Shown: positions 1 through 57,065 of the stretch, one piece after another | Layout of the letters: each line of letters starts with the position of its first letter | Numbering within the stretch: the stretch's first letter is position 1 | From: a virus | Virus record (IMG/VR): IMGVR_UViG_3300033388_003385 | Coordinates: 1 to 57,065 of that record | Direction: 5' to 3' (one strand) | Length of the DNA: 57,065 bases | Program-made: the position numbers and the translations under genes | The notes under the pieces: generated by a model | What the model was told of the DNA's origin: nothing | Database searches by the model: none | Seen by the model: only the letters and a program-made list of their open reading frames with translations

Positions 1-114
1 TAGGAGCTTTTCGTTCTACCGCCGTCCTCGTTCCTTTCACATCCGCGATTACGGCAAGGACTTCATCAAGGTCGAGGTTAAGGTACTTGTATGTACGGGC
101 GATTTCATCATTCG
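1..114. repeat. Terminal direct repeat, left copy (circular assembly overlap)
   Basis: The first 114 bases are identical to 56952-57065. A coding frame runs through this junction: the minus-strand gene read here continues into the copy at the right end and stops at 56932. That is what a circular molecule, or a terminally redundant or circularly permuted phage genome opened at an arbitrary point, would give. The repeat is within a gene and has no terminase-site features, so it is probably assembly overlap rather than a packaging repeat. Confidence 0.95.
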
Positions 115-2113
115 CTTCTTTTTTGGTGAGTCCAGCTTCCATAACAAGCGCATTACGCAGCATTTGGTCAGTCCTGCCGCGCGTTTCGTTTGCGCGCGCT
201 ATAGGCCCAAGCGCCCATGAAGATTCCTCTTCGATGTCGAGTCCGTACCTTTTAGAGAGTGCGGCATATACTTCTTTGATCGGGCTGGTAACCGCCCCGC
301 GTTCACCAATACGCCGGGGCTTACGCTTCTTCGTAAGCTTTCTAAGTAGGCCGGGGTCTTCCAGCACTTGGTCAAGGATATTGTCCGGGACGTAATCAAG
401 CATATTTTCTCGGGTCAACTCGCCTGATTTCTTCATTTTCTCAAGCTTTGCAAAGACGCGGGATATATCCTCTGTGTCTCCCGTCTTGATAATATCCTTG
501 AGTTCACCAGCCATAGCCTCTTTCGGCGGCGCACCGGTACGTTGCCTTGCAGCAGCGGCATCGGCGACAGCCTCCGGACCCTTCATCGGTCGCTTAACGC
601 CAGCGATCGCTTGTTCAGGTGCGGGTGGGGTTGCAGGGGCGGGGAATGCTTCTTGGCCGGGTAACGGCGCACGCGACGGCGGAGCACCGATAAGCGGTTG
701 GTCGGCTAAGCGTTCCATTTGCGGGCCGGTGCGTTGGAACTCTTCAACCCCCGCGATATCCTGTTTTTCCTGAGCGACTTCACGCAGCGTTTTATTGCGG
801 ATATTCATCACGCCTTTATCATCGACAAACCCGGTTAGTTCAGTGGATAGTCCTTTCTTCGCCAGCTTCTCACGTCGCTTGGTTTCCTGCTCCGGCGTCC
901 GCGGTTTACGTTCGCGGCGTTTTCCGGGTTCTTTTACTGTAAGAAGCTTATTCCTTTCACGCGTAAGATTTCTTACGATGCTTTGATTACCCTGGCGTTT
1001 CGCCTCATCAATACGCCGGGCCATCCGGTCAATCTTCATTTGCTGGAATCTTGGCAGGTCTTCGCGCTTACGAGTTGCCTTTTTAGGTTCTTGAGCGGCG
1101 GTAACCGGCCTACGTGCAGCTTGAGCCCGAGCGGAGAGCGGCGGCGGGGCTCCGGCCATAGTTTGTTGTGCTGCAGGATCTGTCGACCTGGCAACCGTTG
1201 TTCCTTGTCGTACTGTTGGATCTGTCGACCTGGCAACAGTCTCAACAGCGCCGGGTTGGTCAGTGGCTGACCGGGTAGCTGCTGACCGGGTCAGTGGCTG
1301 GCCGGGTTGCGGCATGCCGGAGAGTTGTTGCTTGAGCTCGGCGAGTAGCGCTTGTTTCTGGTTCTGCTCGGCAGAGTCCCAGAGCCAGCCGCCTTTGATA
1401 TCCGGATCGGCCTCCAGCTCTTTTATCTGCGCTTCAAGCTTACTCCGGCCTGTCGGGATGCCCGCCATTCGCGCGGCCTCACCGGCGAATTGGCTGGGGT
1501 CGACATTCGGGTTGCTGCGTGCGAGTTGGTCAAGTACTTGTTGGAACGCCAGGCCTTTGGGCGTGAAGTTGCCTTTATCGTCGTAGATATCCTCACGCGC
1601 ATAGCCTTGTTGGATGAGCTGCTGTGCGTGCAGATCGGCGGCTTTGCTCGGCGCGACCTTTGCCTTTGCGGCGGCTTTCGCTTGTTCCCGCAGTGTTTTC
1701 CCTTCGGCGGCGCGTTCAGAGATATCGAGCCGACGTTGTTCCAGTGCCCGGCGCGCCTCGGATTCCTGCCCAGCCCGTTCGAATGCCGGACCTTGTTGGA
1801 ACGCTTGACCCTGCTCGGCGAGTCCAAGTTTCTTTTCTGCGATATTACGCGCCCAGGCGTCGCGAGCGAGTTGAGCGGAGAACGCATCTTGTGAGCGTCG
1901 TTGGGTGTCGCGTTGTGCTTCAAGCCGACCTTGCGCCTCATATTGCAGCGTTGGCGCCACGCGCGCCCGTTGCGTCGAGGCTTCGCGTAGTCCCGGCGCT
2001 TGCATGGGTTGCACTGGTCGCGCCATTTGATTTAGGACGCCGATATCGCCGACCTGCTCACGCAAATCCCGGCGCTGCTGAATTCCTCGAAGCCGAGTTT
2101 CCGAACGGGCCAT
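1..2113 (-). CDS. Internal virion (ejection-type) protein, 3' end wraps across the circle junction
   Basis: Reading leftwards from ATG at 2111-2113, the frame stays open to base 1 and continues in the right-end copy (56951 down to TAA at 56932-56934), giving about 710 residues. The first third is rich in Gln, Arg, Ala and Glu and looks helical or coiled-coil. A Pro/Ala-rich middle contains a short duplicated ARSTDP segment, then a basic Lys/Arg/Glu region follows. The stop codon lies beside the ribosome-binding site of the 3,988-residue gene. Position between tail genes and the giant polyvalent protein suggests an internal core or ejected protein. No domain is recognised; function is inferred from order and composition. 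Confidence 0.75.
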   Translation of the reverse strand, partial: MARSETRLRGIQQRRDLREQVGDIGVLNQMARPVQPMQAPGLREASTQRARVAPTLQYEAQGRLEAQRDTQRRSQDAFSAQLARDAWARNIAEKKLGLAEQGQAFQQGPAFERAGQESEARRALEQRRLDISERAAEGKTLREQAKAAAKAKVAPSKAADLHAQQLIQQGYAREDIYDDKGNFTPKGLAFQQVLDQLARSNPNVDPSQFAGEAARMAGIPTGRSKLEAQIKELEADPDIKGGWLWDSAEQNQKQALLAELKQQLSGMPQPGQPLTRSAATRSATDQPGAVETVARSTDPTVRQGTTVARSTDPAAQQTMAGAPPPLSARAQAARRPVTAAQEPKKATRKREDLPRFQQMKIDRMARRIDEAKRQGNQSIVRNLTRERNKLLTVKEPGKRRERKPRTPEQETKRREKLAKKGLSTELTGFVDDKGVMNIRNKTLREVAQEKQDIAGVEEFQRTGPQMERLADQPLIGAPPSRAPLPGQEAFPAPATPPAPEQAIAGVKRPMKGPEAVADAAAARQRTGAPPKEAMAGELKDIIKTGDTEDISRVFAKLEKMKKSGELTRENMLDYVPDNILDQVLEDPGLLRKLTKKRKPRRIGERGAVTSPIKEVYAALSKRYGLDIEEESSWALGPIARANETRGRTDQMLRNALVMEAGLTKKEANDEIARTYKYLNLDLDEVLAVIADVKGTRTAVERKAP

Positions 2114-2136
2114 TTTAGATACTCCTGATTAAATGA

Positions 2137-3105
2137 TTAAACAAATTCAAAACCGCCGGTTACGTCGCAGTCGATTAAGGTTCTTTGGAGTGACTGCGAG
2201 ATCACATACCCGTCAAGAACATCGTACACTACAGGCTCGGTAACAGTGGCATCGTTGAAGTTGCCGATGTTGATATCGCTTTGATACTTACCATCAACAT
2301 TTACTGTTGGCGTCAAGTCAGAGTAGAGCATGCCGTAATTCCCTTCATCAACCGCATAGTCATTATTGACATACTCGCCATCCATCGCTTGCATCGGGTT
2401 ATAGGCTGCCATTGTATAGTTGCCTGTATAAAGTACACTCGGGGCATAATACACTGAGTTGCCAGACGCACCAGGAACAAGAATCCTCCACCGAAAGATG
2501 TCGCGTCTTCCAAAAGCATTTGCGATCGCAAAATGATTGACTGACCACTGAGCAGAATAAACTGCCCAAGGTTCCGCATTAAAGTCGGTTACAGCTTGTG
2601 CCCATGACGGACCTACAGCGAATTTCCAGTAATACTGAAAACCAGTTGTCTGAATACCATCAGCCCAAGTTACTCGACGCTGAATCACGGTGCAAAGATT
2701 AAGGGCTTCGTGCCACCACCAAGCCCAAGCACCAAGCGGGCCGTTAGTTGACGGCAGCTCTGCACCAATCTCCGCCTCAAGACTTGCGATAGTCCATACA
2801 GGCGGAATTGCGGCGGCGTTGTCGAAGTCGCCGATTCCAGCAGAACCCATGTCAACATAATGCATAGTAAAACCGCCATTAGGGGAGGATAAGCCTAGAT
2901 ACTCGCCGCCTAAGATCAAATTGCGCAATGCCGAGTCAAGTGTCTCGACCGTACCGTTGAGCATTGGCGGCTCTGCAATTGCTGGAGAGTTGATCGCCTT
3001 GTATCGCTCCAGGAATGCGTCATAGATATCGGATGCACTAGTGAACGGCGGCACATTGCTGACAGTCGCGGCTGAGGTCCAATTAATCTCAGTATTCCAA
3101 CCCAT
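2137..3105 (-). CDS. Putative tail-associated protein, 322 aa
   Basis: The product is rich in Trp, Tyr, Asn and Gly with no membrane segment, as is common for tail appendage or receptor-binding proteins. It starts at ATG 3103-3105, sharing a base with the stop of the preceding gene (TAATG), so the two are translationally coupled. It lies between a small tail protein and the internal virion protein gene in the late operon. I do not recognise a family; the virion role is inferred from operon position. Confidence 0.7.
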   Translation of the reverse strand: MGWNTEINWTSAATVSNVPPFTSASDIYDAFLERYKAINSPAIAEPPMLNGTVETLDSALRNLILGGEYLGLSSPNGGFTMHYVDMGSAGIGDFDNAAAIPPVWTIASLEAEIGAELPSTNGPLGAWAWWWHEALNLCTVIQRRVTWADGIQTTGFQYYWKFAVGPSWAQAVTDFNAEPWAVYSAQWSVNHFAIANAFGRRDIFRWRILVPGASGNSVYYAPSVLYTGNYTMAAYNPMQAMDGEYVNNDYAVDEGNYGMLYSDLTPTVNVDGKYQSDINIGNFNDATVTEPVVYDVLDGYVISQSLQRTLIDCDVTGGFEFV

Positions 3106-3683
3106 TACGACACTAACCTCGTATTATGGATTTCACCGAAGCGCTGTTGCGTCCATGCATCGTCAACCTTCTCAGCTATAAGGACACGCAGCGTCCAATA
3201 TCCGTCTTTCTTCGCCTGCGTCGGGTATGCACCCGCTGCCAGGTAATCAGTAAACCACCCGGCATTATACCAGATTTCAAGCGACAGATAAGTAGCGCCC
3301 GACACACTGATATCAGTATCAGCCGCGACAGTGGTGACTGTTGTGCCGTTGACGACTTTCCCTGCGGACACATCGACCGTATCAGCATCGGCATCATACG
3401 TAATTTTATACTGCCCGGCGTACGTGTCGCCCGCAGCCGTCACCGTCAGGTCAAGCAACTTCAGTTCCTTCTCAATCGCCTCGATGCGTCGCCATAGTTG
3501 CACGTCGCCATAGGGGTCGATCACGTCGCGTTCGAGCGGGGTTGCTTCACCGGCGCTCAGCCCAATGATTTGGTTGGCGAGGTCTATGGTCGCATCCTGC
3601 AATTCCTGCACCGCCTGGCGTGCGGCAGGGTCGGGTACGTGTCCAGGATCGCTCATCCCTTGGAGGTTGCTGGGATATGCCAT
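3105..3683 (-). CDS. Putative tail/appendage protein, 192 aa
   Basis: The N-terminal about 80 residues look helical and include an acidic ALxxLDLT-type segment. The C-terminal half reads as beta-rich (GQYKITYDADADTVDVSAG), ending in a W/Y-rich part. Its start at 3683 lies 2 nt from the stop of the 723-residue tail gene, and its stop overlaps the next start, so it is embedded in the late operon. A small tail or fibre-base protein is likely; no named family is recognised. Confidence 0.7.
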   Translation of the reverse strand: MAYPSNLQGMSDPGHVPDPAARQAVQELQDATIDLANQIIGLSAGEATPLERDVIDPYGDVQLWRRIEAIEKELKLLDLTVTAAGDTYAGQYKITYDADADTVDVSAGKVVNGTTVTTVAADTDISVSGATYLSLEIWYNAGWFTDYLAAGAYPTQAKKDGYWTLRVLIAEKVDDAWTQQRFGEIHNTRLVS

Positions 3684-3685
3684 GG

Positions 3686-5857
3686 TTACACCTCCTGCGA
3701 GTTGTCGCCGATGGCAACGCGTGAGACGCCTGCACCGCGGGCGTAGATTTCAACCTCCCACTCTTTTGCCTTATTTACGCGTGGGAGCAGCTGCGGATCG
3801 GAAGAGAGCACATGGATATCGCATTCGACCTGGCCGTCGCCGTAGAGAAGAAGACGCACTGGGTATTCCCTGGAGATGACTTTGACCCAGCGCCAGCCTT
3901 TGAACTTTTCCTGAACCTCGATAGGTCCGCGCCATTGCGCCTCAACCGCATTGAACGAATCGAAGGTCGAACATGCAATAAGCTGGTTACCCCGCATATC
4001 GAAGCGTACGTTATCCCTGCGGTTGAGCGAATCCGGCAGCACCAGGAAGACCGACCTGTCATTCGCGTAAGCGGACATGGACGACGGCAGGTATTGCGCC
4101 CATTCATCGCTGGTGAAGTGTTCTTTGGTTATCAGCGCGGGCGACGCCCCGTCGAACACGACCAGGCCTTCATCGGTGACCCAGCCGATCATCGAATCGA
4201 TGCGCCATAGACTGCGTCGGTTGAGGATGGTCGAGACGTTCGCGATCTCGTAGCGCGACAGCCGCGCCGGATGTTGGCCGGTAACCCGGAAGACCCCACC
4301 GACGGGTGAGGCAGACGTAAGAACCGGGTCGCCGGGGGCGTAGGTGCCGACGAGCGTGACCGCAACCGCGAACGTCCGTGTAAGCCCAGTGCCGGATATC
4401 GCGTTATAAGAGACCCGCTCGGTCGTATCCGTGAACTCGATGAACCCTGTATAGCTGAGGTTGCCGGGGTCGACGGCATAGGTTACCTCGATAGACGATG
4501 TTTCACCGCTTTCGGCATTAGTCAGCGTACCGGTTGCCGCAATGCCCTGATCGAGCGTGAATGCAAGGATACTGCCGCCCGCTAATGCCTGGCATAGAAC
4601 CGGGGTATCGAACGCAATGGCGTATTCTTCCGGGACCGCCCAGGGTCGTCCCTCATCGATCCATTCCGAGCTTGGCCGTAGCTCATTTTCGTAGAAGTAC
4701 ATGTAGTACCCGGCGGGATGCGCGAGCGCCCCTTGTACCGCCTCGACCGGCGTTGCATGCGGCACGTTCCCATTGGGCGGGAGGTTGGTGGTCAGCGCCT
4801 CGCGGAAGTTGTCGAAGTATTCCGTACCGTCGACGTCCTCAAGCTTACGGAACCCCGACTCGGATGAGGTCGACGACTTGAACAGCCGATTCTTTGTGTA
4901 CCCCGCTTGTTGCGGCGTATTGAGCCGCACGATCTCACCGGGTTCAACGATCACCTCCTCTGAGGCATCGCTTTGCGGTCCGTCCCGGTCTTCTGAGTCG
5001 ATCATTTGCTGGATGTAGAAGTAGGTCCGCTGTGTATTGATCACGTAGTTGCAATCGAACGTAAACGAGAAGATCGAGTTCGCCGGGACGAAGGTTGTAG
5101 TAACCGGGCCGGTGACCCCTTCCGGCAACGAATACCGCCCGGTAGAGTCCGGTGCAGCCGCATCGATGCATGTGCATGAACCGTATTGAAACCGTGAGAT
5201 ACCCGTACCGTCGCCAGCATCATAGCCGGACATACTGATTGGGTAGGTCAACGGTACTGAGAACGTTGGGATACGCGGGTCCGAGTAGGTTCCCCATGTG
5301 TTGTTTGGGAACCATACCGTTTCTTCGGGTCCGCCTTTATAGTCCTCCTCGGCAAAGAAATTGAACGCGAACAGCGGCCCGTGGATGGTATAGGAGATAT
5401 CCTCATAGAACGGGTCGCTCATATTCGAGAGGTTGCGGTAGTTGGTGATAAACCCGGTCGGCGTATAGGTGACGTTATAGGCCGCAAGCGTCTGCGCATC
5501 GACCAAGTCTACATAGAAGTTACCCGAACCCGGATCGATGTAGGATGCCCACATCCGCGAGATGACCGACAGCCATATGTTCGAGCCCCCTTCCATCGGG
5601 ATGCACATCCTGATCGACGAATTTAACGTAGGCGGATCGGCCTTCGTGATGATATCGATATCGGACGACGGGAACCCCGCCTTCATTGCCCCGGCGGAGT
5701 CGTGCAGCGCTTCGAAATCGTTTACTACGTTGATCGGCACGAGATCGCCGCTCGTTAGGTCGCAGTTATGCGCCGTCTGAGCCGCGCCGGGCGGCAGCTT
5801 TCGCGGGTCCAGCCGGGGGAAGATCCCGCCGAATTGATCATAAACGATAGAGGCCAT
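3686..5857 (-). CDS. Tail nozzle/stabilisation-like protein, 723 aa
   Basis: The N-terminus (GGIFPRLDPRKLPPGAAQ, then HNCDLTSGDLVP) has the pattern seen in many short-tailed phage tail tube/nozzle or packaged-DNA stabilisation proteins: a first strand, an R-x-D-P-R-x-L-P-x-x-x-A motif, then a beta-propeller-like body. The remainder is beta-rich, Tyr/Phe/Ser rich, with no membrane segment. It starts at ATG 5857 overlapping the preceding stop by one base. The role (distal tail nozzle or plug) is inferred from the N-terminal pattern, length and order. Confidence 0.75.
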   Translation of the reverse strand: MASIVYDQFGGIFPRLDPRKLPPGAAQTAHNCDLTSGDLVPINVVNDFEALHDSAGAMKAGFPSSDIDIITKADPPTLNSSIRMCIPMEGGSNIWLSVISRMWASYIDPGSGNFYVDLVDAQTLAAYNVTYTPTGFITNYRNLSNMSDPFYEDISYTIHGPLFAFNFFAEEDYKGGPEETVWFPNNTWGTYSDPRIPTFSVPLTYPISMSGYDAGDGTGISRFQYGSCTCIDAAAPDSTGRYSLPEGVTGPVTTTFVPANSIFSFTFDCNYVINTQRTYFYIQQMIDSEDRDGPQSDASEEVIVEPGEIVRLNTPQQAGYTKNRLFKSSTSSESGFRKLEDVDGTEYFDNFREALTTNLPPNGNVPHATPVEAVQGALAHPAGYYMYFYENELRPSSEWIDEGRPWAVPEEYAIAFDTPVLCQALAGGSILAFTLDQGIAATGTLTNAESGETSSIEVTYAVDPGNLSYTGFIEFTDTTERVSYNAISGTGLTRTFAVAVTLVGTYAPGDPVLTSASPVGGVFRVTGQHPARLSRYEIANVSTILNRRSLWRIDSMIGWVTDEGLVVFDGASPALITKEHFTSDEWAQYLPSSMSAYANDRSVFLVLPDSLNRRDNVRFDMRGNQLIACSTFDSFNAVEAQWRGPIEVQEKFKGWRWVKVISREYPVRLLLYGDGQVECDIHVLSSDPQLLPRVNKAKEWEVEIYARGAGVSRVAIGDNSQEV

Positions 5858-6204
5858 TATGTCACGACAGTCAGGTTATAAACCGGAAATTCACCGGATT
5901 CTTTGATAGGTGCTGGGGATGCGTCGCCAGGGTCATAGGTTCCTTCGAACGTAAACAGCCGCATTTCGAGTTGCTTGGATTGATCGAGGATTTGCAGGTC
6001 ATTGCCGGTCATAAGCACCGTCATTTCACTGGCGAGCGCCGCAATCGCTACATCCTCACGCGAATTGATCACCGTTCCGGAGAGATCCGTAAGCGTCCAG
6101 GTCGCGGCAGTCGGCGTCAGCGCATCGCCGTTACCGTCGACGATGACGATTTTCATACCGACGCTACTTTGTTCATCGGCCCTGCCAGTAAGGATGAGAG
6201 GCAT
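5857..6204 (-). CDS. Small beta-rich virion protein, 115 aa
   Basis: A short protein beginning MPLILTGRADE, with alternating hydrophobic residues and several strands (KIVIVDGNG, ATWTLTDLSGTVI, EMTVLMTG, EMRLFTFEG), suggestive of an Ig-like or BppU-N-like fold. It couples to the nozzle-like gene by a one-base overlap and lies downstream of a membrane protein gene. A virion accessory or fibre-attachment role is possible but not shown. Confidence 0.65.
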   Translation of the reverse strand: MPLILTGRADEQSSVGMKIVIVDGNGDALTPTAATWTLTDLSGTVINSREDVAIAALASEMTVLMTGNDLQILDQSKQLEMRLFTFEGTYDPGDASPAPIKESGEFPVYNLTVVT

Positions 6205-6206
6205 TG

Positions 6207-6518
6207 TTACTTACCTTGTTTAAGTTCTTTCAGCGACTCACGTATTTGCGAGAAGCGATCATCGATCTTTGTGTCGAGCGCTTTGAGATCCTTTTGGATT
6301 TGTTTGTATTGCTCGTCATGCGTCGCGAACCGTACTTGCGCCTGCGTGCTCAGCTCGACCCCGGCCCGTTCGGATTTGGCGTAGGCCAGCCCGGCGACGA
6401 CAATGAAGGCCGTAATCCCGGCGCTGCAGATCCATCGGAGATAGGCGAGGGAAGTGATGCACGACGCATTCGAGGTTTCCAGGTTGTCGATACGTTCTGC
6501 AGGTGTGGCTTCGGTCAT
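6207..6518 (-). CDS. One-TM coiled-coil protein, holin/spanin-like candidate, 103 aa
   Basis: The protein has an N-terminal segment, one hydrophobic helix at about residues 27-47 (ICSAGITAFIVVAGLAYA) and a C-terminal heptad-like charged coil of about 45 residues (DEQYKQIQKDLKALDTKI). That layout fits membrane-anchored lysis accessory proteins such as inner-membrane spanins, or XhlA-like proteins. It overlaps the upstream stop codon. No endolysin is recognised nearby, so a lysis role is only a candidate; it could instead be a virion membrane-interacting protein. Confidence 0.6.
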   Translation of the reverse strand: MTEATPAERIDNLETSNASCITSLAYLRWICSAGITAFIVVAGLAYAKSERAGVELSTQAQVRFATHDEQYKQIQKDLKALDTKIDDRFSQIRESLKELKQGK

Positions 6519-6841
6519 TAGAAAACCTCCCCGGCGTCTTGTTCGGTATCGGCCAGGTCCGCGACTTTATCCTTAAGCAACCGCTCAAAGATCTTCATAA
6601 ACGGTTTGATGACCGTGTTGACCTCATCGGACGTGCAGCCGTCGGTGATATCGCTCAGCCTCAGCGTTGACTCATGCTTGCTGCATATGCCGGTCGTATT
6701 GGTTTTGCACCCATGCAGTTGACCCCATACGCGGACGTTTTGTTTGTCGTCGATATGGTCGAATCGCAGCGCATGCAGTTTATTTACAACGTTCACTGCC
6801 GACTCATCATAATCCGTTGTTATATTTTTAGTAATGGACAT
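6518..6841 (-). CDS. Hypothetical late protein, 107 aa
   Basis: A soluble, slightly acidic protein of mixed composition with two cysteines in the middle (HGCKTNTTGICSKH), which could form a loop or disulphide. It sits between the tail-fibre gene and the holin-like gene and its stop overlaps the next start. No family is recognised. Confidence 0.6.
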   Translation of the reverse strand: MSITKNITTDYDESAVNVVNKLHALRFDHIDDKQNVRVWGQLHGCKTNTTGICSKHESTLRLSDITDGCTSDEVNTVIKPFMKIFERLLKDKVADLADTEQDAGEVF

Positions 6842-6849
6842 ATTGGCTC

Positions 6850-9800
6850 CTACTTTGTTAGCTCTTCACTCACTGCACTGATGTGTAGATCCATCGTCTG
6901 TATCGTGTTAATACTTCCCGTAATGATCTCGTAAATAACGCCTTCTGAACCATTACCATCGATGAACTGATTGAGGTCAATTCGTTTCCAAGCGCCATCG
7001 ACGCCGTTGGAAACGTTCCCGTCGATAGTTTGGTCGACAGAACGACGCGCGATATCTCCATTACCCGGAGTGAAGCCAGTAGCCGCATACGTCCATCCCG
7101 CAGCTTTGTGGTGCAGCAGCGCTACATCGAATCCCGTGTCATTGCCGCCGCCCTGCCATACCACATCGATTCCCGTTACCGTCGCATCCCTATTCCCGAA
7201 GTCCTCATACTTGGAATATCCATAATTGAAATCAAGACTGTAGGCCGTTGGCGAACCGCTGACGATATACAAGTCGTAAGTGACTTGGCCGCTGAATTTT
7301 TCCGAAGTCTCGGCCATTACATCCGCCGTAAGCGTCGTGATATCTTCGGTTATGATCCCGATTTGCGTTGCAACTTGCGCCCCTGTTTCACTGTCCTCGG
7401 TACCGGTGACGCGTAGGCCGACTTGTCCGGTGTTTACCGTGCCTGGACCAGAGGGTACGCAACCCGCATGAGCGGCGTAGGCAGTGCCGGAAGTACCATA
7501 GGTTTGTGTGGTAGCCCCTTCATCAAGGTTGGAATCGGTAGCCGACCAGTCATAGAACCCGCCTTTATACCAGGTGCCGGTCCCGATTCCTTGGGAAGTA
7601 AAACTGTAGCTCCGTGAGGCTCCTCGGCGGCGGAACTTTGAGAGATCGACGAGCACGCGGCCAGTGGATGCGTTGACGATCTCCACCGTGCCGAGGATAA
7701 GGATTGTTTCCGGTTCCTGCGGCCTGGTATTGGTAAGGCCCCCGCCGGGAGCGAGGTAGAGGATGCCGCCGAGTCCGAGCAATGACGTATCTATGTCATT
7801 GACTTCACCGTGCCGAGTCGCTACGCCGACTTGGCCGTCGAGTACGTCTGCGGTTGCTAAGCCGATGACTGCCGAGCTGGTCTGCGGGGATGCGGCATCG
7901 GCGACGATCCCTTTTACCACACCGTTGGTTACATCGACGCCCGAAGCATTGACCGGCGTCCCGTTGTCGATCTTAACGCCCGTATCATTAAAGAATCGTA
8001 CATGGTTTTCCTGGCCGACGTTCACGCGGACGCCGGAGAACCCCGTATCAGCAAGGAACGTCTTGGTAACCGAGTCATAGGATAGTTGCCCAGCCGCCCA
8101 TGACGGCGAAGACGCTACGAGATTAAGCGACCCGGTAGCCGTGATATCGCCATTGATATACGCATCGCCATTGACCCCGAGCTTCTCGGATGCGTACTGG
8201 CTTTCGCTGTTGATGAGTATTGCACGGGACGAGTTGACGCGCATCGCTTCGACAGGGTAACCCGTCGCATTGCTAGTCGTGCCAATTAATAGCGCGCCGA
8301 GGAAGTTGCCGTTGATACCGTCCTCTTTTTCTGCCCAGATCGCGGCAAACGTAGCCATGGCTCCGCCTGTATTGTACTTCCCCCTAAAGCTGATGCAGCC
8401 GCCTACGCCTTGGGCCATAGCTGTATCGTCTATTGCGATGACGGGGAAGGTCAGAAAATCACCAATTGAGGCGGGAGTTGTCGCACGACTAGCGGTAATC
8501 GTTGTTATTGCCGCTAGGTTTAAACTCGTCGCGGCTGCGATCTCTGCGACGGCAGCAGCCGTCATCGTATTACCGTTAATCGACCATGTTGACTCAGCCA
8601 GAACACCCGCAGCAGCGCCAACGACTGGAATCGTATACTGAGTACTAAGCCCAACGAAAGCCGAATGCTGAGCACTCGTTAAGTGGTAATACTCCGATGA
8701 AGTACCACCCTGAATGGATAAGAGGTCGTTATGATTCGCGGGGTTCCCGGTCGTAATGACAGTGCCGCTTGCGTCAGGGAAAGTATACGCTCTGCTGGCA
8801 GTGAGTGTTGTCGGCGTCATTGTCCCGACGTAACTACTCGACCCACCTGAGCGGCCTAACAGCTGCATACCATCTTGCGTTGCCGCTTGAGTGCTGGTTA
8901 CGCCCCCGGCTCCAAGCGCGATGATTGCAGGCGACGACAAAGAAATAGAAGTAGCCGCGGTGATCGTACCAGCAGCAGGCAAAGTGAGCGCACCGGTCGA
9001 AACCGTCAGCGTATGCGCCGTTAACGTCGTGCCGTTGAAAAGAAGGTTCGCCGAATCAGTCAAGATCCCGCCTGTCGTCGCATAAGGTACGCGACCGCTC
9101 GTCAGCGCCGAGCCGCTACCCGAGAAGATGATATCAGCATCTGGAAGTGTGAAAGTCCGGTTTGCCGTCAATACGGTGGGCGTCAATGTGCCAAAGTAAG
9201 AACCAGTGCCGCCAGCGCGACCCAAGAGTTTGACGCCGTCTTGTGTTGCAGCCTGGGTCGTCGAAAGCCCCCCGGTTCCGGTGTGACTTATGGTTGGAAT
9301 GGATAAAGCTAGTGAGGTTGCGGCACTTATTGTCGCAATTGCGGGCGCAGTCAAAGAGCTTCCATTGATTAACCAGGTAGACTCCGCCAACACGCCCGCA
9401 GCAGCACCGACGACAGGAATCGCAAACTGAGTATTAAGTGCTACAAAAGCAGAGTGCTGAGCACTATTAAGGTGGTAGTATTCGCCAGCAGTTCCGCCTT
9501 GAATAGACAAGAGGTCGTTGTGATTCGCTGGACTCCCCGTTGTAATGACCGTCCCCGTTGAATCAGGGAATGTATATGTTCGACTCGCAGTTAAGGTCGT
9601 TGGCGTCATCGTGCCGATGTAGGATGATGTACCACCTGCGCGGCCAAGCAACCTAAGCCCGTCTTGCGTTGCTACCTGAGTGCTGAGGAACCCACCGGAA
9701 CCGACAGCAGCAACTAAGGGCGTCGTGAATGAAAGCACCGTTGCCGCCTCAATCGCAGCAGTTGCCGGAGCCGTCATCGTACTGGAATTAATAGACCATG

Positions 9801-10110
9801 CCGATTGATCCAGGTCACCCGCAGTCGCGCCAACAACCGGGATGCGGTATTGCACAAGGAGCCCCGCGCTACCGCCGACCTTATTGACCTCAAGCACATT
9901 GAGCGCATCCGTGACGTATGTACCTGTTACCGTCGACGAGTTGACGACTTGGCTTGAGGTGTAGTCATTTGCAATAGGGACCACATCGCCTGAACGCCCG
10001 TTCCAGCTGGATACCCCGGTATTTTGTGAGGCCTGGAATGGGTCGTTAGCCAGTTCAAGCGCTACTTGAACTTCGACCAGCTCTAATGTTACATGCGCTG
10101 TAGTCGGCAC
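6850..10110 (-). CDS. Tail fibre protein with tandem repeat modules, 1,086 aa
   Basis: After an N-terminal attachment region (about residues 1-70, VTLELVEVQVALELANDPF), the protein carries at least three near-identical modules of roughly 140 residues. Each contains VATQDG-x-x-LLGRAGG, TMTPTTLTASRTYTFPD, NHNDLLSIQGG, EYYHLNSAQHSAF and IPVVGA-AAGVLAESTW-ING segments. The copies show at DNA level near 8820-8900, 9200-9260 and 9620-9690. YYHL-x-x-x-QH motifs are characteristic of trimeric fibre shafts. The last about 350 residues are unique and likely form the receptor-binding end. The repeats are recombination-prone, so module number may vary between relatives. Confidence 0.88.
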   Translation of the reverse strand: MPTTAHVTLELVEVQVALELANDPFQASQNTGVSSWNGRSGDVVPIANDYTSSQVVNSSTVTGTYVTDALNVLEVNKVGGSAGLLVQYRIPVVGATAGDLDQSAWSINSSTMTAPATAAIEAATVLSFTTPLVAAVGSGGFLSTQVATQDGLRLLGRAGGTSSYIGTMTPTTLTASRTYTFPDSTGTVITTGSPANHNDLLSIQGGTAGEYYHLNSAQHSAFVALNTQFAIPVVGAAAGVLAESTWLINGSSLTAPAIATISAATSLALSIPTISHTGTGGLSTTQAATQDGVKLLGRAGGTGSYFGTLTPTVLTANRTFTLPDADIIFSGSGSALTSGRVPYATTGGILTDSANLLFNGTTLTAHTLTVSTGALTLPAAGTITAATSISLSSPAIIALGAGGVTSTQAATQDGMQLLGRSGGSSSYVGTMTPTTLTASRAYTFPDASGTVITTGNPANHNDLLSIQGGTSSEYYHLTSAQHSAFVGLSTQYTIPVVGAAAGVLAESTWSINGNTMTAAAVAEIAAATSLNLAAITTITASRATTPASIGDFLTFPVIAIDDTAMAQGVGGCISFRGKYNTGGAMATFAAIWAEKEDGINGNFLGALLIGTTSNATGYPVEAMRVNSSRAILINSESQYASEKLGVNGDAYINGDITATGSLNLVASSPSWAAGQLSYDSVTKTFLADTGFSGVRVNVGQENHVRFFNDTGVKIDNGTPVNASGVDVTNGVVKGIVADAASPQTSSAVIGLATADVLDGQVGVATRHGEVNDIDTSLLGLGGILYLAPGGGLTNTRPQEPETILILGTVEIVNASTGRVLVDLSKFRRRGASRSYSFTSQGIGTGTWYKGGFYDWSATDSNLDEGATTQTYGTSGTAYAAHAGCVPSGPGTVNTGQVGLRVTGTEDSETGAQVATQIGIITEDITTLTADVMAETSEKFSGQVTYDLYIVSGSPTAYSLDFNYGYSKYEDFGNRDATVTGIDVVWQGGGNDTGFDVALLHHKAAGWTYAATGFTPGNGDIARRSVDQTIDGNVSNGVDGAWKRIDLNQFIDGNGSEGVIYEIITGSINTIQTMDLHISAVSEELTK

Positions 10111-10124
10111 GGGATGATTTCCTT

Positions 10125-10565
10125 TTATTCAATCAACAGGCAGATTGCCCGCATTTGCTCCAGTGAGATATCGTCAGGCACATCGACTTTAGAAACGGCG
10201 TGCACCTCGACCGTTATTTCTTCGTTCATCGTTTCTTCAAGCTCTTTCAGCACAGCGGCGTGGTATTCCAGTAGCTTGTCATGTTCCTCATGGAACGCCG
10301 TAAGTTCAGCAACCAGGAAACCCGTTTCATTACGCATCGGCGAACCGTCTTCATTTACGGCGGCGTATTTCTCGCCGAGCTTATCGCGCGAACGCGAATA
10401 ATCCGAGACAACCTCATTCGCCTTGGCAACCGCCCTGACTTCAGAGCTGAGCATGTCGATTGATTTACTAATGGCGTAGCAGAGTTTCACGCCCTTAAGC
10501 CCGTCGAGATTAGCCAGTGCAGCGGCGAGTGATACGATTTCTTTACGTGTACGTTTCAGTTCCAT
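10125..10565 (-). CDS. Helical virion-region protein, DUF1617-like, 146 aa
   Basis: Mostly alpha-helical: a Lys/Leu-rich N-terminus, RDKLGEKYAAVNEDGSP in the centre, then a Glu-rich helix. The pattern recalls the DUF1617 family of small phage proteins, which often lie among structural genes and whose function is unknown. It lies between the fibre gene and the adaptor genes. The upstream leader contains CCAGATAGGTAT, also seen before the radical SAM gene at 41332. Confidence 0.6.
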   Translation of the reverse strand: MELKRTRKEIVSLAAALANLDGLKGVKLCYAISKSIDMLSSEVRAVAKANEVVSDYSRSRDKLGEKYAAVNEDGSPMRNETGFLVAELTAFHEEHDKLLEYHAAVLKELEETMNEEITVEVHAVSKVDVPDDISLEQMRAICLLIE

Positions 10566-10583
10566 GTGAATACCTATCTGGGT

Positions 10584-10934
10584 TTAGGTGGTTGCGAGAT
10601 ACAGAGAAAAGTGTTGCTGTGCTAGCCCGGCGTTCGAGTCGTCGCCCGAGTCCTCGGCGAACGTGCGGTATGCCAGGTAATGCGCCATCGGCTCGCGGTA
10701 AGTGTCGCTGATATCGAGTGTTGTCGTGCTAACCGTTGTGGTATTGAGCTCTGTGTATGTGCCGAGCGACCCGTCAGCGCCGAGCAGGTGCATAGGTCTG
10801 CGCCCGTAGAGATCCTGCATACCGTCGTTCAGGTAGTCCACCATGTCCGCGAGCGGGTAACGCTTATTCGAGTCATCGCCGCGCAGGTCGTTTATGATCC
10901 GCCATGCTACATCGATTATATCTTGGCCGGTCAT
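10584..10934 (-). CDS. Head-tail adaptor / tail tube A-like protein (DUF6682-like), 116 aa
   Basis: The sequence opens with DIIDVAWRIINDLRGDD, then RYPLADMVDYLNDGMQDLYGRRP, the helical layout of the short-tailed-phage adaptor-like family in which a helix bundle packs on the portal ring. It overlaps the upstream 211-residue adaptor gene by 4 nt. Both genes sit between capsid genes and tail fibre, as expected for connector components. The family assignment is by pattern and not verified. Confidence 0.65.
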   Translation of the reverse strand: MTGQDIIDVAWRIINDLRGDDSNKRYPLADMVDYLNDGMQDLYGRRPMHLLGADGSLGTYTELNTTTVSTTTLDISDTYREPMAHYLAYRTFAEDSGDDSNAGLAQQHFSLYLATT

Positions 10935-11566
10935 GTAAAGGCCCTCATCTGCACGGCGTCGATGCGTCCGCTTTGGTTTTGTGAGAGGATGAGGCGTTTA
11001 ACATCGCCAACGCCTTGGTGATACATCTGCAACGCCTGCTGTGAACCTTCCGGCGAGTACCAGGGTGCGGGCTCGTTCGGGTCGATTGGATCTTTACGCA
11101 GCGCATACAGAGCGTAGTAGGAGATGTGCTGTCCCCATCGGTTTAGGATGTAATCCGGGTATAAAACGCAATCCATTTGCGGCTCATAGATCACCGTTAC
11201 CTGGATATCGTAATCATCGATAACCGGCGCGGGGTCGAGCGTCAGCGTGGTATTGCCGTCGAACTTCCATTGGTCGGGCCGGAGTTCGCCCGTTTTATCA
11301 ACGTCTTCCGTAGTCTCGGCATCATCCTCATGCACGTAGACCGTTACCACTCGCTTGAAGTTCATCAGCGCATATTCACTGGTCAACGTGTAATCCTTCT
11401 GCTCATCAACTGTTGCGATATCCGCAAGCGTTTCCTCTAGGAGCTCTGTATCGAGAAAGAATTGCCGCGCCGCAGTCCGGAGCGCCCAGAGTTGCAGGTT
11501 TTCCGGGCATCGCCCAACGAAGGGCGAGACCTGGTTAAGAAGCGTATTCACGTTGGCCGTAGCCAT
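10931..11566 (-). CDS. Connector/tail adaptor protein, 211 aa
   Basis: An alpha/beta protein: an N-terminal helix pair (FVGRCPENLQLWALRTAARQ) followed by beta strands with DYDIQVTVIYEP and a C-terminal helix region (ILNRWGQHISYYALYALRKD). This is the layout of head-completion or tail-tube A-like proteins that assemble below the portal. Gene order after coat and before tail genes, and the 4-nt overlap with the next adaptor, support a connector role. No catalytic motif is visible. Confidence 0.7.
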   Translation of the reverse strand: MATANVNTLLNQVSPFVGRCPENLQLWALRTAARQFFLDTELLEETLADIATVDEQKDYTLTSEYALMNFKRVVTVYVHEDDAETTEDVDKTGELRPDQWKFDGNTTLTLDPAPVIDDYDIQVTVIYEPQMDCVLYPDYILNRWGQHISYYALYALRKDPIDPNEPAPWYSPEGSQQALQMYHQGVGDVKRLILSQNQSGRIDAVQMRAFT

Positions 11567-11568
11567 TT

Positions 11569-12171
11569 TTAGGACTCCAGGTTGGCCATGTATTGCGTTT
11601 GCAGCTCAAGACAAATCTCGACGAGATCGCCCTTCGACGCCGCGTCAGGTAGGTTGACCGTGCGCTTTACGTCATGCGCGTGGACGATTAGCTGTTCTTT
11701 GTTGAGCCGTCTGAGTCCCGGCTCGGTTATCATCGTCGGTTCCGGCTGGAACTCGATGGATTCTTCGACCGGCGCGGGTGGAGGTGCAGAGAGATCAATC
11801 GGCTTCAAGTTGTCCGGTGGCGGGGGCAACGGCGTTTCTGCCTGGGCGTCAGCCGTAATGAGCCCAGTCGGTGTAAGCGTTGTATTAGCGGCAGTTGTGG
11901 TAACCGCGCCGCCTTCCAAGGCCTTAAGCCTGGCCTGCAGCGCTTGGTTCTGCTCCATAAGAGTTCGTTCACGCTCTGAGATGCCTGGGGCGCGGGCTAG
12001 ATCGGCGCTGCCGAGCGAATCCAAATCGAGCTTGACGTGTTTGCCGTTCTTGTCCAGGTGAACGGTTCCGCCGCGAAAGTCCGTGCGTTTAGCCAGCACC
12101 GGCGACCATGTAAGGATGAGCCCGTCTGTAATCCGTTGTACGATTCGTTGAGTTTTTACTGCTTCACTCAT
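11569..12171 (-). CDS. Capsid-region protein with Pro-rich linker and SAP/HeH-like tail, 200 aa
   Basis: The first about 60 residues form a basic beta-like segment (GGTVHLDKNGKHVKLDL), followed by a coiled-coil stretch (ERTLMEQNQALQARLKALE), a Pro/Thr/Ala-rich linker, and a C-terminal helix-extension-helix-like motif (LNKEQLIVHAHDVKRTVN then SKGDLVEICLELQ) resembling LEM/SAP/HeH modules often found in small phage head proteins. A DNA-contacting or head accessory role is inferred. Confidence 0.6.
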   Translation of the reverse strand: MSEAVKTQRIVQRITDGLILTWSPVLAKRTDFRGGTVHLDKNGKHVKLDLDSLGSADLARAPGISERERTLMEQNQALQARLKALEGGAVTTTAANTTLTPTGLITADAQAETPLPPPPDNLKPIDLSAPPPAPVEESIEFQPEPTMITEPGLRRLNKEQLIVHAHDVKRTVNLPDAASKGDLVEICLELQTQYMANLES

Positions 12172-12195
12172 TGTGAGACCTCTATTAAATGGTTC

Positions 12196-12225
12196 CTATC
12201 TGGGATGCCCGGCGAGTCTCCCCGC
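12196..12225 (-). terminator. Hairpin between decoration and adaptor-region genes
   Basis: On the minus strand CGGCG and CGCCG arms enclose an eight-base loop between genes at 12239 and 12171. No strong U-run follows, so this is more likely a partial terminator or an mRNA-stabilising hairpin than a full stop. Confidence 0.35.
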
Positions 12226-12238
12226 CGAGCGGACACGC

Positions 12239-12721
12239 TTAGTACGTGTTGACTTCTTTGTTGTCACCGATGTCCATGCAGAGCGCAATGAAATCGACAA
12301 CAGCCGTATCAGCGGTGTTGTTAAACAACGCACCGATGTAAGCAGTATTTGCGGTATAGACCTTACCGTAGGTGTTCGCCCCGCCGCCGCCGCCATAGCC
12401 GATGTCGGTAGAAAGCGAGCGGTTCACAGCGGCAGAGTTGCCGTTGATGCCGTCGAGATAGCCGTCTGCGTCTACCTCAGCATCGGTAGCAACCAAGTAG
12501 TCGCCAACATCGATGGTGAGTGTTCCGCCTTCAGCAGTCCGAACGATAGCCATCACATCCAACACCATAGTGTTAGCCGGGATGACCCACAATTTTGCGA
12601 CGTTAGCCGCTGTAACGCCAGTCACGGACGTATCGAGCCGTTTCTTGAGGGTGAAAAGCTCACCGGATTCAGTAACCGGCAGACGAACGCCGTCGCCAAC
12701 TGAGTAATCTACAACTGCCAT
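12239..12721 (-). CDS. Head decoration-like protein, 160 aa
   Basis: The protein is Ala, Val, Thr, Asp and Gly rich, predicted beta-strand throughout, with a flexible GYGGGGGANTYG loop. It follows the coat gene directly and has a good ribosome-binding site (AAGGA) in its leader. Size and order fit a capsid decoration or head-stabilising protein. No enzyme motif is visible, and the specific family is not recognised. Confidence 0.65.
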   Translation of the reverse strand: MAVVDYSVGDGVRLPVTESGELFTLKKRLDTSVTGVTAANVAKLWVIPANTMVLDVMAIVRTAEGGTLTIDVGDYLVATDAEVDADGYLDGINGNSAAVNRSLSTDIGYGGGGGANTYGKVYTANTAYIGALFNNTADTAVVDFIALCMDIGDNKEVNTY

Positions 12722-12754
12722 GATAAACAGTCCTTTTTTGTACCTATTGGAAGC

Positions 12755-12772
12755 GCGGCCCCGGAGGGCCGC
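12755..12772 (-). terminator. GC-rich hairpin after the coat gene
   Basis: Perfect 7-bp arms GCGGCCC and GGGCCGC with a 4-base loop lie just downstream of the coat stop codon on the minus strand. There is no immediate U-tract, so it may attenuate transcription or protect the coat mRNA from 3' decay, which would set coat above downstream genes. Confidence 0.5.
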
Positions 12773-12792
12773 ACACCCAGATAGGAGATTAT

Positions 12793-13713
12793 TTAGCCTC
12801 TACGGATGTAGAAGTGGCCCAGACCTTCCGGCTTGGTCACTTTGTAGCCGTATGCCTGGAGGGAGCGCATGAGCTGGCCGAAGTCATCCGGGTTGTCGAT
12901 TGTTTCAGTCGCCGTCATCTGCGAAGCGAACGCAATCGCATGCTTTTGACCGAAGATCGCGTTATCGACGTTGTAGCCGCTGTCGGCTGTCCGCGTCAGG
13001 TTGTTGGTCATGTAGACCGTGAACCGATCAATCATGCCGATTCGACCGTTACGCAGAACGCTTTTACCGTCGCCGGTCAAAGAAGCGTCTTTGAGGTCGG
13101 ACGATTTCAACTTACCGCAAGCCCATGCGGGCAGTGCGATGTAGCGGTCTTCGTCTGGTGCGTCCTGTTCGTCGAGAACAACGCCGCAATCAACGATCTT
13201 GTCGAGGATATTTTCGCTGGTAAGAGCGAGCGGAGTACCGGTAACGCCGAGGTTGATATCGCCGGAGATTTTGCCAGCGTTCGCACCAGCATTCGCAGCA
13301 GCTACGTCGCCGTAGACCTGCGAGAGCATTTCACCGTCAATCTGGATCTTCTGCAGCGTCGACGCGTGCACCGCCCACTTCTGGACGAAGTCGATATCGA
13401 CCTGCTTCTTGTCGAGAGCATTGATGGCCATCGCCCAGTAGAAGCCCTTGTCGATCAGCAGATCGAGGCTGGACGGGTCAGGGTTTTCGTACTGGAGTTT
13501 CTGGCCCTTGGTGTAGGCGCGCGATACGATCTCGGGGAGCGTACGGATGGTGAGTGTGTCACCAAACTTCTGGATCTCACCTTCGTAATCAGTATTAGCA
13601 ATTGCCCCGAAAATGGTGGCTTTATAGAACTCCACCAAGAGCAATGTCGAGTACAGCGTAGGAATGTACGAACCGGATAGGTTCGGATGGCCTTCTGCGG
13701 TCGGGTATGACAT
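12793..13713 (-). CDS. Major capsid protein (HK97-fold), 306 aa
   Basis: Located directly after a scaffold gene and followed by a hairpin and a decoration-like gene. The N-terminal part has a helix (LLLVEFYKATIFGAIANTDYEG) and a spine region (GDTLTIRTLPEIVSRAYTKG). The centre has LLIDKGFYWAMAINALDKKQVD, and the C-terminal half contains the P-domain-like RYIALPAWACGKL and IGMIDRFTVYMTNN segments. These match HK97-like major coat proteins of podophages in pattern and length. It forms the icosahedral shell around scaffold and portal. Confidence 0.85.
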   Translation of the reverse strand: MSYPTAEGHPNLSGSYIPTLYSTLLLVEFYKATIFGAIANTDYEGEIQKFGDTLTIRTLPEIVSRAYTKGQKLQYENPDPSSLDLLIDKGFYWAMAINALDKKQVDIDFVQKWAVHASTLQKIQIDGEMLSQVYGDVAAANAGANAGKISGDINLGVTGTPLALTSENILDKIVDCGVVLDEQDAPDEDRYIALPAWACGKLKSSDLKDASLTGDGKSVLRNGRIGMIDRFTVYMTNNLTRTADSGYNVDNAIFGQKHAIAFASQMTATETIDNPDDFGQLMRSLQAYGYKVTKPEGLGHFYIRRG

Positions 13714-13749
13714 TATATTTCTCCGTAGCCGCCGCTACGCACAAGGGGA

Positions 13750-14844
13750 CTACATCGCAGCTTGCATATTTGGCTGGACGACGCGGCCCTCTCGCATCAT
13801 TACGGCGAGCTCAGCTTGCTTTTCCCGCGCCCGTTCCGGAGTCATCACGCCCTTGGTAAGTTCCTGCATCTCACGTTGCCACTGGTCGAGCGGCATTGTT
13901 TGTTTGCTGAATTCACCTGGAGACGGTGTTGCGCCGGTTTCGGGAACGACCTGGGATTCAAGCCCAGGTGTGGATGGTGGGGTGGAAGGTAAGTGTTGCG
14001 AATAAGTCTCGAATAACGTCGCCGCCCGTAAAGGGTCGTATGCATGATACGAATCCTCTATCAGCTCCCCGTATGTCAGCCCGCTCATCGGCTCTTTCTG
14101 CCCTTTCCACTGTGTAAACTCCGGCGTCGACTCCATCTGCTCCCATGCGGGAACTATGTTGGAGAGATCAGCAAAGAACTCACGATCCTGCTGCTGCTGT
14201 TGGCGTTTTTCCAAACCCTCAAAACGTTGGTCGAGTACTGATGGCATCGGCTCATCTTGTGGAACAGAGGATGCCGCAGGCTGGCTCAGCTGCAGCATAG
14301 CAAGATGCTGTCGCCAATAGTCTTCGCCGTAGTCTTCGAGAGCTTTGGGTTCAATCCTCCGCTGAAGTTCAGCGTCAGATATCTGCGCCATCGCCGCTTC
14401 GGGGTCGAACGCGACCGGTTGAGTAGCAGGTTGCTGCGTTTGCACACGACGCTGGGCATCGGGAGCCTGAGCCATCTGCTGTTGCAATGCAGCGATTTGT
14501 GCGTCTTTCTCCTGATTGCCCCGGCGTAGCTCGCGCGTTTCCGCGTTATACTTACCGGTAAGCACTTTATACTTATGCATAAAGCTGTCGTCCGATTGCG
14601 GAGCCACAGGGGGAGCCTGGGTATTCTGCATAGCCGGAGCAGGTGCCTGTACAGGAGTCGGAGCGACGACCGAAGGATTATTACTCGGTAGAGTCGTATC
14701 CTGGGCCGTCAGCGGATTGGGTTCAGTGGGGGCTGTTTGGGGGGTGCTCTCAGGTGTTCCCGGTTGGGGAGCCTGATTACCGCTCAGCAAAGAATCCATT
14801 TGCTGTTGCAGAGCTTTGGGAACGTTTTCGTTACTATCTGGCAT
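13750..14844 (-). CDS. Scaffolding protein, 364 aa
   Basis: A highly hydrophilic protein rich in Gln, Pro, Ala and Glu, with coiled-coil (NAETRELRRGNQEKDAQI, ALQQQM) and disordered Pro-rich regions. It starts at 14844, has a helical C-terminus (ERAREKQAELAVMMREGR) and lies immediately upstream of the coat gene. Composition, length and position are those of capsid assembly scaffolds. No protease domain is visible, so it may exit intact or be cleaved by another protein. Confidence 0.8.
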   Translation of the reverse strand: MPDSNENVPKALQQQMDSLLSGNQAPQPGTPESTPQTAPTEPNPLTAQDTTLPSNNPSVVAPTPVQAPAPAMQNTQAPPVAPQSDDSFMHKYKVLTGKYNAETRELRRGNQEKDAQIAALQQQMAQAPDAQRRVQTQQPATQPVAFDPEAAMAQISDAELQRRIEPKALEDYGEDYWRQHLAMLQLSQPAASSVPQDEPMPSVLDQRFEGLEKRQQQQQDREFFADLSNIVPAWEQMESTPEFTQWKGQKEPMSGLTYGELIEDSYHAYDPLRAATLFETYSQHLPSTPPSTPGLESQVVPETGATPSPGEFSKQTMPLDQWQREMQELTKGVMTPERAREKQAELAVMMREGRVVQPNMQAAM

Positions 14845-14898
14845 AACTTATCCTTTCCATTGTTCGTGAGCCCGTTTTGGGTGTTCACATGCCGGAGC

Positions 14899-15162
14899 CT
14901 ACGTCAGGTGTTCCGGCGAAAATTGTTTAGCCGTATCAATCGCCTTGATATGGTCGTGTGCGTTATCGCAGTAGTTCAGGATCTCCCCGAGCTCGCGCGC
15001 CCGGCCTTGAAGCTCGCGAATTTGCGGGATGTCTTGGGCAGTGACCATGCGCGCTTGGGCATCGGCAAGCGACGAGCGCAAGAGTCCGCGTAGTGGCGCG
15101 AAATGCGGGTCGCTCTGGAGCATCGCGATATGGTGCAACGTCTTTTCATCGGGTTGGATCAT
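14899..15162 (-). CDS. Small helical head protein, 87 aa
   Basis: A short helical protein (DEKTLHHIAMLQSDPHFAPL and later GRARELGEILNYCDNAHDH) whose ATG overlaps the portal stop codon by 4 nt, so translation is coupled to portal. Small proteins of this kind between portal and scaffold occur in many podophages. No function is assigned beyond head morphogenesis. Confidence 0.65.
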   Translation of the reverse strand: MIQPDEKTLHHIAMLQSDPHFAPLRGLLRSSLADAQARMVTAQDIPQIRELQGRARELGEILNYCDNAHDHIKAIDTAKQFSPEHLT

Positions 15163-17180
15163 GCTTGAACCCCCTGAGCCCCGGCCTGCGCCTGCTGTTG
15201 AGTCCCTTGCATTTCAGACTCGACCCCTTTCACCAGATTTGGATTGACTATGTCATTAGGGTTCGGCGTCTGTTGCTCAAGTGATTGGCGCGTGCGTTGG
15301 CGTAGATCCTGTTCACTGGGGACCAGCTTATCCACCGCGATATCGAGACCTTTCGCAACCTCACGCAGCAGCGTTGCCCGGCCTTCCATCCCAATGATTT
15401 CCATGTCAATCGGGTTCGCCGTCATCTGCAGGAATTCCTGACGCCGTAACTGAGTCTGTTCCTTGACCAGGATCGCCAGCGCGCCGCGGGGAATGATCTG
15501 CGCATCGCCTTTCATCAGCGCGTATTGATCATCGGGCAGATAGCGCATGTTCCAGGTGTAGAGCCGCTCCATGAGGAGCCGCAGTACATATTGATCCACG
15601 TTCTTAATAACCCGTTTGATTCCGCGCGAGGCCGATTTCATCAGCATTCCCAAGCCAGTCGCCGTCTCAGCCGCCCCACCAACGTCCTGATTGCCGTAGA
15701 CGTATCGCGGGATCATCGTAAGCTCATCGGCCTGGGTGAAGAAGAATTCAGAGACCGCAATCAGCTCCGACGCATTGCTTTGCGGCTGGAAAAAGTCGAC
15801 CGGGTTGGAGTTGTTCGTTTGTTTCCCATGATATTTCCATACCTTCCAGGGGAACATGTTGTTAACGCCAGCAACCTCTTCCGGCGGCAGTGCATCAATA
15901 TCAAGCTTGACCTGTGGCCCGGACGCGATGCTTAGGTTATTGATGAGATTGCGCTGCGTCGCGTTGAGCGCATCTTGGCAATGCGTCATTTGCTCGGGAA
16001 GACTGCGGATACCCCAGATGGACGATGGATTGTGGAACCACGAGCATACGAAATAGGGGCGGCGGTCGAGCGGATCAGGGTTGAGCACTGCTTTAACGAT
16101 GTAATTACCGATCAATACGGCATTCACCTCATAATAGCGGAAAGGATCGTCGATCCCCTTCATACCCCATTCCTGGAGCAGTGAACCGGGAACCGAGCCC
16201 CAGAACTCAATAGATTGAAGGGTTCCATGTGAATACGTATCGTGATACAGCAGCTCACGCTCATCGAGCGTTTCATGTTCGGACTCACCGTCTTGGTAAA
16301 CCCCATGGCCTACACGGTAACCGCGCGGATAGTTCGCCAGCACATCGTTGATTGCTTCGTTTTTGTAGCCCTCAACCCCGCGCATTTCAGACAGAGCCTT
16401 TGAATCCCAATGTGTAATTTCACAGATATAGGTGTCTTGAACCCGCCGTGAATTCGGGCCAGGGTAGAACCAAAACGGGTCAATCGCTTCAAACGTTGGA
16501 ACAGCCTCAGTGACTACCTCACACGAAGTGTTACCCACCTCATCAGTAACCCACTTGAGTTTCTTGCGATGGCGGATGACTGGCCCTTTAAGGATCGCGC
16601 TGGGGTAGACAGTCAGGTACGAGATAAATTCAGTAAACGCCAGGTTGAAATCACCTTCGGCACATTGGTCTTCCATCTTCTGCGACATCCGGTCAGCACG
16701 CTCGCGCGCTTCCTCGTACGTCTCGCTCATGATTTTGTCGTAGAGCGATTCGGCGTAGTTCGTCACATCCTCAGGAGCTGGCGCGCCCATGGCCTGGAAC
16801 TCGCGCACTGTTTGTTCAACGATCCCGCGCTTAACATCTTCGGGGAGGTCAGGGATAGGAGTAGGGACAACGTCCCAGGGTTTATCCGAGGCAGGCGTAA
16901 ATACATCGCCCATCCACGCCTCAGCCGCCTGCGTTTTTACCTGAGTGACGTTCGCATACAGCCGAGAGCCGCCGGAGCGTTGAATAGCGTCCAACTTTTC
17001 CTTCGTGTAGCGCCCCGCGTTCTGCCGTTTACAGATGAGTAAACGCTGCGTGACGTTTGTTGTCGACCGGAATAACTCCGCATCCTCATACGCGCTAAGC
17101 ACATATGCAGACAACTGCGATATAATCGGCTTTTGTTGTTGCTGCGAGTCCTGGTGTTTAGCCAGTGATTCCGCAGTCAT
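15159..17180 (-). CDS. Portal protein (podovirus head-tail connector), about 673 aa
   Basis: The portal forms the dodecameric ring for DNA packaging and tail attachment. Segments typical of podovirus portals are visible: SGPQVKLDIDALPPEEV, then AVSEFFFTQADELTMIPRY, AETATGLGMLMKSASRGIK and VDQYVLRLLMERLYTWNMRY, with a Gln-rich C-terminus. The frame is open further upstream but that part is antisense to a plus-strand gene and the promoter. I therefore take ATG 17178-17180; a TTG about 33 nt upstream with a better-spaced GAGG is an alternative. First gene of the late operon. Confidence 0.85.
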   Translation of the reverse strand: MTAESLAKHQDSQQQQKPIISQLSAYVLSAYEDAELFRSTTNVTQRLLICKRQNAGRYTKEKLDAIQRSGGSRLYANVTQVKTQAAEAWMGDVFTPASDKPWDVVPTPIPDLPEDVKRGIVEQTVREFQAMGAPAPEDVTNYAESLYDKIMSETYEEARERADRMSQKMEDQCAEGDFNLAFTEFISYLTVYPSAILKGPVIRHRKKLKWVTDEVGNTSCEVVTEAVPTFEAIDPFWFYPGPNSRRVQDTYICEITHWDSKALSEMRGVEGYKNEAINDVLANYPRGYRVGHGVYQDGESEHETLDERELLYHDTYSHGTLQSIEFWGSVPGSLLQEWGMKGIDDPFRYYEVNAVLIGNYIVKAVLNPDPLDRRPYFVCSWFHNPSSIWGIRSLPEQMTHCQDALNATQRNLINNLSIASGPQVKLDIDALPPEEVAGVNNMFPWKVWKYHGKQTNNSNPVDFFQPQSNASELIAVSEFFFTQADELTMIPRYVYGNQDVGGAAETATGLGMLMKSASRGIKRVIKNVDQYVLRLLMERLYTWNMRYLPDDQYALMKGDAQIIPRGALAILVKEQTQLRRQEFLQMTANPIDMEIIGMEGRATLLREVAKGLDIAVDKLVPSEQDLRQRTRQSLEQQTPNPNDIVNPNLVKGVESEMQGTQQQAQAGAQGVQA

Positions 17181-17240
17181 ATCCTGATTCGACTTGATCT
17201 GAAGAAGCGACAAAGCCAACCTCGTATCACAGACACTACC

Positions 17241-17278
17241 TGTACATCCATTGTACACAGCTATGCAATCAATGTCAA
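17241..17278 (-). promoter_or_regulatory. Late-operon promoter with paired TGTACA operator
   Basis: On the minus strand TTGACA (17273-17278), a 17-nt spacer and TACAAT (17250-17255) form a near-consensus sigma-70 promoter pointing at the portal gene. Two TGTACA boxes at 17241-17246 and 17252-17257, 11 nt apart, overlap and follow the -10. The same arrangement occurs before the small-terminase gene at 26303-26349, so both operons probably respond to one regulator. Confidence 0.75.
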
Positions 17279-17373
17279 TATCAGATGAATAATCAAATAA
17301 AGATGAAGTAGGGTCTATCGCCTGGCAGACGACTGATAGTAACGTAATCCCTCGAACTAATGGAGGACCACAC

Positions 17374-17766
17374 ATGGGAACCGTAACAAGGACGGTGCGA
17401 TATGACGGCGCGACCCGCCGGGAATGGATCGCGCAACGCAAGTTGGAAGTGAGAACCCGCCGGGAGACCGTTGAGGGCGTCATGGGTTGTTTGATCGCCA
17501 CCGCCCCAAGCGAGCGCCGAAAGGTTAAGACTATCACCCTGCGGATCACCGAGGACGAGCTGGAGATAATGAACACCACACAACCGGAGCTGACGCTAGG
17601 CGATGCCCGTCTATTGACAGTGAAGGAGACAGCACTATTGTTACAACGTTCGCAGAAACAGGTAAGGCGTTACCTCAAGAGCGGCCATTTGTCCGGGCGC
17701 AAGAGTCCAGGGAATGGCAATTGGCTGATCGATGAGCGCGCTGTACAGGAGTTTCTAAGGACGTAA
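17374..17766 (+). CDS. HTH (MerR/excisionase-type) DNA-binding protein, 130 aa
   Basis: The C-terminal half carries a helix-turn-helix of the HTH_17/excisionase type (LLTVKETALLLQRSQKQVRR, then YLKSGHLSGRK and WLIDERAVQEFL). The N-terminal 70 residues are basic with a beta-like TITLRITEDELEIM element. Start ATG 17374 follows GGAGG. It opens the plus-strand island, divergent from the portal promoter, with a membrane protein gene and a repeat array downstream, and could regulate either direction. Confidence 0.7.
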   Translation: MGTVTRTVRYDGATRREWIAQRKLEVRTRRETVEGVMGCLIATAPSERRKVKTITLRITEDELEIMNTTQPELTLGDARLLTVKETALLLQRSQKQVRRYLKSGHLSGRKSPGNGNWLIDERAVQEFLRT

Positions 17767-17805
17767 CACACCGAAAAAAACACCGAAGACAAGGGGACCA
17801 CCGAA

Positions 17806-18288
17806 ATGACACACCCGACAACCGCCCAAATCCCGAAGCGTTTTAACTGGTCATCCGCAAAGTTCGTATTCCTCATCTTCTCAGGCTTTGCCGTAGTTCG
17901 AACAATCGGCAAATACCAAACCTTTACAAGAATAGGGATACCTAACGCGCTGGCCGAGGCCGTGGCTGTGGGAGCATTCGTTTTGATTGTAATCGGCATC
18001 CCCGCGGCATTCATATGGGGCTGGATACGCGCCGAGCGCCACCCGTACCTTGTCGAGACGAGTATCCCTTTCCTACCCGAACAGCACAGCGCAATCGACG
18101 ACATCAAAGACCAAATCAATGAGTGCGTCAAAGATACCGTGAAAGGAGAGCTCGAACTCTCCAAGCTTCAGCACGAGAACGACCAACTTAAGGAGCAGCT
18201 CAGGCTCAAAGAGTTACGCGAAGAAAACGAACAGCTTCGCCAGCAATTAGAACCCACATCAAACGATAGCACCAAAATCAGCGAATGA
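17806..18288 (+). CDS. Two-TM, coiled-coil protein upstream of array A, 160 aa
   Basis: Two hydrophobic helices at about residues 20-37 and 45-70 (FVLIVIGIPAAFIWGWI in the second) are followed by a soluble coil (LQHENDQLKEQLRLKELREE). The leader contains CACCGAAAAAAACACCGAAG. The final codons overlap the array: the TGA stop (18286-18288) is inside the first full repeat GAATGAACCA. A membrane-anchored coiled-coil protein; function unknown. Confidence 0.65.
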   Translation: MTHPTTAQIPKRFNWSSAKFVFLIFSGFAVVRTIGKYQTFTRIGIPNALAEAVAVGAFVLIVIGIPAAFIWGWIRAERHPYLVETSIPFLPEQHSAIDDIKDQINECVKDTVKGELELSKLQHENDQLKEQLRLKELREENEQLRQQLEPTSNDSTKISE

Positions 18289-18653
18289 ACCATGCCACCG
18301 GACAGGACCATAAGTAGAGAGTGAACCAACACCATCGACTGCACCAATGGAACAGAATGAACTAGGGCCTTTGAAAGCATCATTAGAACAGAATGAACCA
18401 AGCATTCGGATAGCACCATAACAGGCGAATGAACCATACCGTCGGATAGCATCACAGAAATCGAGTGAACTATTCCAGGCGACAGTACCATGATAACCGA
18501 GTGAACCATCACCGCAGATAGCGCCATAGCATGGGAGTGAACTAGATCCAGAGAAAGTGCCATTGTAAACGAGTGAACCAATGAGAGATGAAAGCACCAT
18601 GAACATGGAGTGAACCAACAATCCCGATAGCACCGTGAGAGATGAGTGAGCCT
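18265..18653 (+). repeat. TIGR-like tandem guide-RNA array A (10 units of 36 nt)
   Basis: Alternating 10-nt repeats, R1 (GARTGAACYA) and R2 (GANAGCACCA), separated by unique 8-nt spacers, recur every 18 nt, so each R1-spacer-R2-spacer unit is 36 nt. R1 copies start at 18283, 18319, 18355, 18391, 18427, 18463, 18499, 18535, 18571, 18608 and 18644 (the last degenerate); R2 begins at 18265 and 18301 onward. One spacer is 9 nt. Spacers differ (for example tgccaccg, taagtaga, acaccatc, gggccttt). The array is in the same sense as its neighbours, starts at the stop codon of the gene before and ends 4 nt before a tRNA-like gene. It matches the two arrays flanking the Nop-domain gene at 38014. Confidence 0.9.
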
Positions 18654-18657
18654 CTGA

Positions 18658-18769
18658 GCGAGAGTGGCGTAATTGGTAGACGCTAGTGTGGAGAAGCTCG
18701 GTTAATAACCGGCACGCAAGGTTAGTAGAAATCGCTGATCCGTAGGTTCGAATCCTGCCTCTCGCACCA
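18658..18769 (+). tRNA. tRNA-Leu-like gene with expanded anticodon arm
   Basis: Seven-bp acceptor arms (GCGAGAG at 18658-18664, CTCTCGC at 18759-18765) are followed by ACCA. The D arm (GCG, AATTGGTAGA, CGC) is leucine-type, and the T arm GTAGG-TTCGAAT-CCTGC is perfect. A variable arm of class II type is possible around TTAG/CTGA. The anticodon region is abnormal: GTGTG pairs with CACGC but encloses 22 nt rather than 7, with an inner hairpin CGGTT/ACCG. The gene is 112 nt long against about 85-90 for leucine tRNAs. It may be degenerate, atypically folded, or a processing element for the array just upstream. Confidence 0.6.
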
Positions 18770-18793
18770 ACTCAACCCATGTGAGAGGGTAGT

Positions 18794-18833
18794 GTTGCCG
18801 TTGTTTGGCAACCCAGTCGGGTGAAGAAGCCCG
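18794..18833 (+). other. Two leader hairpins after the tRNA-like gene
   Basis: GTTGCC/GGCAAC (18794-18812) and CGGG/CCCG (about 18818-18833) form two hairpins in the non-coding stretch before the terminator. Together with that terminator they make a three-hairpin leader ahead of the gene at 18898, which would fit attenuation, but no regulatory ligand or peptide is visible. Confidence 0.4.
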
Positions 18834-18842
18834 CAATCACGC

Positions 18843-18884
18843 GTAGACCCTGGAGAGGTTAAGCCCCAGGGTCTACGTTTTAAC
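18843..18884 (+). terminator. Strong terminator after array A and tRNA-like gene
   Basis: Eleven-bp perfect arms GTAGACCCTGG and CCAGGGTCTAC are followed by GTTTTAACTTT. It ends the transcript that would carry the HTH gene, membrane gene, array A and tRNA-like gene, and lies just before the ribosome-binding site of the next gene. Confidence 0.8.
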
Positions 18885-18897
18885 TTTAGGAGCCCAG

Positions 18898-19161
18898 ATG
18901 AGTAAGATAACAGGAGCCGACCTTGAAGCGTTTGGCATGATAAAAAACGAAGATTCCCCTGCCTACCCATATGAGAAGCATTTAACGAAACCATGCGAAG
19001 ATACCGGGAAATCTGTATCTCTTGTAGTCACAGTCGAACGCAATGCTCAAGAGTTCGCGCTCAAGCTTCCGGATGGATGCACGCTGTTTTTGAAGCCTTT
19101 GAACCTTGAAGAGCTCAAGACGTTTGAGCAAGTGATTGCAAGTTGGGGGCCAAGCTGGTAA
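18898..19161 (+). CDS. Hypothetical protein, 87 aa
   Basis: Starts at ATG 18898 after TTTAGGAG. The product is a small alpha/beta protein with an FALKLPDGCTLFLKPLN strand pair and an acidic C-terminal helix. It follows a strong terminator, so expression depends on read-through or a promoter within the leader. No family is recognised. Confidence 0.6.
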   Translation: MSKITGADLEAFGMIKNEDSPAYPYEKHLTKPCEDTGKSVSLVVTVERNAQEFALKLPDGCTLFLKPLNLEELKTFEQVIASWGPSW

Positions 19162-19163
19162 AC

Positions 19164-19349
19164 ATGAAAAACATACTAAAGCTTGAATACGCCGTGATGA
19201 AGGACGGCGAATGGACAGAAGAGCAAGAAGACGAGATCAACGACGTTTTGATCGAGGTATGTGAAGAGCGCGGCTATCATTTATGCGGTGTGTCGCAGAT
19301 ATGCGACGAGGAAGGGAACCCGATAAAAAAAGTTGATAGTGTCAAATGA
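19164..19349 (+). CDS. Hypothetical protein, 61 aa
   Basis: Taken from ATG 19164, two bases after the previous stop; an in-frame TTG at 19143 is less likely. The product is acidic with CGVSQICDEEGNP near the C-terminus, possibly a metal or disulphide element. Its stop overlaps the next start (ATGA type). Function unknown. Confidence 0.55.
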   Translation: MKNILKLEYAVMKDGEWTEEQEDEINDVLIEVCEERGYHLCGVSQICDEEGNPIKKVDSVK

Positions 19350-19660
19350 AACGTAAGAACTGCCGCGAAAGTAATACAGTCTTGGTTTTCGGCTTATTCG
19401 CCATGCTGTTCGGTATAGGTGTGCTGATGAATTCAGAATCAGCGATACACGAAATCCTATCGTTAATAGCGTTCCTCGTCTTCGCCGTCGCGTGGATTGG
19501 CAGTTACATCATATCGTTTTTACACACCATCAACCTGCAGTTGGGTAAACCGCGCACGTGTCCCCATTGCGGCGAGAGCTCCGACGAAGGCGAATACATC
19601 CACGTCAATGAAGATCTACACGACTGCCCCAAGTGCCATAAACCTTCAAGGCGACCATAA
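19346..19660 (+). CDS. Two-TM protein with zinc ribbon, 104 aa
   Basis: Two hydrophobic helices (about residues 12-29 and 35-60) are followed by a cytosolic zinc-ribbon: CPHCGESS, then DCPKCHKPS about 20 residues later. It overlaps the previous gene by 4 nt. The next gene pairs the same two elements in the opposite order. A membrane-linked zinc protein of unknown role. Confidence 0.65.
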   Translation: MKRKNCRESNTVLVFGLFAMLFGIGVLMNSESAIHEILSLIAFLVFAVAWIGSYIISFLHTINLQLGKPRTCPHCGESSDEGEYIHVNEDLHDCPKCHKPSRRP

Positions 19661-19684
19661 CCGGAATACAAGGACGTATGAGAT

Positions 19685-20122
19685 ATGGACGATGAACCCC
19701 GCAAATGCTTCCACTGCAACAACGATTACGAACTTAAGATAGCTGACTTTGTGGTTGAATTGCCAGGCGGCGAAGACCGATTTACGCTAAACGACCTTGA
19801 GGCATTGGTATGCAGCGGTTGCGGCGACGAGGTTATACCCCCTAAATCTCAGGAAATAGTAGAGGCTGCAATTGTTAAGCGCATTGAGGACTTGAGCTGG
19901 AAACTAGATAAAATACGAAAGATACGCGAAGACCTTATACGACAGAAGGAAATGGGGTTTTTAGCCCGTAATAAGTTTTCCCTCATCATGTTTGTAATAT
20001 CTGGTGCATTATTAGCAAGCTTGTTCGAAGACCCTTTAACCTATATCGCCATCTACATCGTATGGACCGCTTGGCTCACAGCAATCATATTTTGGATGGA
20101 CAAACGAGTAGGATTGGAATAG
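19685..20122 (+). CDS. N-terminal zinc finger plus C-terminal membrane protein, 145 aa
   Basis: CFHCNNDYEL near the start and LVCSGCGDEVIPPKS near residue 40 form a zinc-binding module resembling the YgiT/MqsA N-terminal domain. A helical linker follows, then two hydrophobic helices (FSLIMFVISGALLASLF and YIAIYIVWTAWLTAIIF). The usual HTH of MqsA antitoxins is absent. Function unknown. Confidence 0.65.
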   Translation: MDDEPRKCFHCNNDYELKIADFVVELPGGEDRFTLNDLEALVCSGCGDEVIPPKSQEIVEAAIVKRIEDLSWKLDKIRKIREDLIRQKEMGFLARNKFSLIMFVISGALLASLFEDPLTYIAIYIVWTAWLTAIIFWMDKRVGLE

Positions 20123-20437
20123 ATGCACATCCGCGTCCCAGTGAGTTTATTGAAGGATCTCAACACCATGAGTTTAGTGTGGGATATATCTGTAACCGAG
20201 ATCGTCCGGCGATCCCTGAAGGCGTACGCCCGCAACCCTGTGGTACTATCGCGCCACAAGAGAACTACCACAGTAAAGCTAACCTGGAACATCGAGACCG
20301 ACCTCAAGGCTTGGGAGATCATCGCCGTCGTAAAGCTGAATGTCGACAATCACCGCGACAAGCTCAACGGTTACTTGAAGAAGCCCCCATACAAACCCCA
20401 GCAAATCGAAGGCCTTCACTACAATGTCAAAGAATAA
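20123..20437 (+). CDS. Ribbon-helix-helix-like DNA-binding protein, 104 aa
   Basis: The first 40 residues (HIRVPVSLLKDLNTMSL, then SVTEIVRRSLKAYAR) read as a CopG/Arc-type ribbon-helix-helix: one strand and two helices with an S-x-T-E-I-V-R turn. A basic, Lys-rich C-terminal half follows. The start abuts the previous stop (TAGATG). Likely a small repressor for the island. Confidence 0.55.
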   Translation: MHIRVPVSLLKDLNTMSLVWDISVTEIVRRSLKAYARNPVVLSRHKRTTTVKLTWNIETDLKAWEIIAVVKLNVDNHRDKLNGYLKKPPYKPQQIEGLHYNVKE

Positions 20438-20717
20438 AGACGAAGGCTTTGCATGTGGTTCGCTCGGCTGCACGTCCCATGGTTCGCTCGGCTGCACGTC
20501 CCAGGGATGTGATTACTGCAAGGAGTGTTCTCACGCACACTTCTTTGGGCATGGCTTAGACAAGCAAGGCACGCCGTACTACTGGACGTTCAGCCTGATG
20601 TTCGGGCCACTATTCACAGACTCGAAATACATTGACATTGTAATTCAACCTGACCCGCCGTCTCCACACTGGGAAGCTTTCGAAGAATGGCACAAAAAAA
20701 GGAAGAATGATAAATGA
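20424..20717 (+). CDS. Cys-rich hypothetical protein with an internal 24-nt duplication, 97 aa
   Basis: The N-terminus contains GSLGCTSHGSLGCTSQGCDY and nearby Cys/His residues that could bind metal. The GSLGCTSx unit is a perfect tandem DNA duplication (20456-20479 and 20480-20503). The rest is Trp/Pro/Phe rich. It overlaps both neighbours. Function unknown. Confidence 0.55.
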   Translation: MSKNKDEGFACGSLGCTSHGSLGCTSQGCDYCKECSHAHFFGHGLDKQGTPYYWTFSLMFGPLFTDSKYIDIVIQPDPPSPHWEAFEEWHKKRKNDK

Positions 20718-21163
20718 GTGACCAATGCAGACATTGCACAAACACAGGCGATAGCGATGCATGCGGCTCCGTTAAGTGTCATATTCACGATAGCTGGTAT
20801 GTAAAGCAGCTCAAGGAAGACTTGGCAGAGAAACAGAGTCTACTTGACCTACAGCACAAGCGCACATTGATAGCAGACGAACTATGGAAAAAAGAGACCG
20901 GCAAGGATTGTTTCCCGGATCTCGGCGACTTGATCGACTGGTTGATGGAAAAAGCCAACCTCAACAACGAGCCATTGGCCGACGGCGAGGAATGCACAGC
21001 ATGCGGTTACCGTAGGAGCAAGAAAAATCTTACCCTCGAACAAAGGGCGGAGATACGCAAATTGCGAGCATCAGGCGCAATGGTTAAGGACTTAGCATCT
21101 CAATTCAATAAAGACACGTCAACAATCTGGCGCGTAGTAAATGAACAGCCAGTAGAGGAATAG
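20714..21163 (+). CDS. Zinc-finger and HTH protein, 149 aa
   Basis: An N-terminal CRHCTNTG / CGSVKCHIH cluster suggests zinc binding, with another CTACGYRR near residue 96. The C-terminus has a resolvase/Hin-type HTH (LTLEQRAEIRKLRASGAMVK then DLASQFNKDTSTIWRVV). It overlaps the previous gene by 4 nt. A DNA-binding regulator is likely; no recombinase catalytic domain is present. Confidence 0.6.
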   Translation: MSDQCRHCTNTGDSDACGSVKCHIHDSWYVKQLKEDLAEKQSLLDLQHKRTLIADELWKKETGKDCFPDLGDLIDWLMEKANLNNEPLADGEECTACGYRRSKKNLTLEQRAEIRKLRASGAMVKDLASQFNKDTSTIWRVVNEQPVEE

Positions 21164-21176
21164 AGGAAAGGCCCCC

Positions 21177-21461
21177 ATGGTAAAACGCAGCAAAGACGAG
21201 CTATCCAAAGTATTCGCCGACTACCTCAAGTACTCAACAACCAAAGAAGAGGATTTATGTTTATTGGAGAAATTGGAACCTTTAAGTCGCGACACACTAG
21301 TGTTGATGTTGATTGATGTTTTCCGGTCAATGAAGAAGATAAGAAAATCTGCGGAAAAGATTATGTGCAACTGCGACACAGACAGTAGCATCCTGTATGT
21401 ATCTACGTCTCCCATCCCCGATACTTTCCGTAGTAAGGCGGACACTCCGGATCAATCTTAG
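21177..21461 (+). CDS. Hypothetical protein, 94 aa
   Basis: Starts at ATG 21177 after GAGGAAAGG. Helical, with a hydrophobic LSRDTLVLMLIDVFRSMKKI stretch and a Ser/Thr-rich tail. Its 3' end overlaps the end of a convergent minus gene. Last gene of the island; no family is recognised. Confidence 0.5.
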   Translation: MVKRSKDELSKVFADYLKYSTTKEEDLCLLEKLEPLSRDTLVLMLIDVFRSMKKIRKSAEKIMCNCDTDSSILYVSTSPIPDTFRSKADTPDQS

Positions 21462-21579
21462 CGCGCCGTCGTTCCACCCGGTTCTTGTAGCTCTTGAGGA
21501 ACTTATGCGCCCTGGCCTTACGCGAAGACGCCCCAACTTTAGAAGATCCGTCCGCCTGTTCACACATCGCCTTGCTCAT
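21403..21579 (-). CDS. Small basic protein, 58 aa
   Basis: Begins at ATG 21577-21579, overlapping the stop of the 74-residue gene in an ATGA arrangement, and ends with TAG at 21403. The product is strongly basic in the middle (RKARAHKFLKSYKNRVERRR) with a Pro/Tyr-rich end (ECPPYYGKYRGWE). Tight coupling supports it as real. It may bind nucleic acid. It is convergent with the plus gene above. Confidence 0.6.
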   Translation of the reverse strand: MSKAMCEQADGSSKVGASSRKARAHKFLKSYKNRVERRRAKIDPECPPYYGKYRGWET

Positions 21580-21800
21580 CGTCCAAATCCCTTGAAAAAG
21601 TCATCGAAAGTATTTGGCGTTGCTTGCTCGCTGAAACGCGCCCACTCCTTGCCAGACTTCACGGCCTTACCGTAACCCTCGGAGTGTCCAGCGTCATACG
21701 CCTGTTTGAGCATATTACGGAACTGCGCCGGGTTCATGCGCACGTCGGACGTAATCGCGCGCTTAACATTGAGTTTGTACCACCATGAATCGAATAACAT
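21576..21800 (-). CDS. Hypothetical protein, 74 aa
   Basis: A small helical, basic protein with NPAQFRNMLKQAYDAGHSEG and a Phe-rich C-terminus. It lies in the minus packaging operon downstream of terminase. No family is recognised. Confidence 0.55.
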   Translation of the reverse strand: MLFDSWWYKLNVKRAITSDVRMNPAQFRNMLKQAYDAGHSEGYGKAVKSGKEWARFSEQATPNTFDDFFKGFGR

Positions 21801-21807
21801 ATAGACC

Positions 21808-22017
21808 TCATTTAATTAGACATTCACACATATCGCGCATTTCCTGTACAACAGATTCCACCCGGTCTATTTCTTCCTGGGTTTGATGTCCATCTGTACC
21901 TGCATAAATGTCGGGTACCATTTGGTCCAGTTTGATTTGTTCTTCGTTTGCAGCCGCGCAAAGTTCGTCTAAACACTCTCGAATTCGATTTGCCAGTTGT
22001 TTGACTTGCTGTTTCAT
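21808..22017 (-). CDS. Small helical protein, 69 aa
   Basis: A mostly alpha-helical, acidic protein with heptad-like spacing (KQLANRIRECLDELCAAANE and EIDRVESVVQEMRDMCE). It sits between the lipoprotein gene and a 74-residue gene. A coiled-coil partner role is possible; no family is recognised. Confidence 0.55.
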   Translation of the reverse strand: MKQQVKQLANRIRECLDELCAAANEEQIKLDQMVPDIYAGTDGHQTQEEIDRVESVVQEMRDMCECLIK

Positions 22018-22030
22018 GGTCGTCTCCTAT

Positions 22031-22585
22031 TTAGCCTATTATTAGACGTTTACGAGCTGACGCGATATGCCCCTGGAACTTACCCTGAGCCGTCTTAACA
22101 TTATCCGCTACATCGTCAGACCATTCCTGATTCTTCTGCGCCTCAAACGAACCGATTAGCGACTTCACCAAGCCGCGGTTGAATAACACAGTATAAACGC
22201 CCGCACATAACAATACCAGCCCGCCAATACCTACAATTGCCCCGGCAATCCACAGGTATTTATAGGCCGCATACGACCCAAAGAAGACGCCCAGGCCAGT
22301 AACGCACGCCGTCAGGCCGGTCTTAACGTTGCCCACGCCAACAGCAATGGCCAGGCCGATCACGAACCCAACGCCGCCGAGAACCATCCCAGCGGATAGC
22401 ACACGCTCAGCCCAGATATCCGCCTTCTCAACCCCTTGCACAGTGCGACCGGTTGCAGAGAGCAATGGGTCAACCTCAGAAGGAGGTTTCGGCCATAGCT
22501 TGAATCCCGCTCCCGCGCCAGTGCATCCCGCTATACACGTCGCCAGTATCATGCTAATCACAAATATGCTAAATAACCTAATCAT
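22031..22585 (-). CDS. Putative phage lipoprotein with TM helices, 184 aa
   Basis: Start at ATG 22583-22585, inside the end of the HicB-like gene, after GAAGGTGG. The N-terminus is a lipoprotein signal (MIRLFSIFVISMILATCIAG then Cys), so residue 21 or so should be lipidated. Two or three Gly-rich hydrophobic helices follow (residues about 75-130), then a soluble charged tail. It may act in superinfection exclusion or lysis (spanin-like); the sequence does not decide. Confidence 0.6.
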   Translation of the reverse strand: MIRLFSIFVISMILATCIAGCTGAGAGFKLWPKPPSEVDPLLSATGRTVQGVEKADIWAERVLSAGMVLGGVGFVIGLAIAVGVGNVKTGLTACVTGLGVFFGSYAAYKYLWIAGAIVGIGGLVLLCAGVYTVLFNRGLVKSLIGSFEAQKNQEWSDDVADNVKTAQGKFQGHIASARKRLIIG

Positions 22586-22829
22586 CACAACCACCTTCAG
22601 ACTCACGGGTTAGAACTTCATGCAGAGAGAGATGTTCCTCACAAAGATGCTCAAGGTATAAAATCCGCACAAGTGCAAGATTTGCCAACGCCTCCTCTGG
22701 CGACGGCCCATCAGCAATACATCCAGGTAGATCAGGATTACGCGCAACCCAATACGCTTTATCGTCTGATTCACGCTCATATTCGATAGTGATAGTCAAC
22801 GTCTCAGGATCGCACATATTACACCTCAT
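22578..22829 (-). CDS. HicB-like (UPF0150) protein, orphan, 83 aa
   Basis: The central YWVARNPDLPGCIADGPSPE / EALANLALVR stretch is the HicB antitoxin partial RNase-H-like fold. No HicA-like toxin (small dsRBD-like protein with a G-H-x-x-x-R motif) lies next to it, and there is no C-terminal RHH domain. Orphan HicB-like proteins are common in phages. A later start at about 22814 (MCDPETL) is possible. It overlaps terminase by 4 nt. Confidence 0.65.
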   Translation of the reverse strand: MRCNMCDPETLTITIEYERESDDKAYWVARNPDLPGCIADGPSPEEALANLALVRILYLEHLCEEHLSLHEVLTRESEGGCDD

Positions 22830-24301
22830 GTTACACTCGCCCAGGTACTGGATTGCGGTATCGTTTTGACCTCACGCCCGAGCGCTGTTGGTGATGACGA
22901 ACCCTGGCAGAGATATTGCAGCGCATCATGCGGATGGCTGAACTTGTTCTTGTTTGCAACCTCACGGTGTTTCGCTTCGCCCGACACCTGGATACGGCTG
23001 AAATGATAACCCCCGATGAATCCTTTCCGTAGCATCGAACAGCTCGGATCAAGCAGGAACGCCGGTTGACCGTCTGTTACGCGCGTCAAGTAATTGATTA
23101 CAGCGTCACGTCGTTTGAGGAAATCATTTGTGTGCGTGCCTACTGTGGGAATGCCCAGGTTTGCCAACTCCTGAAAACACGTTACCTCATCAACTTGTGA
23201 CGATTGCCCACCCGCAGGATCGCCAAACGAAATCAGCTTGGCCTGGGGGAATGTTGAGCGCAAAGAAGGAATCACCACATCAGTTGCGAACTGCCGAATA
23301 CCGCCCCGCGTGCATACATACTCACGCAGGATACGCAACTGCCCGCGTGGCGAGAGCTGCCCCACGATACACGCCGGAGTCAGGCCGAAATCCCAGCCCA
23401 GGAACAGCGGGAGACCTTTATACCAACCCAACGGTTGCGGCGATGCATGGAACTGGTCGCGATAAACTTGGTCAAACACCGGTTTACCGTCAAAAATCGT
23501 CCCATACTCACCACAACAATGGACCTGCACCCATTCAGGATCGGCCCCGGAGGCCATCTTGCTATAATACGCGTAACCCTCTTGCAGATTATTGATATTC
23601 TCAGCGAGTTGATTAGCGCGGTAACCCGTCACCCGGCCCGTTACATCAGTCTCAGGGATGAGTGCACCGGGTTGACGATAAAAATCCCAGCCTTCGGGTT
23701 GTGTCTGCTCGGCCAATCGATACCACCACGAGTCATCATCAGGCGGATTTGTGTCCATGATCAGCCCGCTCCAGGTCAGCGGCGCAACAGATGGCGGCGG
23801 ATACCGACCTAATCGACCTTTGACGGCAGTAATGATAGCGTAATCCAATTCACGCGCCTCATTGATCCACGCCCCGGTCAACTCCATCGAGAGCACTTTA
23901 CGGACCTGTGCAGGCCGATCAATCGAAAGGAAATAGACCTCCATATCTGCCGTCGTCCCGTCAGGCAATGGCACGACCATGCGCGCCTCAATAGGTGCAC
24001 TCCATTTAATCGGGCAAATCGTCTGCGGAATCCACGCTTCCCAGGTCTTAATTGTCGTTGACTTGAGCTCGGGATAGGTATTACGCACAATCGCCCAACG
24101 CGTACGCCTCACCCCGTTCACGTCTGGAGCTTGCCGGAGCGACCGCTGCAGAACCTCAACACACATCGCAACTGATTTACCGCTCGCAAAAGGCCCCATA
24201 ACCCCACGCATCGGCGCATCACTCGCATGGAACCTCGCCAGCGTCGGATGCGCGTCGTATTTGATCTGGGTGATCGCAGCGTTGTTAATCGGTGTGTTCA
24301 T
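22826..24301 (-). CDS. terL: Large terminase subunit, 491 aa
   Basis: The packaging motor. Walker A is GPFASGKS near residue 40, and the Walker B-like element is TGAWINEAREL near 160. The nuclease half has GWDFGLTPACIVG, ISFGDPAGG and HPHDALQYL, supplying the acidic residues of the RNase H-like fold. I chose ATG 24301 because the longer frame upstream passes through a terminator hairpin (24313-24335). No strong Shine-Dalgarno is seen for either start. Confidence 0.92.
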   Translation of the reverse strand: MNTPINNAAITQIKYDAHPTLARFHASDAPMRGVMGPFASGKSVAMCVEVLQRSLRQAPDVNGVRRTRWAIVRNTYPELKSTTIKTWEAWIPQTICPIKWSAPIEARMVVPLPDGTTADMEVYFLSIDRPAQVRKVLSMELTGAWINEARELDYAIITAVKGRLGRYPPPSVAPLTWSGLIMDTNPPDDDSWWYRLAEQTQPEGWDFYRQPGALIPETDVTGRVTGYRANQLAENINNLQEGYAYYSKMASGADPEWVQVHCCGEYGTIFDGKPVFDQVYRDQFHASPQPLGWYKGLPLFLGWDFGLTPACIVGQLSPRGQLRILREYVCTRGGIRQFATDVVIPSLRSTFPQAKLISFGDPAGGQSSQVDEVTCFQELANLGIPTVGTHTNDFLKRRDAVINYLTRVTDGQPAFLLDPSCSMLRKGFIGGYHFSRIQVSGEAKHREVANKNKFSHPHDALQYLCQGSSSPTALGREVKTIPQSSTWASVT

Positions 24302-24305
24302 AGAA

Positions 24306-24335
24306 AGATAAAGGCGGCTCCACATTGGAACCGCC
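24306..24335 (-). terminator. Terminator-like hairpin before large terminase
   Basis: On the minus strand GGCGGTTCC and GGAGCCGCC arms (one C-A mismatch) enclose a 5-nt loop and are followed by TTTATCTTTCT. It would reduce read-through from the upstream virion genes into terminase, and it argues against the longer terminase start. Confidence 0.55.
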
Positions 24336-24387
24336 CCGGTAGTGTCAAATTTTACATTGTGCGGGGAATAGGGGGGTGTTCAACGGG

Positions 24388-24681
24388 TTATTGCCCCTCT
24401 TTGATGCTCAGCGTAATAAGAGCGCCGCCTGACGCCTGGTAGACGTAGACGTTTTGGGTTGATCGCGTATCCCCGGCCTCTGTGTATGTTGCCCCATTAG
24501 CGAGTGCGAAGCCTTGAGTTGCTAACGTCGGGATCGTGTCGGACGTTTCAACCCGGAAAGCGGCCCCGGTTTCATTGACCAGCATGAGAAACCGGCGTTC
24601 GACGCCTGGTAGTGTATTAACCTGCGTCCAGGTCGTATCCGGAATACTGGTATGTGTAGTGTCGAGAGGTGAATAACTCAT
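24388..24681 (-). CDS. Small beta-rich structural protein, 97 aa
   Basis: Predicted all-beta, with hydrophobic alternation (RRFLMLVNETGAAFRVETSD, NVYVYQASGGALITLSI). Such small beta proteins near terminase are commonly capsid or tail accessory proteins. Its start overlaps the preceding stop by 4 nt. Confidence 0.6.
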   Translation of the reverse strand: MSYSPLDTTHTSIPDTTWTQVNTLPGVERRFLMLVNETGAAFRVETSDTIPTLATQGFALANGATYTEAGDTRSTQNVYVYQASGGALITLSIKEGQ

Positions 24682-25370
24682 GATATACGTCTCCGTCGTC
24701 GTGTGTATTTCTTTAAATCTTGTTCAGCTATTTCAAGGCTCTCAGGGTCGAGCTTGAGCCCAAGCGAATATGCCAGTAAATGTTTGAGCGACCCCTTATT
24801 GACGTCGCGCGCTATTGTCCAGTCAATGCTCTTGATCGGCGTTTGAGCCGCCCAGGTGTGCTCATATGGATTGATGATCTCTGTGACCCCGGCGCGCTGT
24901 GCATGCATAATGGCCGACTGTACGAAATTGAGCTGATCCTCATATTCCGTATCTCTCAGCCGGACGCCACGCAGCTCAATACGCTCAAACCCCTGATATG
25001 CTGCTAAACAGATCGCGAGGGAGATAGAACACCCGATTGCCGACCTTGGGAACTTATTCCATAGCTCCAGCGGGATTAACTCCTGACCATCCGGATTAAC
25101 GCCCTCGATCAATTCGACCACGCTTATCTTGCCGCCGCTGGCGATCAACTCATTGTATTTCGCGCGCCAATCACCAGGGAACCGGCTATCGTCACCCTCG
25201 TTGATATGAGGTGCAAAATGAGGGTTAAAAAGCCTGTCCGGCATCATCCAGGGGTAGCAGCGATACCAATCGTTTACTGTCCATACCTGCGCGCCCCCAG
25301 CGCTCAAATCAGCTTGGTCATAGCCGCTGAGATCCTGACGAAACAAACCACAGATATGGACAGTACGCAT
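24678..25370 (-). CDS. Rossmann-like protein of unknown function, 230 aa
   Basis: I take ATG 25370 (MRTVHICGLFRQDL), which follows the end of the frameshifted frame by about 8 nt. An alternating beta/alpha pattern (VHICGLF, VWTVNDWYRCYP, IELRGVRLR) suggests a nucleotide-sugar or glycan-modifying fold, but no catalytic motif is clear. The family recurs near terminase genes in some podophages; the function is unknown. Confidence 0.55.
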   Translation of the reverse strand: MRTVHICGLFRQDLSGYDQADLSAGGAQVWTVNDWYRCYPWMMPDRLFNPHFAPHINEGDDSRFPGDWRAKYNELIASGGKISVVELIEGVNPDGQELIPLELWNKFPRSAIGCSISLAICLAAYQGFERIELRGVRLRDTEYEDQLNFVQSAIMHAQRAGVTEIINPYEHTWAAQTPIKSIDWTIARDVNKGSLKHLLAYSLGLKLDPESLEIAEQDLKKYTRRRRRIS

Positions 25371-25380
25371 ACGCTTTTGC

Positions 25381-25694
25381 CTATGTAGTAGCGTCGAACG
25401 TAATTGCACCGGAAGTCTGCAAATTACCGTCCGGCATTACAAGATTGAGGTAGAATGTATCTGCACCCGATCCGGGCCGGTCGCCTCTGGTACTTGACCA
25501 GCCGAATCACTGGAAAGATACCATTTAGTTGCCAACGCCCGCGTAACGTCCCGGCCATACGTGCCACCGGTGAGCTGGATAACGACATTGATTACGTTTG
25601 CGGCTTCCGTGCCAACCGTAAAAGTTGCGACGGTGGTGATCAACTGTTCAATCTTTGCGCCTGCGCCGAATGCTACATTTTCGCGCCATGCCAT
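25381..25694 (-). CDS. Small virion protein with an apparent -1 frameshift
   Basis: Start ATG 25692-25694 follows AGAGG. The zero frame ends at TAA 25437 (85 aa, ending QIHSTSIL). The -1 frame stays open and reads GADTFYLNLVMPDGNLQTSG then AITFDATT before TAG at 25381, filling the gap exactly up to the next gene. This looks more like natural protein than the zero-frame tail. Either a programmed -1 shift or a single-base error near 25460-25480 is implied. The body is beta-rich (NVINVVIQLTGGTYGRD). Confidence 0.55.
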
Positions 25695-25710
25695 GATATA
25701 CCTCTGAGGA

Positions 25711-26289
25711 TTACCTCGGAGCCTGATTAGGCCCGGAGTTGTTTGCTTGACCACTACCTAAAAAATTGTTTTGTTGCCCGCCTAAATTGAGTTCAAACTG
25801 CACTTGCTCGACCTTCAGCTTGTCCGGTGCATCCCAGTCCAGGATTTTAGCTACCCGCTCAATCGCCCGAATAGGATCATGCGTTGTTGCCTTGATTGAG
25901 TCGCCATGCATCACATAAGACGCCAGCGCTGGACCCAGCTTTTTCACCTGCTCAGCATCTATCTTGCCGTCTTCGCCAACGATAGTCGACACATCAACAC
26001 GCGCAATCCGAGTGAGGATTCGCAGCGCCTCAACTTGCGTCAATAGCGCCTCATCCTCCATCTTCTGCCGTAATTGCGTGATCCTTAGCCGAATCTTAGC
26101 GTCCGCCAAGAGTTTCGACGCATTCACATACACCGAATTATCCTTCCACTTCACCGATCTAGGGTAAGCTACTCGGTATGCATCCGCCGCAGATCCACAA
26201 CTATCGCCAAGATAAGCCCTTGCGAAGGCCTCTTGTTGCTCGGTTAGGTTATGCTCGTTAAGTGCTCGTCTCATTTCGCGTACATACAA
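25711..26289 (-). CDS. terS: Small terminase subunit, 192 aa
   Basis: The N-terminal LTEQQEAFARAYLGDSCGSA / ADAYRVAYP is the conserved HTH region of the Terminase_2 family that recognises packaging DNA. It is followed by KLLADAKIRLRITQLRQKM (oligomerisation) and a Gln/Asn/Gly/Pro-rich C-terminus. A start five codons later (MRRALNE) is possible. It begins the packaging operon, downstream of a promoter with TGTACA boxes. Confidence 0.88.
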   Translation of the reverse strand: MYVREMRRALNEHNLTEQQEAFARAYLGDSCGSAADAYRVAYPRSVKWKDNSVYVNASKLLADAKIRLRITQLRQKMEDEALLTQVEALRILTRIARVDVSTIVGEDGKIDAEQVKKLGPALASYVMHGDSIKATTHDPIRAIERVAKILDWDAPDKLKVEQVQFELNLGGQQNNFLGSGQANNSGPNQAPR

Positions 26290-26302
26290 TGCTCATTATG
26301 GG

Positions 26303-26349
26303 TGTACATCATGTGCATCTATTGTACACACAACCGCCAATTAAAGCAA
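26303..26349 (-). promoter_or_regulatory. Packaging-operon promoter with TGTACA operator
   Basis: On the minus strand TTGCTT (26344-26349), a 17-nt spacer and TACAAT (26321-26326) lie upstream of small terminase. TGTACA boxes at 26303-26308 and 26323-26328 and a TGTGCA at 26312-26317 overlap and follow the -10. TGTGTACAATRGATGYACA is shared with the portal promoter at 17250. Confidence 0.65.
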
Positions 26350-26389
26350 ACGACTCGATAACTCCCTAAGTATATTCCATCTACCCCTA

Positions 26390-26418
26390 TTGAATACTGT
26401 ACGGTCCTGCCGTATATT
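26390..26418 (+). promoter_or_regulatory. Early promoter, plus strand
   Basis: TTGAAT (26390-26395), a 17-nt spacer and TATATT (26413-26418) form a sigma-70-like promoter reading into the plus-strand early operon. The 5' leader carries CACCGAAAAAAA, the motif found ahead of several other units. It is divergent from the packaging promoter about 40 bp away. Confidence 0.6.
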
Positions 26419-26479
26419 TTAATTGAGCGGCACAACGCTGTTCACACCGAAAAAAAGAAGCAACTCAGGAGAGCGTCAC

Positions 26480-26638
26480 ATGGCACTCACGCAAGCCCCG
26501 AATCAGGTTGATCAGATTACCAAGGAGATCGCCAGCACCCGCAGGAAGTACTCCGACACTAGACTGGCGTACATGCGTTTACGCGTGCGTTACTTACGCA
26601 GTGTCCGCGACCGCCTCATAATTAATGGACGGGGATGA
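26480..26638 (+). CDS. Small basic early protein, 52 aa
   Basis: Start ATG 26480 follows AGGAGAG; the longer frame starting at 26423 lies in the leader. The product (QVDQITKEIASTRRKYSDTR, then RLRVRYLRSVRDRL) is basic and helical, possibly nucleic-acid binding. First gene after the early promoter. Confidence 0.55.
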   Translation: MALTQAPNQVDQITKEIASTRRKYSDTRLAYMRLRVRYLRSVRDRLIINGRG

Positions 26639-26868
26639 TATGCATGTCCGCTCCACACACGCTTGTCTACTCATTAGCTGGCTCACGCTGCAAAACGCAC
26701 GAAAAACATTACCCCAGCCGCGACGAGGCTATATCCTTTCTCCTCGACATTTACGAAACTGAGCACGTCACGTCGTTCGTCATCGTCCCAACAACACCGA
26801 AGAAACAGAAGGAACACCGAAATGAACAACACCGTCCCCCTCGAACAAGAGTACGCCGAAGCGATTGA
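26635..26868 (+). CDS. Hypothetical early protein, 77 aa
   Basis: Overlaps the end of the previous gene and the start of the next. SRDEAISFLLDIYETEHVTS and FVIVPTT suggest a small alpha/beta domain, ending in a basic tail. Start could be the third ATG (26644). Its end contains a CACCGAAG repeat that doubles as leader of the next gene. No family is recognised. Confidence 0.5.
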   Translation: MICMSAPHTLVYSLAGSRCKTHEKHYPSRDEAISFLLDIYETEHVTSFVIVPTTPKKQKEHRNEQHRPPRTRVRRSD

Positions 26869-27091
26869 ATCCCTAATGGAAGATATCAAAGACGCTATCA
26901 CTCTCAGTATCACTCACGACGAGATTGTGCATGTTAATGTCGATGGTTCCACCCTTGACCTAACTGATTCTTACCGCATTATTTTTCTTTTGGCAGACGA
27001 GTGTGACTCTGCGCGCGAAAATGCTCGACTGGAAGATGTATGGGGCTCAAAAGCCGGTGAAGATTTCCGTTTGAAATTCCATGTAGTCTAA
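26822..27091 (+). CDS. Acidic hypothetical protein, 89 aa
   Basis: An acidic protein (LEQEYAEAIESLMEDIKDAI; ITHDEIVHVNVDGSTLDLTD) with one hydrophobic strand. Preceded by two CACCGAA copies. The overlap with the previous frame and clean start support a coding gene; function unknown. Confidence 0.55.
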   Translation: MNNTVPLEQEYAEAIESLMEDIKDAITLSITHDEIVHVNVDGSTLDLTDSYRIIFLLADECDSARENARLEDVWGSKAGEDFRLKFHVV

Positions 27092-27177
27092 AGCCGAAAC
27101 GGCCTACGGGCCGTCCGTCGGGATTGATCGCCCGGCGCTGACGAGGCAGATCCTCAACCCCAGAGATAGGAGCTCTC

Positions 27178-27459
27178 ATGTACACCCTAACCACCTACGC
27201 ATCCTACGCGGAGAATGAATCAGATGCCCAGGTCGCTGCCGAATACCTCGCGCAAGTTGCCAAGGAAATAGGCATGACCGCAGGTAAACGCCACCCGGAG
27301 ATAACCGACGATACACACGATATCTACGTCCTCGAAAACGGTAAGCCTGACATAATCGAGTTCGAAGCAATCGCTATCCAGTTTTTCGTTGCCGGGAAAA
27401 CACCCAAAGAAGCCGCCACCTGCATTATGCAAACCTATGGAGTTGACCCTAATGACTGA
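27178..27459 (+). CDS. Hypothetical early protein, 93 aa
   Basis: Begins after AGATAGGAG. Mixed alpha/beta, acidic, with ESDAQVAAEYLAQVAKEIG and an FEAIAIQFFVAGKTPKEAAT segment. Its 86-nt leader carries an ACGGCC/GGCCGT hairpin. The stop overlaps the following start. No family is recognised. Confidence 0.55.
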   Translation: MYTLTTYASYAENESDAQVAAEYLAQVAKEIGMTAGKRHPEITDDTHDIYVLENGKPDIIEFEAIAIQFFVAGKTPKEAATCIMQTYGVDPND

Positions 27460-27736
27460 ACGTAGAGGTCGCAAGAAAGGCCAGACAAACGCGCAATCGT
27501 TTCCTTCCAAACTCTACACACTCAAACCAGGTGAGAGCATGGTATTGTTTTCGAGCACCGACTACACCCAATTGCAGAGGACTTTTGAGTCTCACCGAGG
27601 CAGGGGCCGTGTCCCCGCCGACGTCACCTATAAAAAGGTGTTAGTAGTTACTCCCCTGGGAGATGAGTTGACAGTGGGGGTAATGTTTACCCGGGAGGGG
27701 GACAACATGCGAGTTTTAATTAATGACGCCAACTGA
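27452..27736 (+). CDS. Basic hypothetical early protein, 94 aa
   Basis: I take ATG 27452 (MTERRGRKKGQTNAQSF), which overlaps the previous stop; the frame extends upstream antisense-like without a good site. The N-terminus is an RRGRKKG AT-hook-like basic stretch, then a small alpha/beta region (LVVTPLGDELTVGVMF). Possibly DNA binding; family unknown. Confidence 0.55.
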   Translation: MTERRGRKKGQTNAQSFPSKLYTLKPGESMVLFSSTDYTQLQRTFESHRGRGRVPADVTYKKVLVVTPLGDELTVGVMFTREGDNMRVLINDAN

Positions 27737-27914
27737 ATTAAAATCATGGCGCCAGACCCACGAAAGCCCGAAGCGGCGAGGTAAGACGCACAAGGGTTAC
27801 TCGCAGTCACAACTGGCCGAACAGCTCGGCGTATCAGTCCGCACCGTGCAAGACTGGGAGCAAGGCCGCAACAAAATACCCAAATGGGTTGATCAATCCA
27901 TAAAACGATTGTAA
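27723..27914 (+). CDS. Xre/Cro-like HTH regulator, 63 aa
   Basis: YSQSQLAEQLGVSVRTVQDW / EQGRNKIPKW is a canonical lambda-Cro/Xre helix-turn-helix, nearly the whole protein. Overlaps the preceding gene by 14 nt and is followed by a terminator, so it ends the first early unit. Small size suggests a Cro-like rather than CI-like regulator; it could read TGTACA boxes, but that is untested. Confidence 0.75.
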   Translation: MTPTELKSWRQTHESPKRRGKTHKGYSQSQLAEQLGVSVRTVQDWEQGRNKIPKWVDQSIKRL

Positions 27915-27941
27915 GATAAAAGCATCCCATATCCCCCATTC

Positions 27942-27976
27942 GCCCGGCATCATTTAGTTGCCGGGTTTTCGTTTTT
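27942..27976 (+). terminator. Rho-independent terminator after Xre gene
   Basis: CCCGGCA and TGCCGGG arms (7 bp) with a short loop are followed by TTTTCGTTTTT. It ends the first early transcript, and its distal arm overlaps the -35 of the promoter that follows. Confidence 0.75.
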
Positions 27977-27986
27977 GTGCTATAGT
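27958..27986 (+). promoter_or_regulatory. Promoter of leader/small RNA
   Basis: TTGCCG (27958-27963), a 17-nt spacer and TATAGT (27981-27986) form a sigma-70-like promoter on the heel of the terminator. Transcription would start near 27993 and run into a long hairpin ending at 28117. Confidence 0.55.
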
Positions 27987-27992
27987 GCTCAA

Positions 27993-28121
27993 CCCAGAAC
28001 AATTAAATAGGAGATTGCCGCTATGGGAAAGCAACACGAGCTTTTACGAGCCTCATAAGCTTGATTTTTAAGAAAATGGCTCCCGGCCTCAGGATACGCG
28101 GTTGGGAGCCATTTTCTTTTA
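27993..28121 (+). ncRNA. Candidate small RNA or attenuator leader with 11-codon ORF
   Basis: A promoter at 27958-27986 leads to a short ORF (ATG 28023, MGKQHELLRAS, TAA 28056) with AGGAG eight nt upstream, then a CGAGCTT/AAGCTTG hairpin and a 14-bp perfect stem (28071-28084 with 28104-28117) followed by TTT. It could be an independent small RNA of about 130 nt or a leader-peptide attenuator for the genes at 28143 onward. The leader peptide does not contain a run of one amino acid, so classic amino-acid attenuation is unlikely. Confidence 0.5.
28071..28120 (+). terminator. Long-stem terminator
   Basis: AGAAAATGGCTCCC and GGGAGCCATTTTCT form a 14-bp perfect stem around a 19-nt loop, followed by TTT. 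The A-rich left arm makes it potentially bidirectional. Confidence 0.7.
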
Positions 28122-28142
28122 ACGCATTAACAGGTGAGTAAG

Positions 28143-28367
28143 ATGGAACTACCGAAAGACATACCGCCCTGTCCGTTCTGCGGGTCTGATGACCTGCAAT
28201 ATTCATCCGGCTGGAAACCCACCGATAGTAAATGGAGAAGTCCATCAGTTGTATGTGGAGGTTGCGGCATAGGGTTCACCACTGGAATCATGGCCTGGGG
28301 AATAACAGATGATGAAGCCTACAAAATAACATTAAAGTACTGGAGTCGTCGCCCCGATGATAAATAA
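28143..28367 (+). CDS. Lar-like restriction alleviation / zinc-ribbon protein, 74 aa
   Basis: CPFCGSDDLQY at the N-terminus and VVCGGCGIGFTTG in the middle give a two-knuckle zinc ribbon, followed by EAYKITLKYWSRRP. That layout (PCPFCG, C-x-x-C, W-N/S-R-R) matches the Lar-like family of small phage proteins; the prototype Rac prophage Lar lessens type I restriction. Start ATG 28143 is preferred; a GTG lies at 28134. Activity here is not shown. Confidence 0.65.
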   Translation: MELPKDIPPCPFCGSDDLQYSSGWKPTDSKWRSPSVVCGGCGIGFTTGIMAWGITDDEAYKITLKYWSRRPDDK

Positions 28368-28713
28368 AGAACGCCGGAAGATCGAAAAGAAATTAGCCGC
28401 ATTGCCCCCGCTGGACTGCTCGGGTTGCACCGAGTGTTGTAAGGGCGACCTGATATTCTTACTACCCCACGAGATCGGCGTGTATCTGTCAGAGACGATC
28501 ATGGGCCGTCAAGCCATCCAACATAAGCCCGGCGGCGATTGTATCTACCTATCCCCGGTGGGTTGCATGATCCACGAGCGCAAGCCAGAGAAGTGCCAAG
28601 GGCTGGACTGCCGCGCCGTCGTGATCGCCGCCGGTTTAGACGTTGCAAAAAAGCACATGTCCGAAGGAACCATAACCGCCGCCCTCGAACGATTGGAAAA
28701 CCAAATCCAATAA
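28357..28713 (+). CDS. YkgJ-type CxxCxxCC metal-binding protein, 118 aa
   Basis: CSGCTECCKGDLIFLLPHEI near the start, then GDCIYLSPVGCMIHERKPEK and CQGLDCR give the eight-cysteine pattern of YkgJ-family zinc- or iron-cluster proteins. These are common in phages and of unknown biochemical role. Overlaps the Lar-like gene by 11 nt. Confidence 0.7.
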   Translation: MINKERRKIEKKLAALPPLDCSGCTECCKGDLIFLLPHEIGVYLSETIMGRQAIQHKPGGDCIYLSPVGCMIHERKPEKCQGLDCRAVVIAAGLDVAKKHMSEGTITAALERLENQIQ

Positions 28714-28729
28714 AAGATGAGTCAGCCCA

Positions 28730-28981
28730 ATGAACGACGCAGAAAACCCTGATGTATATTTTTCAGTATGGATAGAAATTGAACGGGTCAATTGGAAAGA
28801 AAATGAATACGACCCCGTAACAGAACCACCTATCCACACAGCCAATTTCTCAAACGAGCAAGCCGCTTTTAAGTTCGCGGAAGGTATTAGAGTAATCGCC
28901 GACCTGCTCGATGCTGCTCCTGCGGATGCGGTAGTAGCAATCAAAGCCGCCCTCGAACGATTGGAGATGAACGATGGATGA
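28730..28981 (+). CDS. Hypothetical protein, 83 aa
   Basis: A small acidic alpha/beta protein (YFSVWIEIERVNWKENEYD; AAFKFAEGIRVIADLLDAAP). Start ATG 28730; its end overlaps the RNA ligase gene start by 8 nt. Function unknown. Confidence 0.55.
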   Translation: MNDAENPDVYFSVWIEIERVNWKENEYDPVTEPPIHTANFSNEQAAFKFAEGIRVIADLLDAAPADAVVAIKAALERLEMNDG

Positions 28982-29603
28982 ATACCACAAGATACAGACC
29001 GTTTTTAAGCGCGACCCGGCAACCAAGTATAAGACCCTTTTAGAAGGCGATTACTCTTTACCTGAATTTGAATACCTCGCCAAGAACAGATGGATCTTCA
29101 CTGAAAAGGTGGACGGCACCAACATTAGGGTGCGCTTCCGTAATGGTAAGGTGACTTTCAGTGGTAAAACTGATAACTCCCAGATCCCCGCGAGGTTGGT
29201 TGAGCGTTTGAACGACCGTTTTTTACCCCAGGTTGACGGATTCACCGAAGTATTTAGCGGTGAGGGCGTGTGTCTGTATGGCGAAGGCTATGGCGCAGGG
29301 ATACAGAAAGGAGGCCACCGTTACCGCCCCGATCAGGACTTTGTGTTGTTCGATGTGAAGGTCGGCGACTGGTGGCTGAAGCGCAGTGATGTCGAGGATG
29401 TGGCCGATAAGATGGGCATTCATGTTGTTCCGGTGGTAGGCGAAGGCACGTTGCTGGACATGGTCGAACACGCCAAGGCTGGTATCCTCTCGACCTGGGG
29501 CAACGGTTATGCCGAAGGCTACGTAGCGCGCCCTGGCACCGAGTTAAAAACACGAGGCGGAACCCGATTGATAACCAAGATCAAGTGCCGTGACTTCTCC
29601 TAG
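28974..29603 (+). CDS. RNA ligase (Rnl2-type nucleotidyltransferase), 209 aa
   Basis: Contains the covalent nucleotidyltransferase motifs: EKVDGTNIRV (motif I lysine near residue 45), GKTDN, YGEGYGAGIQ (motif III), FVLFDVKV (IIIa), GYAEGYVARP (motif IV) and LITKIKCRDF (motif V). This is the short RNA_ligase domain used to seal nicked RNA with ATP. In phages such enzymes repair tRNAs cut by host defence nucleases; no polynucleotide kinase partner is nearby. It is the last gene before attP. Confidence 0.85.
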   Translation: MDEYHKIQTVFKRDPATKYKTLLEGDYSLPEFEYLAKNRWIFTEKVDGTNIRVRFRNGKVTFSGKTDNSQIPARLVERLNDRFLPQVDGFTEVFSGEGVCLYGEGYGAGIQKGGHRYRPDQDFVLFDVKVGDWWLKRSDVEDVADKMGIHVVPVVGEGTLLDMVEHAKAGILSTWGNGYAEGYVARPGTELKTRGGTRLITKIKCRDFS

Positions 29604-29669
29604 AAACACAAACCCGAATTGGCCTATCGTGTTCCTTTTCTGTTCCTTTTTATGTATGGTTCAGGGGTT

Positions 29670-29699
29670 TTCACTACTGTTCACTACTGTTCACTCAAG
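29670..29699 (+). repeat. Left integrase arm-type sites
   Basis: Three 10-nt phased repeats, TTCACTACTG, TTCACTACTG, TTCACTCAAG. The same consensus (TTMACTACTG) recurs on the other side of the tRNA-matching core at 29858-29892, as arm-type integrase sites do. Confidence 0.65.
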
Positions 29700-29707
29700 C
29701 AAAGAAA

Positions 29708-29744
29708 AGCCCGTAACGCGCTTATTTAGAGCATGTTACGGGCT
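29708..29744 (-). terminator. Terminator placed after the attP tRNA 3' end
   Basis: AGCCCGTAAC and GTTACGGGCT form a 10-bp perfect stem, with TTTTCTTT after it on the minus strand. It begins 6 nt beyond the tRNA-Pro CCA end, so the phage supplies both the restored tRNA 3' end and a terminator after integration. Confidence 0.7.
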
Positions 29745-29750
29745 AATTTA

Positions 29751-29797
29751 TGGTCGGGACGGCGAGACTCGAACTCGCGACCTTTTGACCCCCAGTC
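29751..29797 (-). other. attP core: 3' half of a tRNA-Pro(GGG) gene
   Basis: Read on the minus strand, this is a tRNA 3' half: anticodon loop CTGGGGG (GGG anticodon), variable loop, T arm GCGAG-TTCGAGT-CTCGC, acceptor strand CGTCCCG, then ACCA. Homology stops in the anticodon stem, where the bases no longer pair, so there is no complete gene. Integration into a host tRNA-Pro(GGG) gene would rebuild it. Integrase lies 120 bp away. Confidence 0.85.
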
Positions 29798-29857
29798 TAG
29801 CCCGTTGAGGCTAAAACGGCGGTTTTGTTCCTTTTTTATTCCTTTTGTTGTATACTT

Positions 29858-29892
29858 TTCACTATTGTTAACTACTGTTCATTACTGTTAAC
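29858..29892 (+). repeat. Right integrase arm-type sites
   Basis: Phased decamers TTCACTATTG, TTAACTACTG, TTCATTACTG and a partial TTAAC lie between the core and the integrase gene, matching the left-arm repeats. Confidence 0.65.
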
Positions 29893-29915
29893 CCGAAAAA
29901 ATAGAGAGGTATGAC

Positions 29916-31286
29916 ATGACAGGTTTCACTAAAGGCGTTCGGCTTGTTGACGGGTCTTATAAGTATCGTTTCAAAGTGCGGGGAAAAATCTATCAAGGCG
30001 ACACAGGCTTGATAGATATCCGTAAAGCACAAGCTTGGGTGGACGCAGAAAAAGGCCGACTCAAGCACACTCGATCAATTGCAGCGCTCGACGCCCAGCA
30101 CCGCGAGACGTTAACAAGCGTTGAACCGATTCCGCTATCTGAATCCTTTGCGCATTTTCTCAGCCTTCCCAAGGATCGAGAGAACCCTAAAGGTCAATAT
30201 CTAAAGACCACACAATCTCAATGGAATGATTTTGTGCAGTACTTAACAGACAACGGCAAAGAGCATATTGCTCAAATTTCCGAGACGGAAGCGCGTAGCT
30301 ATATCAACCATCTTAAACAGAATGGACGTTGGCGACGGGAAATCATATCACGGAAAGCAAAACGCGGATTTGCTAAAGGATTTTCCGCGCGCTCATCGCT
30401 TTCAAATCGGAGCGTAAACGCCTATCACAAAAGTTGCCAATACATTATGAAAGTGTTGCTCCAGAAGACGCAGACAAGAAACCCCTTTGCCTTTTCCAAG
30501 ATGCCTAAGAGCGCACAGCCACGGCGTATATTCGACCTGCAAACAATCAACGCGATCATGGCTGAAGCTGACGACTTCACTAAAAAGATAGCCCGAATGG
30601 GTTTGTTGACCGGGAAGCGCCGGAACGAGATTTGCATGCTTGAATGGGCGGACATCCAGATATCGGGAAGCCTGGACGACTGTATCTTACCTTTTTCGAT
30701 AGAGCGCCGGGAAGATGGAACCCGCCGAAAAAAGACGGGGACAGTTCCTATAACCGGGCCGCTTCGGGAGTTTCTCAGCGAACTAATGGGACAACGCGAT
30801 AAAGCACTGCAAAATGCTGGACCACGACAGCAGGTCTTTATCGATAAATATGTTCTCCCCGAACATGCCAAGGCGCACATGCGCAATCCTGATATTGTTT
30901 CGCGGCGGTTTACGAAGATGCTTTTGGAACTCGAAACAGCAACTCCTCAAGTAACCATTCAAATCCCAGGCCGCGACCGCGCCGCTTCGGTCTTAGGTAT
31001 TCACAGCTTACGGCATACATTCATATTCAACCTAGCAAAACAGCAAGTCCCGGCGGATATCGCCATGGGGATCGTGGGTCATTTATCAGACGAAGTACAC
31101 GCCCAGTATCGCGATCACTTCAAAAGTTCTGATCGGTTGCGTGTACTAGAAGAAGCAACCAGCGCAATCGAAACAAAGGAATCTCACCCAACATCTTCAA
31201 AAACCGACTTAGTCGAAGCGTTGAAGGCAGCACTCAAAGACGCCGATCCCGCTGATAAAATGGCGATCATCCAACAGCTGCTGTAA
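29916..31286 (+). CDS. int: Tyrosine recombinase integrase, 456 aa
   Basis: Inserts the phage into the bacterial tRNA-Pro gene. An N-terminal arm-binding-like domain is followed by a core-binding helical domain and a catalytic domain with GLLTGKRRNEICMLEW (Arg I, near residue 235), IHSLRHTF (His-x-x-Arg, near 363-368) and GHLSDEVHAQYRDHF (His/Gly box and nucleophile Tyr near 396). Start ATG 29916 follows AGAGAGG. Length is longer than minimal phage integrases. A terminator follows. Confidence 0.92.
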   Translation: MTGFTKGVRLVDGSYKYRFKVRGKIYQGDTGLIDIRKAQAWVDAEKGRLKHTRSIAALDAQHRETLTSVEPIPLSESFAHFLSLPKDRENPKGQYLKTTQSQWNDFVQYLTDNGKEHIAQISETEARSYINHLKQNGRWRREIISRKAKRGFAKGFSARSSLSNRSVNAYHKSCQYIMKVLLQKTQTRNPFAFSKMPKSAQPRRIFDLQTINAIMAEADDFTKKIARMGLLTGKRRNEICMLEWADIQISGSLDDCILPFSIERREDGTRRKKTGTVPITGPLREFLSELMGQRDKALQNAGPRQQVFIDKYVLPEHAKAHMRNPDIVSRRFTKMLLELETATPQVTIQIPGRDRAASVLGIHSLRHTFIFNLAKQQVPADIAMGIVGHLSDEVHAQYRDHFKSSDRLRVLEEATSAIETKESHPTSSKTDLVEALKAALKDADPADKMAIIQQLL

Positions 31287-31314
31287 CCGCCAAAACTGAC
31301 AAAACCCTCACCAT

Positions 31315-31349
31315 ATGCCGGAGCCTTTATAGGTTCCGGCATTTTTTTT
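31315..31349 (+). terminator. Integrase terminator
   Basis: ATGCCGGAGCC and GGTTCCGGCAT pair over 11 bp (one G-U) and are followed by a run of eight T. Ends the integrase transcript. Confidence 0.85.
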
Positions 31350-31373
31350 GAGCGTGGGCGAAAAAAAGTTGCT

Positions 31374-31469
31374 TGGGTCATCATGGGTCATGCTGGGACA
31401 TGGGTGAAAATCCTGCTTTTGGGTAATCTTCAAACACTATGGGCTATGCTGGGACATCATGGGCTATGC
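31374..31469 (+). repeat. 10-bp phased TGGGNNAT direct repeats
   Basis: TGGGTCATCA, TGGGTCATGC, TGGGACATGG (31374-31403), TGGGTAATCT (31420) and TGGGCTATGC, TGGGACATCA, TGGGCTATGC (31440-31469). Ten-base phasing puts all copies on one DNA face. They lie between integrase and an excisionase-like HTH gene, so Xis or repressor sites are likely. Confidence 0.6.
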
Positions 31470-31520
31470 GGTGGACTTGCGTCGCAAATATCTAACGCGT
31501 TGACACTTACAGAACTCTAG

Positions 31521-31551
31521 ATTACCGTTATTGACACACAGCAACGGTAAT
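31521..31551 (+). promoter_or_regulatory. 9-bp inverted repeat over promoter region
   Basis: ATTACCGTT (31521-31529) and AACGGTAAT (31543-31551) form a perfect inverted repeat with a 13-nt centre containing TTGACA; another TTGACA is at 31500. This looks like an operator on the promoter of the HTH gene at 31570. Confidence 0.5.
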
Positions 31552-31569
31552 GAACAAGGAGTTTTGAAT

Positions 31570-31767
31570 ATGGCACGACGTAGGAACAGTGTCGGCCCCC
31601 TCTACAACGTTAAGGATACATGCGAACGCTTGGGCGGTATCTCCAGGACGCACCTATACACCCTGATAAAGCGCGGCGAAATCCACCCGTTAAAACTGGG
31701 TAAACGCACGATGTTCAGCGAGGACGCAATCGATACGTATATCGACGAATATCTACAGCATGCCTAA
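31570..31767 (+). CDS. Excisionase-like HTH_17 protein, 65 aa
   Basis: Nearly the whole product is a winged HTH of the excisionase/MerR type: LYNVKDTCERLGGISRTHLY, TLIKRGEIHPLKLGKRTMFS, EDAIDTYI. Start ATG 31570 follows AAGGAG. Phased repeats lie just upstream and integrase beyond, so a recombination directionality factor or autoregulated repressor is likely. Confidence 0.72.
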   Translation: MARRRNSVGPLYNVKDTCERLGGISRTHLYTLIKRGEIHPLKLGKRTMFSEDAIDTYIDEYLQHA

Positions 31768-32260
31768 CAACCGATCCGAATTTTTAACGCCGGATGAGGT
31801 TCCCAACGTTCCCGAGTACGCCTCAGAACCTATTCCCGGCCTCCAATGCTTTTGCGGACCCGAAACCAACCAACAGGATTGCCCCCTGTGTAACATCGAA
31901 AGGAATGACATGGAAGAAAACAAAGAAGAGTATCTATCCGGCGACGAGCTCGCAGACTCAATGAAGGAGTGGTACGCGCTACAATTGAGAGTTGATGAGC
32001 TTCGCAAACTTATTGTGAAGTCGACGTTGATGGATGGCCGGACGCAAAAGGCAGGCATGGTTACAGCGGCCTACAGCGAAGGCAGCAAATCGTACAACTA
32101 CCGACAGGCTGGCCTTGACGCCTCCCCGGAGATTATCGCAAAACACACCGTCCCAGAAACTAACTGGCGATATGTGTGCGAGTCCGCTGGAATAACGAAA
32201 GATAAAATCCCGTACGACCAAGGTGAGCCGAAAGTCAGCCTACGCGTCAAGAAGGGATAA
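31760..32260 (+). CDS. Hypothetical early protein, 166 aa
   Basis: Overlaps the HTH gene by 8 nt. An N-terminal CFCGPETNQQDCPLC cluster could bind zinc; the centre is a helical coil (WYALQLRVDELRKLIVKSTL) and the end is RYVCESAGITKDKIPYDQG. It is upstream of recombination genes and may be a recombination accessory protein. No family is recognised. Confidence 0.55.
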   Translation: MPNNRSEFLTPDEVPNVPEYASEPIPGLQCFCGPETNQQDCPLCNIERNDMEENKEEYLSGDELADSMKEWYALQLRVDELRKLIVKSTLMDGRTQKAGMVTAAYSEGSKSYNYRQAGLDASPEIIAKHTVPETNWRYVCESAGITKDKIPYDQGEPKVSLRVKKG

Positions 32261-32262
32261 CT

Positions 32263-32640
32263 ATGACCCTCAAACGCTACAACCTGGACCAGATAATGGG
32301 TGATATCGTCAACGCATTACTGCGCGCCCAGGAAGACTTAGAAAATACAATAGGATTGTACGGCGAAGCCTGCGACGCGGTGGCGGAGTGCGAACGCATA
32401 TACCGGCAGACAAGGGGCGACACAACCCGCGCGCTCAGAGCAGAGGGCATGCCCGTCACACTGATACTCGATATCGCGAAAGGCGACACAGCCGGGCTCA
32501 AGGCCGACGTCATAAAAGCCGAAGGCAGGCGCAAACGTTATCAAATGATGGTGAACGCCATCGAGCACAGACTAAACACCCTCAAGTTCATCGCTCGGCG
32601 AACTGATGCGTTGGCTGATCAATACATGGGAGAGGGATAA
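32263..32640 (+). CDS. Helical hypothetical protein, 125 aa
   Basis: Predicted almost entirely alpha-helical with coiled-coil character (AQEDLENTIGLYGEACDAVA; AEGRRKRYQMMVNAIEHRL). Part of the recombination gene run. Function unknown. Confidence 0.55.
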   Translation: MTLKRYNLDQIMGDIVNALLRAQEDLENTIGLYGEACDAVAECERIYRQTRGDTTRALRAEGMPVTLILDIAKGDTAGLKADVIKAEGRRKRYQMMVNAIEHRLNTLKFIARRTDALADQYMGEG

Positions 32641-32796
32641 ATGACGATGCCAGCCAAGGAGCGCCAACGGCTACTTGAATCGATTGAAAGGATAGCCGAA
32701 AGCACTGAACAGATCGCGAAAGCCTTCGAAGAGTTCATGAACGAAGTCAAGAAGGAACACGGAGCCCAGAAGAAACGGAGAAAGTCCAATGACTGA
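32641..32796 (+). CDS. Short coiled-coil protein, 51 aa
   Basis: Directly abuts the previous stop and overlaps the next start (ATGACTGA). The product has heptad-like LLESIERIAESTEQIAKAFE then a basic tail. Too short for most gene callers, but its tight coupling supports it. Confidence 0.55.
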   Translation: MTMPAKERQRLLESIERIAESTEQIAKAFEEFMNEVKKEHGAQKKRRKSND

Positions 32797-33262
32797 CCAA
32801 GCCGAGAATATGGCCCTATGGAATCAGGTGAGTGAAACTGATCCGAACTTTACCAAGGAAGTCAACCAGCGCGGAGGATTCACCTGCATCAACGCGACCT
32901 ATCAAATCAAGCAGGCAACAAAACTATGGGGCGCATATGGCAACCCCCGTTGGTGGCTCGATTACACAAAGGACGACATGAAAATAGGCAAGTTCTTAGT
33001 CATCCTCTTTGGTACCTTCCGTTATCCAGGCGGCGAATTCCCAATAACGAACGCTGTAAAGCTCAGCACGAGTAAAGGACCGGACGAAGACGCTTTCAAA
33101 AAGTTAGAGACCGACACAATCACCAAAGCCCTGAGCAAGCTTGGTTTCAGCGCCGATATCTTCACCGGCTGCTGGGACCAACAAAAGTACACCGATCACA
33201 ACAACCACCAACAACACCAGCCACAACACCAACAGCAACCACAACAAGGATATCACCAGTAA
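32789..33262 (+). CDS. Single-strand annealing recombinase (Rad52/Sak-like), 157 aa
   Basis: The core (NATYQIKQATKLWGAYGNPR; ITNAVKLSTSKGPDEDAFKK; LETDTITKALSKLGFSADIF) shows the pattern of phage Rad52-superfamily annealing proteins, which pair complementary single strands during recombination. A Gln/His-rich tail follows. SSB is encoded next with a one-base overlap, the usual partnership. Confidence 0.7.
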   Translation: MTDQAENMALWNQVSETDPNFTKEVNQRGGFTCINATYQIKQATKLWGAYGNPRWWLDYTKDDMKIGKFLVILFGTFRYPGGEFPITNAVKLSTSKGPDEDAFKKLETDTITKALSKLGFSADIFTGCWDQQKYTDHNNHQQHQPQHQQQPQQGYHQ

Positions 33263-33822
33263 TGGCGAACATGAACAAAGTGATTCTCGCGGGCAACTTG
33301 ACGCGCGATCCCGAGATTAAGCGGACGAACAACGGCAACACAGTTGCGCAGTTCGGCCTCGCCCTGAACCGTAGATATATGGACGCCAACCAACAATGGC
33401 AAGAGGACACGACGTTTGTTGACGTCGAAGCGTGGAAACAGGGTGCAGACACCGCCGCAAAGCTCACCAAGGGTTGGCCTGTGTTGATCGAAGGCCGGTT
33501 AAAGATGGATACCTGGCAAGATAGGACTACCGGCCAGCAACGCAGCAAGCTTAAGATCGTCGCTGACCGCCTATCGTCACAACGCCCGTTAGAAGACCGC
33601 GCCGACGGCAACCAACAACAACCGCAGCAGCAACAATCCCAGGGATACGCTCCTCAGCAACAGCAGCGGCAACAGCCGCCACCACCTCCACCACAACAGA
33701 GCTACCAGGCTCCCCGGCAGCAGCAACAGCCGCCGCCACAGCAAACGCAGCAGCAGGCTCCGCCGCCGCCCGACCCGTTCGACAGAAATGGCGACGAACC
33801 AATCGACGACATCCCATTTTAG
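33262..33822 (+). CDS. ssb: Single-stranded DNA-binding protein, 186 aa
   Basis: The OB-fold (about residues 1-112) contains MNKVILAGNLTRDPEIKRT, FGLALNRRY, TFVDVEAWKQGAD and GWPVLIEGRLKMDTW. A long Gln/Pro-rich linker follows, and the protein ends in the acidic tip EPIDDIPF used to recruit partner proteins. Length and domains are typical for bacterial and phage SSB. Confidence 0.93.
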   Translation: MANMNKVILAGNLTRDPEIKRTNNGNTVAQFGLALNRRYMDANQQWQEDTTFVDVEAWKQGADTAAKLTKGWPVLIEGRLKMDTWQDRTTGQQRSKLKIVADRLSSQRPLEDRADGNQQQPQQQQSQGYAPQQQQRQQPPPPPPQQSYQAPRQQQQPPPQQTQQQAPPPPDPFDRNGDEPIDDIPF

Positions 33823-33831
33823 TGGTGACTT

Positions 33832-34077
33832 ATGAAAAATAAAGATCTAACCACAGCTGATACTCAAGTAGCCCGGCTTTATCGTTGGCTCATGTCCGGC
33901 AAGACCATTAGCGCCCTGGAATGTTGGCAACACTTAGGGATCGCCCGGCTTGCCGCCCGGATCTACGACCTGAAGAAGCGCGGTTTTAACATCAAGACGA
34001 AGCGTGTTCAGGTGCTAAACCGGTTTCAAGAGGAATGCACTGTTGCTGAATATCATATGGGCGAAACCCCATTCTAG
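33832..34077 (+). CDS. HTH-like small protein, 81 aa
   Basis: ARLYRWLMSGKTISALECWQ then HLGIARLAARIYDLKKRGFN reads as a winged helix often encoded beside phage replication genes. A role in replication regulation is inferred from position. The start follows GTGGTGA. Confidence 0.6.
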   Translation: MKNKDLTTADTQVARLYRWLMSGKTISALECWQHLGIARLAARIYDLKKRGFNIKTKRVQVLNRFQEECTVAEYHMGETPF

Positions 34078-34087
34078 ATGGTGATTA

Positions 34088-34279
34088 ATGGACTGCCTCC
34101 TATGTAAGCGAGACATGATAGACATAGCAACCTATTACTGGGATCGCTGCGGAATGCCAATCTGCCCTGAGTGTCATGATTACATTCCGCAGCATCCCGA
34201 CGACACACCGAAATGGTATCTAAACAAGAAGGCTCACCGCCTTTGGCTAACCCGATATGAGAGAAATGATGATGAATGA
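34088..34279 (+). CDS. Small Cys-rich protein, 63 aa
   Basis: CLLCKRDM and CGMPICPECHDYI give a likely zinc-binding site. The rest is Trp/Tyr/His rich with a basic C-terminus. It overlaps the next gene. Function unknown. Confidence 0.55.
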   Translation: MDCLLCKRDMIDIATYYWDRCGMPICPECHDYIPQHPDDTPKWYLNKKAHRLWLTRYERNDDE

Positions 34280-34646
34280 TAATGGGACATTATTCAAAAC
34301 GCTCACGATAAACGGAACTCCTTTGAGTGAGTGTGAATTAATGCATAAAACTGTATCATACCGTCTTTATGTCGACACGAATAAAGAGTTAAACAGTTTT
34401 AATGCGATGGCGATTGAGTTCGTAAGTTGCTCAACCACGAGCCCCGCCATATGGGACTGTCCTGAGCTGAGAGTCGATCAGTTATTCAGAGTTACCGCTT
34501 ATCACGACGGCGTGAGGCACCTTGAATTTAATAGGGAGTCAGACATGCCTGGTTATATTTATTACCCCAACATGCAAGATCTTATTTCTCTATTTGAGAA
34601 AATTAGGGAGATAGAGCTTAACATTTGCAGGGATTGTGATCAATGA
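34257..34646 (+). CDS. Hypothetical early protein, 129 aa
   Basis: Start is uncertain (34257 or one of the ATGs at 34266-34272). An alpha/beta protein with SYRLYVDTNKELNSFNAMAI and a C-terminal helical segment (LISLFEKIREIELNICRDC). No family is recognised. Confidence 0.5.
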   Translation: MREMMMNDNGTLFKTLTINGTPLSECELMHKTVSYRLYVDTNKELNSFNAMAIEFVSCSTTSPAIWDCPELRVDQLFRVTAYHDGVRHLEFNRESDMPGYIYYPNMQDLISLFEKIREIELNICRDCDQ

Positions 34647-34909
34647 CCCCCATAGAACGAATAATCACAGCATACGACCGGTTTTTCAGGGAATGGGGGC
34701 GCAAGCCGAATGCCATCCTAGTTGACCCTCATCTATACGCCAAACTAGAGGGACAACTCAGCCAATTAATAGAGCCGTCGCTAAAGCCGGATTGGTTGAA
34801 TGAGGATATTTCAGTGTTAGGCACGCGTGTATTGCAAATCGACACAAACAACAACCCACTATGCGCCGGGATTCGTATCCCCGACGACACTCTAACCGAG
34901 GTGTTTTAA
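34643..34909 (+). CDS. Hypothetical early protein, 88 aa
   Basis: A small alpha/beta protein (PIERIITAYDRFFREWGRKP; ISVLGTRVLQIDTNNNPLC). Overlaps both neighbours by a few nt, consistent with polycistronic expression. Function unknown. Confidence 0.55.
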   Translation: MTPIERIITAYDRFFREWGRKPNAILVDPHLYAKLEGQLSQLIEPSLKPDWLNEDISVLGTRVLQIDTNNNPLCAGIRIPDDTLTEVF

Positions 34910-35226
34910 TGGCAAAACCAAGGCATAAATTTGAAATAGTCGGCAGTAATGGAAGATGCTTCCCTATTAATAGTTTACAGGAAGCTAAGCGCCTAATGAA
35001 GGCAGCGTCAGAGCCAGACGAAAAAGGTAATATAGTTAAACTCCGCCAACCGGCATCTATGTATGGTGCGAGCGACCTGATACTACAACCGCCTTTTACA
35101 CTGAGAAACTCCCCCTATATCGGCAAGCCGTTTCCGCTACTGCCTAAGCCGGGCAACGCTGCATACAAGCGTAAAGCGAACCTACCCCCATTACTCCCAT
35201 TCGAGGAAGACTTAGCCGATGCCTAA
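34909..35226 (+). CDS. Hypothetical early protein, 105 aa
   Basis: Start ATG 34909 overlaps the previous stop (TAATGG). A basic N-terminus with FEIVGSNGRCFPINSLQEAK and a Pro/Leu-rich C-terminus (FPLLPKPGNAAYKRKANLPP). No family is recognised. Confidence 0.5.
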   Translation: MAKPRHKFEIVGSNGRCFPINSLQEAKRLMKAASEPDEKGNIVKLRQPASMYGASDLILQPPFTLRNSPYIGKPFPLLPKPGNAAYKRKANLPPLLPFEEDLADA

Positions 35227-35446
35227 AAACCGTGACTTTCCAACTGACTCCCACACCTGCCCGTGCGGGCGCACCCTCTCACCGAACTTACCGAAGTGTA
35301 GAGGTTGCGGCAGTCCCAACCCAGGGTATGGCCCTGGACCCGCTAAAGAGAAACGGCGGGCGACCACAAAGCCGCCCGCCTCTAAACCCCAATTACCCGA
35401 CAAAGAGAACTTCTTCGATTCAACAATCAAGTTCAAGGACAAATAA
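35219..35446 (+). CDS. Zinc-ribbon, Pro/Lys-rich protein, 75 aa
   Basis: CPCGRTL and CRGCGSPNPG make a short zinc ribbon, followed by a low-complexity Lys/Pro-rich region. Overlaps the previous gene by 8 nt and the next start by one base. Function unknown. Confidence 0.55.
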   Translation: MPKNRDFPTDSHTCPCGRTLSPNLPKCRGCGSPNPGYGPGPAKEKRRATTKPPASKPQLPDKENFFDSTIKFKDK

Positions 35447-35637
35447 TGCCCGAAAAGATAACTTGCGCCCACTGCGGATGGACTGGCACAGCGGACGACC
35501 TGCAGATCCGCGACGAATGCGAAGACGTAACGCCCGAACGGGTTTGTCCGGATTGCCGGTTGCCGTCGTACTTGTTGCCGTTTGAGGAGTACATGGAACA
35601 ATTCAAAGACGGAGAGAGTGATAGTGAACTGGCTTAA
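35446..35637 (+). CDS. Zinc-ribbon protein, 63 aa
   Basis: ITCAHCGWTG and RVCPDCRLPS, 30 residues apart, form a rubredoxin-like zinc ribbon. An acidic C-terminus follows. Sits directly upstream of the replication initiator gene, overlapping it. Function unknown. Confidence 0.55.
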   Translation: MPEKITCAHCGWTGTADDLQIRDECEDVTPERVCPDCRLPSYLLPFEEYMEQFKDGESDSELA

Positions 35638-36403
35638 CATCGAGTTGCCGACGTTACGCTCTGAGGAGTTCCTCGGGTCGGAGCCGGTCGAGCGCGCTAC
35701 ATGGCTATGCCTCATGGCCTACTGCGCCGACCAAGAGAATAGCGGTGTTATCAAGGGTTGCAATGAATGGAGTGACCGTAAGCTGCAGCAGATTATTGGT
35801 GTAACTGCCGAAGAGATTCGAGCAACATCAGATCTATGGTCCTGGACTGGTAACAATTTACGCTTATGGGGATACCCGGTTGACAAAGAAGAAGAGATCA
35901 AAGCTTGTCGCGAGGCTGGGAGGAAGGGTGGACGTCCGAAGAAATCAGCCTCAGAAAAAAGCGATTCAAAACCGGGGGGTTCTCTAAAACAAAACCCCCC
36001 GGTTATTGCCGACCAAAACCCAGGGGTTCCAAATCGCTTAAACGGAAAGGAAAGGAAAGGAAAGGAAGGGAATAAGAAAGGAATAGAAAACGGGCAAGGA
36101 GAGATTAAAAATGCAATCATCGACAACCTCCGGAAAGTCATCGACAAAGCAACAGGCGGCAATATCACCAACACAAAGCTCCGGGTTGAATACGATATCC
36201 TCATGTCCTGGGCAACTGGCATCGGCCTTACGCTTACTGACGTTGCGGCGGCTTTGGAGTATGCGTCGACTTCGCACCGGGGCAGGCCGTTAACGAACGC
36301 CAAAGCCTTCACGTTTGAGTATGGCAAGATCCATCAAACCATAAGCGCCCCTACAACTGCCGGACCCTCCCAAGAAGAGATAAACGCCCGCTATGCAAGT
36401 TGA
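35624..36403 (+). CDS. Replication initiator / helicase-loader-like protein, 259 aa
   Basis: I chose GTG 35624 (VNWLNIELPTLRSEEF), nine nt after GGAG. The N-terminal part resembles the winged-helix DNA-binding domain of phage O/DnaD-like replication proteins (RATWLCLMAYCADQENSGVI; RKLQQIIGVTAEEI). A basic linker follows, then a C-terminal DnaB-binding-like helical domain (LRVEYDILMSWATGIG). Lies just before a putative loader gene. Origin sequence is not evident. Confidence 0.65.
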   Translation: MNWLNIELPTLRSEEFLGSEPVERATWLCLMAYCADQENSGVIKGCNEWSDRKLQQIIGVTAEEIRATSDLWSWTGNNLRLWGYPVDKEEEIKACREAGRKGGRPKKSASEKSDSKPGGSLKQNPPVIADQNPGVPNRLNGKERKGKEGNKKGIENGQGEIKNAIIDNLRKVIDKATGGNITNTKLRVEYDILMSWATGIGLTLTDVAAALEYASTSHRGRPLTNAKAFTFEYGKIHQTISAPTTAGPSQEEINARYAS

Positions 36404-37109
36404 AGAGATTGACCGCCTGATAGGAACCTACCGCGCCAACTGGCATTTGAACCAGGACGTTGAGGCAGAATTTCGCGCCCTATGGCGCGGCGTCCATGCC
36501 GACCAGGCCCGCGCTGTGATGGATAAGATTTTAGCCGACCGCCGCGACGCGAACAAGTTCGGCAAGTACGACGGCCCGAGCCCTAACGAGTTCCACGCAG
36601 TAGCATACAAGCTACATCCGAAGAGCTCAAAGGACGCACCGCCGAGCTGTGAGGTTTGCTCGCACACCGGTTGGCGTAGCATTATCTTGTGCGGGCCAAA
36701 CAGCCTTGCCCACCCGTGCCAGCTCGTAGTGCCGGAGCAGATGAAGCCGGACGCACCACTAGCGAAACATTACTGGACCCATCGCGTCCCCTGCCGTTGT
36801 GAAGGCGGCGAATACCGTCGCCAAACATATACCAAGTTCGACGAACGCGATGCCGACCGCATGTATAGCGCATCATTAAGCGTATGCCGCGCCCAATGGT
36901 TTGCTGAGGATTTACAAGCCTACGCCGATCACGTCCATAATGGCACGCCCTTGCGAAATAAAGGCGAACCCGACCCGTGGATAGCAAAAGCCGCCGAACG
37001 CCTTGCAAGCACCCTTTCTGGCAAGACTGCGGCTATTCTAAGCGAGAAGCGCGAGGTAGAGACCGCGCCGGTTGAGGAGTCTTGGGAAAAAGCTGAGGAG
37101 CGATGGTAA
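36393..37109 (+). CDS. Putative replication accessory protein with zinc motif, 238 aa
   Basis: Helical N-terminus (EIDRLIGTYRANWHLNQDVE), a YDGPSPNEFHAVAYKL segment, and a Cys cluster (CEVCSHTGW, then VPCRCEGGEY about 40 residues later) suggest a loader or replication accessory protein with a zinc finger. Coupled to the initiator gene by an overlap and to the next small gene by TAATG. Confidence 0.6.
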   Translation: MQVEEIDRLIGTYRANWHLNQDVEAEFRALWRGVHADQARAVMDKILADRRDANKFGKYDGPSPNEFHAVAYKLHPKSSKDAPPSCEVCSHTGWRSIILCGPNSLAHPCQLVVPEQMKPDAPLAKHYWTHRVPCRCEGGEYRRQTYTKFDERDADRMYSASLSVCRAQWFAEDLQAYADHVHNGTPLRNKGEPDPWIAKAAERLASTLSGKTAAILSEKREVETAPVEESWEKAEERW

Positions 37110-37276
37110 TGACGAAAGTGGAACATACGACCGACCGCTGGTGTGGAATATGCAGGTTGCGCACAACCGAGCAGCTTTGCCCGGTGTGCTTTCATCGTTG
37201 GTGCCGATCTGTACCGACGAACCCCTACGACGAGACGAAGCACAAGCAGGAACAAAAAGAGGGGACGCCGAATTAA
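37109..37276 (+). CDS. Small zinc-ribbon protein, 55 aa
   Basis: ATG 37109 overlaps the previous stop (TAATG) and follows GAGGAG. The product has CGICRLRTTEQLCPVC, a C-x2-C, C-x2-C ribbon, then a Lys/Glu-rich tail and TAA at 37274-37276. Shorter than most ORF cut-offs but clearly coupled. Its end overlaps the opposite-strand terminator of the array transcript. Confidence 0.6.
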   Translation: MTKVEHTTDRWCGICRLRTTEQLCPVCFHRWCRSVPTNPYDETKHKQEQKEGTPN

Positions 37277-37286
37277 CGACGCCCCC
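37251..37286 (-). terminator. Terminator at the end of array B transcript
   Basis: On the minus strand GGGGGCGTCG and CGGCGTCCCC form a 10-bp stem (two G-U pairs) followed by TCTTTTTGTT. It lies about 20 nt beyond the last array repeat, so it would end the tasA-array B transcript and fixes the RNA sense of the arrays as minus. Confidence 0.7.
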
Positions 37287-37303
37287 AACCATACGGGATC
37301 TGT

Positions 37304-38010
37304 AGGTTCACTCCTTCATTATGGTGCTTTCGACAATTATAGTTCACTCCGGTATCTTGGTTCTCTCCATAAATTTGGTTCACTCCTGTATTCTGGTGCT
37401 TTCTTGAGGGCTGGTTCATTCGCTGGTCACGGTACTGTCAAGTCTACTAATTCACTCGCATGCTTTGGTGCTTTCAAACGTTGTGGTTCACTCTGATCTC
37501 TTGGTACTCTCCTCAGGTGTGGTTCACTCTCGTAACATGGTACTGTCTTGCACATTGATTCACTCATACGGTATGTTTCTTTCATCCAACATGGTTCATT
37601 CTGGGCTATTGGTGCTCTCTCTGTATATGGTTCGTTCGCGTATATTGGTGCTATCCTATACTCTGGCTCACTCTGGCTCACTCTGGTCTTTTGGCGCTGT
37701 CGAAGATGTTGGTTCACTCCAGACTCATGGTGCTTTCATCTATCCTTGGTTCACTCCGAGGTGCTGGTGCTATCTGCGGTTTAGGTTCACTCTATTCATA
37801 TGTTTCTTTCGTATAATCTGATTCACTCAGTTCTTATGGTGCTTTCATGAGTATGGGGTTCACTCTCGTACATTGGCGCGGTCTGTATTTACTAGTTCAC
37901 TCCATATTATTGTTACTGTCGACAAGTATGGTTCACTCTATTCTATTGGTACTGTCCGCGAAACTTGGCTCACTCACTATATTTGGTACTCTCAGAACTT
38001 TGGTTATCTA
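37304..38010 (-). repeat. TIGR-like tandem guide-RNA array B (about 19 units of 36 nt)
   Basis: Seen on the plus strand as TGGTTCACTC-N8-TGGTGCTNTC-N8, that is R1 (GAGTGAACCA) and R2 (GANAGCACCA) in RNA sense on the minus strand. R1 copies start at 37304, 37340, 37376, 37412, 37448, 37484, 37520, 37556, 37592, 37628, 37664, 37710, 37747, 37783, 37819, 37856, 37893, 37929 and 37966; a degenerate copy is at about 38001. R1 at 37664 is duplicated (37674). A few spacers are 9 nt. Spacers are unique. The array starts 4 nt from the tasA stop codon and ends at a terminator. Confidence 0.92.
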
Positions 38011-38013
38011 AAA

Positions 38014-39015
38014 TCAGTCCTTAATTTCCGGCGCTGGCGGCGCGATGTAGTCCTTATGCCCGAGTATAGCGATTGGGTATGGATTTGGCGGCGGCGTGCC
38101 GTAGTGCCACTCATAATAGACGGCGTGGAAGTGTGCAAGGAACAGCTTCACCGCGTACCGCTTTGCCCTTGCATGTATTTGGGCCTTCGGCAATCGCCCT
38201 TGGATGAGCTGCTTATACGCCTCGGTCGACTTGCTCCAGTTCTTTTCCTCCAACGCTCGCGCGGCTTGCTCTGAGAACCCGCCACGCTCATTCTTGACCG
38301 TCTCTTCAGCCTTTCGTTTCTGGTAAAGCTTTCCGTAGAACGCGTCGTCTTTACCCGATACCTTAGTGAACGACTCACCGATAAGCCAGCATCTCTTTTT
38401 GAGCTCGGCGTTATGCGGGCGTCTTGCCAGCGACTTAGCGAGCGACGTGATGGTAAGCGGGATTTTCTCACCATCATTATCCGACGTCGCAAACTTGTGC
38501 AACGTCTCATACTTACGGTCATACCGCGCCGCAATGAGATGTATATCTTCAATGGTCGGCTTCTTACCATTGACCTCTTCCTTGACCAGTTTTAGCGCCT
38601 TCTCAGCAGAGAACCAGTCGCGTTTCGGGTCAAGCCCGGCATAGCGCCAGATGGCGCCAGCGGTTGGCGCTTTCTCTATATCTATATGCGCCAATAAGAC
38701 CGAGGCAATAACCGGGCCGATGCCCATGATGGACGTTGCCCATTGCCCGACGGGGTGACCCTTGGCGTAATGCTCCAGCGCCCGCGCCATCTGCTTTTCC
38801 ATCGTATGCACTTGCTCGTGCATCCATTCCAACACGTTGCAATGTGCGTTATCGACGCCTTGTGTCGCCGCCCGCAACTGGCCCTCGATAGCCGTCCGTT
38901 GTTTCTGCATCCCGTAATACCCGTCTACCAGGTATCTCGCCTCGGCGCGGTTCATCATCGACGCCCCTTTTTTGAGGTCTTTATCGAGCCTCTCGATAAT
39001 ATTCGCATCAATCAT
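38014..39015 (-). CDS. tasA: TasA-like Nop-domain protein (TIGR-associated), 333 aa
   Basis: The N-terminal about 90 residues are helical coiled coil (EARYLVDGYYGMQKQRTAIE). Residues about 97-110 are GIGPVIASVLLAHI, then WRYAGLDPKRDW: the helix-hairpin-helix and A-G-L-D-P pattern of the Nop/IS110 (IS116/902) C-terminal domain. Further conserved parts include LKKRCWLIGESF and, near the end, YGTPPPNPYPIAILGHKDYI. No DEDD/RuvC transposase N-domain or HNH is present. The gene is bracketed by two 36-nt-period arrays, as described for TIGR-Tas, where the Nop protein binds tigRNAs and targets DNA. RBS AGGAG, 7 nt from ATG. An unrelated solo transposase remnant is less likely given the arrays. Confidence 0.85.
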   Translation of the reverse strand: MIDANIIERLDKDLKKGASMMNRAEARYLVDGYYGMQKQRTAIEGQLRAATQGVDNAHCNVLEWMHEQVHTMEKQMARALEHYAKGHPVGQWATSIMGIGPVIASVLLAHIDIEKAPTAGAIWRYAGLDPKRDWFSAEKALKLVKEEVNGKKPTIEDIHLIAARYDRKYETLHKFATSDNDGEKIPLTITSLAKSLARRPHNAELKKRCWLIGESFTKVSGKDDAFYGKLYQKRKAEETVKNERGGFSEQAARALEEKNWSKSTEAYKQLIQGRLPKAQIHARAKRYAVKLFLAHFHAVYYEWHYGTPPPNPYPIAILGHKDYIAPPAPEIKD

Positions 39016-39038
39016 TCTGTACTCCTATTCTGGGTTAA

Positions 39039-39554
39039 GGATTCACTCACGGTTTATGGTACTCTCATGGTATATGGTTCACTCGTTGATATTGGTGCTT
39101 TCGATCAGTGTGGTTCATTCCTGTACTTTGATACTTTCGGCTGAGTTGGTTCACTCTCTTATCATGTTACTTTCATTCAATATGGTTCACTCACAGTCCA
39201 TGGTGCTATCGCCAAGGTTTATTCATTCGCGTACATTGGTGCTTTCGAGTGCGTTGGTTCACTCATTCCATATGGTTCTATCTGGATACTTGGTTCATTC
39301 TCTAACTTTGGTTCTATCGACGTTGATTGGTTCACTCTGTCCTAATGGTACTATCTGGTGCTTTGGTTCACTCTCTTATCATGTTGCGATCAGCTTTGAA
39401 GATTCACTCGTCGCATATGGTTCTATCGCTAAAGATGATTCACTCCTGTGGGTTGATGCTGTCGGCTCACTTGGTTCACTCTCATATCATGGTTCTTTCT
39501 GTTACTGTCGGTTCACTCGGGAGCTATGGTACTGTCATGGAACTTGGTTCAAAA
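39039..39554 (-). repeat. TIGR-like tandem guide-RNA array C (about 14 units of 36 nt)
   Basis: Same R1/R2 architecture as array B. R1 copies start at 39039, 39075, 39111, 39147, 39183, 39219, 39255, 39291, 39328, 39364, 39400, 39436, 39472 and 39509; a degenerate copy (TTTTGAACCA in RNA sense) is at 39545. That last copy contains the TGA stop codon of the upstream ATPase gene. The array ends 24 nt before the tasA start. One spacer (tcttatca on plus) occurs twice with its flanking repeats (near 39157 and 39374), pointing to unit duplication. Confidence 0.92.
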
Positions 39555-40604
39555 AATAAACTCTTTCATTTCCCGTTTGATGTAGATCAGGGTCCAATCG
39601 ACATCGTCTTCATCCCGATAGTTAATCCTAATTTCCCCATCTTTGACGACGAACTCAGCGTCCACAATTTTGAAATCAAGCTCTAGCCAGGTCTTAGGGT
39701 GACCTTTTATAATATCTTCGGGATCGTGATGCGGATTGTCGGCATACCATTCATTCCGTACGCGCCCCATTAGCGGATTTGTGGTATTGAAGTGATCCTT
39801 AATCGATAACTCATTATTCCTCAAGATCGTTACCCGGTAGGACGCGGAGGACGGCCTAAGGTTCATTTGCTTAAACGCCTCCATCGGTTGCTCTTCGGGG
39901 TACAGGTTGAGCTCTTTGATCAATGATACTAAGATATCCATGCTCGTATCGCCAAGGCATGTACAGACCTTAAGGAGGTCGTCTTTCTTGGTCTTATCCT
40001 CAAGTAGATCGTCAGCTACTTCGAGGATCATATCATCTTTCAGCCCATTATACTTTTTCAGGTAGTGGATGCGGCTGGGCCGGTTAAGCATGTACTGAGT
40101 AAGCTGCGTATACTCATTGATGGTAAGCAGGAACAGAAATTTACTGTTGAACTTACCGTCAAGAATATTAAGTAGAGAGTTTTGTTGTTCATTCTCCTTA
40201 TAGATCTTTTCAAACTCATCCATAAAGATCACACAATCCTGTGGGATTTTAGAGAGGAAGCTTAAGAACTCACTGCCGCCGTATGCCTGCGGAATGATGA
40301 TGACGGGTAGCCCGGAATCGTTGCACACCTTTTGCGCCAGCATCGATTTTCCTGTACCCTTCATCCCGCTCAGGAGCACGCCTAGATTGCCATCCCAGCT
40401 ATGGAACGAGTTGAGGTAGCGCGCGCTGAGTTCCGGCGGCTCGCCGTAGATCTTCTCAGGCATAGAGAACGCGTTTGTTTTTTCGAGGTAGAAGCATTCC
40501 CGCATCTTGTGCCAGCGTACGAGCCAGTTACAGACGGGGATTTCGTCAACGGTTTTACCCTGCATCTCTTCAAGATACAGCTTGTTTGATTCAAGAAACA
40601 TCAA
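39549..40604 (-). CDS. AAA+ ATPase, 351 aa
   Basis: Walker A GMKGTGKS (near residue 80) and Walker B CVIFMDEFEK (near residue 125), then sensor-like FLFLLTINEY and RPSRIHYLKKYNGL. A MoxR/RarA-like fold is plausible; the C-terminus is beta-rich and unique. Starts within the end of the radical SAM gene (4-nt overlap) and its stop codon lies in the first repeat of array C, so all are cotranscribed. It might load, remodel or mobilise the Tas complex, but this is inferred only from position. Confidence 0.75.
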   Translation of the reverse strand: MMFLESNKLYLEEMQGKTVDEIPVCNWLVRWHKMRECFYLEKTNAFSMPEKIYGEPPELSARYLNSFHSWDGNLGVLLSGMKGTGKSMLAQKVCNDSGLPVIIIPQAYGGSEFLSFLSKIPQDCVIFMDEFEKIYKENEQQNSLLNILDGKFNSKFLFLLTINEYTQLTQYMLNRPSRIHYLKKYNGLKDDMILEVADDLLEDKTKKDDLLKVCTCLGDTSMDILVSLIKELNLYPEEQPMEAFKQMNLRPSSASYRVTILRNNELSIKDHFNTTNPLMGRVRNEWYADNPHHDPEDIIKGHPKTWLELDFKIVDAEFVVKDGEIRINYRDEDDVDWTLIYIKREMKEFIF

Positions 40605-41332
40605 TCAGGATCTCCTATAGGGTTAATTAAGCCAATCGCCTTTAAGTGTTGTTTTTCGAGCTTATCCATAAGCCCGCATCGGTTGCAGTTGAGGTTGAGT
40701 AGGTTCTCAAGGACTGCCTCATCACTGTCGCCTACCTGGCCGATACTGGCGCATAGCCGCGACTCGCCGGGATAGATACTACCGTCAGCCCCAATGCATG
40801 GCGTACACATCTTGCAGCGCTGCCGGAGAGTCATAATAGCAACAGGCAGGCTTTTAAAGTGTCTTGCTATGGAACGCAGATTAAAGCAGGATGGCGATTG
40901 TTTACCTGTCGTCGCCCCGGCCGAACGCCCGAGCGGTAGAATCTCCGAAGCGATCCGCGGGACATAAAACACAGTCTCGTGCTCAATGACTTTTACTTTT
41001 CGCGGGTAGTACCGCTCATCGTTGGTGATTTGCCACAAACATGGGAGTTCCAGGTACAACGCGGCGCGCTGTTTATCCTCCATCCATGACCCGTTAGAAC
41101 AGACCATGACGGCAATGTTATTTGCCGCCGCAAGTTTGATAAAATCGACAACCATCGGATGCTCAGTCGGTTCACCGCCGCCAAGAATAACGCCAGGCAA
41201 CGGATCGACGCGCCTTGACCACCCCAGCGCTGCTCCGAATATAAAAAGCGTCATATCGTCACCGTCCGGCAATGCATCGTCAAAGCAATGCGAACAGCCC
41301 ATACTACACCGTGTCGTAATCTTAATCAGCAT
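40601..41332 (-). CDS. Radical SAM protein with SPASM-like C-terminus, 243 aa
   Basis: The Fe4S4-binding motif CSMGCSHCFD is at residues about 9-17 (C-x3-C-x2-C), followed by LPGVILGGGEPTEHP (the GGE motif) and a TIM-barrel-like pattern. The C-terminal half has CKMCTPCIGADGSIYPGESR and CNRCGL, an additional-cluster (SPASM/twitch-like) arrangement. The substrate is unknown; a peptide or RNA modification is possible. First gene of the unit that runs through ATPase, array C, tasA and array B. Confidence 0.8.
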   Translation of the reverse strand: MLIKITTRCSMGCSHCFDDALPDGDDMTLFIFGAALGWSRRVDPLPGVILGGGEPTEHPMVVDFIKLAAANNIAVMVCSNGSWMEDKQRAALYLELPCLWQITNDERYYPRKVKVIEHETVFYVPRIASEILPLGRSAGATTGKQSPSCFNLRSIARHFKSLPVAIMTLRQRCKMCTPCIGADGSIYPGESRLCASIGQVGDSDEAVLENLLNLNCNRCGLMDKLEKQHLKAIGLINPIGDPD

Positions 41333-41344
41333 ACATATACCTAT

Positions 41345-41420
41345 CTGGATAAAAAGAGGAGCCGAGCCTACGGACTGATGCGGGTTGCAAGCGTTTCAGT
41401 GAACCCGTAGACCCGACCCC
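41345..41420 (-). terminator. Long-stem terminator before the radical SAM gene
   Basis: On the minus strand GGGGTCGGGTCTACGG and CCGTAGGCTCGGCTCC form a 16-bp stem with four G-U pairs, followed by TCTTTTTATC. It lies between the 151-residue gene and the radical SAM gene, so the TIGR unit is transcribed by read-through or from a promoter inside the upstream gene. Confidence 0.65.
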
Positions 41421-41429
41421 TACAATGGA

Positions 41430-41885
41430 TTAATTCAAATCCCCTTCGTCCTCAACCATTCTGCCGCCCGCCTCAAATTGCTCTTGCCATTCACCGAGTT
41501 CCCGGCCTGGTAGAATCTCAGCGATAGTGGTGTGATCGATCAACCCGTCATGCCCGAGGAGTGTCAGTATTTCTTTTCGATCTTCTTGCTCTGAAACCGG
41601 TTCTTTATATGCAGCCCACCCCTCGGACACAAATATGTATGGGTGATGTTGACTGCGGATCTGTGACAGTAGCGCGGCAACCCGGCCTTTTTCTATCTCA
41701 TTACTCAAGTCAACCGGCACAAACGCCAGCTCAGAGTTTTTCGGGTCGGCACTCCAGATGACCACATGCGGTTGAATGCAGTCGGGACACTCACGGGCCA
41801 TCTCAGCTACTTGAGTTTTTGCCAGCTCAAGGAACTCATTGAAGTCTGTGAATGTCCGTTTGATTACTATCGCTTCACCTATCAT
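41430..41885 (-). CDS. Hypothetical protein, 151 aa
   Basis: An acidic alpha/beta protein (DFNEFLELAKTQVAEMAREC; FVPVDLSNEIEKGRVAALLS; ILTLLGHDGLIDHTTIAEIL). Its start lies inside the end of the next gene upstream. No family is recognised. Confidence 0.5.
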   Translation of the reverse strand: MIGEAIVIKRTFTDFNEFLELAKTQVAEMARECPDCIQPHVVIWSADPKNSELAFVPVDLSNEIEKGRVAALLSQIRSQHHPYIFVSEGWAAYKEPVSEQEDRKEILTLLGHDGLIDHTTIAEILPGRELGEWQEQFEAGGRMVEDEGDLN

Positions 41886-42289
41886 ATCGTCCTACTCCCG
41901 AACAAGAATTTACATAACCGTTTATGTCCATGTATCGCCCCAGCGCGCGAGCAATACCTTTGCATGATATCTTGGTCATATTCACCACCGAACACCATCG
42001 TTTCATAGAGGATCGGTTTACCGCCGCTAAAATTATAATCCAACCCAAGGAAGACGGTAGAGACACACACACTGTCTTTTCTCGTCTTTCGAATACCCCT
42101 GGTTTTCCAGCCGCCTTCATACCAGAAGCCCCACTCACCAAGCGGCCTAGCTTTTTTAACAATCCCGTTCGAAATGATATAGAGCCCCGTTCCGCCGGGT
42201 CTACGTTGTCCAAAAATAGAGAGTAAGGCGTCTATCGCCTCCGGGTCATCCGTGCGCGATAGCTGTAATCGCAACGGATGTAGCTTCAT
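41882..42289 (-). CDS. Phage protein with VSTVFLGLDYNF motif, 135 aa
   Basis: CVSTVFLGLDYNFSGGKPIL then YETMVFGGEYDQDIMQRYCS is the conserved core of a widespread small phage protein family of unknown function. The frame is open up to 42430, but a terminator and another gene lie there, so I take ATG 42287-42289. A paralogue is at 42589-42885. Confidence 0.6.
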   Translation of the reverse strand: MKLHPLRLQLSRTDDPEAIDALLSIFGQRRPGGTGLYIISNGIVKKARPLGEWGFWYEGGWKTRGIRKTRKDSVCVSTVFLGLDYNFSGGKPILYETMVFGGEYDQDIMQRYCSRAGAIHGHKRLCKFLFGSRTI

Positions 42290-42356
42290 TCGCGCCAACC
42301 GCCTAACCCGGTTTCGTCGGACCTCGGCATATCCTGGCCGATACCGCCCGGAAAAT

Positions 42357-42379
42357 GCCCCCCGGCTAAATGCCGGGGA
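42357..42379 (-). terminator. Hairpin between small genes
   Basis: CCCCGGC and GCCGGGG arms (7 bp) with loop ATTTA on the minus strand, then GGCATTTT. A weak to moderate terminator after the gene at 42417. Confidence 0.45.
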
Positions 42380-42416
42380 GCACCTATGGGGTGGGGGGAG
42401 ATGGGGATGGTGATTG

Positions 42417-42575
42417 TTACGAGCCTTCACAGAACCCCTCCACGTTACGCATGATGCTTTGGAGTTTCAGCTCAAGCTCATCGAGAGCGTTATGCACCAT
42501 CGCAACAGGCGTAAACGGCGAGTTGATTAACTCGATACAAGTATCAAGTAGGCGCTGTGCTGGAGCGATCTGCAT
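42417..42575 (-). CDS. Small helical protein, 52 aa
   Basis: From ATG 42573-42575, 14 nt after the previous stop: MQIAPAQRLLDTCIELINSP then FTPVAMVHNALDELELKLQS. The frame is open further upstream but is then antisense-like to the 98-residue gene. A small helical protein of unknown role. Confidence 0.5.
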   Translation of the reverse strand: MQIAPAQRLLDTCIELINSPFTPVAMVHNALDELELKLQSIMRNVEGFCEGS

Positions 42576-42588
42576 AATCAGGCTAGCC

Positions 42589-42885
42589 TTATTTGAATGC
42601 CATTCGGCAGACTTCTTTGTGTCCTCTTTCTGCTGCTGGTTGGCTGGCGTATCGCCAGTTTTTCCCGTCGAGATCCCCACCGGCGACGATGGTTTCGAAG
42701 ACAAACGGCCCGGCAGCGCTGATCGACATATCGACCCCGACAAAGATGGTGATAACGACGATCCCGTTTTTCTCTGTTCTGTCGACGACCCGGTCGGTGC
42801 TCGCCATCCATTTACGCCATGTAGCAGCGTCGTTAATCGGGACGACGCTGTTTGTCTCATTGAGAATGAACCGCCATTCGCGCAT
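42589..42885 (-). CDS. Paralogue of the 41882 gene, 98 aa
   Basis: VVITIFVGVDMSISAAGPFV then FETIVAGGDLDGKNWRYASQ shares the family core (strand, VGxD, F/Y-E-T, D-G-x-x-W-R-Y). The N-terminus (WRFILNETNSVVPINDAATW) matches related phage proteins. Two divergent members in one operon suggests an ancient duplication or separate acquisition. Confidence 0.6.
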   Translation of the reverse strand: MREWRFILNETNSVVPINDAATWRKWMASTDRVVDRTEKNGIVVITIFVGVDMSISAAGPFVFETIVAGGDLDGKNWRYASQPAAERGHKEVCRMAFK

Positions 42886-42913
42886 AGCATCTTTTTACCT
42901 TCTCCCTTATCCA

Positions 42914-44587
42914 TTACTTAATCCCCAGTAGCCCCGGCAATTGGGACGCGTCATCTTCGTTGATCACCCCCAGCGCCAGTAGTTTCGCTGAGAACTCCTT
43001 AATGACCTCGCTTGGTAATGTCGCTCGACGTGTTTTCGCGGCTTCCTGGATAAGCAGGCAATCATCGATACCAGCACTCGCGACATAGTTCAAGACATCG
43101 CGTAGCCGCATTTGGCCATACGGAATCGTCGACGGCAACGGCAGCGCTGGCAAGCTTGAATTCATCGGAGGCCAATCAAGGTTTTCATCGGTCGTCGGTG
43201 GTGAATCGACCACGTCCGCCAATGGCTCAATATGCGGTGTCGGGTTGGTGTTCTGCTTACTAGGCCCTCTGCCTCTCTGCTTACTCGAATGCGCATCGAT
43301 TTGTGCTTTCAGCTCAGGCTCAAATTGTTCCCTACACCGATAGAAAGTACTTATACTAAATACCTCCTCATGAGGGGTACAGTCAGCATAGAGTTCCATC
43401 GCCTTATCGAAGGAAACGTTGTTTGTGAGGTAAAAGTCTGCGAATTTGCGGGCAAACGTCATTTTCTCTGATAACGATGGATGTTTTCTGCTAGCGGGCG
43501 GCGGTGGGCTTGCTGTTTCGCCCTCAGCAGGCAACTCAGGGTTAAGCCTTTTCTTGGTCTGATAGTAGACCCACGCAGAAAATACTTGTTTGTCCGGGTT
43601 AAGCTTGGCGTATTGTACAATTGCCTTTTCAGCGCCGAGAGATTCTTCAGCGCAAAGCGCCGCCAGCGCTTTGGTAAATTCTATTTGGTCCGGAGTCGGC
43701 GTAAACCTTTCAACCGCACTCTTTCGGTTTTTGGTCTTAGCGGTTTTAGACCGCTTCTTGTCACCAAGCCCCCGGAATAACGGAGCCAACTCCATCTGGA
43801 TTTCTTTCGGCAACTCCGCCCGCAGGCCGTTAACGAACATAGATAGAGTGATTTTCTCAGCGGACTGGTTTTCAGCGAGATACTGGGTTATCCCCGTTTC
43901 TGCGTCGACTTTCCGCGTAAGGCACAATTGCGCCACACCTAGCGCCGTTTCGATCCTCTTGCTCTTCACCTGTGCCTTGTTCTTTTTAACTTTCGGGCTG
44001 TTATTGCTCGCCCCTAACCCCTTACCAGACCGCCAGAGGTAGTACTGGCTCTGAACGACCGTGTCCCCGGTCTCCTTGTTGTATTCTGTTAGAGCCTCAT
44101 CCAGGCTCATGGTTTGCCGTAGTTTAACGATTCGTTCGCTGGCTTCGCGCTTCTGCTCTGTTGATCGGTGTTTCATCTCATCTCCTTTGCATTTTTCACA
44201 GTACTGCCCTGATGCTGAATAGTATGTCCTGCAGCTTATCCCTTCGCATTTACGTGATTTATACACACGCTCCCTTCTGAGCTTTGGTATTTTACCTGCA
44301 TGCCGGAGCTCCTTACATCCTAAGCAGTACCCATTCCTTTGGCCCGGCGGCAACCGTTCAGCGCAGCGGACGCATAGCGGGATCTCCCGGCCGTGCTGCT
44401 CACTCGCTATAAGGTTTTGGTTCTCGATAGCGGCGGTGTGCTCTTTCGACTTTTTTCGGGCTGATTGCTCGACCGCATCATCGCGCTTTTGTTTATCGAG
44501 AGTTTTGGTAGCGCTGTGGCTACCTGACGATTCGAATGAATCTTCCATCTTCCGTCCCAGCTCACGGCCGGTATTCATCTTATCCAT
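42914..44587 (-). CDS. Zinc-finger protein with four repeated HTH-like modules, 557 aa
   Basis: Start ATG 44585-44587 (MDKMNTGRELG) lies nine nt after AAGGA; the longer frame to 44779 crosses the promoter. Cys clusters (CVRCAERLP, CLGCKELRH; CEGISCRTYYSASGQYCEKC) come first. Then about four copies of a 60-70-residue module follow: a helix ending EALTEYN / ITQYLAE / AIVQYAKLNPDKQVFSAWVY / AMELYADCTPHEEVFSISTF, each followed by a Tyr/Arg-rich turn. Such modules may each bind DNA. First gene after the promoter at 44688-44716. No known family is recognised. Confidence 0.6.
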   Translation of the reverse strand: MDKMNTGRELGRKMEDSFESSGSHSATKTLDKQKRDDAVEQSARKKSKEHTAAIENQNLIASEQHGREIPLCVRCAERLPPGQRNGYCLGCKELRHAGKIPKLRRERVYKSRKCEGISCRTYYSASGQYCEKCKGDEMKHRSTEQKREASERIVKLRQTMSLDEALTEYNKETGDTVVQSQYYLWRSGKGLGASNNSPKVKKNKAQVKSKRIETALGVAQLCLTRKVDAETGITQYLAENQSAEKITLSMFVNGLRAELPKEIQMELAPLFRGLGDKKRSKTAKTKNRKSAVERFTPTPDQIEFTKALAALCAEESLGAEKAIVQYAKLNPDKQVFSAWVYYQTKKRLNPELPAEGETASPPPPASRKHPSLSEKMTFARKFADFYLTNNVSFDKAMELYADCTPHEEVFSISTFYRCREQFEPELKAQIDAHSSKQRGRGPSKQNTNPTPHIEPLADVVDSPPTTDENLDWPPMNSSLPALPLPSTIPYGQMRLRDVLNYVASAGIDDCLLIQEAAKTRRATLPSEVIKEFSAKLLALGVINEDDASQLPGLLGIK

Positions 44588-44687
44588 AGTACACAATCCT
44601 TCGGTATAGATCGGCAGTAGAAACAAATGGTAGGGGGGACCATCTCCATATTTCAGACCATATTTTGTTTTTTTCGGTGGAACAGTA

Positions 44688-44716
44688 AGAATAGCCTGAA
44701 ATATAATTGCGGTCAA
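44688..44716 (-). promoter_or_regulatory. Promoter for the minus accessory operon
   Basis: On the minus strand TTGACC (44711-44716), a 17-nt spacer and TATTCT (44688-44693) point into the 557-residue gene. The leader just after it contains CCACCGAAAAAAACAAAA, the recurring CACCGAAAAAA motif. Confidence 0.6.
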
Positions 44717-44818
44717 ACGTTTTTTTTGATTTTCTGATGTGCCCCGTAGTAGGAGAGGGCACAAATCACCGCTGTTCATAGGCGTTCACCACTATCCCCG
44801 AGCGTCCGGCGCGTGCCC

Positions 44819-44852
44819 AAAAAAAGGAGCCCTCCGTTAAACGAAGAGCTCC
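44819..44852 (-). terminator. Late-operon terminator
   Basis: GGAGCTCTTCG and CGGAGGGCTCC (11 bp, two G-U) followed by seven T on the minus strand. It ends the long virion transcript that begins at the portal promoter and passes through the circle junction, about 29 kb. Confidence 0.8.
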
Positions 44853-44960
44853 ACACCGAAAAAAAACAGAAGCACTGAGATTAACACTAGGTTAAAAACA
44901 ACGCCGGTCTGCGTCTATACCATAAGCACCGCCGTGCATTTGTCACGCCGTGAATCCGTA

Positions 44961-47900
44961 TTATCTACGTCTTGACCCGCGACCGCGTCCACGTGTCCGC
45001 CGCGCCCGTCCGCGAATTGTCGGCCTGCCCTCGATAACCTCTTCAGGCTCAAGTTCCAGCAAGCTTTCTTCCTCAGCACGCTCAGCCAGCCCGGCCCGGA
45101 TTTTTTCTTGTCGGGGCGGCGTGCGCATCCTGGTAACCGCGGATTTGATTGTCCGGCGCGTGACAAGTGGGATGGCCTTATTGCGTTGTCGACGTACCGC
45201 CGCGTTATAGGCCTCCATATCATTGATCGTACGTCCGAGCGCCCCGGTATCGTTCTTGAGCAGCGCCCGCCGCATCTGCGCATAGAGTTCTGTACGTCGA
45301 TCGCTGAACGCCCCAGCCGCCCGTTTATCGCGCCATTGCCGGTCACGCATATACGAGATGTTCGACGGGTTGAACTGCAGCGAGCGTAGCAGGAACTCGA
45401 AGTTGGACGCCTTGAGCCGATCCTCACCGTAGAACACCGGTTGATTCGTCCGCGTCGTGACGCCCTCGGACCATTCGCGGTAACCTTTGACAGGTGCACC
45501 CAGCGCTCGCGGCAACATTCTTTCGACGCCCTTGAGCGCATCACCGCGCATCAGGGAAGCAGCACCTTGGGTTAAGTCCTTATAGACCGAGTAGGGCGCA
45601 CCCAGGAAATCACCGAAGGATCGCGGCGCGCCGATATCAACGGCCAGCGACCCGGACAAGTTGAACCCTGCGAGCGACGGCACGCCCTGACGCGCCAGCT
45701 TTTCAGCGGGTTCACCCATTGTATCGCGTAACCAACCGTAGATCTTCTCTTCCGGTTGATCCGGTGCATCGAGGCCGAACGCACTAAAGACCGCGCGCAC
45801 GACCGTGACCGGGATCGCCGCCCCGGCCCCGCCGAGCAGCGTTGGCGCAAGGATCGCATAGGCCAGCGCCTTATGGTCTTTCTTTTCGTAGATCGACGCG
45901 AGCAGCTGGAAATAGTTATGTGTATACGTCTTGAACGTGTAGGCAGACTGTAGCGCCTGCGCCCCGAGTCCGGACCCGCGAACCGCCTTCGGCCGATTCA
46001 CCTTACCGTAAAGCCCGTGTGCTTTGTCCGTGATCTTGATTGCCTTATCGATGGCGTCGGCCCGTTCGGCTGGCGTGAACTCGGTTTTTCCGGCCTGGTC
46101 GCGCATGGCGCTATAGATGCCCATGACCGTACCGCCGCGGTTGACCCGTTCCGTAATCGCAAATGGATACATGAAGATGCGCATAAACGTATCCGCCCCG
46201 CGTCCAAGTTTGCCTTGGATTTGCTCCATAGCCTCACGGTTGAACAGCGCCTCATCATAGTTACGGTTACGCATTTCCTCGTAAGCCGCATGCATGTCCG
46301 CGTCTTTAATCCCTCCGCCGATCCCGCGCGTTTCATGGGCAAGCCCTTGGCTAAAGATCTTCATACCTTCACCAACGTACCGCAACCCTTTACGCAAGGG
46401 GATATTTGCGTAGGCCCGCATTGCCGCCGGGACGTTCGTTACCATCGCCGTAAGGTTGACGACACCGGGCGCGATACCTGTAAGGTACTTCATCGCCGCA
46501 AGTCCCTTAGCAACGCCCATGATACGTTCTGCCGGTTCCTCATTACGTAACAGTTCACGCGTAAAGCTTGTCGACTCCTCATAGAGGTTGGGTTGTTTCG
46601 CCGAATCGATCCGCCGGTCAGAGACAAGCTTACGGTAGTCCTCCCAGAGACTGCTGAGAGCATCTTGTTTCGCTTTGCCCGTCATCTTATCAAAGCCATC
46701 CGGCTTATTCACTTCCCGGTATTCCGCCCAGCTCTCTTCAGTACCAGTCATGATCTTTTGAGCTTGCTTGGCGAAGTTCGTTTTAGCCGTACCGCCTGCA
46801 ACCCCTTTCACGTATTTCGAGATAACCCGGCGTGAATCCTCGTCATAACCGCGGATGACCTGTTCACCCGTGGCGCCAAGCCGTCCGATCTTCGCAGCGC
46901 GCGAGCCCCGGCTTTCAACCTGTTTTGCGATCTGATTGACCAATGCTTGAGCGATAAGCCGAACCGGCGTACGCTCTTCAAGCTTCAGCCGTAGGAGACG
47001 ATTAGCCAGGTCGCTTTCAAGCGTTTGGCTTGGGTCTTTGAAGTGCCACGCTTTACCTTCTTCACCCTGGATCTCAAAGTATTTACCGCCGAAGTCTTTG
47101 AACACCTCATTGTACGCCTCTTTGAAGGGCGTTGTCAGGATCATGTAATCATCGACCCCGCCGTCTTTGCGTTTATACTCGATCTTCTTAGAGGTAATGC
47201 CCATGTCTTTGAGGTCGGCGATTTGTCGTTCTTCGCTGAACTCAGCAGAATCGAGCGCTTGCTGAATCATGTCATTCATCGCGACCAGGTCCAGGTCAAG
47301 GAAAGCCTGCTCACTCGGTCGTTCCGTCCGCTTCCAGGTGACCGCATAGCCTTTGTGCCGCATGGTAGAGGTCCACGCCCGCCGACCGATAGGCGTATCA
47401 AAGATCCGCATATCCACATCGTTGCCTTTCTTCGCCAGCGCCTGGAACCGTCCGCCGCCGCGTTGACGCGGGAAGTAGTGGCCGCGCCGGTCGCCCATTT
47501 CCCGGAGCGCATCGAATAAGTCAACCGTCGTTCCGTCGTCTGCCTCGATCTTGGTTGGATCAAGCCCGACCGCTTCCATTTCCTTAGCAACTCCGCCGAT
47601 GAATTGGGAGAGCTCATCATAGGTGCGGTTTGTGATCCGTCGCCACGCCGCGACCGCGTCCGCCTGTTCCTGGGTGAACTGCTTGTGCGTAATTAAATCG
47701 TTGACCTCACCGGCCACAGCCGCGCGCCATGCTGCTGCCTCGGTCTTGAAGATACCCTTTAGTTTGTAACCAGATGGTTTATAGACCTCGAACTGCCCGT
47801 CTTCATTTTGTTTGACCTTATAGCCCATCGCTTCACGGTCCATCTCAAGCAAGTATTGCTCAACCTTCTTGAATCCCGCCGGATCAGTCTTAGCTAGGTT

Positions 47901-50900
47901 CGAGTAGTATTTAAGGTCGTCTTGGAAGATATCATTTTCCAGGCGCGCTTTGAAGTCGCTCATTCCGCGGCCAGCCTCGAACAGCTTGGCATATCGCTCG
48001 TTCTTTTCCGCTTTATACAGCGGCGTGAGTACCGCATTCGCCAACCAGCCGATATCTTTTTTTACCCCTTTTTCTCTGGGTTGTTCACCAAAGAACGTTT
48101 GTATCCAGGACTGCGCGTTACCCAGGAACCCTTTACCCGCGTCCGCGGTAGGGGTCGGTTTTTCACGGTACTGCACAGCCTCCCGCGCTGCCTCACGAAT
48201 GGGTCCACGCTCCGCAATCTCACCGCCGACGATTTTATCATAGAGATTATACAGCCGGTCGCGATCCGTCGTTAACTTGACGAACGCCTTTACCCGTCGC
48301 AGTAGCCGTCCGAAGATACGCCGGATAGCCCCGGACACTCCTTTCCCGGAGTTCACGTATTCGATAAACTTATTCGCCCGCTTCTCAGCGTTTGGTTCAG
48401 CTTTATCGATGGTTTCCAGCTCATTTGGCGTAAGTAACAAATCCTCAGCTGCGTGCATCGCCTCATGTACTGCGGTGTCGGTCGGGTCCGCTTGCTTATC
48501 AACGATCTTAATGAGTCCTTTGCTATAACTGCCGACCATAGGCTCAGCGCCGCGCAGGACTTGGTCAACAAACTCCAGATCCTTGGCAACCTCAGCGCCC
48601 AACAGCTTCCGCACTAGATTGCGAATCCGCAACTTATCGGCGGCGGATGCCTTGGGCAATGCCTCAGCTAGCGCGTCAGCAGTAGGCTCGCGGAATTGCG
48701 TCTTGCGCGCTTCATCGATCTCAGCTTTAAGGTCCATAAGCTGTTTCAGCTTCTCATACTGCTCAGTGACAAACTCAGCCACTTCCTTATTGTAGCCGAC
48801 CATCGCAGCGGCCTGGCCGCGGTCTGTCATCCCGTCGACAAGGTCAATGCCCTGGTCAAGAGCGTGGAAGATAGCGTCGATATTCTTCTCATATTCACCG
48901 AGTCGTTCACGAATGGCGTTATCGACAAGGTCGATTTCCTGCTGTAGCTGGAGCCAGCGCGGGATCGGCGACGCCGTGTCGACATCAAACTCCAATTCGC
49001 CTTCCGTCTCTACTGTCGGCAACACGTCGGCTTTCTCTTCTGCCTTACGGCGCATGCTTATCTCAAAGCCTTGGCTTCCGCGATACGAGTCATACCCGCC
49101 GCCCTGCGGCCATGCTGGCTTGCCGGTTATTGCCGCGGGTTTTTCACCACTTTGCAATTCTTCGTTGAGCTGTTCTTGTTCGTCGATCAGCTTATCCAGT
49201 TCTTTCGACTCGGAGAATGGCGCATCCATCAGCTTCTTAAGTTCAGCTGCGGCCTCTGCATTCTCTTTGAACTGCGTCTGGATCTTCTTCCTGGTGGCAG
49301 GCATGTTGCGAACCATTCGCGGCACGGCAGAAAGCAATCCTTCGCCAACCGAGAAGGCACCGTCTGCGGTGTACAGGTTGGGCACTTTAATTGATGGGAT
49401 TTGGTATTTGAAGTAAACCCCGCCGTCACGCGCCGAGCTGGTTACGGCGTCGATTCGCACCTCTACGCCATTAATCGTGAGGTTGAACGTTTCGCGCCCT
49501 GGGCGAGCCTCTAAGGTCTTTTCTGCTTGGTCAACGAGTTTGTTGATGTATTCGGCAGCTGCCTTGCCCTTATACGAACGTCCATTGTGGACCAAGGTAG
49601 GTTCCTCGACGTCCATCGACTTCTTATATTTCTCAGTCAGCTTATCGAACGAAGAAAGCACCCTGTCCTGGTCTTTTGCAATTGAGGTTTTCCAACTGTA
49701 ATCAATGGCGATCTTGTCCTTCTTCCGGCGGTGTGCGCGCTCAAGCAACTGGAGTTCTTTCACGCGAGCGTCTACTCCAACCTTACGCCGAGCTGCTGGG
49801 TTGCCGGAGAAGAGGGCAGAGGCTTCGGCAAAGCTCAGTTCAGAATCATTATCTTCAGCCAGCGTCCGGGCCTCTGTCCCTTTCATCCCCTGGTTGATAA
49901 AGCGCTGCTTGCGCTCAAGCATTTGGTACATACCGGCATCAAGAGTTTTCTCGACGCCATAGCGCACGATCTCAACACCGCCGTACTTCTTGACCATCTC
50001 CGGCAATGCAAACATGTTACCCTGGCGGATAATCCGCCCTTCGCGCTGTTCCATGTCGGCTGGTCTATATGGTGCATCTATATGGTGCAGGGCTGCTAAA
50101 CGTTCTTGGATGTTTGCACCAATACCCATACGTGGGGTACTTCCGATCACGACACGGATCTTACCTTCGTTGACTTGGTCGAATAAGAATTCACGCTTTG
50201 TTTGCGTGCTATAGTCGGAGATAACAGCAATTTCATCCTCGGGGACGCCTTTACGAACAAGCTCAGCCTTCAGCTCATCCCAAGCATTGAATAACTCTTT
50301 ACCCTCTTCATCAAGAGCGCGGTAAGTATCCAGGAATACAGCCTGAACACCATCTTCTTTATCATACTTCTTGTAGCGCTCCGTAATCTCAGACGCCGCC
50401 CGCATGAGCTTGGAATTAGGGTCTGCTGGCAATGTGGGGTCAACCAACCGCATATCGACAGTAGATTTGCGCCCAAGACCAAAGATAACCAGGGGAATAT
50501 GTGAGTTCTCTTTCTTCTCTTTGCCCGAGAGGTTTTCAAACCATTCATAGAGTTCGCCAAGGAACTGCGTGTACTCTTCCAGGTTGGGAGTGCGGTCAAG
50601 TTTGATCGTTTGCGGGGTGCCACCTTGAATAGCTGGGCGTGGCACATCTTTAAGATCCTCGGGCAAGATAACATCAGCTGCTTCCTGGAACATTGTCGCC
50701 AGCTCCGGCGCATTCAGGAATGAGGCAAAGCGCTCGATCTGTCGGAACCGTCCAGCCGCGTCTATTTCCAAGCCTGCCACGGTCTGGGTAAATGCTGTAG
50801 CAAACTCATCAAACTTCTCAATACCCCAATCCCGCAGTATTTGCGGGTTGACGTAACGAACCATATTCCACAGCTCGGCCAGAGTATTGGTAACGGGGGT

Positions 50901-53900
50901 GCCTGTTGCCAGCACAATGTTTTTGCCGCCGGTCTTATCCCGAACGTGTTGCAGCTTGATCGAAAGGCTGGAAGCTTTTTGGCTAAAGCCCGTGTCCAGC
51001 CCTTTAACGTTCTCCATCTGCGTCAAGAAGAAGTTCTTTTTATACAAGTGTGCTTCATCCAGGAACACCGCATCAACGCCGAGATCTTCGAAGAAGACCG
51101 TATCGTCAACTTTACGGTCAAGTAGTTTTTTTAACCTGTCTTCAAGGCTCTTTTTGGCCGATTCTAGCTGTTTTACTCCTGGGGACTTCTTACCATCACG
51201 TTCTGCGCCTTCGCGAATGGCATCTTCCAATTCATCCAACTGCCCGCGGATATGCGCTTGGATACGTGCAGGGTCATCCGGGATCAGATCAAACTGCGAA
51301 TGACTTACGACGATGATGTCGTAATCACCGGTCGCAACTCGCGACATAAACGTTTTGCGGTTCTGCGCGCTCATGTCCTTTCTTGTAACCTGGAGAACCT
51401 TTGCCGAAGGATATAGCTTAGGAATGAACTTGGAGAATTGCTCAATCGTAGAGTTCTGCACAACGATCAGGGATTTATCCGCAAGCCCCATGCGTTTCAT
51501 TTCCATAGCCGCCGTAACCATCACGCCGGTCTTGCCCGCGCCCACGGCATGAGCCAGCAATGTCGGCTTTTGCAGGATTCTGTTAACTGCAACGCGCTGG
51601 TAATCACGCAGGATGTATGGTTTATCGTCAACCACAGAGGATGCCCCTGGGTACACATTCCTGTCATACATCTGCGTGTACTTTCGCGGGACAACTGCGT
51701 TAAACTTCTCGTTGTAGATCTTCTCCAGCTCTTGTGCCGACTCCTTGTCGGCTTTGACCCATTCGACGAACTTCTTTCGAATCGTATCGAGCATGGCGCG
51801 TGCAGCAAGAGTGCCTTCCGCATCTTTGACCCTGGACTTCCCGTCAGGTCCAGTTGTATAGACGGTCGGTTGTTTGCCGTTAAGCGCAGCCGTGATCAAC
51901 TTCTCTGCCGTCAAAGTCCCGGAGGCATATTCAGTATTATTTGCGGTAGAGCCCTTGCCGTCCGCAGCGTCAATGCTCCATAGGTTCTGTACGCCTTCCC
52001 GCCCGGACGGCGTCAAGGTGATCGTCGAACGTCGTGATTTGAAAAGATCACGCACCCATCTGGTATAGATGGAGCTTGGCACCCACTGAGAGCCCAGCCG
52101 CAAGCTAATCTCCTGGATCTCCTTATCAACGGGCTGCAAAGGTTTCAACGCGTCGACGTTTCTATCGTAATCGGGGTTCTCCTTTGCGGACTCTGTCGCC
52201 TCGGCAAGCTTTTTGCGCACATTACCGCTCAGGTATTCGTCGCGAGTTTCAATCTGCCCGGTCTGCGGATTGCGGTAGAAATCGGGAGATCCCAGCAATT
52301 CTACCTCAGCCGCATCCGGCGTCATGCCTGTAAGCTCGGTCACGTATTGCATATCGATATTGTTTCGATATGCAATACTGATAGCAGCAGCATCCAGCGC
52401 GTTGTCGGCTTTTTTCGGTTCCTGCCAAGGGTGCTGAACCCGTTTGGTGAAGATAGGGCCTTTAGAATATTCCTTTACAAAGACAATTCTGCCCTTCTTC
52501 TTCACTGTCTTTGGTGTGACTTCTTCGACCGAGAGCACTAGCGGGTATTCAGGGTCTGTGCTTAGAAAACTATGCCTACGGTTGTTTCCGAATTCGCCAT
52601 GTTTCTTGACGTGTTTGTCGTAAGCGTCATTCAACTTCTTGCGCTGCGCCTCAATCTGCTTGTCAGTCGCTTCAGAGGATTTTTCCAGCGAGATCAGAGC
52701 TTTGACGTTCTCACGCACCGGCACATACGTCTTAGCCCGCTCCACTTGCAACTTGTTGTCTCCCCAGGCAACAGGCTGCAACCTGCCCGCGCGGATCTCG
52801 TAGACCTTCCCGCCTTTAACCTGGATGGAATATTCCTTGCCTTTTGCCAATGCGCCTACTTCTGCGTCGGAGTCGCGGATCACGGCAGTTTTGCTTTTGC
52901 CCAACACGTCTTTCGGGAACTGAGTAATTGCCTTGTCCAGGGACTGTTTAACGTCTGTACCTGGGACTACTTCAAGGTTAGGCGTGTCTGCGCGGTACAT
53001 CGAGCCCGTGAGTGCCAACCGCCCGAGAAGCATCTCAGGGTTTGCCGCGTAATATTCGTTGATAGAGACATCGCCCTTTTTGTCATATGTCGGGATGGCC
53101 TTTGTTTCTACCCAAGGCTGGGCTGCTGTTGTCGGTGCTCCGTCACGCTTACGCAAGACGATCATATCCGTCACAACCTCGGTGCCTGCACTCTTCTTGA
53201 ATGTGGTGTCCGGCAAACGAACAGCGCCGACGAGTTCAGCGCGTTCAGCGAGATAGCGACGTTGTTTGATGTTGCTGTCCATAGTCCCTGTACTGGTAAT
53301 AGCGACAACCAAACCTCCAGGCTTCACGGCATCGAGCGCGCGAGCGAAGAAATAGTTGTGCAGAGACATCGTAGGATACGCCTTGTCGTATGGCCCCTTC
53401 TCATGGAAGGGGAAGTTGCCGATCACCATATCCAAGGAGTTGTCCGGGATGTCGGTATCCTCAAGCCCCTTCACGTGGACCTCGGCCTGCGGATACAGTT
53501 TCTCCAGCATACCGCCGGTAACCTTGTCCATCTCGACAGCGACCATGTCCGTCTTCTTCGCCACGTTATCGGGGGTGAGCCCCATAAAGTGACCGACACC
53601 AGCGCCGAATTCACCCACACGTCCACCTTTGAAGCCCAGATGCTCGGCAAGATCCCATGCCCCTTCAATAATACTGCGCTCGGTATAGTGTGCGTTCAGT
53701 ACAGATCGTGCCGCCGCGTCAATTTCTACTTGCGTCAGCAGGTCGGCAAGCTGCTCGTAGTATTTACCCCACTTCTTCGACCATTTTTCATCATAGCCAA
53801 AAGGCTTATACCCACGCTTTGCCTTGATAAGGTGAGCTTGGGCTTTCTCTTTGTCGAAAAGCCCCGCAAGTCCTCCCCAGCCGACGTATTTAGCCAACGT

Positions 53901-56900
53901 CTTCTTTTCTTTCGGGGATGGCAGGCGATCGGCCTTTTGCAGCTTCTTCAATAGAGCGATAGCGCTTAGGTTCGCTTTCGTCTTGGAGACATCGCCGCCG
54001 ACGATAAGTACATCTTCAGGGGCAATGCGGTGGTTCTTTTCGGCAGGAGTTAGTCTTGCAGGCTTCTCTTGAACCGGCTCAATTTCGCCTTCAACCTTGG
54101 CGACAACGGCGGTTGGCTCATCTCTGTCTCGGGGTACACGATCTCTCTCAGTACGAGCTCGCTTGCCTCTTGTTTCGACATCCCGCCCTGTATCAGCTGG
54201 TACTCCTGGCCCCACGCCTGTTGCGTCTTTTTGTCCAGGTAGTTTTCTAGCGGCTTTGTCCCGTCCTTCTTCAGGAGTCGGGCCAGCCTTAGCGGCTGCT
54301 CTTCTTCCAGCCACTCCAGGTGCTTCCACCACATCGGGCTTTCGTTCATCTCTAACGTCGACATCAACAGGTTCCTCTTCCTTACTTATAATAGACTCTT
54401 TCCCGACGCCCTTGTCAACGATTTTGAGGATAGCCTTCGCCTCTTTCCTGGTCACGTCCTGCATGTCATCGCCGAATTCTGACTGCTCGGCTGCACCCTG
54501 CCACCAGGAGACGAGGTAGGGCTTTGCTTTATCGCCGAACACATCAATCATGTTCTTGGCGTATTCAGCAAAATTGCGGATGCCTGCTTCTGCGTAGATC
54601 ACAGTCAGCTCGATACCATCGCTCATCAACGTAGGGTCGATCCCTACGCCAAGGTGGCCAAACTTCTTTTGCATCTTCTTCTTCAGCTCTTCCGCCCGAG
54701 CCTGCTTCTCTTCAGAGAGATTAGAAAGGAAACCGGCCTCCCGTTTCGCTTTAACCTCTTTCGCCTTTTTCTTGATCTGTTCAGCTTTTGAAGGCTCCGC
54801 GGGTTTTTTTATAAGTGGCTTCGCAATCGGCTTCGGTACTGGTTCCGGCGTCGGTGCAACTTCGGCCTCTTCCGCCTTTAGCTCTCTAACTCGCTTGGGC
54901 TCCGCAGTCTCCAGCTTCTCTGCCAAGGCATCACGTGCCCACTTATTAAACTTATATGCCTCAAGCACTTTAACAGGAACGTCCCGCCCCTCTTTAAGGG
55001 CTTGTTTCACCTGTTTAGGATGTGCGCTCTTTTTGATAGCTATTTCATTTACATCGGTTACGTCCTCGACATATTCAGACGGTGTCAACATCCACGGTTC
55101 TTCCGCCTTTGAAGGCTTCACTTCCCCTAGCTCTTGCTCTGTCGCCGCAATCTCTTCCTCAGTAATATCCACTTGCTCAGCAGGCGCGGCCATTTCCTCT
55201 ACTGGCGCAGGTTCAGGCTCCACCAGAGCCGCCGCTTCCGGGACGGCCTGGGCTGCGCGGGCTAACTCAAACTCTTCCATACGTTGCGATTCTTCCGGCG
55301 TTGCCGTGATTTCACGTTCCGCGCGCAACTCCTCGAATGGCTGTTGCAACCCTTGTTGAGCACGTTCGTAATCAGACCGCAATTGCCGCCCTGGTTCGCC
55401 GGAGATATCCTCTTCAGCAAGTAATGCAGCTTGCTGAACATCGTTCCCGGCGGCGCGCATATACTCAACCCAAGCTTGCGGCCCGACTTCGTCGCGCAAA
55501 GCAGCGACTTCCATTTCATCAAAAGAGACCTCAGGCGCAACCGCTTGCGGGGGAATGGGGGGTGCTTCTGGGGGGATTGGCTGTTGTGCGGCTGGTTGTT
55601 CTGCTCCTAACCCAAACAGGATATCATCCACATCGCTTTCGGGCGGTACGAACTCCAGGCCTTCCGCTTCAGCCGTCGATTCCGGCGATGCCGGGGCTGG
55701 ATCGACCGTTTGCCCGGTGGCCATATCGACAGGTTCTTGCGGCGTTTCTGCACCCTCATCCAGCCCGTGCTGTTGTTCCGTTTCCGTGGTTGAATCAGAG
55801 AACGGTTGTAGCGTACCCTCATCGATCATATCGACCGGCGCTTTTTGTGAGCGCTCAGCCGTTTTAGCTGCGAGCCGTCGTAGCCCGCGCCCGGTTGCGG
55901 ACGCCCCGCCGAACATTCCACCGGCAAGACCGCCGGATGCTGAGGCCTCGGCCCAGTTCATGAATTGTTCTTTCGTAGCGATGCGGAATTCCGGGTCATT
56001 GATCTCTTGGTTGAGCGAGCCTAGGAACTCCTGGAACCCTTCTTGCCCGGCTTCAGTTCCGACAGAATCCCATAGCGCCCCAGCGGCGCGACGAGTAAGC
56101 CCGCGCTTGCCCAGGTCGGCGACCTTAGAGCGAACTGCTCCGGAGAAAATCTTATTCAGCTTCGGCGTCACACCAAACGCACTCTCTGAAAGGCCCGAGA
56201 CGAGGCCCAGCGCCAACGAGGAGACCGGCGCATCGATTCCCCGTTCTTTGAGCTCACCGTACATCCCGCCGCCTTCCATGGCTGTACCGGCAATCGTTGT
56301 ACCCAGGAACGCCCCACCGCGTTTTGCGAGGTGATTGTGCAGTTGCCGTTTAGCGAGTTCACGCGCCGTTTTGTGACTGACGCCCTTCTTGAGGTGTTGC
56401 GCCGCCATCTTCGCGAGTGCCTGCTTAATCGCGCCGCGCGAGAAGAAACCACCGATAGCCCCGGCGGGGATCGCGACCACATCATCCGGACCAATGCCGG
56501 GGACGGCCTGCGACCCGATAGCCGCACCAGCTGCGGACGTCAGCGCCATCTCAGTTAGCGACGGCAGGAACTCACCGATCGTACCAGCGGCCCACGTTCC
56601 CAGGTTCTCGACAGAGCCGAAGGCCCCTTGCTTGGGATCGGCGGAAAAGAACTTTTGCACAGTCCGCGGGTTTTCCGCAGCTTCGCGCATTTGCTCCTGA
56701 TAGCCTTCAAACGACCGTTGCGCCCCGAGCTCATCGCCGGTGAGCTTACGCATCGCGCCCAGGAACCCGTGACCTGTGGCTTGTAGATTATCAATACCGG
56801 AAAGAAGCCCGCGCGTGAACTCTGAGCGCCCGGCAAGGTTTTTCGCCGCGATCTGCTCGGTTTCGATTGCCTGTTGCTCTTCTTCTTGGGCAAATTCATC

Positions 56901-56927
56901 TGCAAGCCACTGAGTACGATCACTCAT
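44961..56927 (-). CDS. Giant polyvalent virion protein: methylase-like, helicase, metalloprotease-motif and LPD38-like parts, 3,988 aa
   Basis: Start ATG 56925-56927 follows GGAG. In order: an N-terminal Gly/Ala-rich membrane-active region (residues about 80-350, EAGQEGFQEFLG); Glu/Pro/Ala linkers; YVGWGGL (about 1040); an N6-methylase-like domain with GEFGAGVGHFMG (about 1102) and GNFPFHEKGPYD (about 1169, altered from N-P-P-Y); an SF2/SNF2-type helicase with AHAVGAGKTG (about 1795), VFLDEAHLYK (about 1958) and QREGRIIRQGN (about 2296); VHEAMHAAEDLLL (HExxH, about 2820); and a helical, hydrophobic LPD38-like C-terminus (about 3500-3900). This layout occurs in large phage polyvalent/DarB-like proteins that are packaged and injected to protect or process incoming DNA. 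Whether methylase is active is doubtful because of the altered motif. Confidence 0.85.
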   Translation of the reverse strand: MSDRTQWLADEFAQEEEQQAIETEQIAAKNLAGRSEFTRGLLSGIDNLQATGHGFLGAMRKLTGDELGAQRSFEGYQEQMREAAENPRTVQKFFSADPKQGAFGSVENLGTWAAGTIGEFLPSLTEMALTSAAGAAIGSQAVPGIGPDDVVAIPAGAIGGFFSRGAIKQALAKMAAQHLKKGVSHKTARELAKRQLHNHLAKRGGAFLGTTIAGTAMEGGGMYGELKERGIDAPVSSLALGLVSGLSESAFGVTPKLNKIFSGAVRSKVADLGKRGLTRRAAGALWDSVGTEAGQEGFQEFLGSLNQEINDPEFRIATKEQFMNWAEASASGGLAGGMFGGASATGRGLRRLAAKTAERSQKAPVDMIDEGTLQPFSDSTTETEQQHGLDEGAETPQEPVDMATGQTVDPAPASPESTAEAEGLEFVPPESDVDDILFGLGAEQPAAQQPIPPEAPPIPPQAVAPEVSFDEMEVAALRDEVGPQAWVEYMRAAGNDVQQAALLAEEDISGEPGRQLRSDYERAQQGLQQPFEELRAEREITATPEESQRMEEFELARAAQAVPEAAALVEPEPAPVEEMAAPAEQVDITEEEIAATEQELGEVKPSKAEEPWMLTPSEYVEDVTDVNEIAIKKSAHPKQVKQALKEGRDVPVKVLEAYKFNKWARDALAEKLETAEPKRVRELKAEEAEVAPTPEPVPKPIAKPLIKKPAEPSKAEQIKKKAKEVKAKREAGFLSNLSEEKQARAEELKKKMQKKFGHLGVGIDPTLMSDGIELTVIYAEAGIRNFAEYAKNMIDVFGDKAKPYLVSWWQGAAEQSEFGDDMQDVTRKEAKAILKIVDKGVGKESIISKEEEPVDVDVRDERKPDVVEAPGVAGRRAAAKAGPTPEEGRDKAARKLPGQKDATGVGPGVPADTGRDVETRGKRARTERDRVPRDRDEPTAVVAKVEGEIEPVQEKPARLTPAEKNHRIAPEDVLIVGGDVSKTKANLSAIALLKKLQKADRLPSPKEKKTLAKYVGWGGLAGLFDKEKAQAHLIKAKRGYKPFGYDEKWSKKWGKYYEQLADLLTQVEIDAAARSVLNAHYTERSIIEGAWDLAEHLGFKGGRVGEFGAGVGHFMGLTPDNVAKKTDMVAVEMDKVTGGMLEKLYPQAEVHVKGLEDTDIPDNSLDMVIGNFPFHEKGPYDKAYPTMSLHNYFFARALDAVKPGGLVVAITSTGTMDSNIKQRRYLAERAELVGAVRLPDTTFKKSAGTEVVTDMIVLRKRDGAPTTAAQPWVETKAIPTYDKKGDVSINEYYAANPEMLLGRLALTGSMYRADTPNLEVVPGTDVKQSLDKAITQFPKDVLGKSKTAVIRDSDAEVGALAKGKEYSIQVKGGKVYEIRAGRLQPVAWGDNKLQVERAKTYVPVRENVKALISLEKSSEATDKQIEAQRKKLNDAYDKHVKKHGEFGNNRRHSFLSTDPEYPLVLSVEEVTPKTVKKKGRIVFVKEYSKGPIFTKRVQHPWQEPKKADNALDAAAISIAYRNNIDMQYVTELTGMTPDAAEVELLGSPDFYRNPQTGQIETRDEYLSGNVRKKLAEATESAKENPDYDRNVDALKPLQPVDKEIQEISLRLGSQWVPSSIYTRWVRDLFKSRRSTITLTPSGREGVQNLWSIDAADGKGSTANNTEYASGTLTAEKLITAALNGKQPTVYTTGPDGKSRVKDAEGTLAARAMLDTIRKKFVEWVKADKESAQELEKIYNEKFNAVVPRKYTQMYDRNVYPGASSVVDDKPYILRDYQRVAVNRILQKPTLLAHAVGAGKTGVMVTAAMEMKRMGLADKSLIVVQNSTIEQFSKFIPKLYPSAKVLQVTRKDMSAQNRKTFMSRVATGDYDIIVVSHSQFDLIPDDPARIQAHIRGQLDELEDAIREGAERDGKKSPGVKQLESAKKSLEDRLKKLLDRKVDDTVFFEDLGVDAVFLDEAHLYKKNFFLTQMENVKGLDTGFSQKASSLSIKLQHVRDKTGGKNIVLATGTPVTNTLAELWNMVRYVNPQILRDWGIEKFDEFATAFTQTVAGLEIDAAGRFRQIERFASFLNAPELATMFQEAADVILPEDLKDVPRPAIQGGTPQTIKLDRTPNLEEYTQFLGELYEWFENLSGKEKKENSHIPLVIFGLGRKSTVDMRLVDPTLPADPNSKLMRAASEITERYKKYDKEDGVQAVFLDTYRALDEEGKELFNAWDELKAELVRKGVPEDEIAVISDYSTQTKREFLFDQVNEGKIRVVIGSTPRMGIGANIQERLAALHHIDAPYRPADMEQREGRIIRQGNMFALPEMVKKYGGVEIVRYGVEKTLDAGMYQMLERKQRFINQGMKGTEARTLAEDNDSELSFAEASALFSGNPAARRKVGVDARVKELQLLERAHRRKKDKIAIDYSWKTSIAKDQDRVLSSFDKLTEKYKKSMDVEEPTLVHNGRSYKGKAAAEYINKLVDQAEKTLEARPGRETFNLTINGVEVRIDAVTSSARDGGVYFKYQIPSIKVPNLYTADGAFSVGEGLLSAVPRMVRNMPATRKKIQTQFKENAEAAAELKKLMDAPFSESKELDKLIDEQEQLNEELQSGEKPAAITGKPAWPQGGGYDSYRGSQGFEISMRRKAEEKADVLPTVETEGELEFDVDTASPIPRWLQLQQEIDLVDNAIRERLGEYEKNIDAIFHALDQGIDLVDGMTDRGQAAAMVGYNKEVAEFVTEQYEKLKQLMDLKAEIDEARKTQFREPTADALAEALPKASAADKLRIRNLVRKLLGAEVAKDLEFVDQVLRGAEPMVGSYSKGLIKIVDKQADPTDTAVHEAMHAAEDLLLTPNELETIDKAEPNAEKRANKFIEYVNSGKGVSGAIRRIFGRLLRRVKAFVKLTTDRDRLYNLYDKIVGGEIAERGPIREAAREAVQYREKPTPTADAGKGFLGNAQSWIQTFFGEQPREKGVKKDIGWLANAVLTPLYKAEKNERYAKLFEAGRGMSDFKARLENDIFQDDLKYYSNLAKTDPAGFKKVEQYLLEMDREAMGYKVKQNEDGQFEVYKPSGYKLKGIFKTEAAAWRAAVAGEVNDLITHKQFTQEQADAVAAWRRITNRTYDELSQFIGGVAKEMEAVGLDPTKIEADDGTTVDLFDALREMGDRRGHYFPRQRGGGRFQALAKKGNDVDMRIFDTPIGRRAWTSTMRHKGYAVTWKRTERPSEQAFLDLDLVAMNDMIQQALDSAEFSEERQIADLKDMGITSKKIEYKRKDGGVDDYMILTTPFKEAYNEVFKDFGGKYFEIQGEEGKAWHFKDPSQTLESDLANRLLRLKLEERTPVRLIAQALVNQIAKQVESRGSRAAKIGRLGATGEQVIRGYDEDSRRVISKYVKGVAGGTAKTNFAKQAQKIMTGTEESWAEYREVNKPDGFDKMTGKAKQDALSSLWEDYRKLVSDRRIDSAKQPNLYEESTSFTRELLRNEEPAERIMGVAKGLAAMKYLTGIAPGVVNLTAMVTNVPAAMRAYANIPLRKGLRYVGEGMKIFSQGLAHETRGIGGGIKDADMHAAYEEMRNRNYDEALFNREAMEQIQGKLGRGADTFMRIFMYPFAITERVNRGGTVMGIYSAMRDQAGKTEFTPAERADAIDKAIKITDKAHGLYGKVNRPKAVRGSGLGAQALQSAYTFKTYTHNYFQLLASIYEKKDHKALAYAILAPTLLGGAGAAIPVTVVRAVFSAFGLDAPDQPEEKIYGWLRDTMGEPAEKLARQGVPSLAGFNLSGSLAVDIGAPRSFGDFLGAPYSVYKDLTQGAASLMRGDALKGVERMLPRALGAPVKGYREWSEGVTTRTNQPVFYGEDRLKASNFEFLLRSLQFNPSNISYMRDRQWRDKRAAGAFSDRRTELYAQMRRALLKNDTGALGRTINDMEAYNAAVRRQRNKAIPLVTRRTIKSAVTRMRTPPRQEKIRAGLAERAEEESLLELEPEEVIEGRPTIRGRARRTRGRGRGSRRR

Positions 56928-56931
56928 TATA

Positions 56932-57065
56932 TTATCTCCGCGTCCGTCGCGTAGGAGCTTTTCGTTCTACCGCCGTCCTCGTTCCTTTCACATCCGCGAT
57001 TACGGCAAGGACTTCATCAAGGTCGAGGTTAAGGTACTTGTATGTACGGGCGATTTCATCATTCG
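56932..57065 (-). CDS. 3' end of the 710-aa internal virion protein (junction copy)
   Basis: This is the continuation of the gene at 1-2113 across the circle. The last codons read into TAA at 56932-56934, 5 nt before the giant gene start codon. Bases 56952-57065 duplicate bases 1-114. Confidence 0.75.
   Translation of the reverse strand, partial: NDEIARTYKYLNLDLDEVLAVIADVKGTRTAVERKAPTRRTRR
56952..57065. repeat. Terminal direct repeat, right copy
   Basis: Identical to 1-114; see the left copy. Removing it gives a circle of about 56,951 bp. Confidence 0.95.

What the first reader, a model, noticed from the sequence alone, without database searches (positions are those of the whole stretch)
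18265..18653. A third TIGR-like array 20 kb from tasA, on the other strand
Array A has the same R1/R2 sequences, spacing and spacer length as arrays B and C, but no Tas gene nearby. In RNA sense all three read R1-N8-R2-N8. A distal array implies the Tas protein acts in trans on guides from separate transcripts, possibly expressed at different times (island versus tasA operon).
Basis: partly seen in the sequence, partly recalled or inferred. Interest (0 to 1): 0.85.

Follow-up and report, generated by a model that had tools for sequence, protein, structure and literature searches.

The report
Phage guide-RNA array far from effector
This phage carries a clean set of 11 dual-guide RNA units on its own operon, 19 kb away from and on the opposite strand to the only gene for the protein that should use them, and several other phages scatter such arrays the same way, so the published picture of one effector flanked by its own guides is incomplete.

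Summary
Window 18265-18653 (+) holds 22 alternating 10-nt repeats (11 units, 36-nt period), indistinguishable position by position from the two arrays beside tasA. It is a genuine dual-repeat TIGR array (positive control: the experimentally studied Salicola phage CGphi29 array). tasA (38014-39015, -) is a solo-Nop TasA; its model matches TasH (Z 19.7) and TasR (Z 18.1). A profile search finds only this one tas in the record, so if a phage protein uses array A, TasA must take its RNAs in trans. The layout recurs: 7 of 33 tas-bearing viral records have arrays 6.8-60 kb from their single tas, 3 of them with some on the opposite strand; tas-proximal arrays always ran with tas. Distal arrays usually fill gaps between co-directional genes (DNA polymerase/clamp loader, TerS/TerL, near SbcD/SbcC). 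Array A overlaps the end of a membrane-protein ORF and is followed by a tRNA-like gene and a terminator-like hairpin. The discovery paper looked only within 5 kb of tas. No tigRNA targets the phage's own genome under the published geometry; matches in relatives are at chance. Expression, processing and timing could not be tested. New variant of a known kind.

The parts
18265..18653 (+). Array A: 11 tigRNA units, edge GAGTGAACCA / loop GATAGCACCA, 8-nt spacers
   Evidence: degenerate 5' edge at about 18246-18256
17806..18288 (+). ORF, 160 aa, hydrophobic segments then a predicted coiled coil (weak Pfam coiled-coil hits only); its 3' end overlaps the first unit of array A
17374..17766 (+). HTH_17 / excisionase-like regulator, first gene of the + strand island
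17614..17641 (+). sigma-70-like promoter match (10 of 12) upstream of ORF 17806; number of matches is not above shuffles, so weak
18658..18769 (+). class-II tRNA-like gene with intact acceptor, D, T and variable arms and about 15 extra nt in the anticodon loop; starts 4 nt after the last edge repeat
   Evidence: Rfam tRNA 37.8 bits, ARAGORN intron mode, fold
18841..18885 (+). strong hairpin followed by a T-rich tail, candidate terminator of the array A transcript
   Evidence: fold of 18770-18895, z -4.3; not flagged by the simple scan
38014..39015 (-). tasA, 333 aa, solo Nop-type TasA with a helical insert at about residues 137-196
39039..39554 (-). Array C, upstream of tasA, 14 units
37304..38010 (-). 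Array B, downstream of tasA, about 19 units with one 10-nt edge duplication
37261..37286 (-). intrinsic-terminator-like hairpin just after array B
39549..40604 (-). AAA ATPase gene; its stop codon lies in the truncated first edge repeat of array C

Best explanation
Array A is a functional-looking dual-repeat TIGR array placed in its own + strand gene set in an island between the terminase and portal genes. Its transcript (upstream membrane-protein ORF, array, tRNA-like gene, hairpin) would supply 36-nt tigRNAs to the single phage TasA encoded 19 kb away on the other strand. TasA would bind them through the shared GA...CCA box motifs and be guided to DNA by paired 8-nt spacers, without cleaving, since it has no nuclease domain. 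Shown: the array, its equivalence to the tas-proximal arrays, the single tas, the Tas fold, and recurrence of distal arrays in other phages. Inferred: transcription from the local operon, processing, trans loading, non-cleaving DNA binding. Guess: the downstream tRNA-like gene gives the array a defined 3' end through RNase P, and separate operons give separate timing.
For: 22 regular repeats against at most 3 in shuffles. Repeats equal B+C at every position and rank first against the own proximal profile among 15 genomes. One tas only. TasA model: TasH-tigRNA Z 19.7 (217 aligned, 3.0 A), TasR Z 18.1 (195 aligned, 2.2 A); profile hits TasR 8.5e-25 and TasH 1.2e-14. The validated SpTIGR array of phage CGphi29 has the same 10-8-10-8 plan (AAGCGAGCCA / AAGACAACCA) and is found by the same scan. 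Distal arrays in 7 of 33 records, ranking first or second for own-genome repeats in G000, G014, G016 and G020. Distal arrays mostly co-directional with the upstream gene and often fitted between adjacent genes with gaps of about 30 nt or less.
Against: No RNA data. No target was found: in the own genome 0 perfect or one-mismatch sites for 43 units, and in relatives counts equal shuffled pairs. Seven of 22 repeats of array A lack an exact CCA, although B and C are equally imperfect. No close relative holds the island, so conservation of array A itself could not be tested. The tRNA-like neighbour is not seen beside distal arrays elsewhere.
Confidence: 0.78

Rival explanations
1. Array A is a relic: a former tas-linked array left behind by rearrangement, no longer transcribed or used.
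For: It lies in an island of lower GC (0.493 against 0.526 for the genome), and some repeats have lost CCA.
Against: Its spacing is as regular as or more regular than that of B and C, and its repeats are equally conserved. All 22 repeats keep GA and G5. Its spacers are not copies of B or C spacers. Distal arrays recur in other phages.
Confidence: 0.1
2. The array serves as an RNA element rather than as guides: TasA bound to repeats in a polycistronic transcript directs its cleavage or changes its stability, so arrays between genes tune those genes.
For: Distal arrays fit between consecutive operon genes, including DNA polymerase/clamp loader and TerS/TerL. Tas is required for precursor cleavage at edge repeats by an unidentified nuclease (PMC12045711).
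Against: Spacers are variable and keep the guide length. Array A is not between two operon genes, but between an ORF end and a tRNA-like gene. No expression data.
Confidence: 0.07
3. The array is a decoy or guide set for a Tas protein of the host or of a competing element.
For: Array A is physically apart from tasA. Tas genes occur in bacterial genomes and prophages.
Against: Array A repeats fit the own proximal arrays best of 15 genomes, which a decoy for another Tas would not predict.
Confidence: 0.04
4. The repeat is a coding tandem repeat (12-residue period) of an ORF on the minus strand.
For: A minus-strand frame is open over 137 aa.
Against: Single-base spacing changes shift the frame in all three arrays, the equivalent frames in B and C carry stops, and the period follows from a 36-nt unit.
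Confidence: 0.01

Closest known systems
TIGR-TasA, dual-repeat TIGR arrays (Faure et al. 2025, PMC12045711)
   Same: Solo-Nop Tas protein; alternating 10-nt edge and loop repeats, 8-nt spacers, 36-nt unit; arrays up- and downstream of tas; truncated 5' edge; terminator after array B
   Different: An additional array 19 kb away on the other strand in its own gene set, followed by a tRNA-like gene. The paper describes arrays next to tas and extracted only 5 kb on each side
SpTIGR-TasH of Salicola phage CGphi29
   Same: Repeat and spacer lengths and edge/loop pattern; Nop fold
   Different: TasH has an HNH domain; one array directly downstream of tas (15365-15753), none distal
IS110-family RNA-guided recombinases (IS621, ISCro4)
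   Same: Same RNA-binding fold (Z about 14), Pfam Transposase_20 hit
   Different: No DEDD catalytic domain; guide arrays instead of one bridge RNA
CRISPR systems with stand-alone (orphan) arrays served in trans
   Same: Arrays away from the effector gene, shared repeats
   Different: Unrelated effector, dual 8-nt spacers, no adaptation genes; analogy from general knowledge only

Membership tests
TIGR-Tas (dual-repeat) | Tas protein with Nop fold | tested here: met
   VIA-align Z 19.7 to TasH, 18.1 to TasR; profile 8.5e-25 to TasR
TIGR-Tas (dual-repeat) | two alternating 8-12-nt repeats with 8-12-nt spacers, 36-nt unit | tested here: met
TIGR-Tas (dual-repeat) | box C and D motifs shared by edge and loop repeats | tested here: met
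   CCA at the end and GA plus G5 in both repeats: GA and G5 in 22 of 22, CCA in 15 of 22 for array A; the exact TasR 'UG' box is in the edge but not the loop, and the paper allows diverging, covarying motifs
TIGR-Tas (dual-repeat) | array located beside the tas gene (descriptive, from a 5-kb search; not a mechanistic requirement) | tested here: inconclusive
   met by arrays B and C of the same system, not by array A itself, 19,361 bp away
TIGR-Tas (dual-repeat) | processed 36-nt tigRNAs bound by Tas | not testable with these tools
   needs RNA sequencing
TIGR-Tas (dual-repeat) | spacer A and spacer B pair with opposite strands of a DNA target | tested here: inconclusive
   no target found in the own genome or relatives above shuffled pairs; host unknown
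TasA (nuclease-free class) | no RuvC or HNH domain | tested here: met
   333 aa; alignment to TasR begins at TasR residue 111 and Pfam shows no nuclease domain
IS110 transposase | DEDD catalytic domain | tested here: not met
   model aligns only to the C-terminal RNA-binding part, from residue 125; no such Pfam domain

The most novel reading that the evidence does not exclude
Phages distribute guide arrays for one Tas protein through several operons (replication, packaging, accessory islands) so that the guide set, and possibly Tas-dependent processing of those operon mRNAs, changes through the infection cycle: a staged RNA-guided programme run by a non-cleaving protein.
Probability: 0.2. Interest if true: 0.88.

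Novelty: new variant of a known kind. Interest (0 to 1): 0.62.

Why it matters
TIGR-Tas has no known natural role or targets, and the published survey looked only beside tas. Dispersed arrays mean that guide repertoires have been under-counted, that Tas is probably a trans-acting protein serving several transcripts, and that array position in named operons gives a first handle on when guides are made. That can be tested directly by small-RNA sequencing of an isolated phage.

Tried and rejected
Self-targeting under the published geometry (spacer A followed by the reverse complement of spacer B, gap 0-2) and three alternative geometries: no perfect or one-mismatch hits, two-mismatch hits near chance. 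The A+rc(B) order was derived here from the reported 8-nt 3' overhangs and C-5 rule. Targets in related phages: 2 perfect and 34 one-mismatch against 1 and 34-40 for shuffled pairs; an earlier run with near-duplicate genomes looked slightly enriched and was not trusted. Array A as a copy of B or C: no clear excess of similar spacers. Empty-site comparison: no relative of the portal or of the 17806 ORF in the viral collection. Link of the AAA ATPase or radical SAM gene to tas elsewhere: none. Same repeats in bacterial genomes by exact pattern: none, although tas relatives occur. The repeat-profile match for G019 was uninformative because its tas-proximal array has only 5 repeats. The automatic context call for array A chose an antisense TTG ORF; the ATG ORF 17806-18288 on + was preferred by reading.

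Full report
Observation. The window is a whole viral record of 57,065 bases. At 18265-18653 on + there are 22 alternating 10-nt repeats, 11 loop-type and 11 edge-type, with 8-nt spacers and an 18-nt step broken once by a 19. Twenty Markov shuffles never gave a chain longer than 3. The two tas-proximal arrays are array C (39039-39554, -) and array B (37304-38010, -). No repeat position differs between array A and B+C.

Which repeat is the edge. In the validated SpTIGR array of Salicola phage CGphi29 the repeats are AAGCGAGCCA and AAGACAACCA with 8-nt spacers, and the array ends in the AAGCGAGCCA type just before a hairpin and T-run. By the same rule GAGTGAACCA is the edge here: arrays A, B and C all end with it, and begin with a 5'-degenerate copy of it.

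The effector. tasA (38014-39015, -) has a Transposase_20 hit. A profile of 14 relatives hits TasR (9mty, 8.5e-25) and TasH (1.2e-14) among solved structures. The AlphaFold model (mean pLDDT 84) aligns to TasH at Z 19.7 and TasR at Z 18.1, and to IS110-family enzymes at about 14. There is no RuvC or HNH domain, so it is a TasA. It carries a folded helical insert at about residues 137-196 shared with two of the 13 aligned relatives. The record has no second tas.

Surroundings of array A. It lies on a + strand island (17374 to about 21700, GC 0.493 against 0.526) between the terminase and portal genes, both on -. The island starts with an HTH/excisionase-like gene and a membrane coiled-coil ORF whose last codons are part of the first unit of the array. 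Four nt after the last edge repeat starts a tRNA-like gene (Rfam 37.8 bits, above its gathering score) with all arms intact but extra sequence in the anticodon loop, and then a strong hairpin with a T-rich tail. Arrays B and C likewise start at the stop codon of an upstream co-directional gene (tasA and an AAA ATPase), and array B ends at a terminator-like hairpin.

Is a distal array unusual? A repeat pattern search and a tas profile search gave 18 array-bearing stretches and 514 tas-bearing stretches in viral contigs. Contigs of 38 other records were read in pieces and scanned, most of them with genome-specific repeat profiles and a reversed-sequence control. Of 33 tas-bearing records assessed (a few near-duplicates among them), 7 have arrays more than 5 kb from their only tas: the window (19 kb, opposite strand), G014 (60 kb), G016 (6.8 kb), G019 (15-40 kb, both strands), G020 (36-39 kb), G034 (13-54 kb) and G047 (18 kb, opposite strand, 46 repeats). 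Several of these were chosen by the array pattern, which favours them; among 17 assessed records chosen by tas similarity, 2 have distal arrays. Short ones (4-6 repeats, in G016 and G019) are less certain. In all 32 records, arrays within 5 kb of tas run in the tas direction.

Where distal arrays sit. Nearly all are co-directional with the gene just upstream, and many fill the gap between two co-directional genes (the exceptions are one G034 array and the automatic call for the window, which picked an antisense ORF). Examples: between DNA polymerase and clamp loader and between TerS and TerL in G019, and between or beside SbcD- and SbcC-like genes in G016 and G020. This suggests that local operons drive them; timing is an inference.

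Targets. Using the order derived from the published cleavage rules, none of the 43 units matches the own genome with 0 or 1 mismatch, and matches to related phages equal shuffled spacer pairs. So there is no sign that the guides are aimed at the phage's own genome or at these relatives; the host is unknown.

Relation to what is known. All testable defining features of dual-repeat TIGR-TasA are met for the system. What differs is the position of array A. Faure et al. extracted 5 kb around tas, so this layout would not have been seen, and a search of the open-access library found no later TIGR survey. Trans provision of tigRNA works in their assays.

Noticed in passing
window 27092-27155 +: Rfam Hammerhead_II ribozyme match, 52 bits against a gathering score of 37.
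   Followed up: no
window 18658-18769 +: tRNA-like gene of class-II shape with about 15 extra nt in the anticodon loop, missed by ARAGORN in default mode.
   Followed up: partly
window 39549-41332 -: Radical SAM gene (weak viperin-like PADLOC hit) followed by an AAA ATPase directly upstream of array C and tasA; no such neighbours found by tas elsewhere.
   Followed up: partly
window 44961-56927 -: Single 3988-aa ORF with helicase- and methyltransferase-like regions by reading.
   Followed up: no
window 20456-20503: Perfect 24-nt tandem duplication TGGTTCGCTCGGCTGCACGTCCCA inside a small ORF of the island; it contains a TGGTTCGCTC stretch resembling the reverse complement of an edge repeat.
   Followed up: no
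L059 5095-5339 (G019:85095-85339): A 14-repeat TIGR array fills the gap between the small and large terminase genes.
   Followed up: partly
window 37664-37683: Edge repeat duplicated back to back (GAGTGAGCCAGAGTGAGCCA) in array B, a possible slip event of array growth.
   Followed up: no

What the first reader, a model, noticed from the sequence alone, without database searches (positions are those of the whole stretch)
37304..39554. TIGR-Tas-like locus: two 36-nt-period dual-spacer arrays flanking a Nop-domain protein
Arrays B and C alternate two 10-nt repeats with unique 8-9-nt spacers at a 36-nt period. The gene between them encodes a 333-aa protein with an IS110/Nop-like G-I-G-P...A-G-L-D-P core. 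TIGR systems (described in 2025 in phages and parasitic bacteria) have arrays processed to 36-nt tigRNAs with two spacers and a Nop-domain Tas protein that binds DNA. The match in period, dual-repeat structure and partner protein is close. The protein lacks RuvC and HNH, so it fits the TasA type with no nuclease.
Basis: partly seen in the sequence, partly recalled or inferred. Interest (0 to 1): 0.97.

Follow-up and report, generated by a model that had tools for sequence, protein, structure and literature searches.

The report
Phage TIGR-TasA locus with three guide arrays
This bacterial virus carries a TIGR-Tas system, a recently described machine in which a nuclease-free protein is led to DNA by RNAs holding two short guide pieces, and comparing its many relatives shows that such guides look like copies of neighbouring stretches of real protein-coding DNA read on opposite strands.

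Summary
The finding is real. Two 36-nt-period dual-repeat arrays (37304-38010 and 39039-39554) flank a 333-aa gene (38014-39015, minus strand). The protein scores 176.6 bits on NCBI's TIGR-Tas model (cut-off 100), and its predicted fold matches solved TasH and TasR. It has no RuvC, HNH or DEDD domain, so it is a TasA. The true transcript strand is minus, where repeats read edge GARTGAACCA and loop GANAGNACCA with 8-9-nt spacers. In all there are 44 dual-spacer units.

About 280 array-bearing TIGR-TasA loci give 2,087 non-redundant guides. Whole edge-A-loop-B units are gained, lost or swapped between related arrays. The end of spacer A and the complement of the end of spacer B behave like adjacent bases of natural DNA (z 3.7; seven controls null). 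A and B have opposite-strand composition at the strength seen in real DNA. Homologous guides tend to differ at silent coding sites. This supports contiguous, two-strand targeting of coding DNA by nuclease-less TasA, shown experimentally only for TasR and TasH. No target was identified.

Verdict: new member of a known kind.

The parts
38014..39015 (-). tasA, 333 aa: nuclease-less Nop-fold guide-RNA protein with a ~50-aa helical insert (about residues 135-198)
   Evidence: NF052498 176.6 bits, cut-off 100; AF2 pLDDT 87.1; Foldseek PDB best hits TasH 9w04 E 1.9e-6 and TasR 9mty E 1.2e-4; the insert is also present in L006-L014 and L082
39039..39554 (-). TIGR array C, 14 units; starts with a 5'-truncated edge TTTTGAACCA whose TGA is the stop codon of the upstream AAA gene; ends with a degenerate edge upstream of the tasA start
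37304..38010 (-). TIGR array B, 19 units; starts 3 nt after the tasA stop with truncated edge TAGATAACCA; one 10-nt edge is duplicated near 37673-37683
37261..37286 (-). intrinsic terminator downstream of array B (10-bp stem GGGGGCGTCG/CGGCGTCCCC, 6-nt loop, then TCTTTTTG)
18246..18653 (+). TIGR array A, remote, 11 units, same repeats; starts inside the 3' end of ORF 17806-18288 (the edge supplies its TGA stop) and ends 4 nt before a tRNA-like gene
   Evidence: among 36 relatives scanned over their whole contigs only one other has matches on both strands
18658..18766 (+). tRNA-like gene abutting array A; ARAGORN accepts it only with a 15-nt insert in the anticodon loop
   Evidence: Rfam RF00005 37.8 bits
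39549..40604 (-). AAA ATPase gene upstream of array C in the same operon (probable transcription neighbour, not a conserved part of the system)
   Evidence: PF00004 1.2e-12; phrog_2376; only one weak hit, about 4-5 kb from tas, among the first 87 related loci

Best explanation
A TIGR-TasA system in a tailed phage that carries an integrase. Arrays C and B are transcribed on the minus strand as tails of the AAA and tasA mRNAs and stop at the terminator after B. Array A is transcribed on the plus strand as the tail of ORF 17806-18288. [quoted passage not shown] A host RNase trims the transcript to 36-nt tigRNAs (half-edge, A, loop, B, half-edge). Each tigRNA leads TasA to a contiguous 16-17-bp site in which spacer A matches one strand and spacer B the other, with their 3' ends meeting. 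Lacking a nuclease, TasA most likely holds and bends that site and so blocks a gene or replication in a competing genome. Shown here: anatomy, family membership, Nop fold, absence of a nuclease, and repertoire statistics for the family. Inferred: expression, processing, binding, the outcome, and that the targets are other mobile elements.
For: Protein. Arrays. Family: arrays next to tas and on its strand in nearly all array-bearing relatives. Unit of evolution: two-element and larger even changes between related arrays are in tigRNA phase 98 times and out of phase 4 (pairs overlap, but one pair per lineage gives about 41 to 2). Geometry: the junction test for A|rc(B), gap 0, gives z 3.7 (0 of 1000 permutations reach it), while the three other geometries and four out-of-unit controls give -1.8 to 0.9. 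Opposite strands: keto content correlation -0.081 (bootstrap 95% CI -0.124 to -0.037) and purine -0.064 (CI -0.105 to -0.022), against -0.076 and -0.092 in real contiguous phage DNA. Coding targets: variants of the same guide are more often silent than expected, z -3.1 in geometry 1 against -1.4 to -2.2 in the others.
Against: No target was found: not in the phages' own DNA, nor in 3.3 Mb of TIGR-phage DNA. Of two conserved guides scanned in IMG/VR only one gave a cluster of hits, and it was not corroborated. Two guide-family patterns gave no target signal in 300 bacterial genomes. The statistics are weak per guide and come from the whole family; the window's 44 guides are too few alone. No expression data exist.
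Confidence: 0.9

Rival explanations
1. The guides regulate the phage's own genome: TasA acts as a programmable repressor or architectural protein on phage DNA.
For: There is no nuclease, the arrays are fixed in the phage genome, and type IV / V-M CRISPR-like silencing is a precedent (PMC12045711).
Against: No excess of sites over mis-paired guides specific to any geometry across 82 loci, with the window searched over its full 57 kb. Guide sets turn over between phages that are about 87% identical.
Confidence: 0.08
2. TasA aids phage integration or excision by bending host att DNA (the RNA-guided aid to integrases suggested in the 2025 paper).
For: The window encodes a tyrosine integrase (29916-31286), and TasR bends its target DNA by about 180 degrees (PMC12045711).
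Against: 44 different guides, and dozens in many relatives, are far more than one or two att sites need. Guide variants look like coding DNA. The array is 6 kb from the integrase with unrelated genes between.
Confidence: 0.05
3. An IS110-family transposase remnant (the name given by PHROGs and Pfam) beside an unrelated repeat array.
For: PF02371 27.6 bits; phrog_4285 is named 'transposase'.
Against: No DEDD domain; the IS110 equivalog scores 34.8 against a cut-off of 140; structural matches favour TasH and TasR over IS621/ISCro4 by several orders of magnitude in E-value; nearly all relatives carry the array.
Confidence: 0.01
4. The opposite-strand and junction signals come from constraints on the RNA (A-B pairing within the guide, or repeat-boundary errors) and not from DNA targets.
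For: Effect sizes are small, and spacer edges were set by a scoring model.
Against: There is little excess of A resembling rc(B). The signal is strongest between A and B of one unit and confined to one geometry, has the size seen in natural DNA, and agrees with silent-site variation, which an RNA constraint does not predict.
Confidence: 0.12

Closest known systems
TIGR-TasH of Salicola phage CGphi29 (SpTIGR, PMC12045711; PDB 9w04, 21kl)
   Same: Edge/loop units of 10-8-10-8 = 36 nt, repeats AAGCGAGCCA / AAGACAACCA against GAGTGAACCA / GANAGNACCA here; same Nop core; phage-borne
   Different: TasH has an N-terminal HNH nuclease and the window protein has none; about 26% protein identity over 41% of the query; one array there, three here
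TIGR-TasA (solo Nop, e.g. Flavonifractor plautii FpTIGR, PMC12045711)
   Same: Nuclease-less Nop protein with a dual-repeat array beside its gene
   Different: FpTIGR spacers total 18 nt, mostly 16 here; the window adds a remote array on the other strand and a helical insert in TasA
TIGR-TasR (Thermoproteota, PDB 9mty)
   Same: Nop fold and tandem-spacer logic; fold match E 1.2e-4
   Different: TasR has RuvC and 9-nt spacers
IS110 / IS621 bridge-RNA recombinases
   Same: PF02371 core and the Nop-like RNA-binding fold
   Different: No DEDD domain; an array of many short guides instead of one bridge RNA

Membership tests
TIGR-TasA | Array of two alternating 8-12-nt repeats with ~9-nt spacers, period ~36 nt | tested here: met
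   10-8/9-10-8 units, 44 of them
TIGR-TasA | Adjacent Nop-domain Tas protein | tested here: met
   NF052498 over cut-off; TasH/TasR fold
TIGR-TasA | No nuclease domain (distinguishes TasA from TasR and TasH) | tested here: met
   No HNH/RuvC/DEDD in Pfam or the genome search; the predicted structure is almost all helical from residue 4
TIGR-TasA | Edge and loop share matching ends (box D / box C) | tested here: met
   Both start GA and end CCA in the window
TIGR-TasA | Array starts and ends with truncated edge; rho-independent terminator follows | tested here: met
   Truncated first edges in A, B and C; terminator after B; none sought for A or needed after C, which reads into tasA
TIGR-TasA | Processing to 36-nt tigRNA | not testable with these tools
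   No RNA data; in-phase unit turnover between relatives is indirect support
TIGR-TasA | Guide binds both DNA strands, A and B adjacent | tested here: inconclusive
   Supported statistically for the family; not for this window alone and not biochemically
IS110 transposase | N-terminal DEDD (PF01548) domain | tested here: not met
   No match in the window
IS110 transposase | Meets the IS110 equivalog cut-off | tested here: not met
   34.8 against 140 bits
CRISPR-Cas | Single 25-36-nt repeats with similar-sized spacers and cas genes | tested here: not met
   Two 10-nt repeats with 8-9-nt spacers; no Cas family among the proteins scanned around the locus

The most novel reading that the evidence does not exclude
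Phage TIGR-TasA arrays are a continually renewed repertoire of guides against protein-coding DNA of rival mobile elements. Whole tigRNA units are exchanged in place without any adaptation genes, guides follow the silent drift of their targets, and TasA silences those genes without cutting. The window would be one such phage, with part of its repertoire kept in a distant array read from the other strand.
Probability: 0.45. Interest if true: 0.88.

Novelty: new member of a known kind. Interest (0 to 1): 0.62.

Why it matters
The 2025 description of TIGR-Tas left open what natural guides are aimed at, where they come from and what nuclease-less TasA does. The repertoire analysis started from this locus gives sequence-only evidence that TasA guides are aimed at contiguous coding DNA with A and B on opposite strands, and that the complete tigRNA is the unit exchanged between arrays. 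This tells an experimenter exactly what 16-bp target to build for each guide and which phage isolates to use.

Tried and rejected
Self-targets in four geometries with gaps 0-2: no geometry-specific excess over mis-paired guides. Cross-targets among TIGR phages, 1.2 then 3.3 Mb: none convincing. Two conserved guides of relatives scanned exactly in IMG/VR: one gave 33 hits, 14 of them at the same position of a homologous phage ssDNA-binding-protein gene, but the other guides of those arrays show no excess in two of the hit phages and a sister array's variant would put a stop in that frame, so it stays a weak lead; the other guide gave 9 hits and no real cluster. Two guide-family patterns in 300 bacterial genomes of one order: 0 and 3 hits. 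Near relatives of the window by its portal protein: none. AAA and radical-SAM neighbours as conserved partners: not supported. Spacing of substitutions modulo 3: only a slight excess, replaced by the silent-site test. 'replace1' changes (one spacer only) show no phase preference. Searches were errors.

Full report
What is there. The window is a 57,065-base virus record of a tailed phage with terminase, SU10-like portal, capsid and integrase; its portal is closest, at 33% identity, to Rhizobium phages. On the minus strand runs a probable operon: radical-SAM gene (41332-40601), AAA ATPase (40604-39549), array C (39554-39039), tasA (39015-38014), array B (38010-37304) and an intrinsic terminator (37286-37261). 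A third array with the same repeats, array A, lies on the plus strand at 18246-18653. Arrays A, B and C hold 11, 19 and 14 units, 44 in all. The chain model scores 165-217 for them and at most 10.5 in shuffled windows.

Anatomy. In the sense direction each unit is edge GARTGAACCA, spacer A, loop GANAGNACCA, spacer B, mostly 10-8-10-8. Each array begins with a 5'-truncated edge right at the end of a co-directional gene: the TGA stop codons of the AAA gene and of ORF 17806-18288 lie inside edge repeats of arrays C and A, and array B starts 3 nt after the tasA stop. The simplest reading (inference) is that arrays are transcribed as tails of the upstream mRNA. Array A ends 4 nt before a tRNA-like gene. 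The sense strand was set by relatives: in 279 of 288 loci examined (many are overlapping copies of the same contigs) an array was found, and only the window and two others had one on the strand opposite to tas; the published Salicola phage array reads AAGCGAGCCA / AAGACAACCA in the direction of its tas gene.

Protein. NF052498 TIGR_Tas_endo 176.6 bits against a cut-off of 100, IS110 equivalog 34.8 against 140; no DEDD, RuvC or HNH match. Sequence search of the PDB gives TasR 9mty (3.9e-9) and TasH 21kl (8.3e-9). An AlphaFold2 model on 40 window and relative sequences has pLDDT 87.1; Foldseek gives TasH 9w04 at 1.9e-6, TasR at 1.2e-4, IS621/ISCro4 only at 0.1-1. It is therefore a TasA. PHROGs names the family 'transposase', which will hide such genes from annotation.

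Family. Scans found up to 385 relatives in IMG/VR for one query. The AAA and radical-SAM neighbours are not conserved beside tas, and almost none of the window's other genes recur there, so the module moves between unrelated phages. A second array on the other strand was seen in one of 36 relatives scanned over their whole contigs, so the window's layout is uncommon.

How arrays change. Comparing arrays of related phages, runs of two or more elements that are inserted, deleted or replaced begin with spacer A and end with spacer B 98 times against 4 (indel2 29:1, longer even indels 37:2, replace2 22:1, longer replacements 10:0). Mixed changes, with different numbers of elements missing on the two sides, are left out of these counts (37 begin with A, 17 with B). 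Pairs overlap, but taking one pair per lineage leaves about 41:2. Edge and loop repeats are equally long, so recombination alone would not favour one phase that strongly; keeping A and B of one tigRNA together is the natural explanation. This is independent, sequence-only support for the 36-nt dual-spacer unit. Spacers that can be aligned are mostly 91-99% alike while flanking DNA is often 86-89%, and neighbouring units are swapped entirely.

What guides look like. From 105 array lineages, 2,087 non-redundant guides were taken. Three tests asked how A and B sit on their target. (i) Junction: bases that are neighbours in natural DNA are correlated. Only the pairing of the last base of A with the complement of the last base of B shows it (z 3.7, 0 of 1000 permutations; other geometries -0.3, -0.4, -1.8; the same four tests on B and the next unit's A: -0.4 to 0.9). 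That is the arrangement implied by the TasR cleavage pattern in PMC12045711, with no gap. (ii) Strands: keto and purine content of A and B are negatively correlated (-0.081 and -0.064, bootstrap intervals below zero), as in real contiguous 16-bp phage DNA read on opposite strands (-0.076 and -0.092; same-strand reading gives positive values). Out-of-unit pairs are weaker. (iii) Coding: homologous guides differ less often at amino-acid-changing sites than expected when read as A.rc(B) (93 against 109.7 +- 5.4, z -3.1; other geometries -1.4 to -2.2). Example: ATT CAT CGA ACT TAT in L014, with CGC, ACG and TAC variants in L015/L016. Each effect is modest; their agreement on one geometry is the evidence. 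Most of these loci encode proteins that align to TasA; N-terminal extensions were not checked one by one. The 2025 paper did not test DNA targeting by TasA.

Targets. None identified. Self, related-phage and limited host searches are at background. One conserved guide of relatives hits one position of a phage ssDNA-binding-protein gene in 14 contigs of several lineages, but two checks did not support it. It is recorded as a lead, since conserved motifs of common genes can give such clusters by chance.

Limits. The statistics describe the family and lean on array boundaries from a scoring model; the window's guides alone have no power. The paper library holds only open-access PMC papers; in it the 2025 Science paper and reviews were the only relevant texts, so work elsewhere on array evolution may exist.

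Verdict. The wider value lies in the family-level evidence it led to.

Noticed in passing
window 27092-27155 (+): Type II hammerhead ribozyme, Rfam RF02276, 52 bits, above gathering score.
   Followed up: no
window 18658-18766 (+) and 28974-29603 (+): tRNA-like gene that fits only with a 15-nt insert in the anticodon loop, in a phage that also encodes an RNA ligase: possible RNA splicing or repair.
   Followed up: partly
window 44961-56927 (-): Single 3988-aa ORF covering a fifth of the record; no tblastn hit in the TIGR loci.
   Followed up: no
window 20456-20503: Perfect 24-bp tandem repeat inside ORF 20062-20559 that contains an edge-like GAGCGAACCA on the minus strand; chance or array remnant.
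   Followed up: no
window 40601-41332 (-): Radical-SAM protein with a weak match to prokaryotic viperins (PADLOC pVip, 2.5e-8); probably generic radical SAM.
   Followed up: no
L086 about 6650-7000: The isolate Microcystis phage Mvi-JY20, with known host, carries an unannotated TIGR array (edge-like ATGCGAGCC, loop-like ACGAAACCC) downstream of a Tas homologue: a good experimental system.
   Followed up: partly
L084 10801-11008: TasA and a short array in the sequenced isolate Acidobacteriaceae bacterium KBS 96.
   Followed up: partly
L289, L293, L296, L301, L318, L320 and others: Exact match to the A.rc(B) site of a guide shared by six TIGR phages, at one position (IEQYGL) of a phage ssDNA-binding-protein gene in 14 contigs.
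   Followed up: partly
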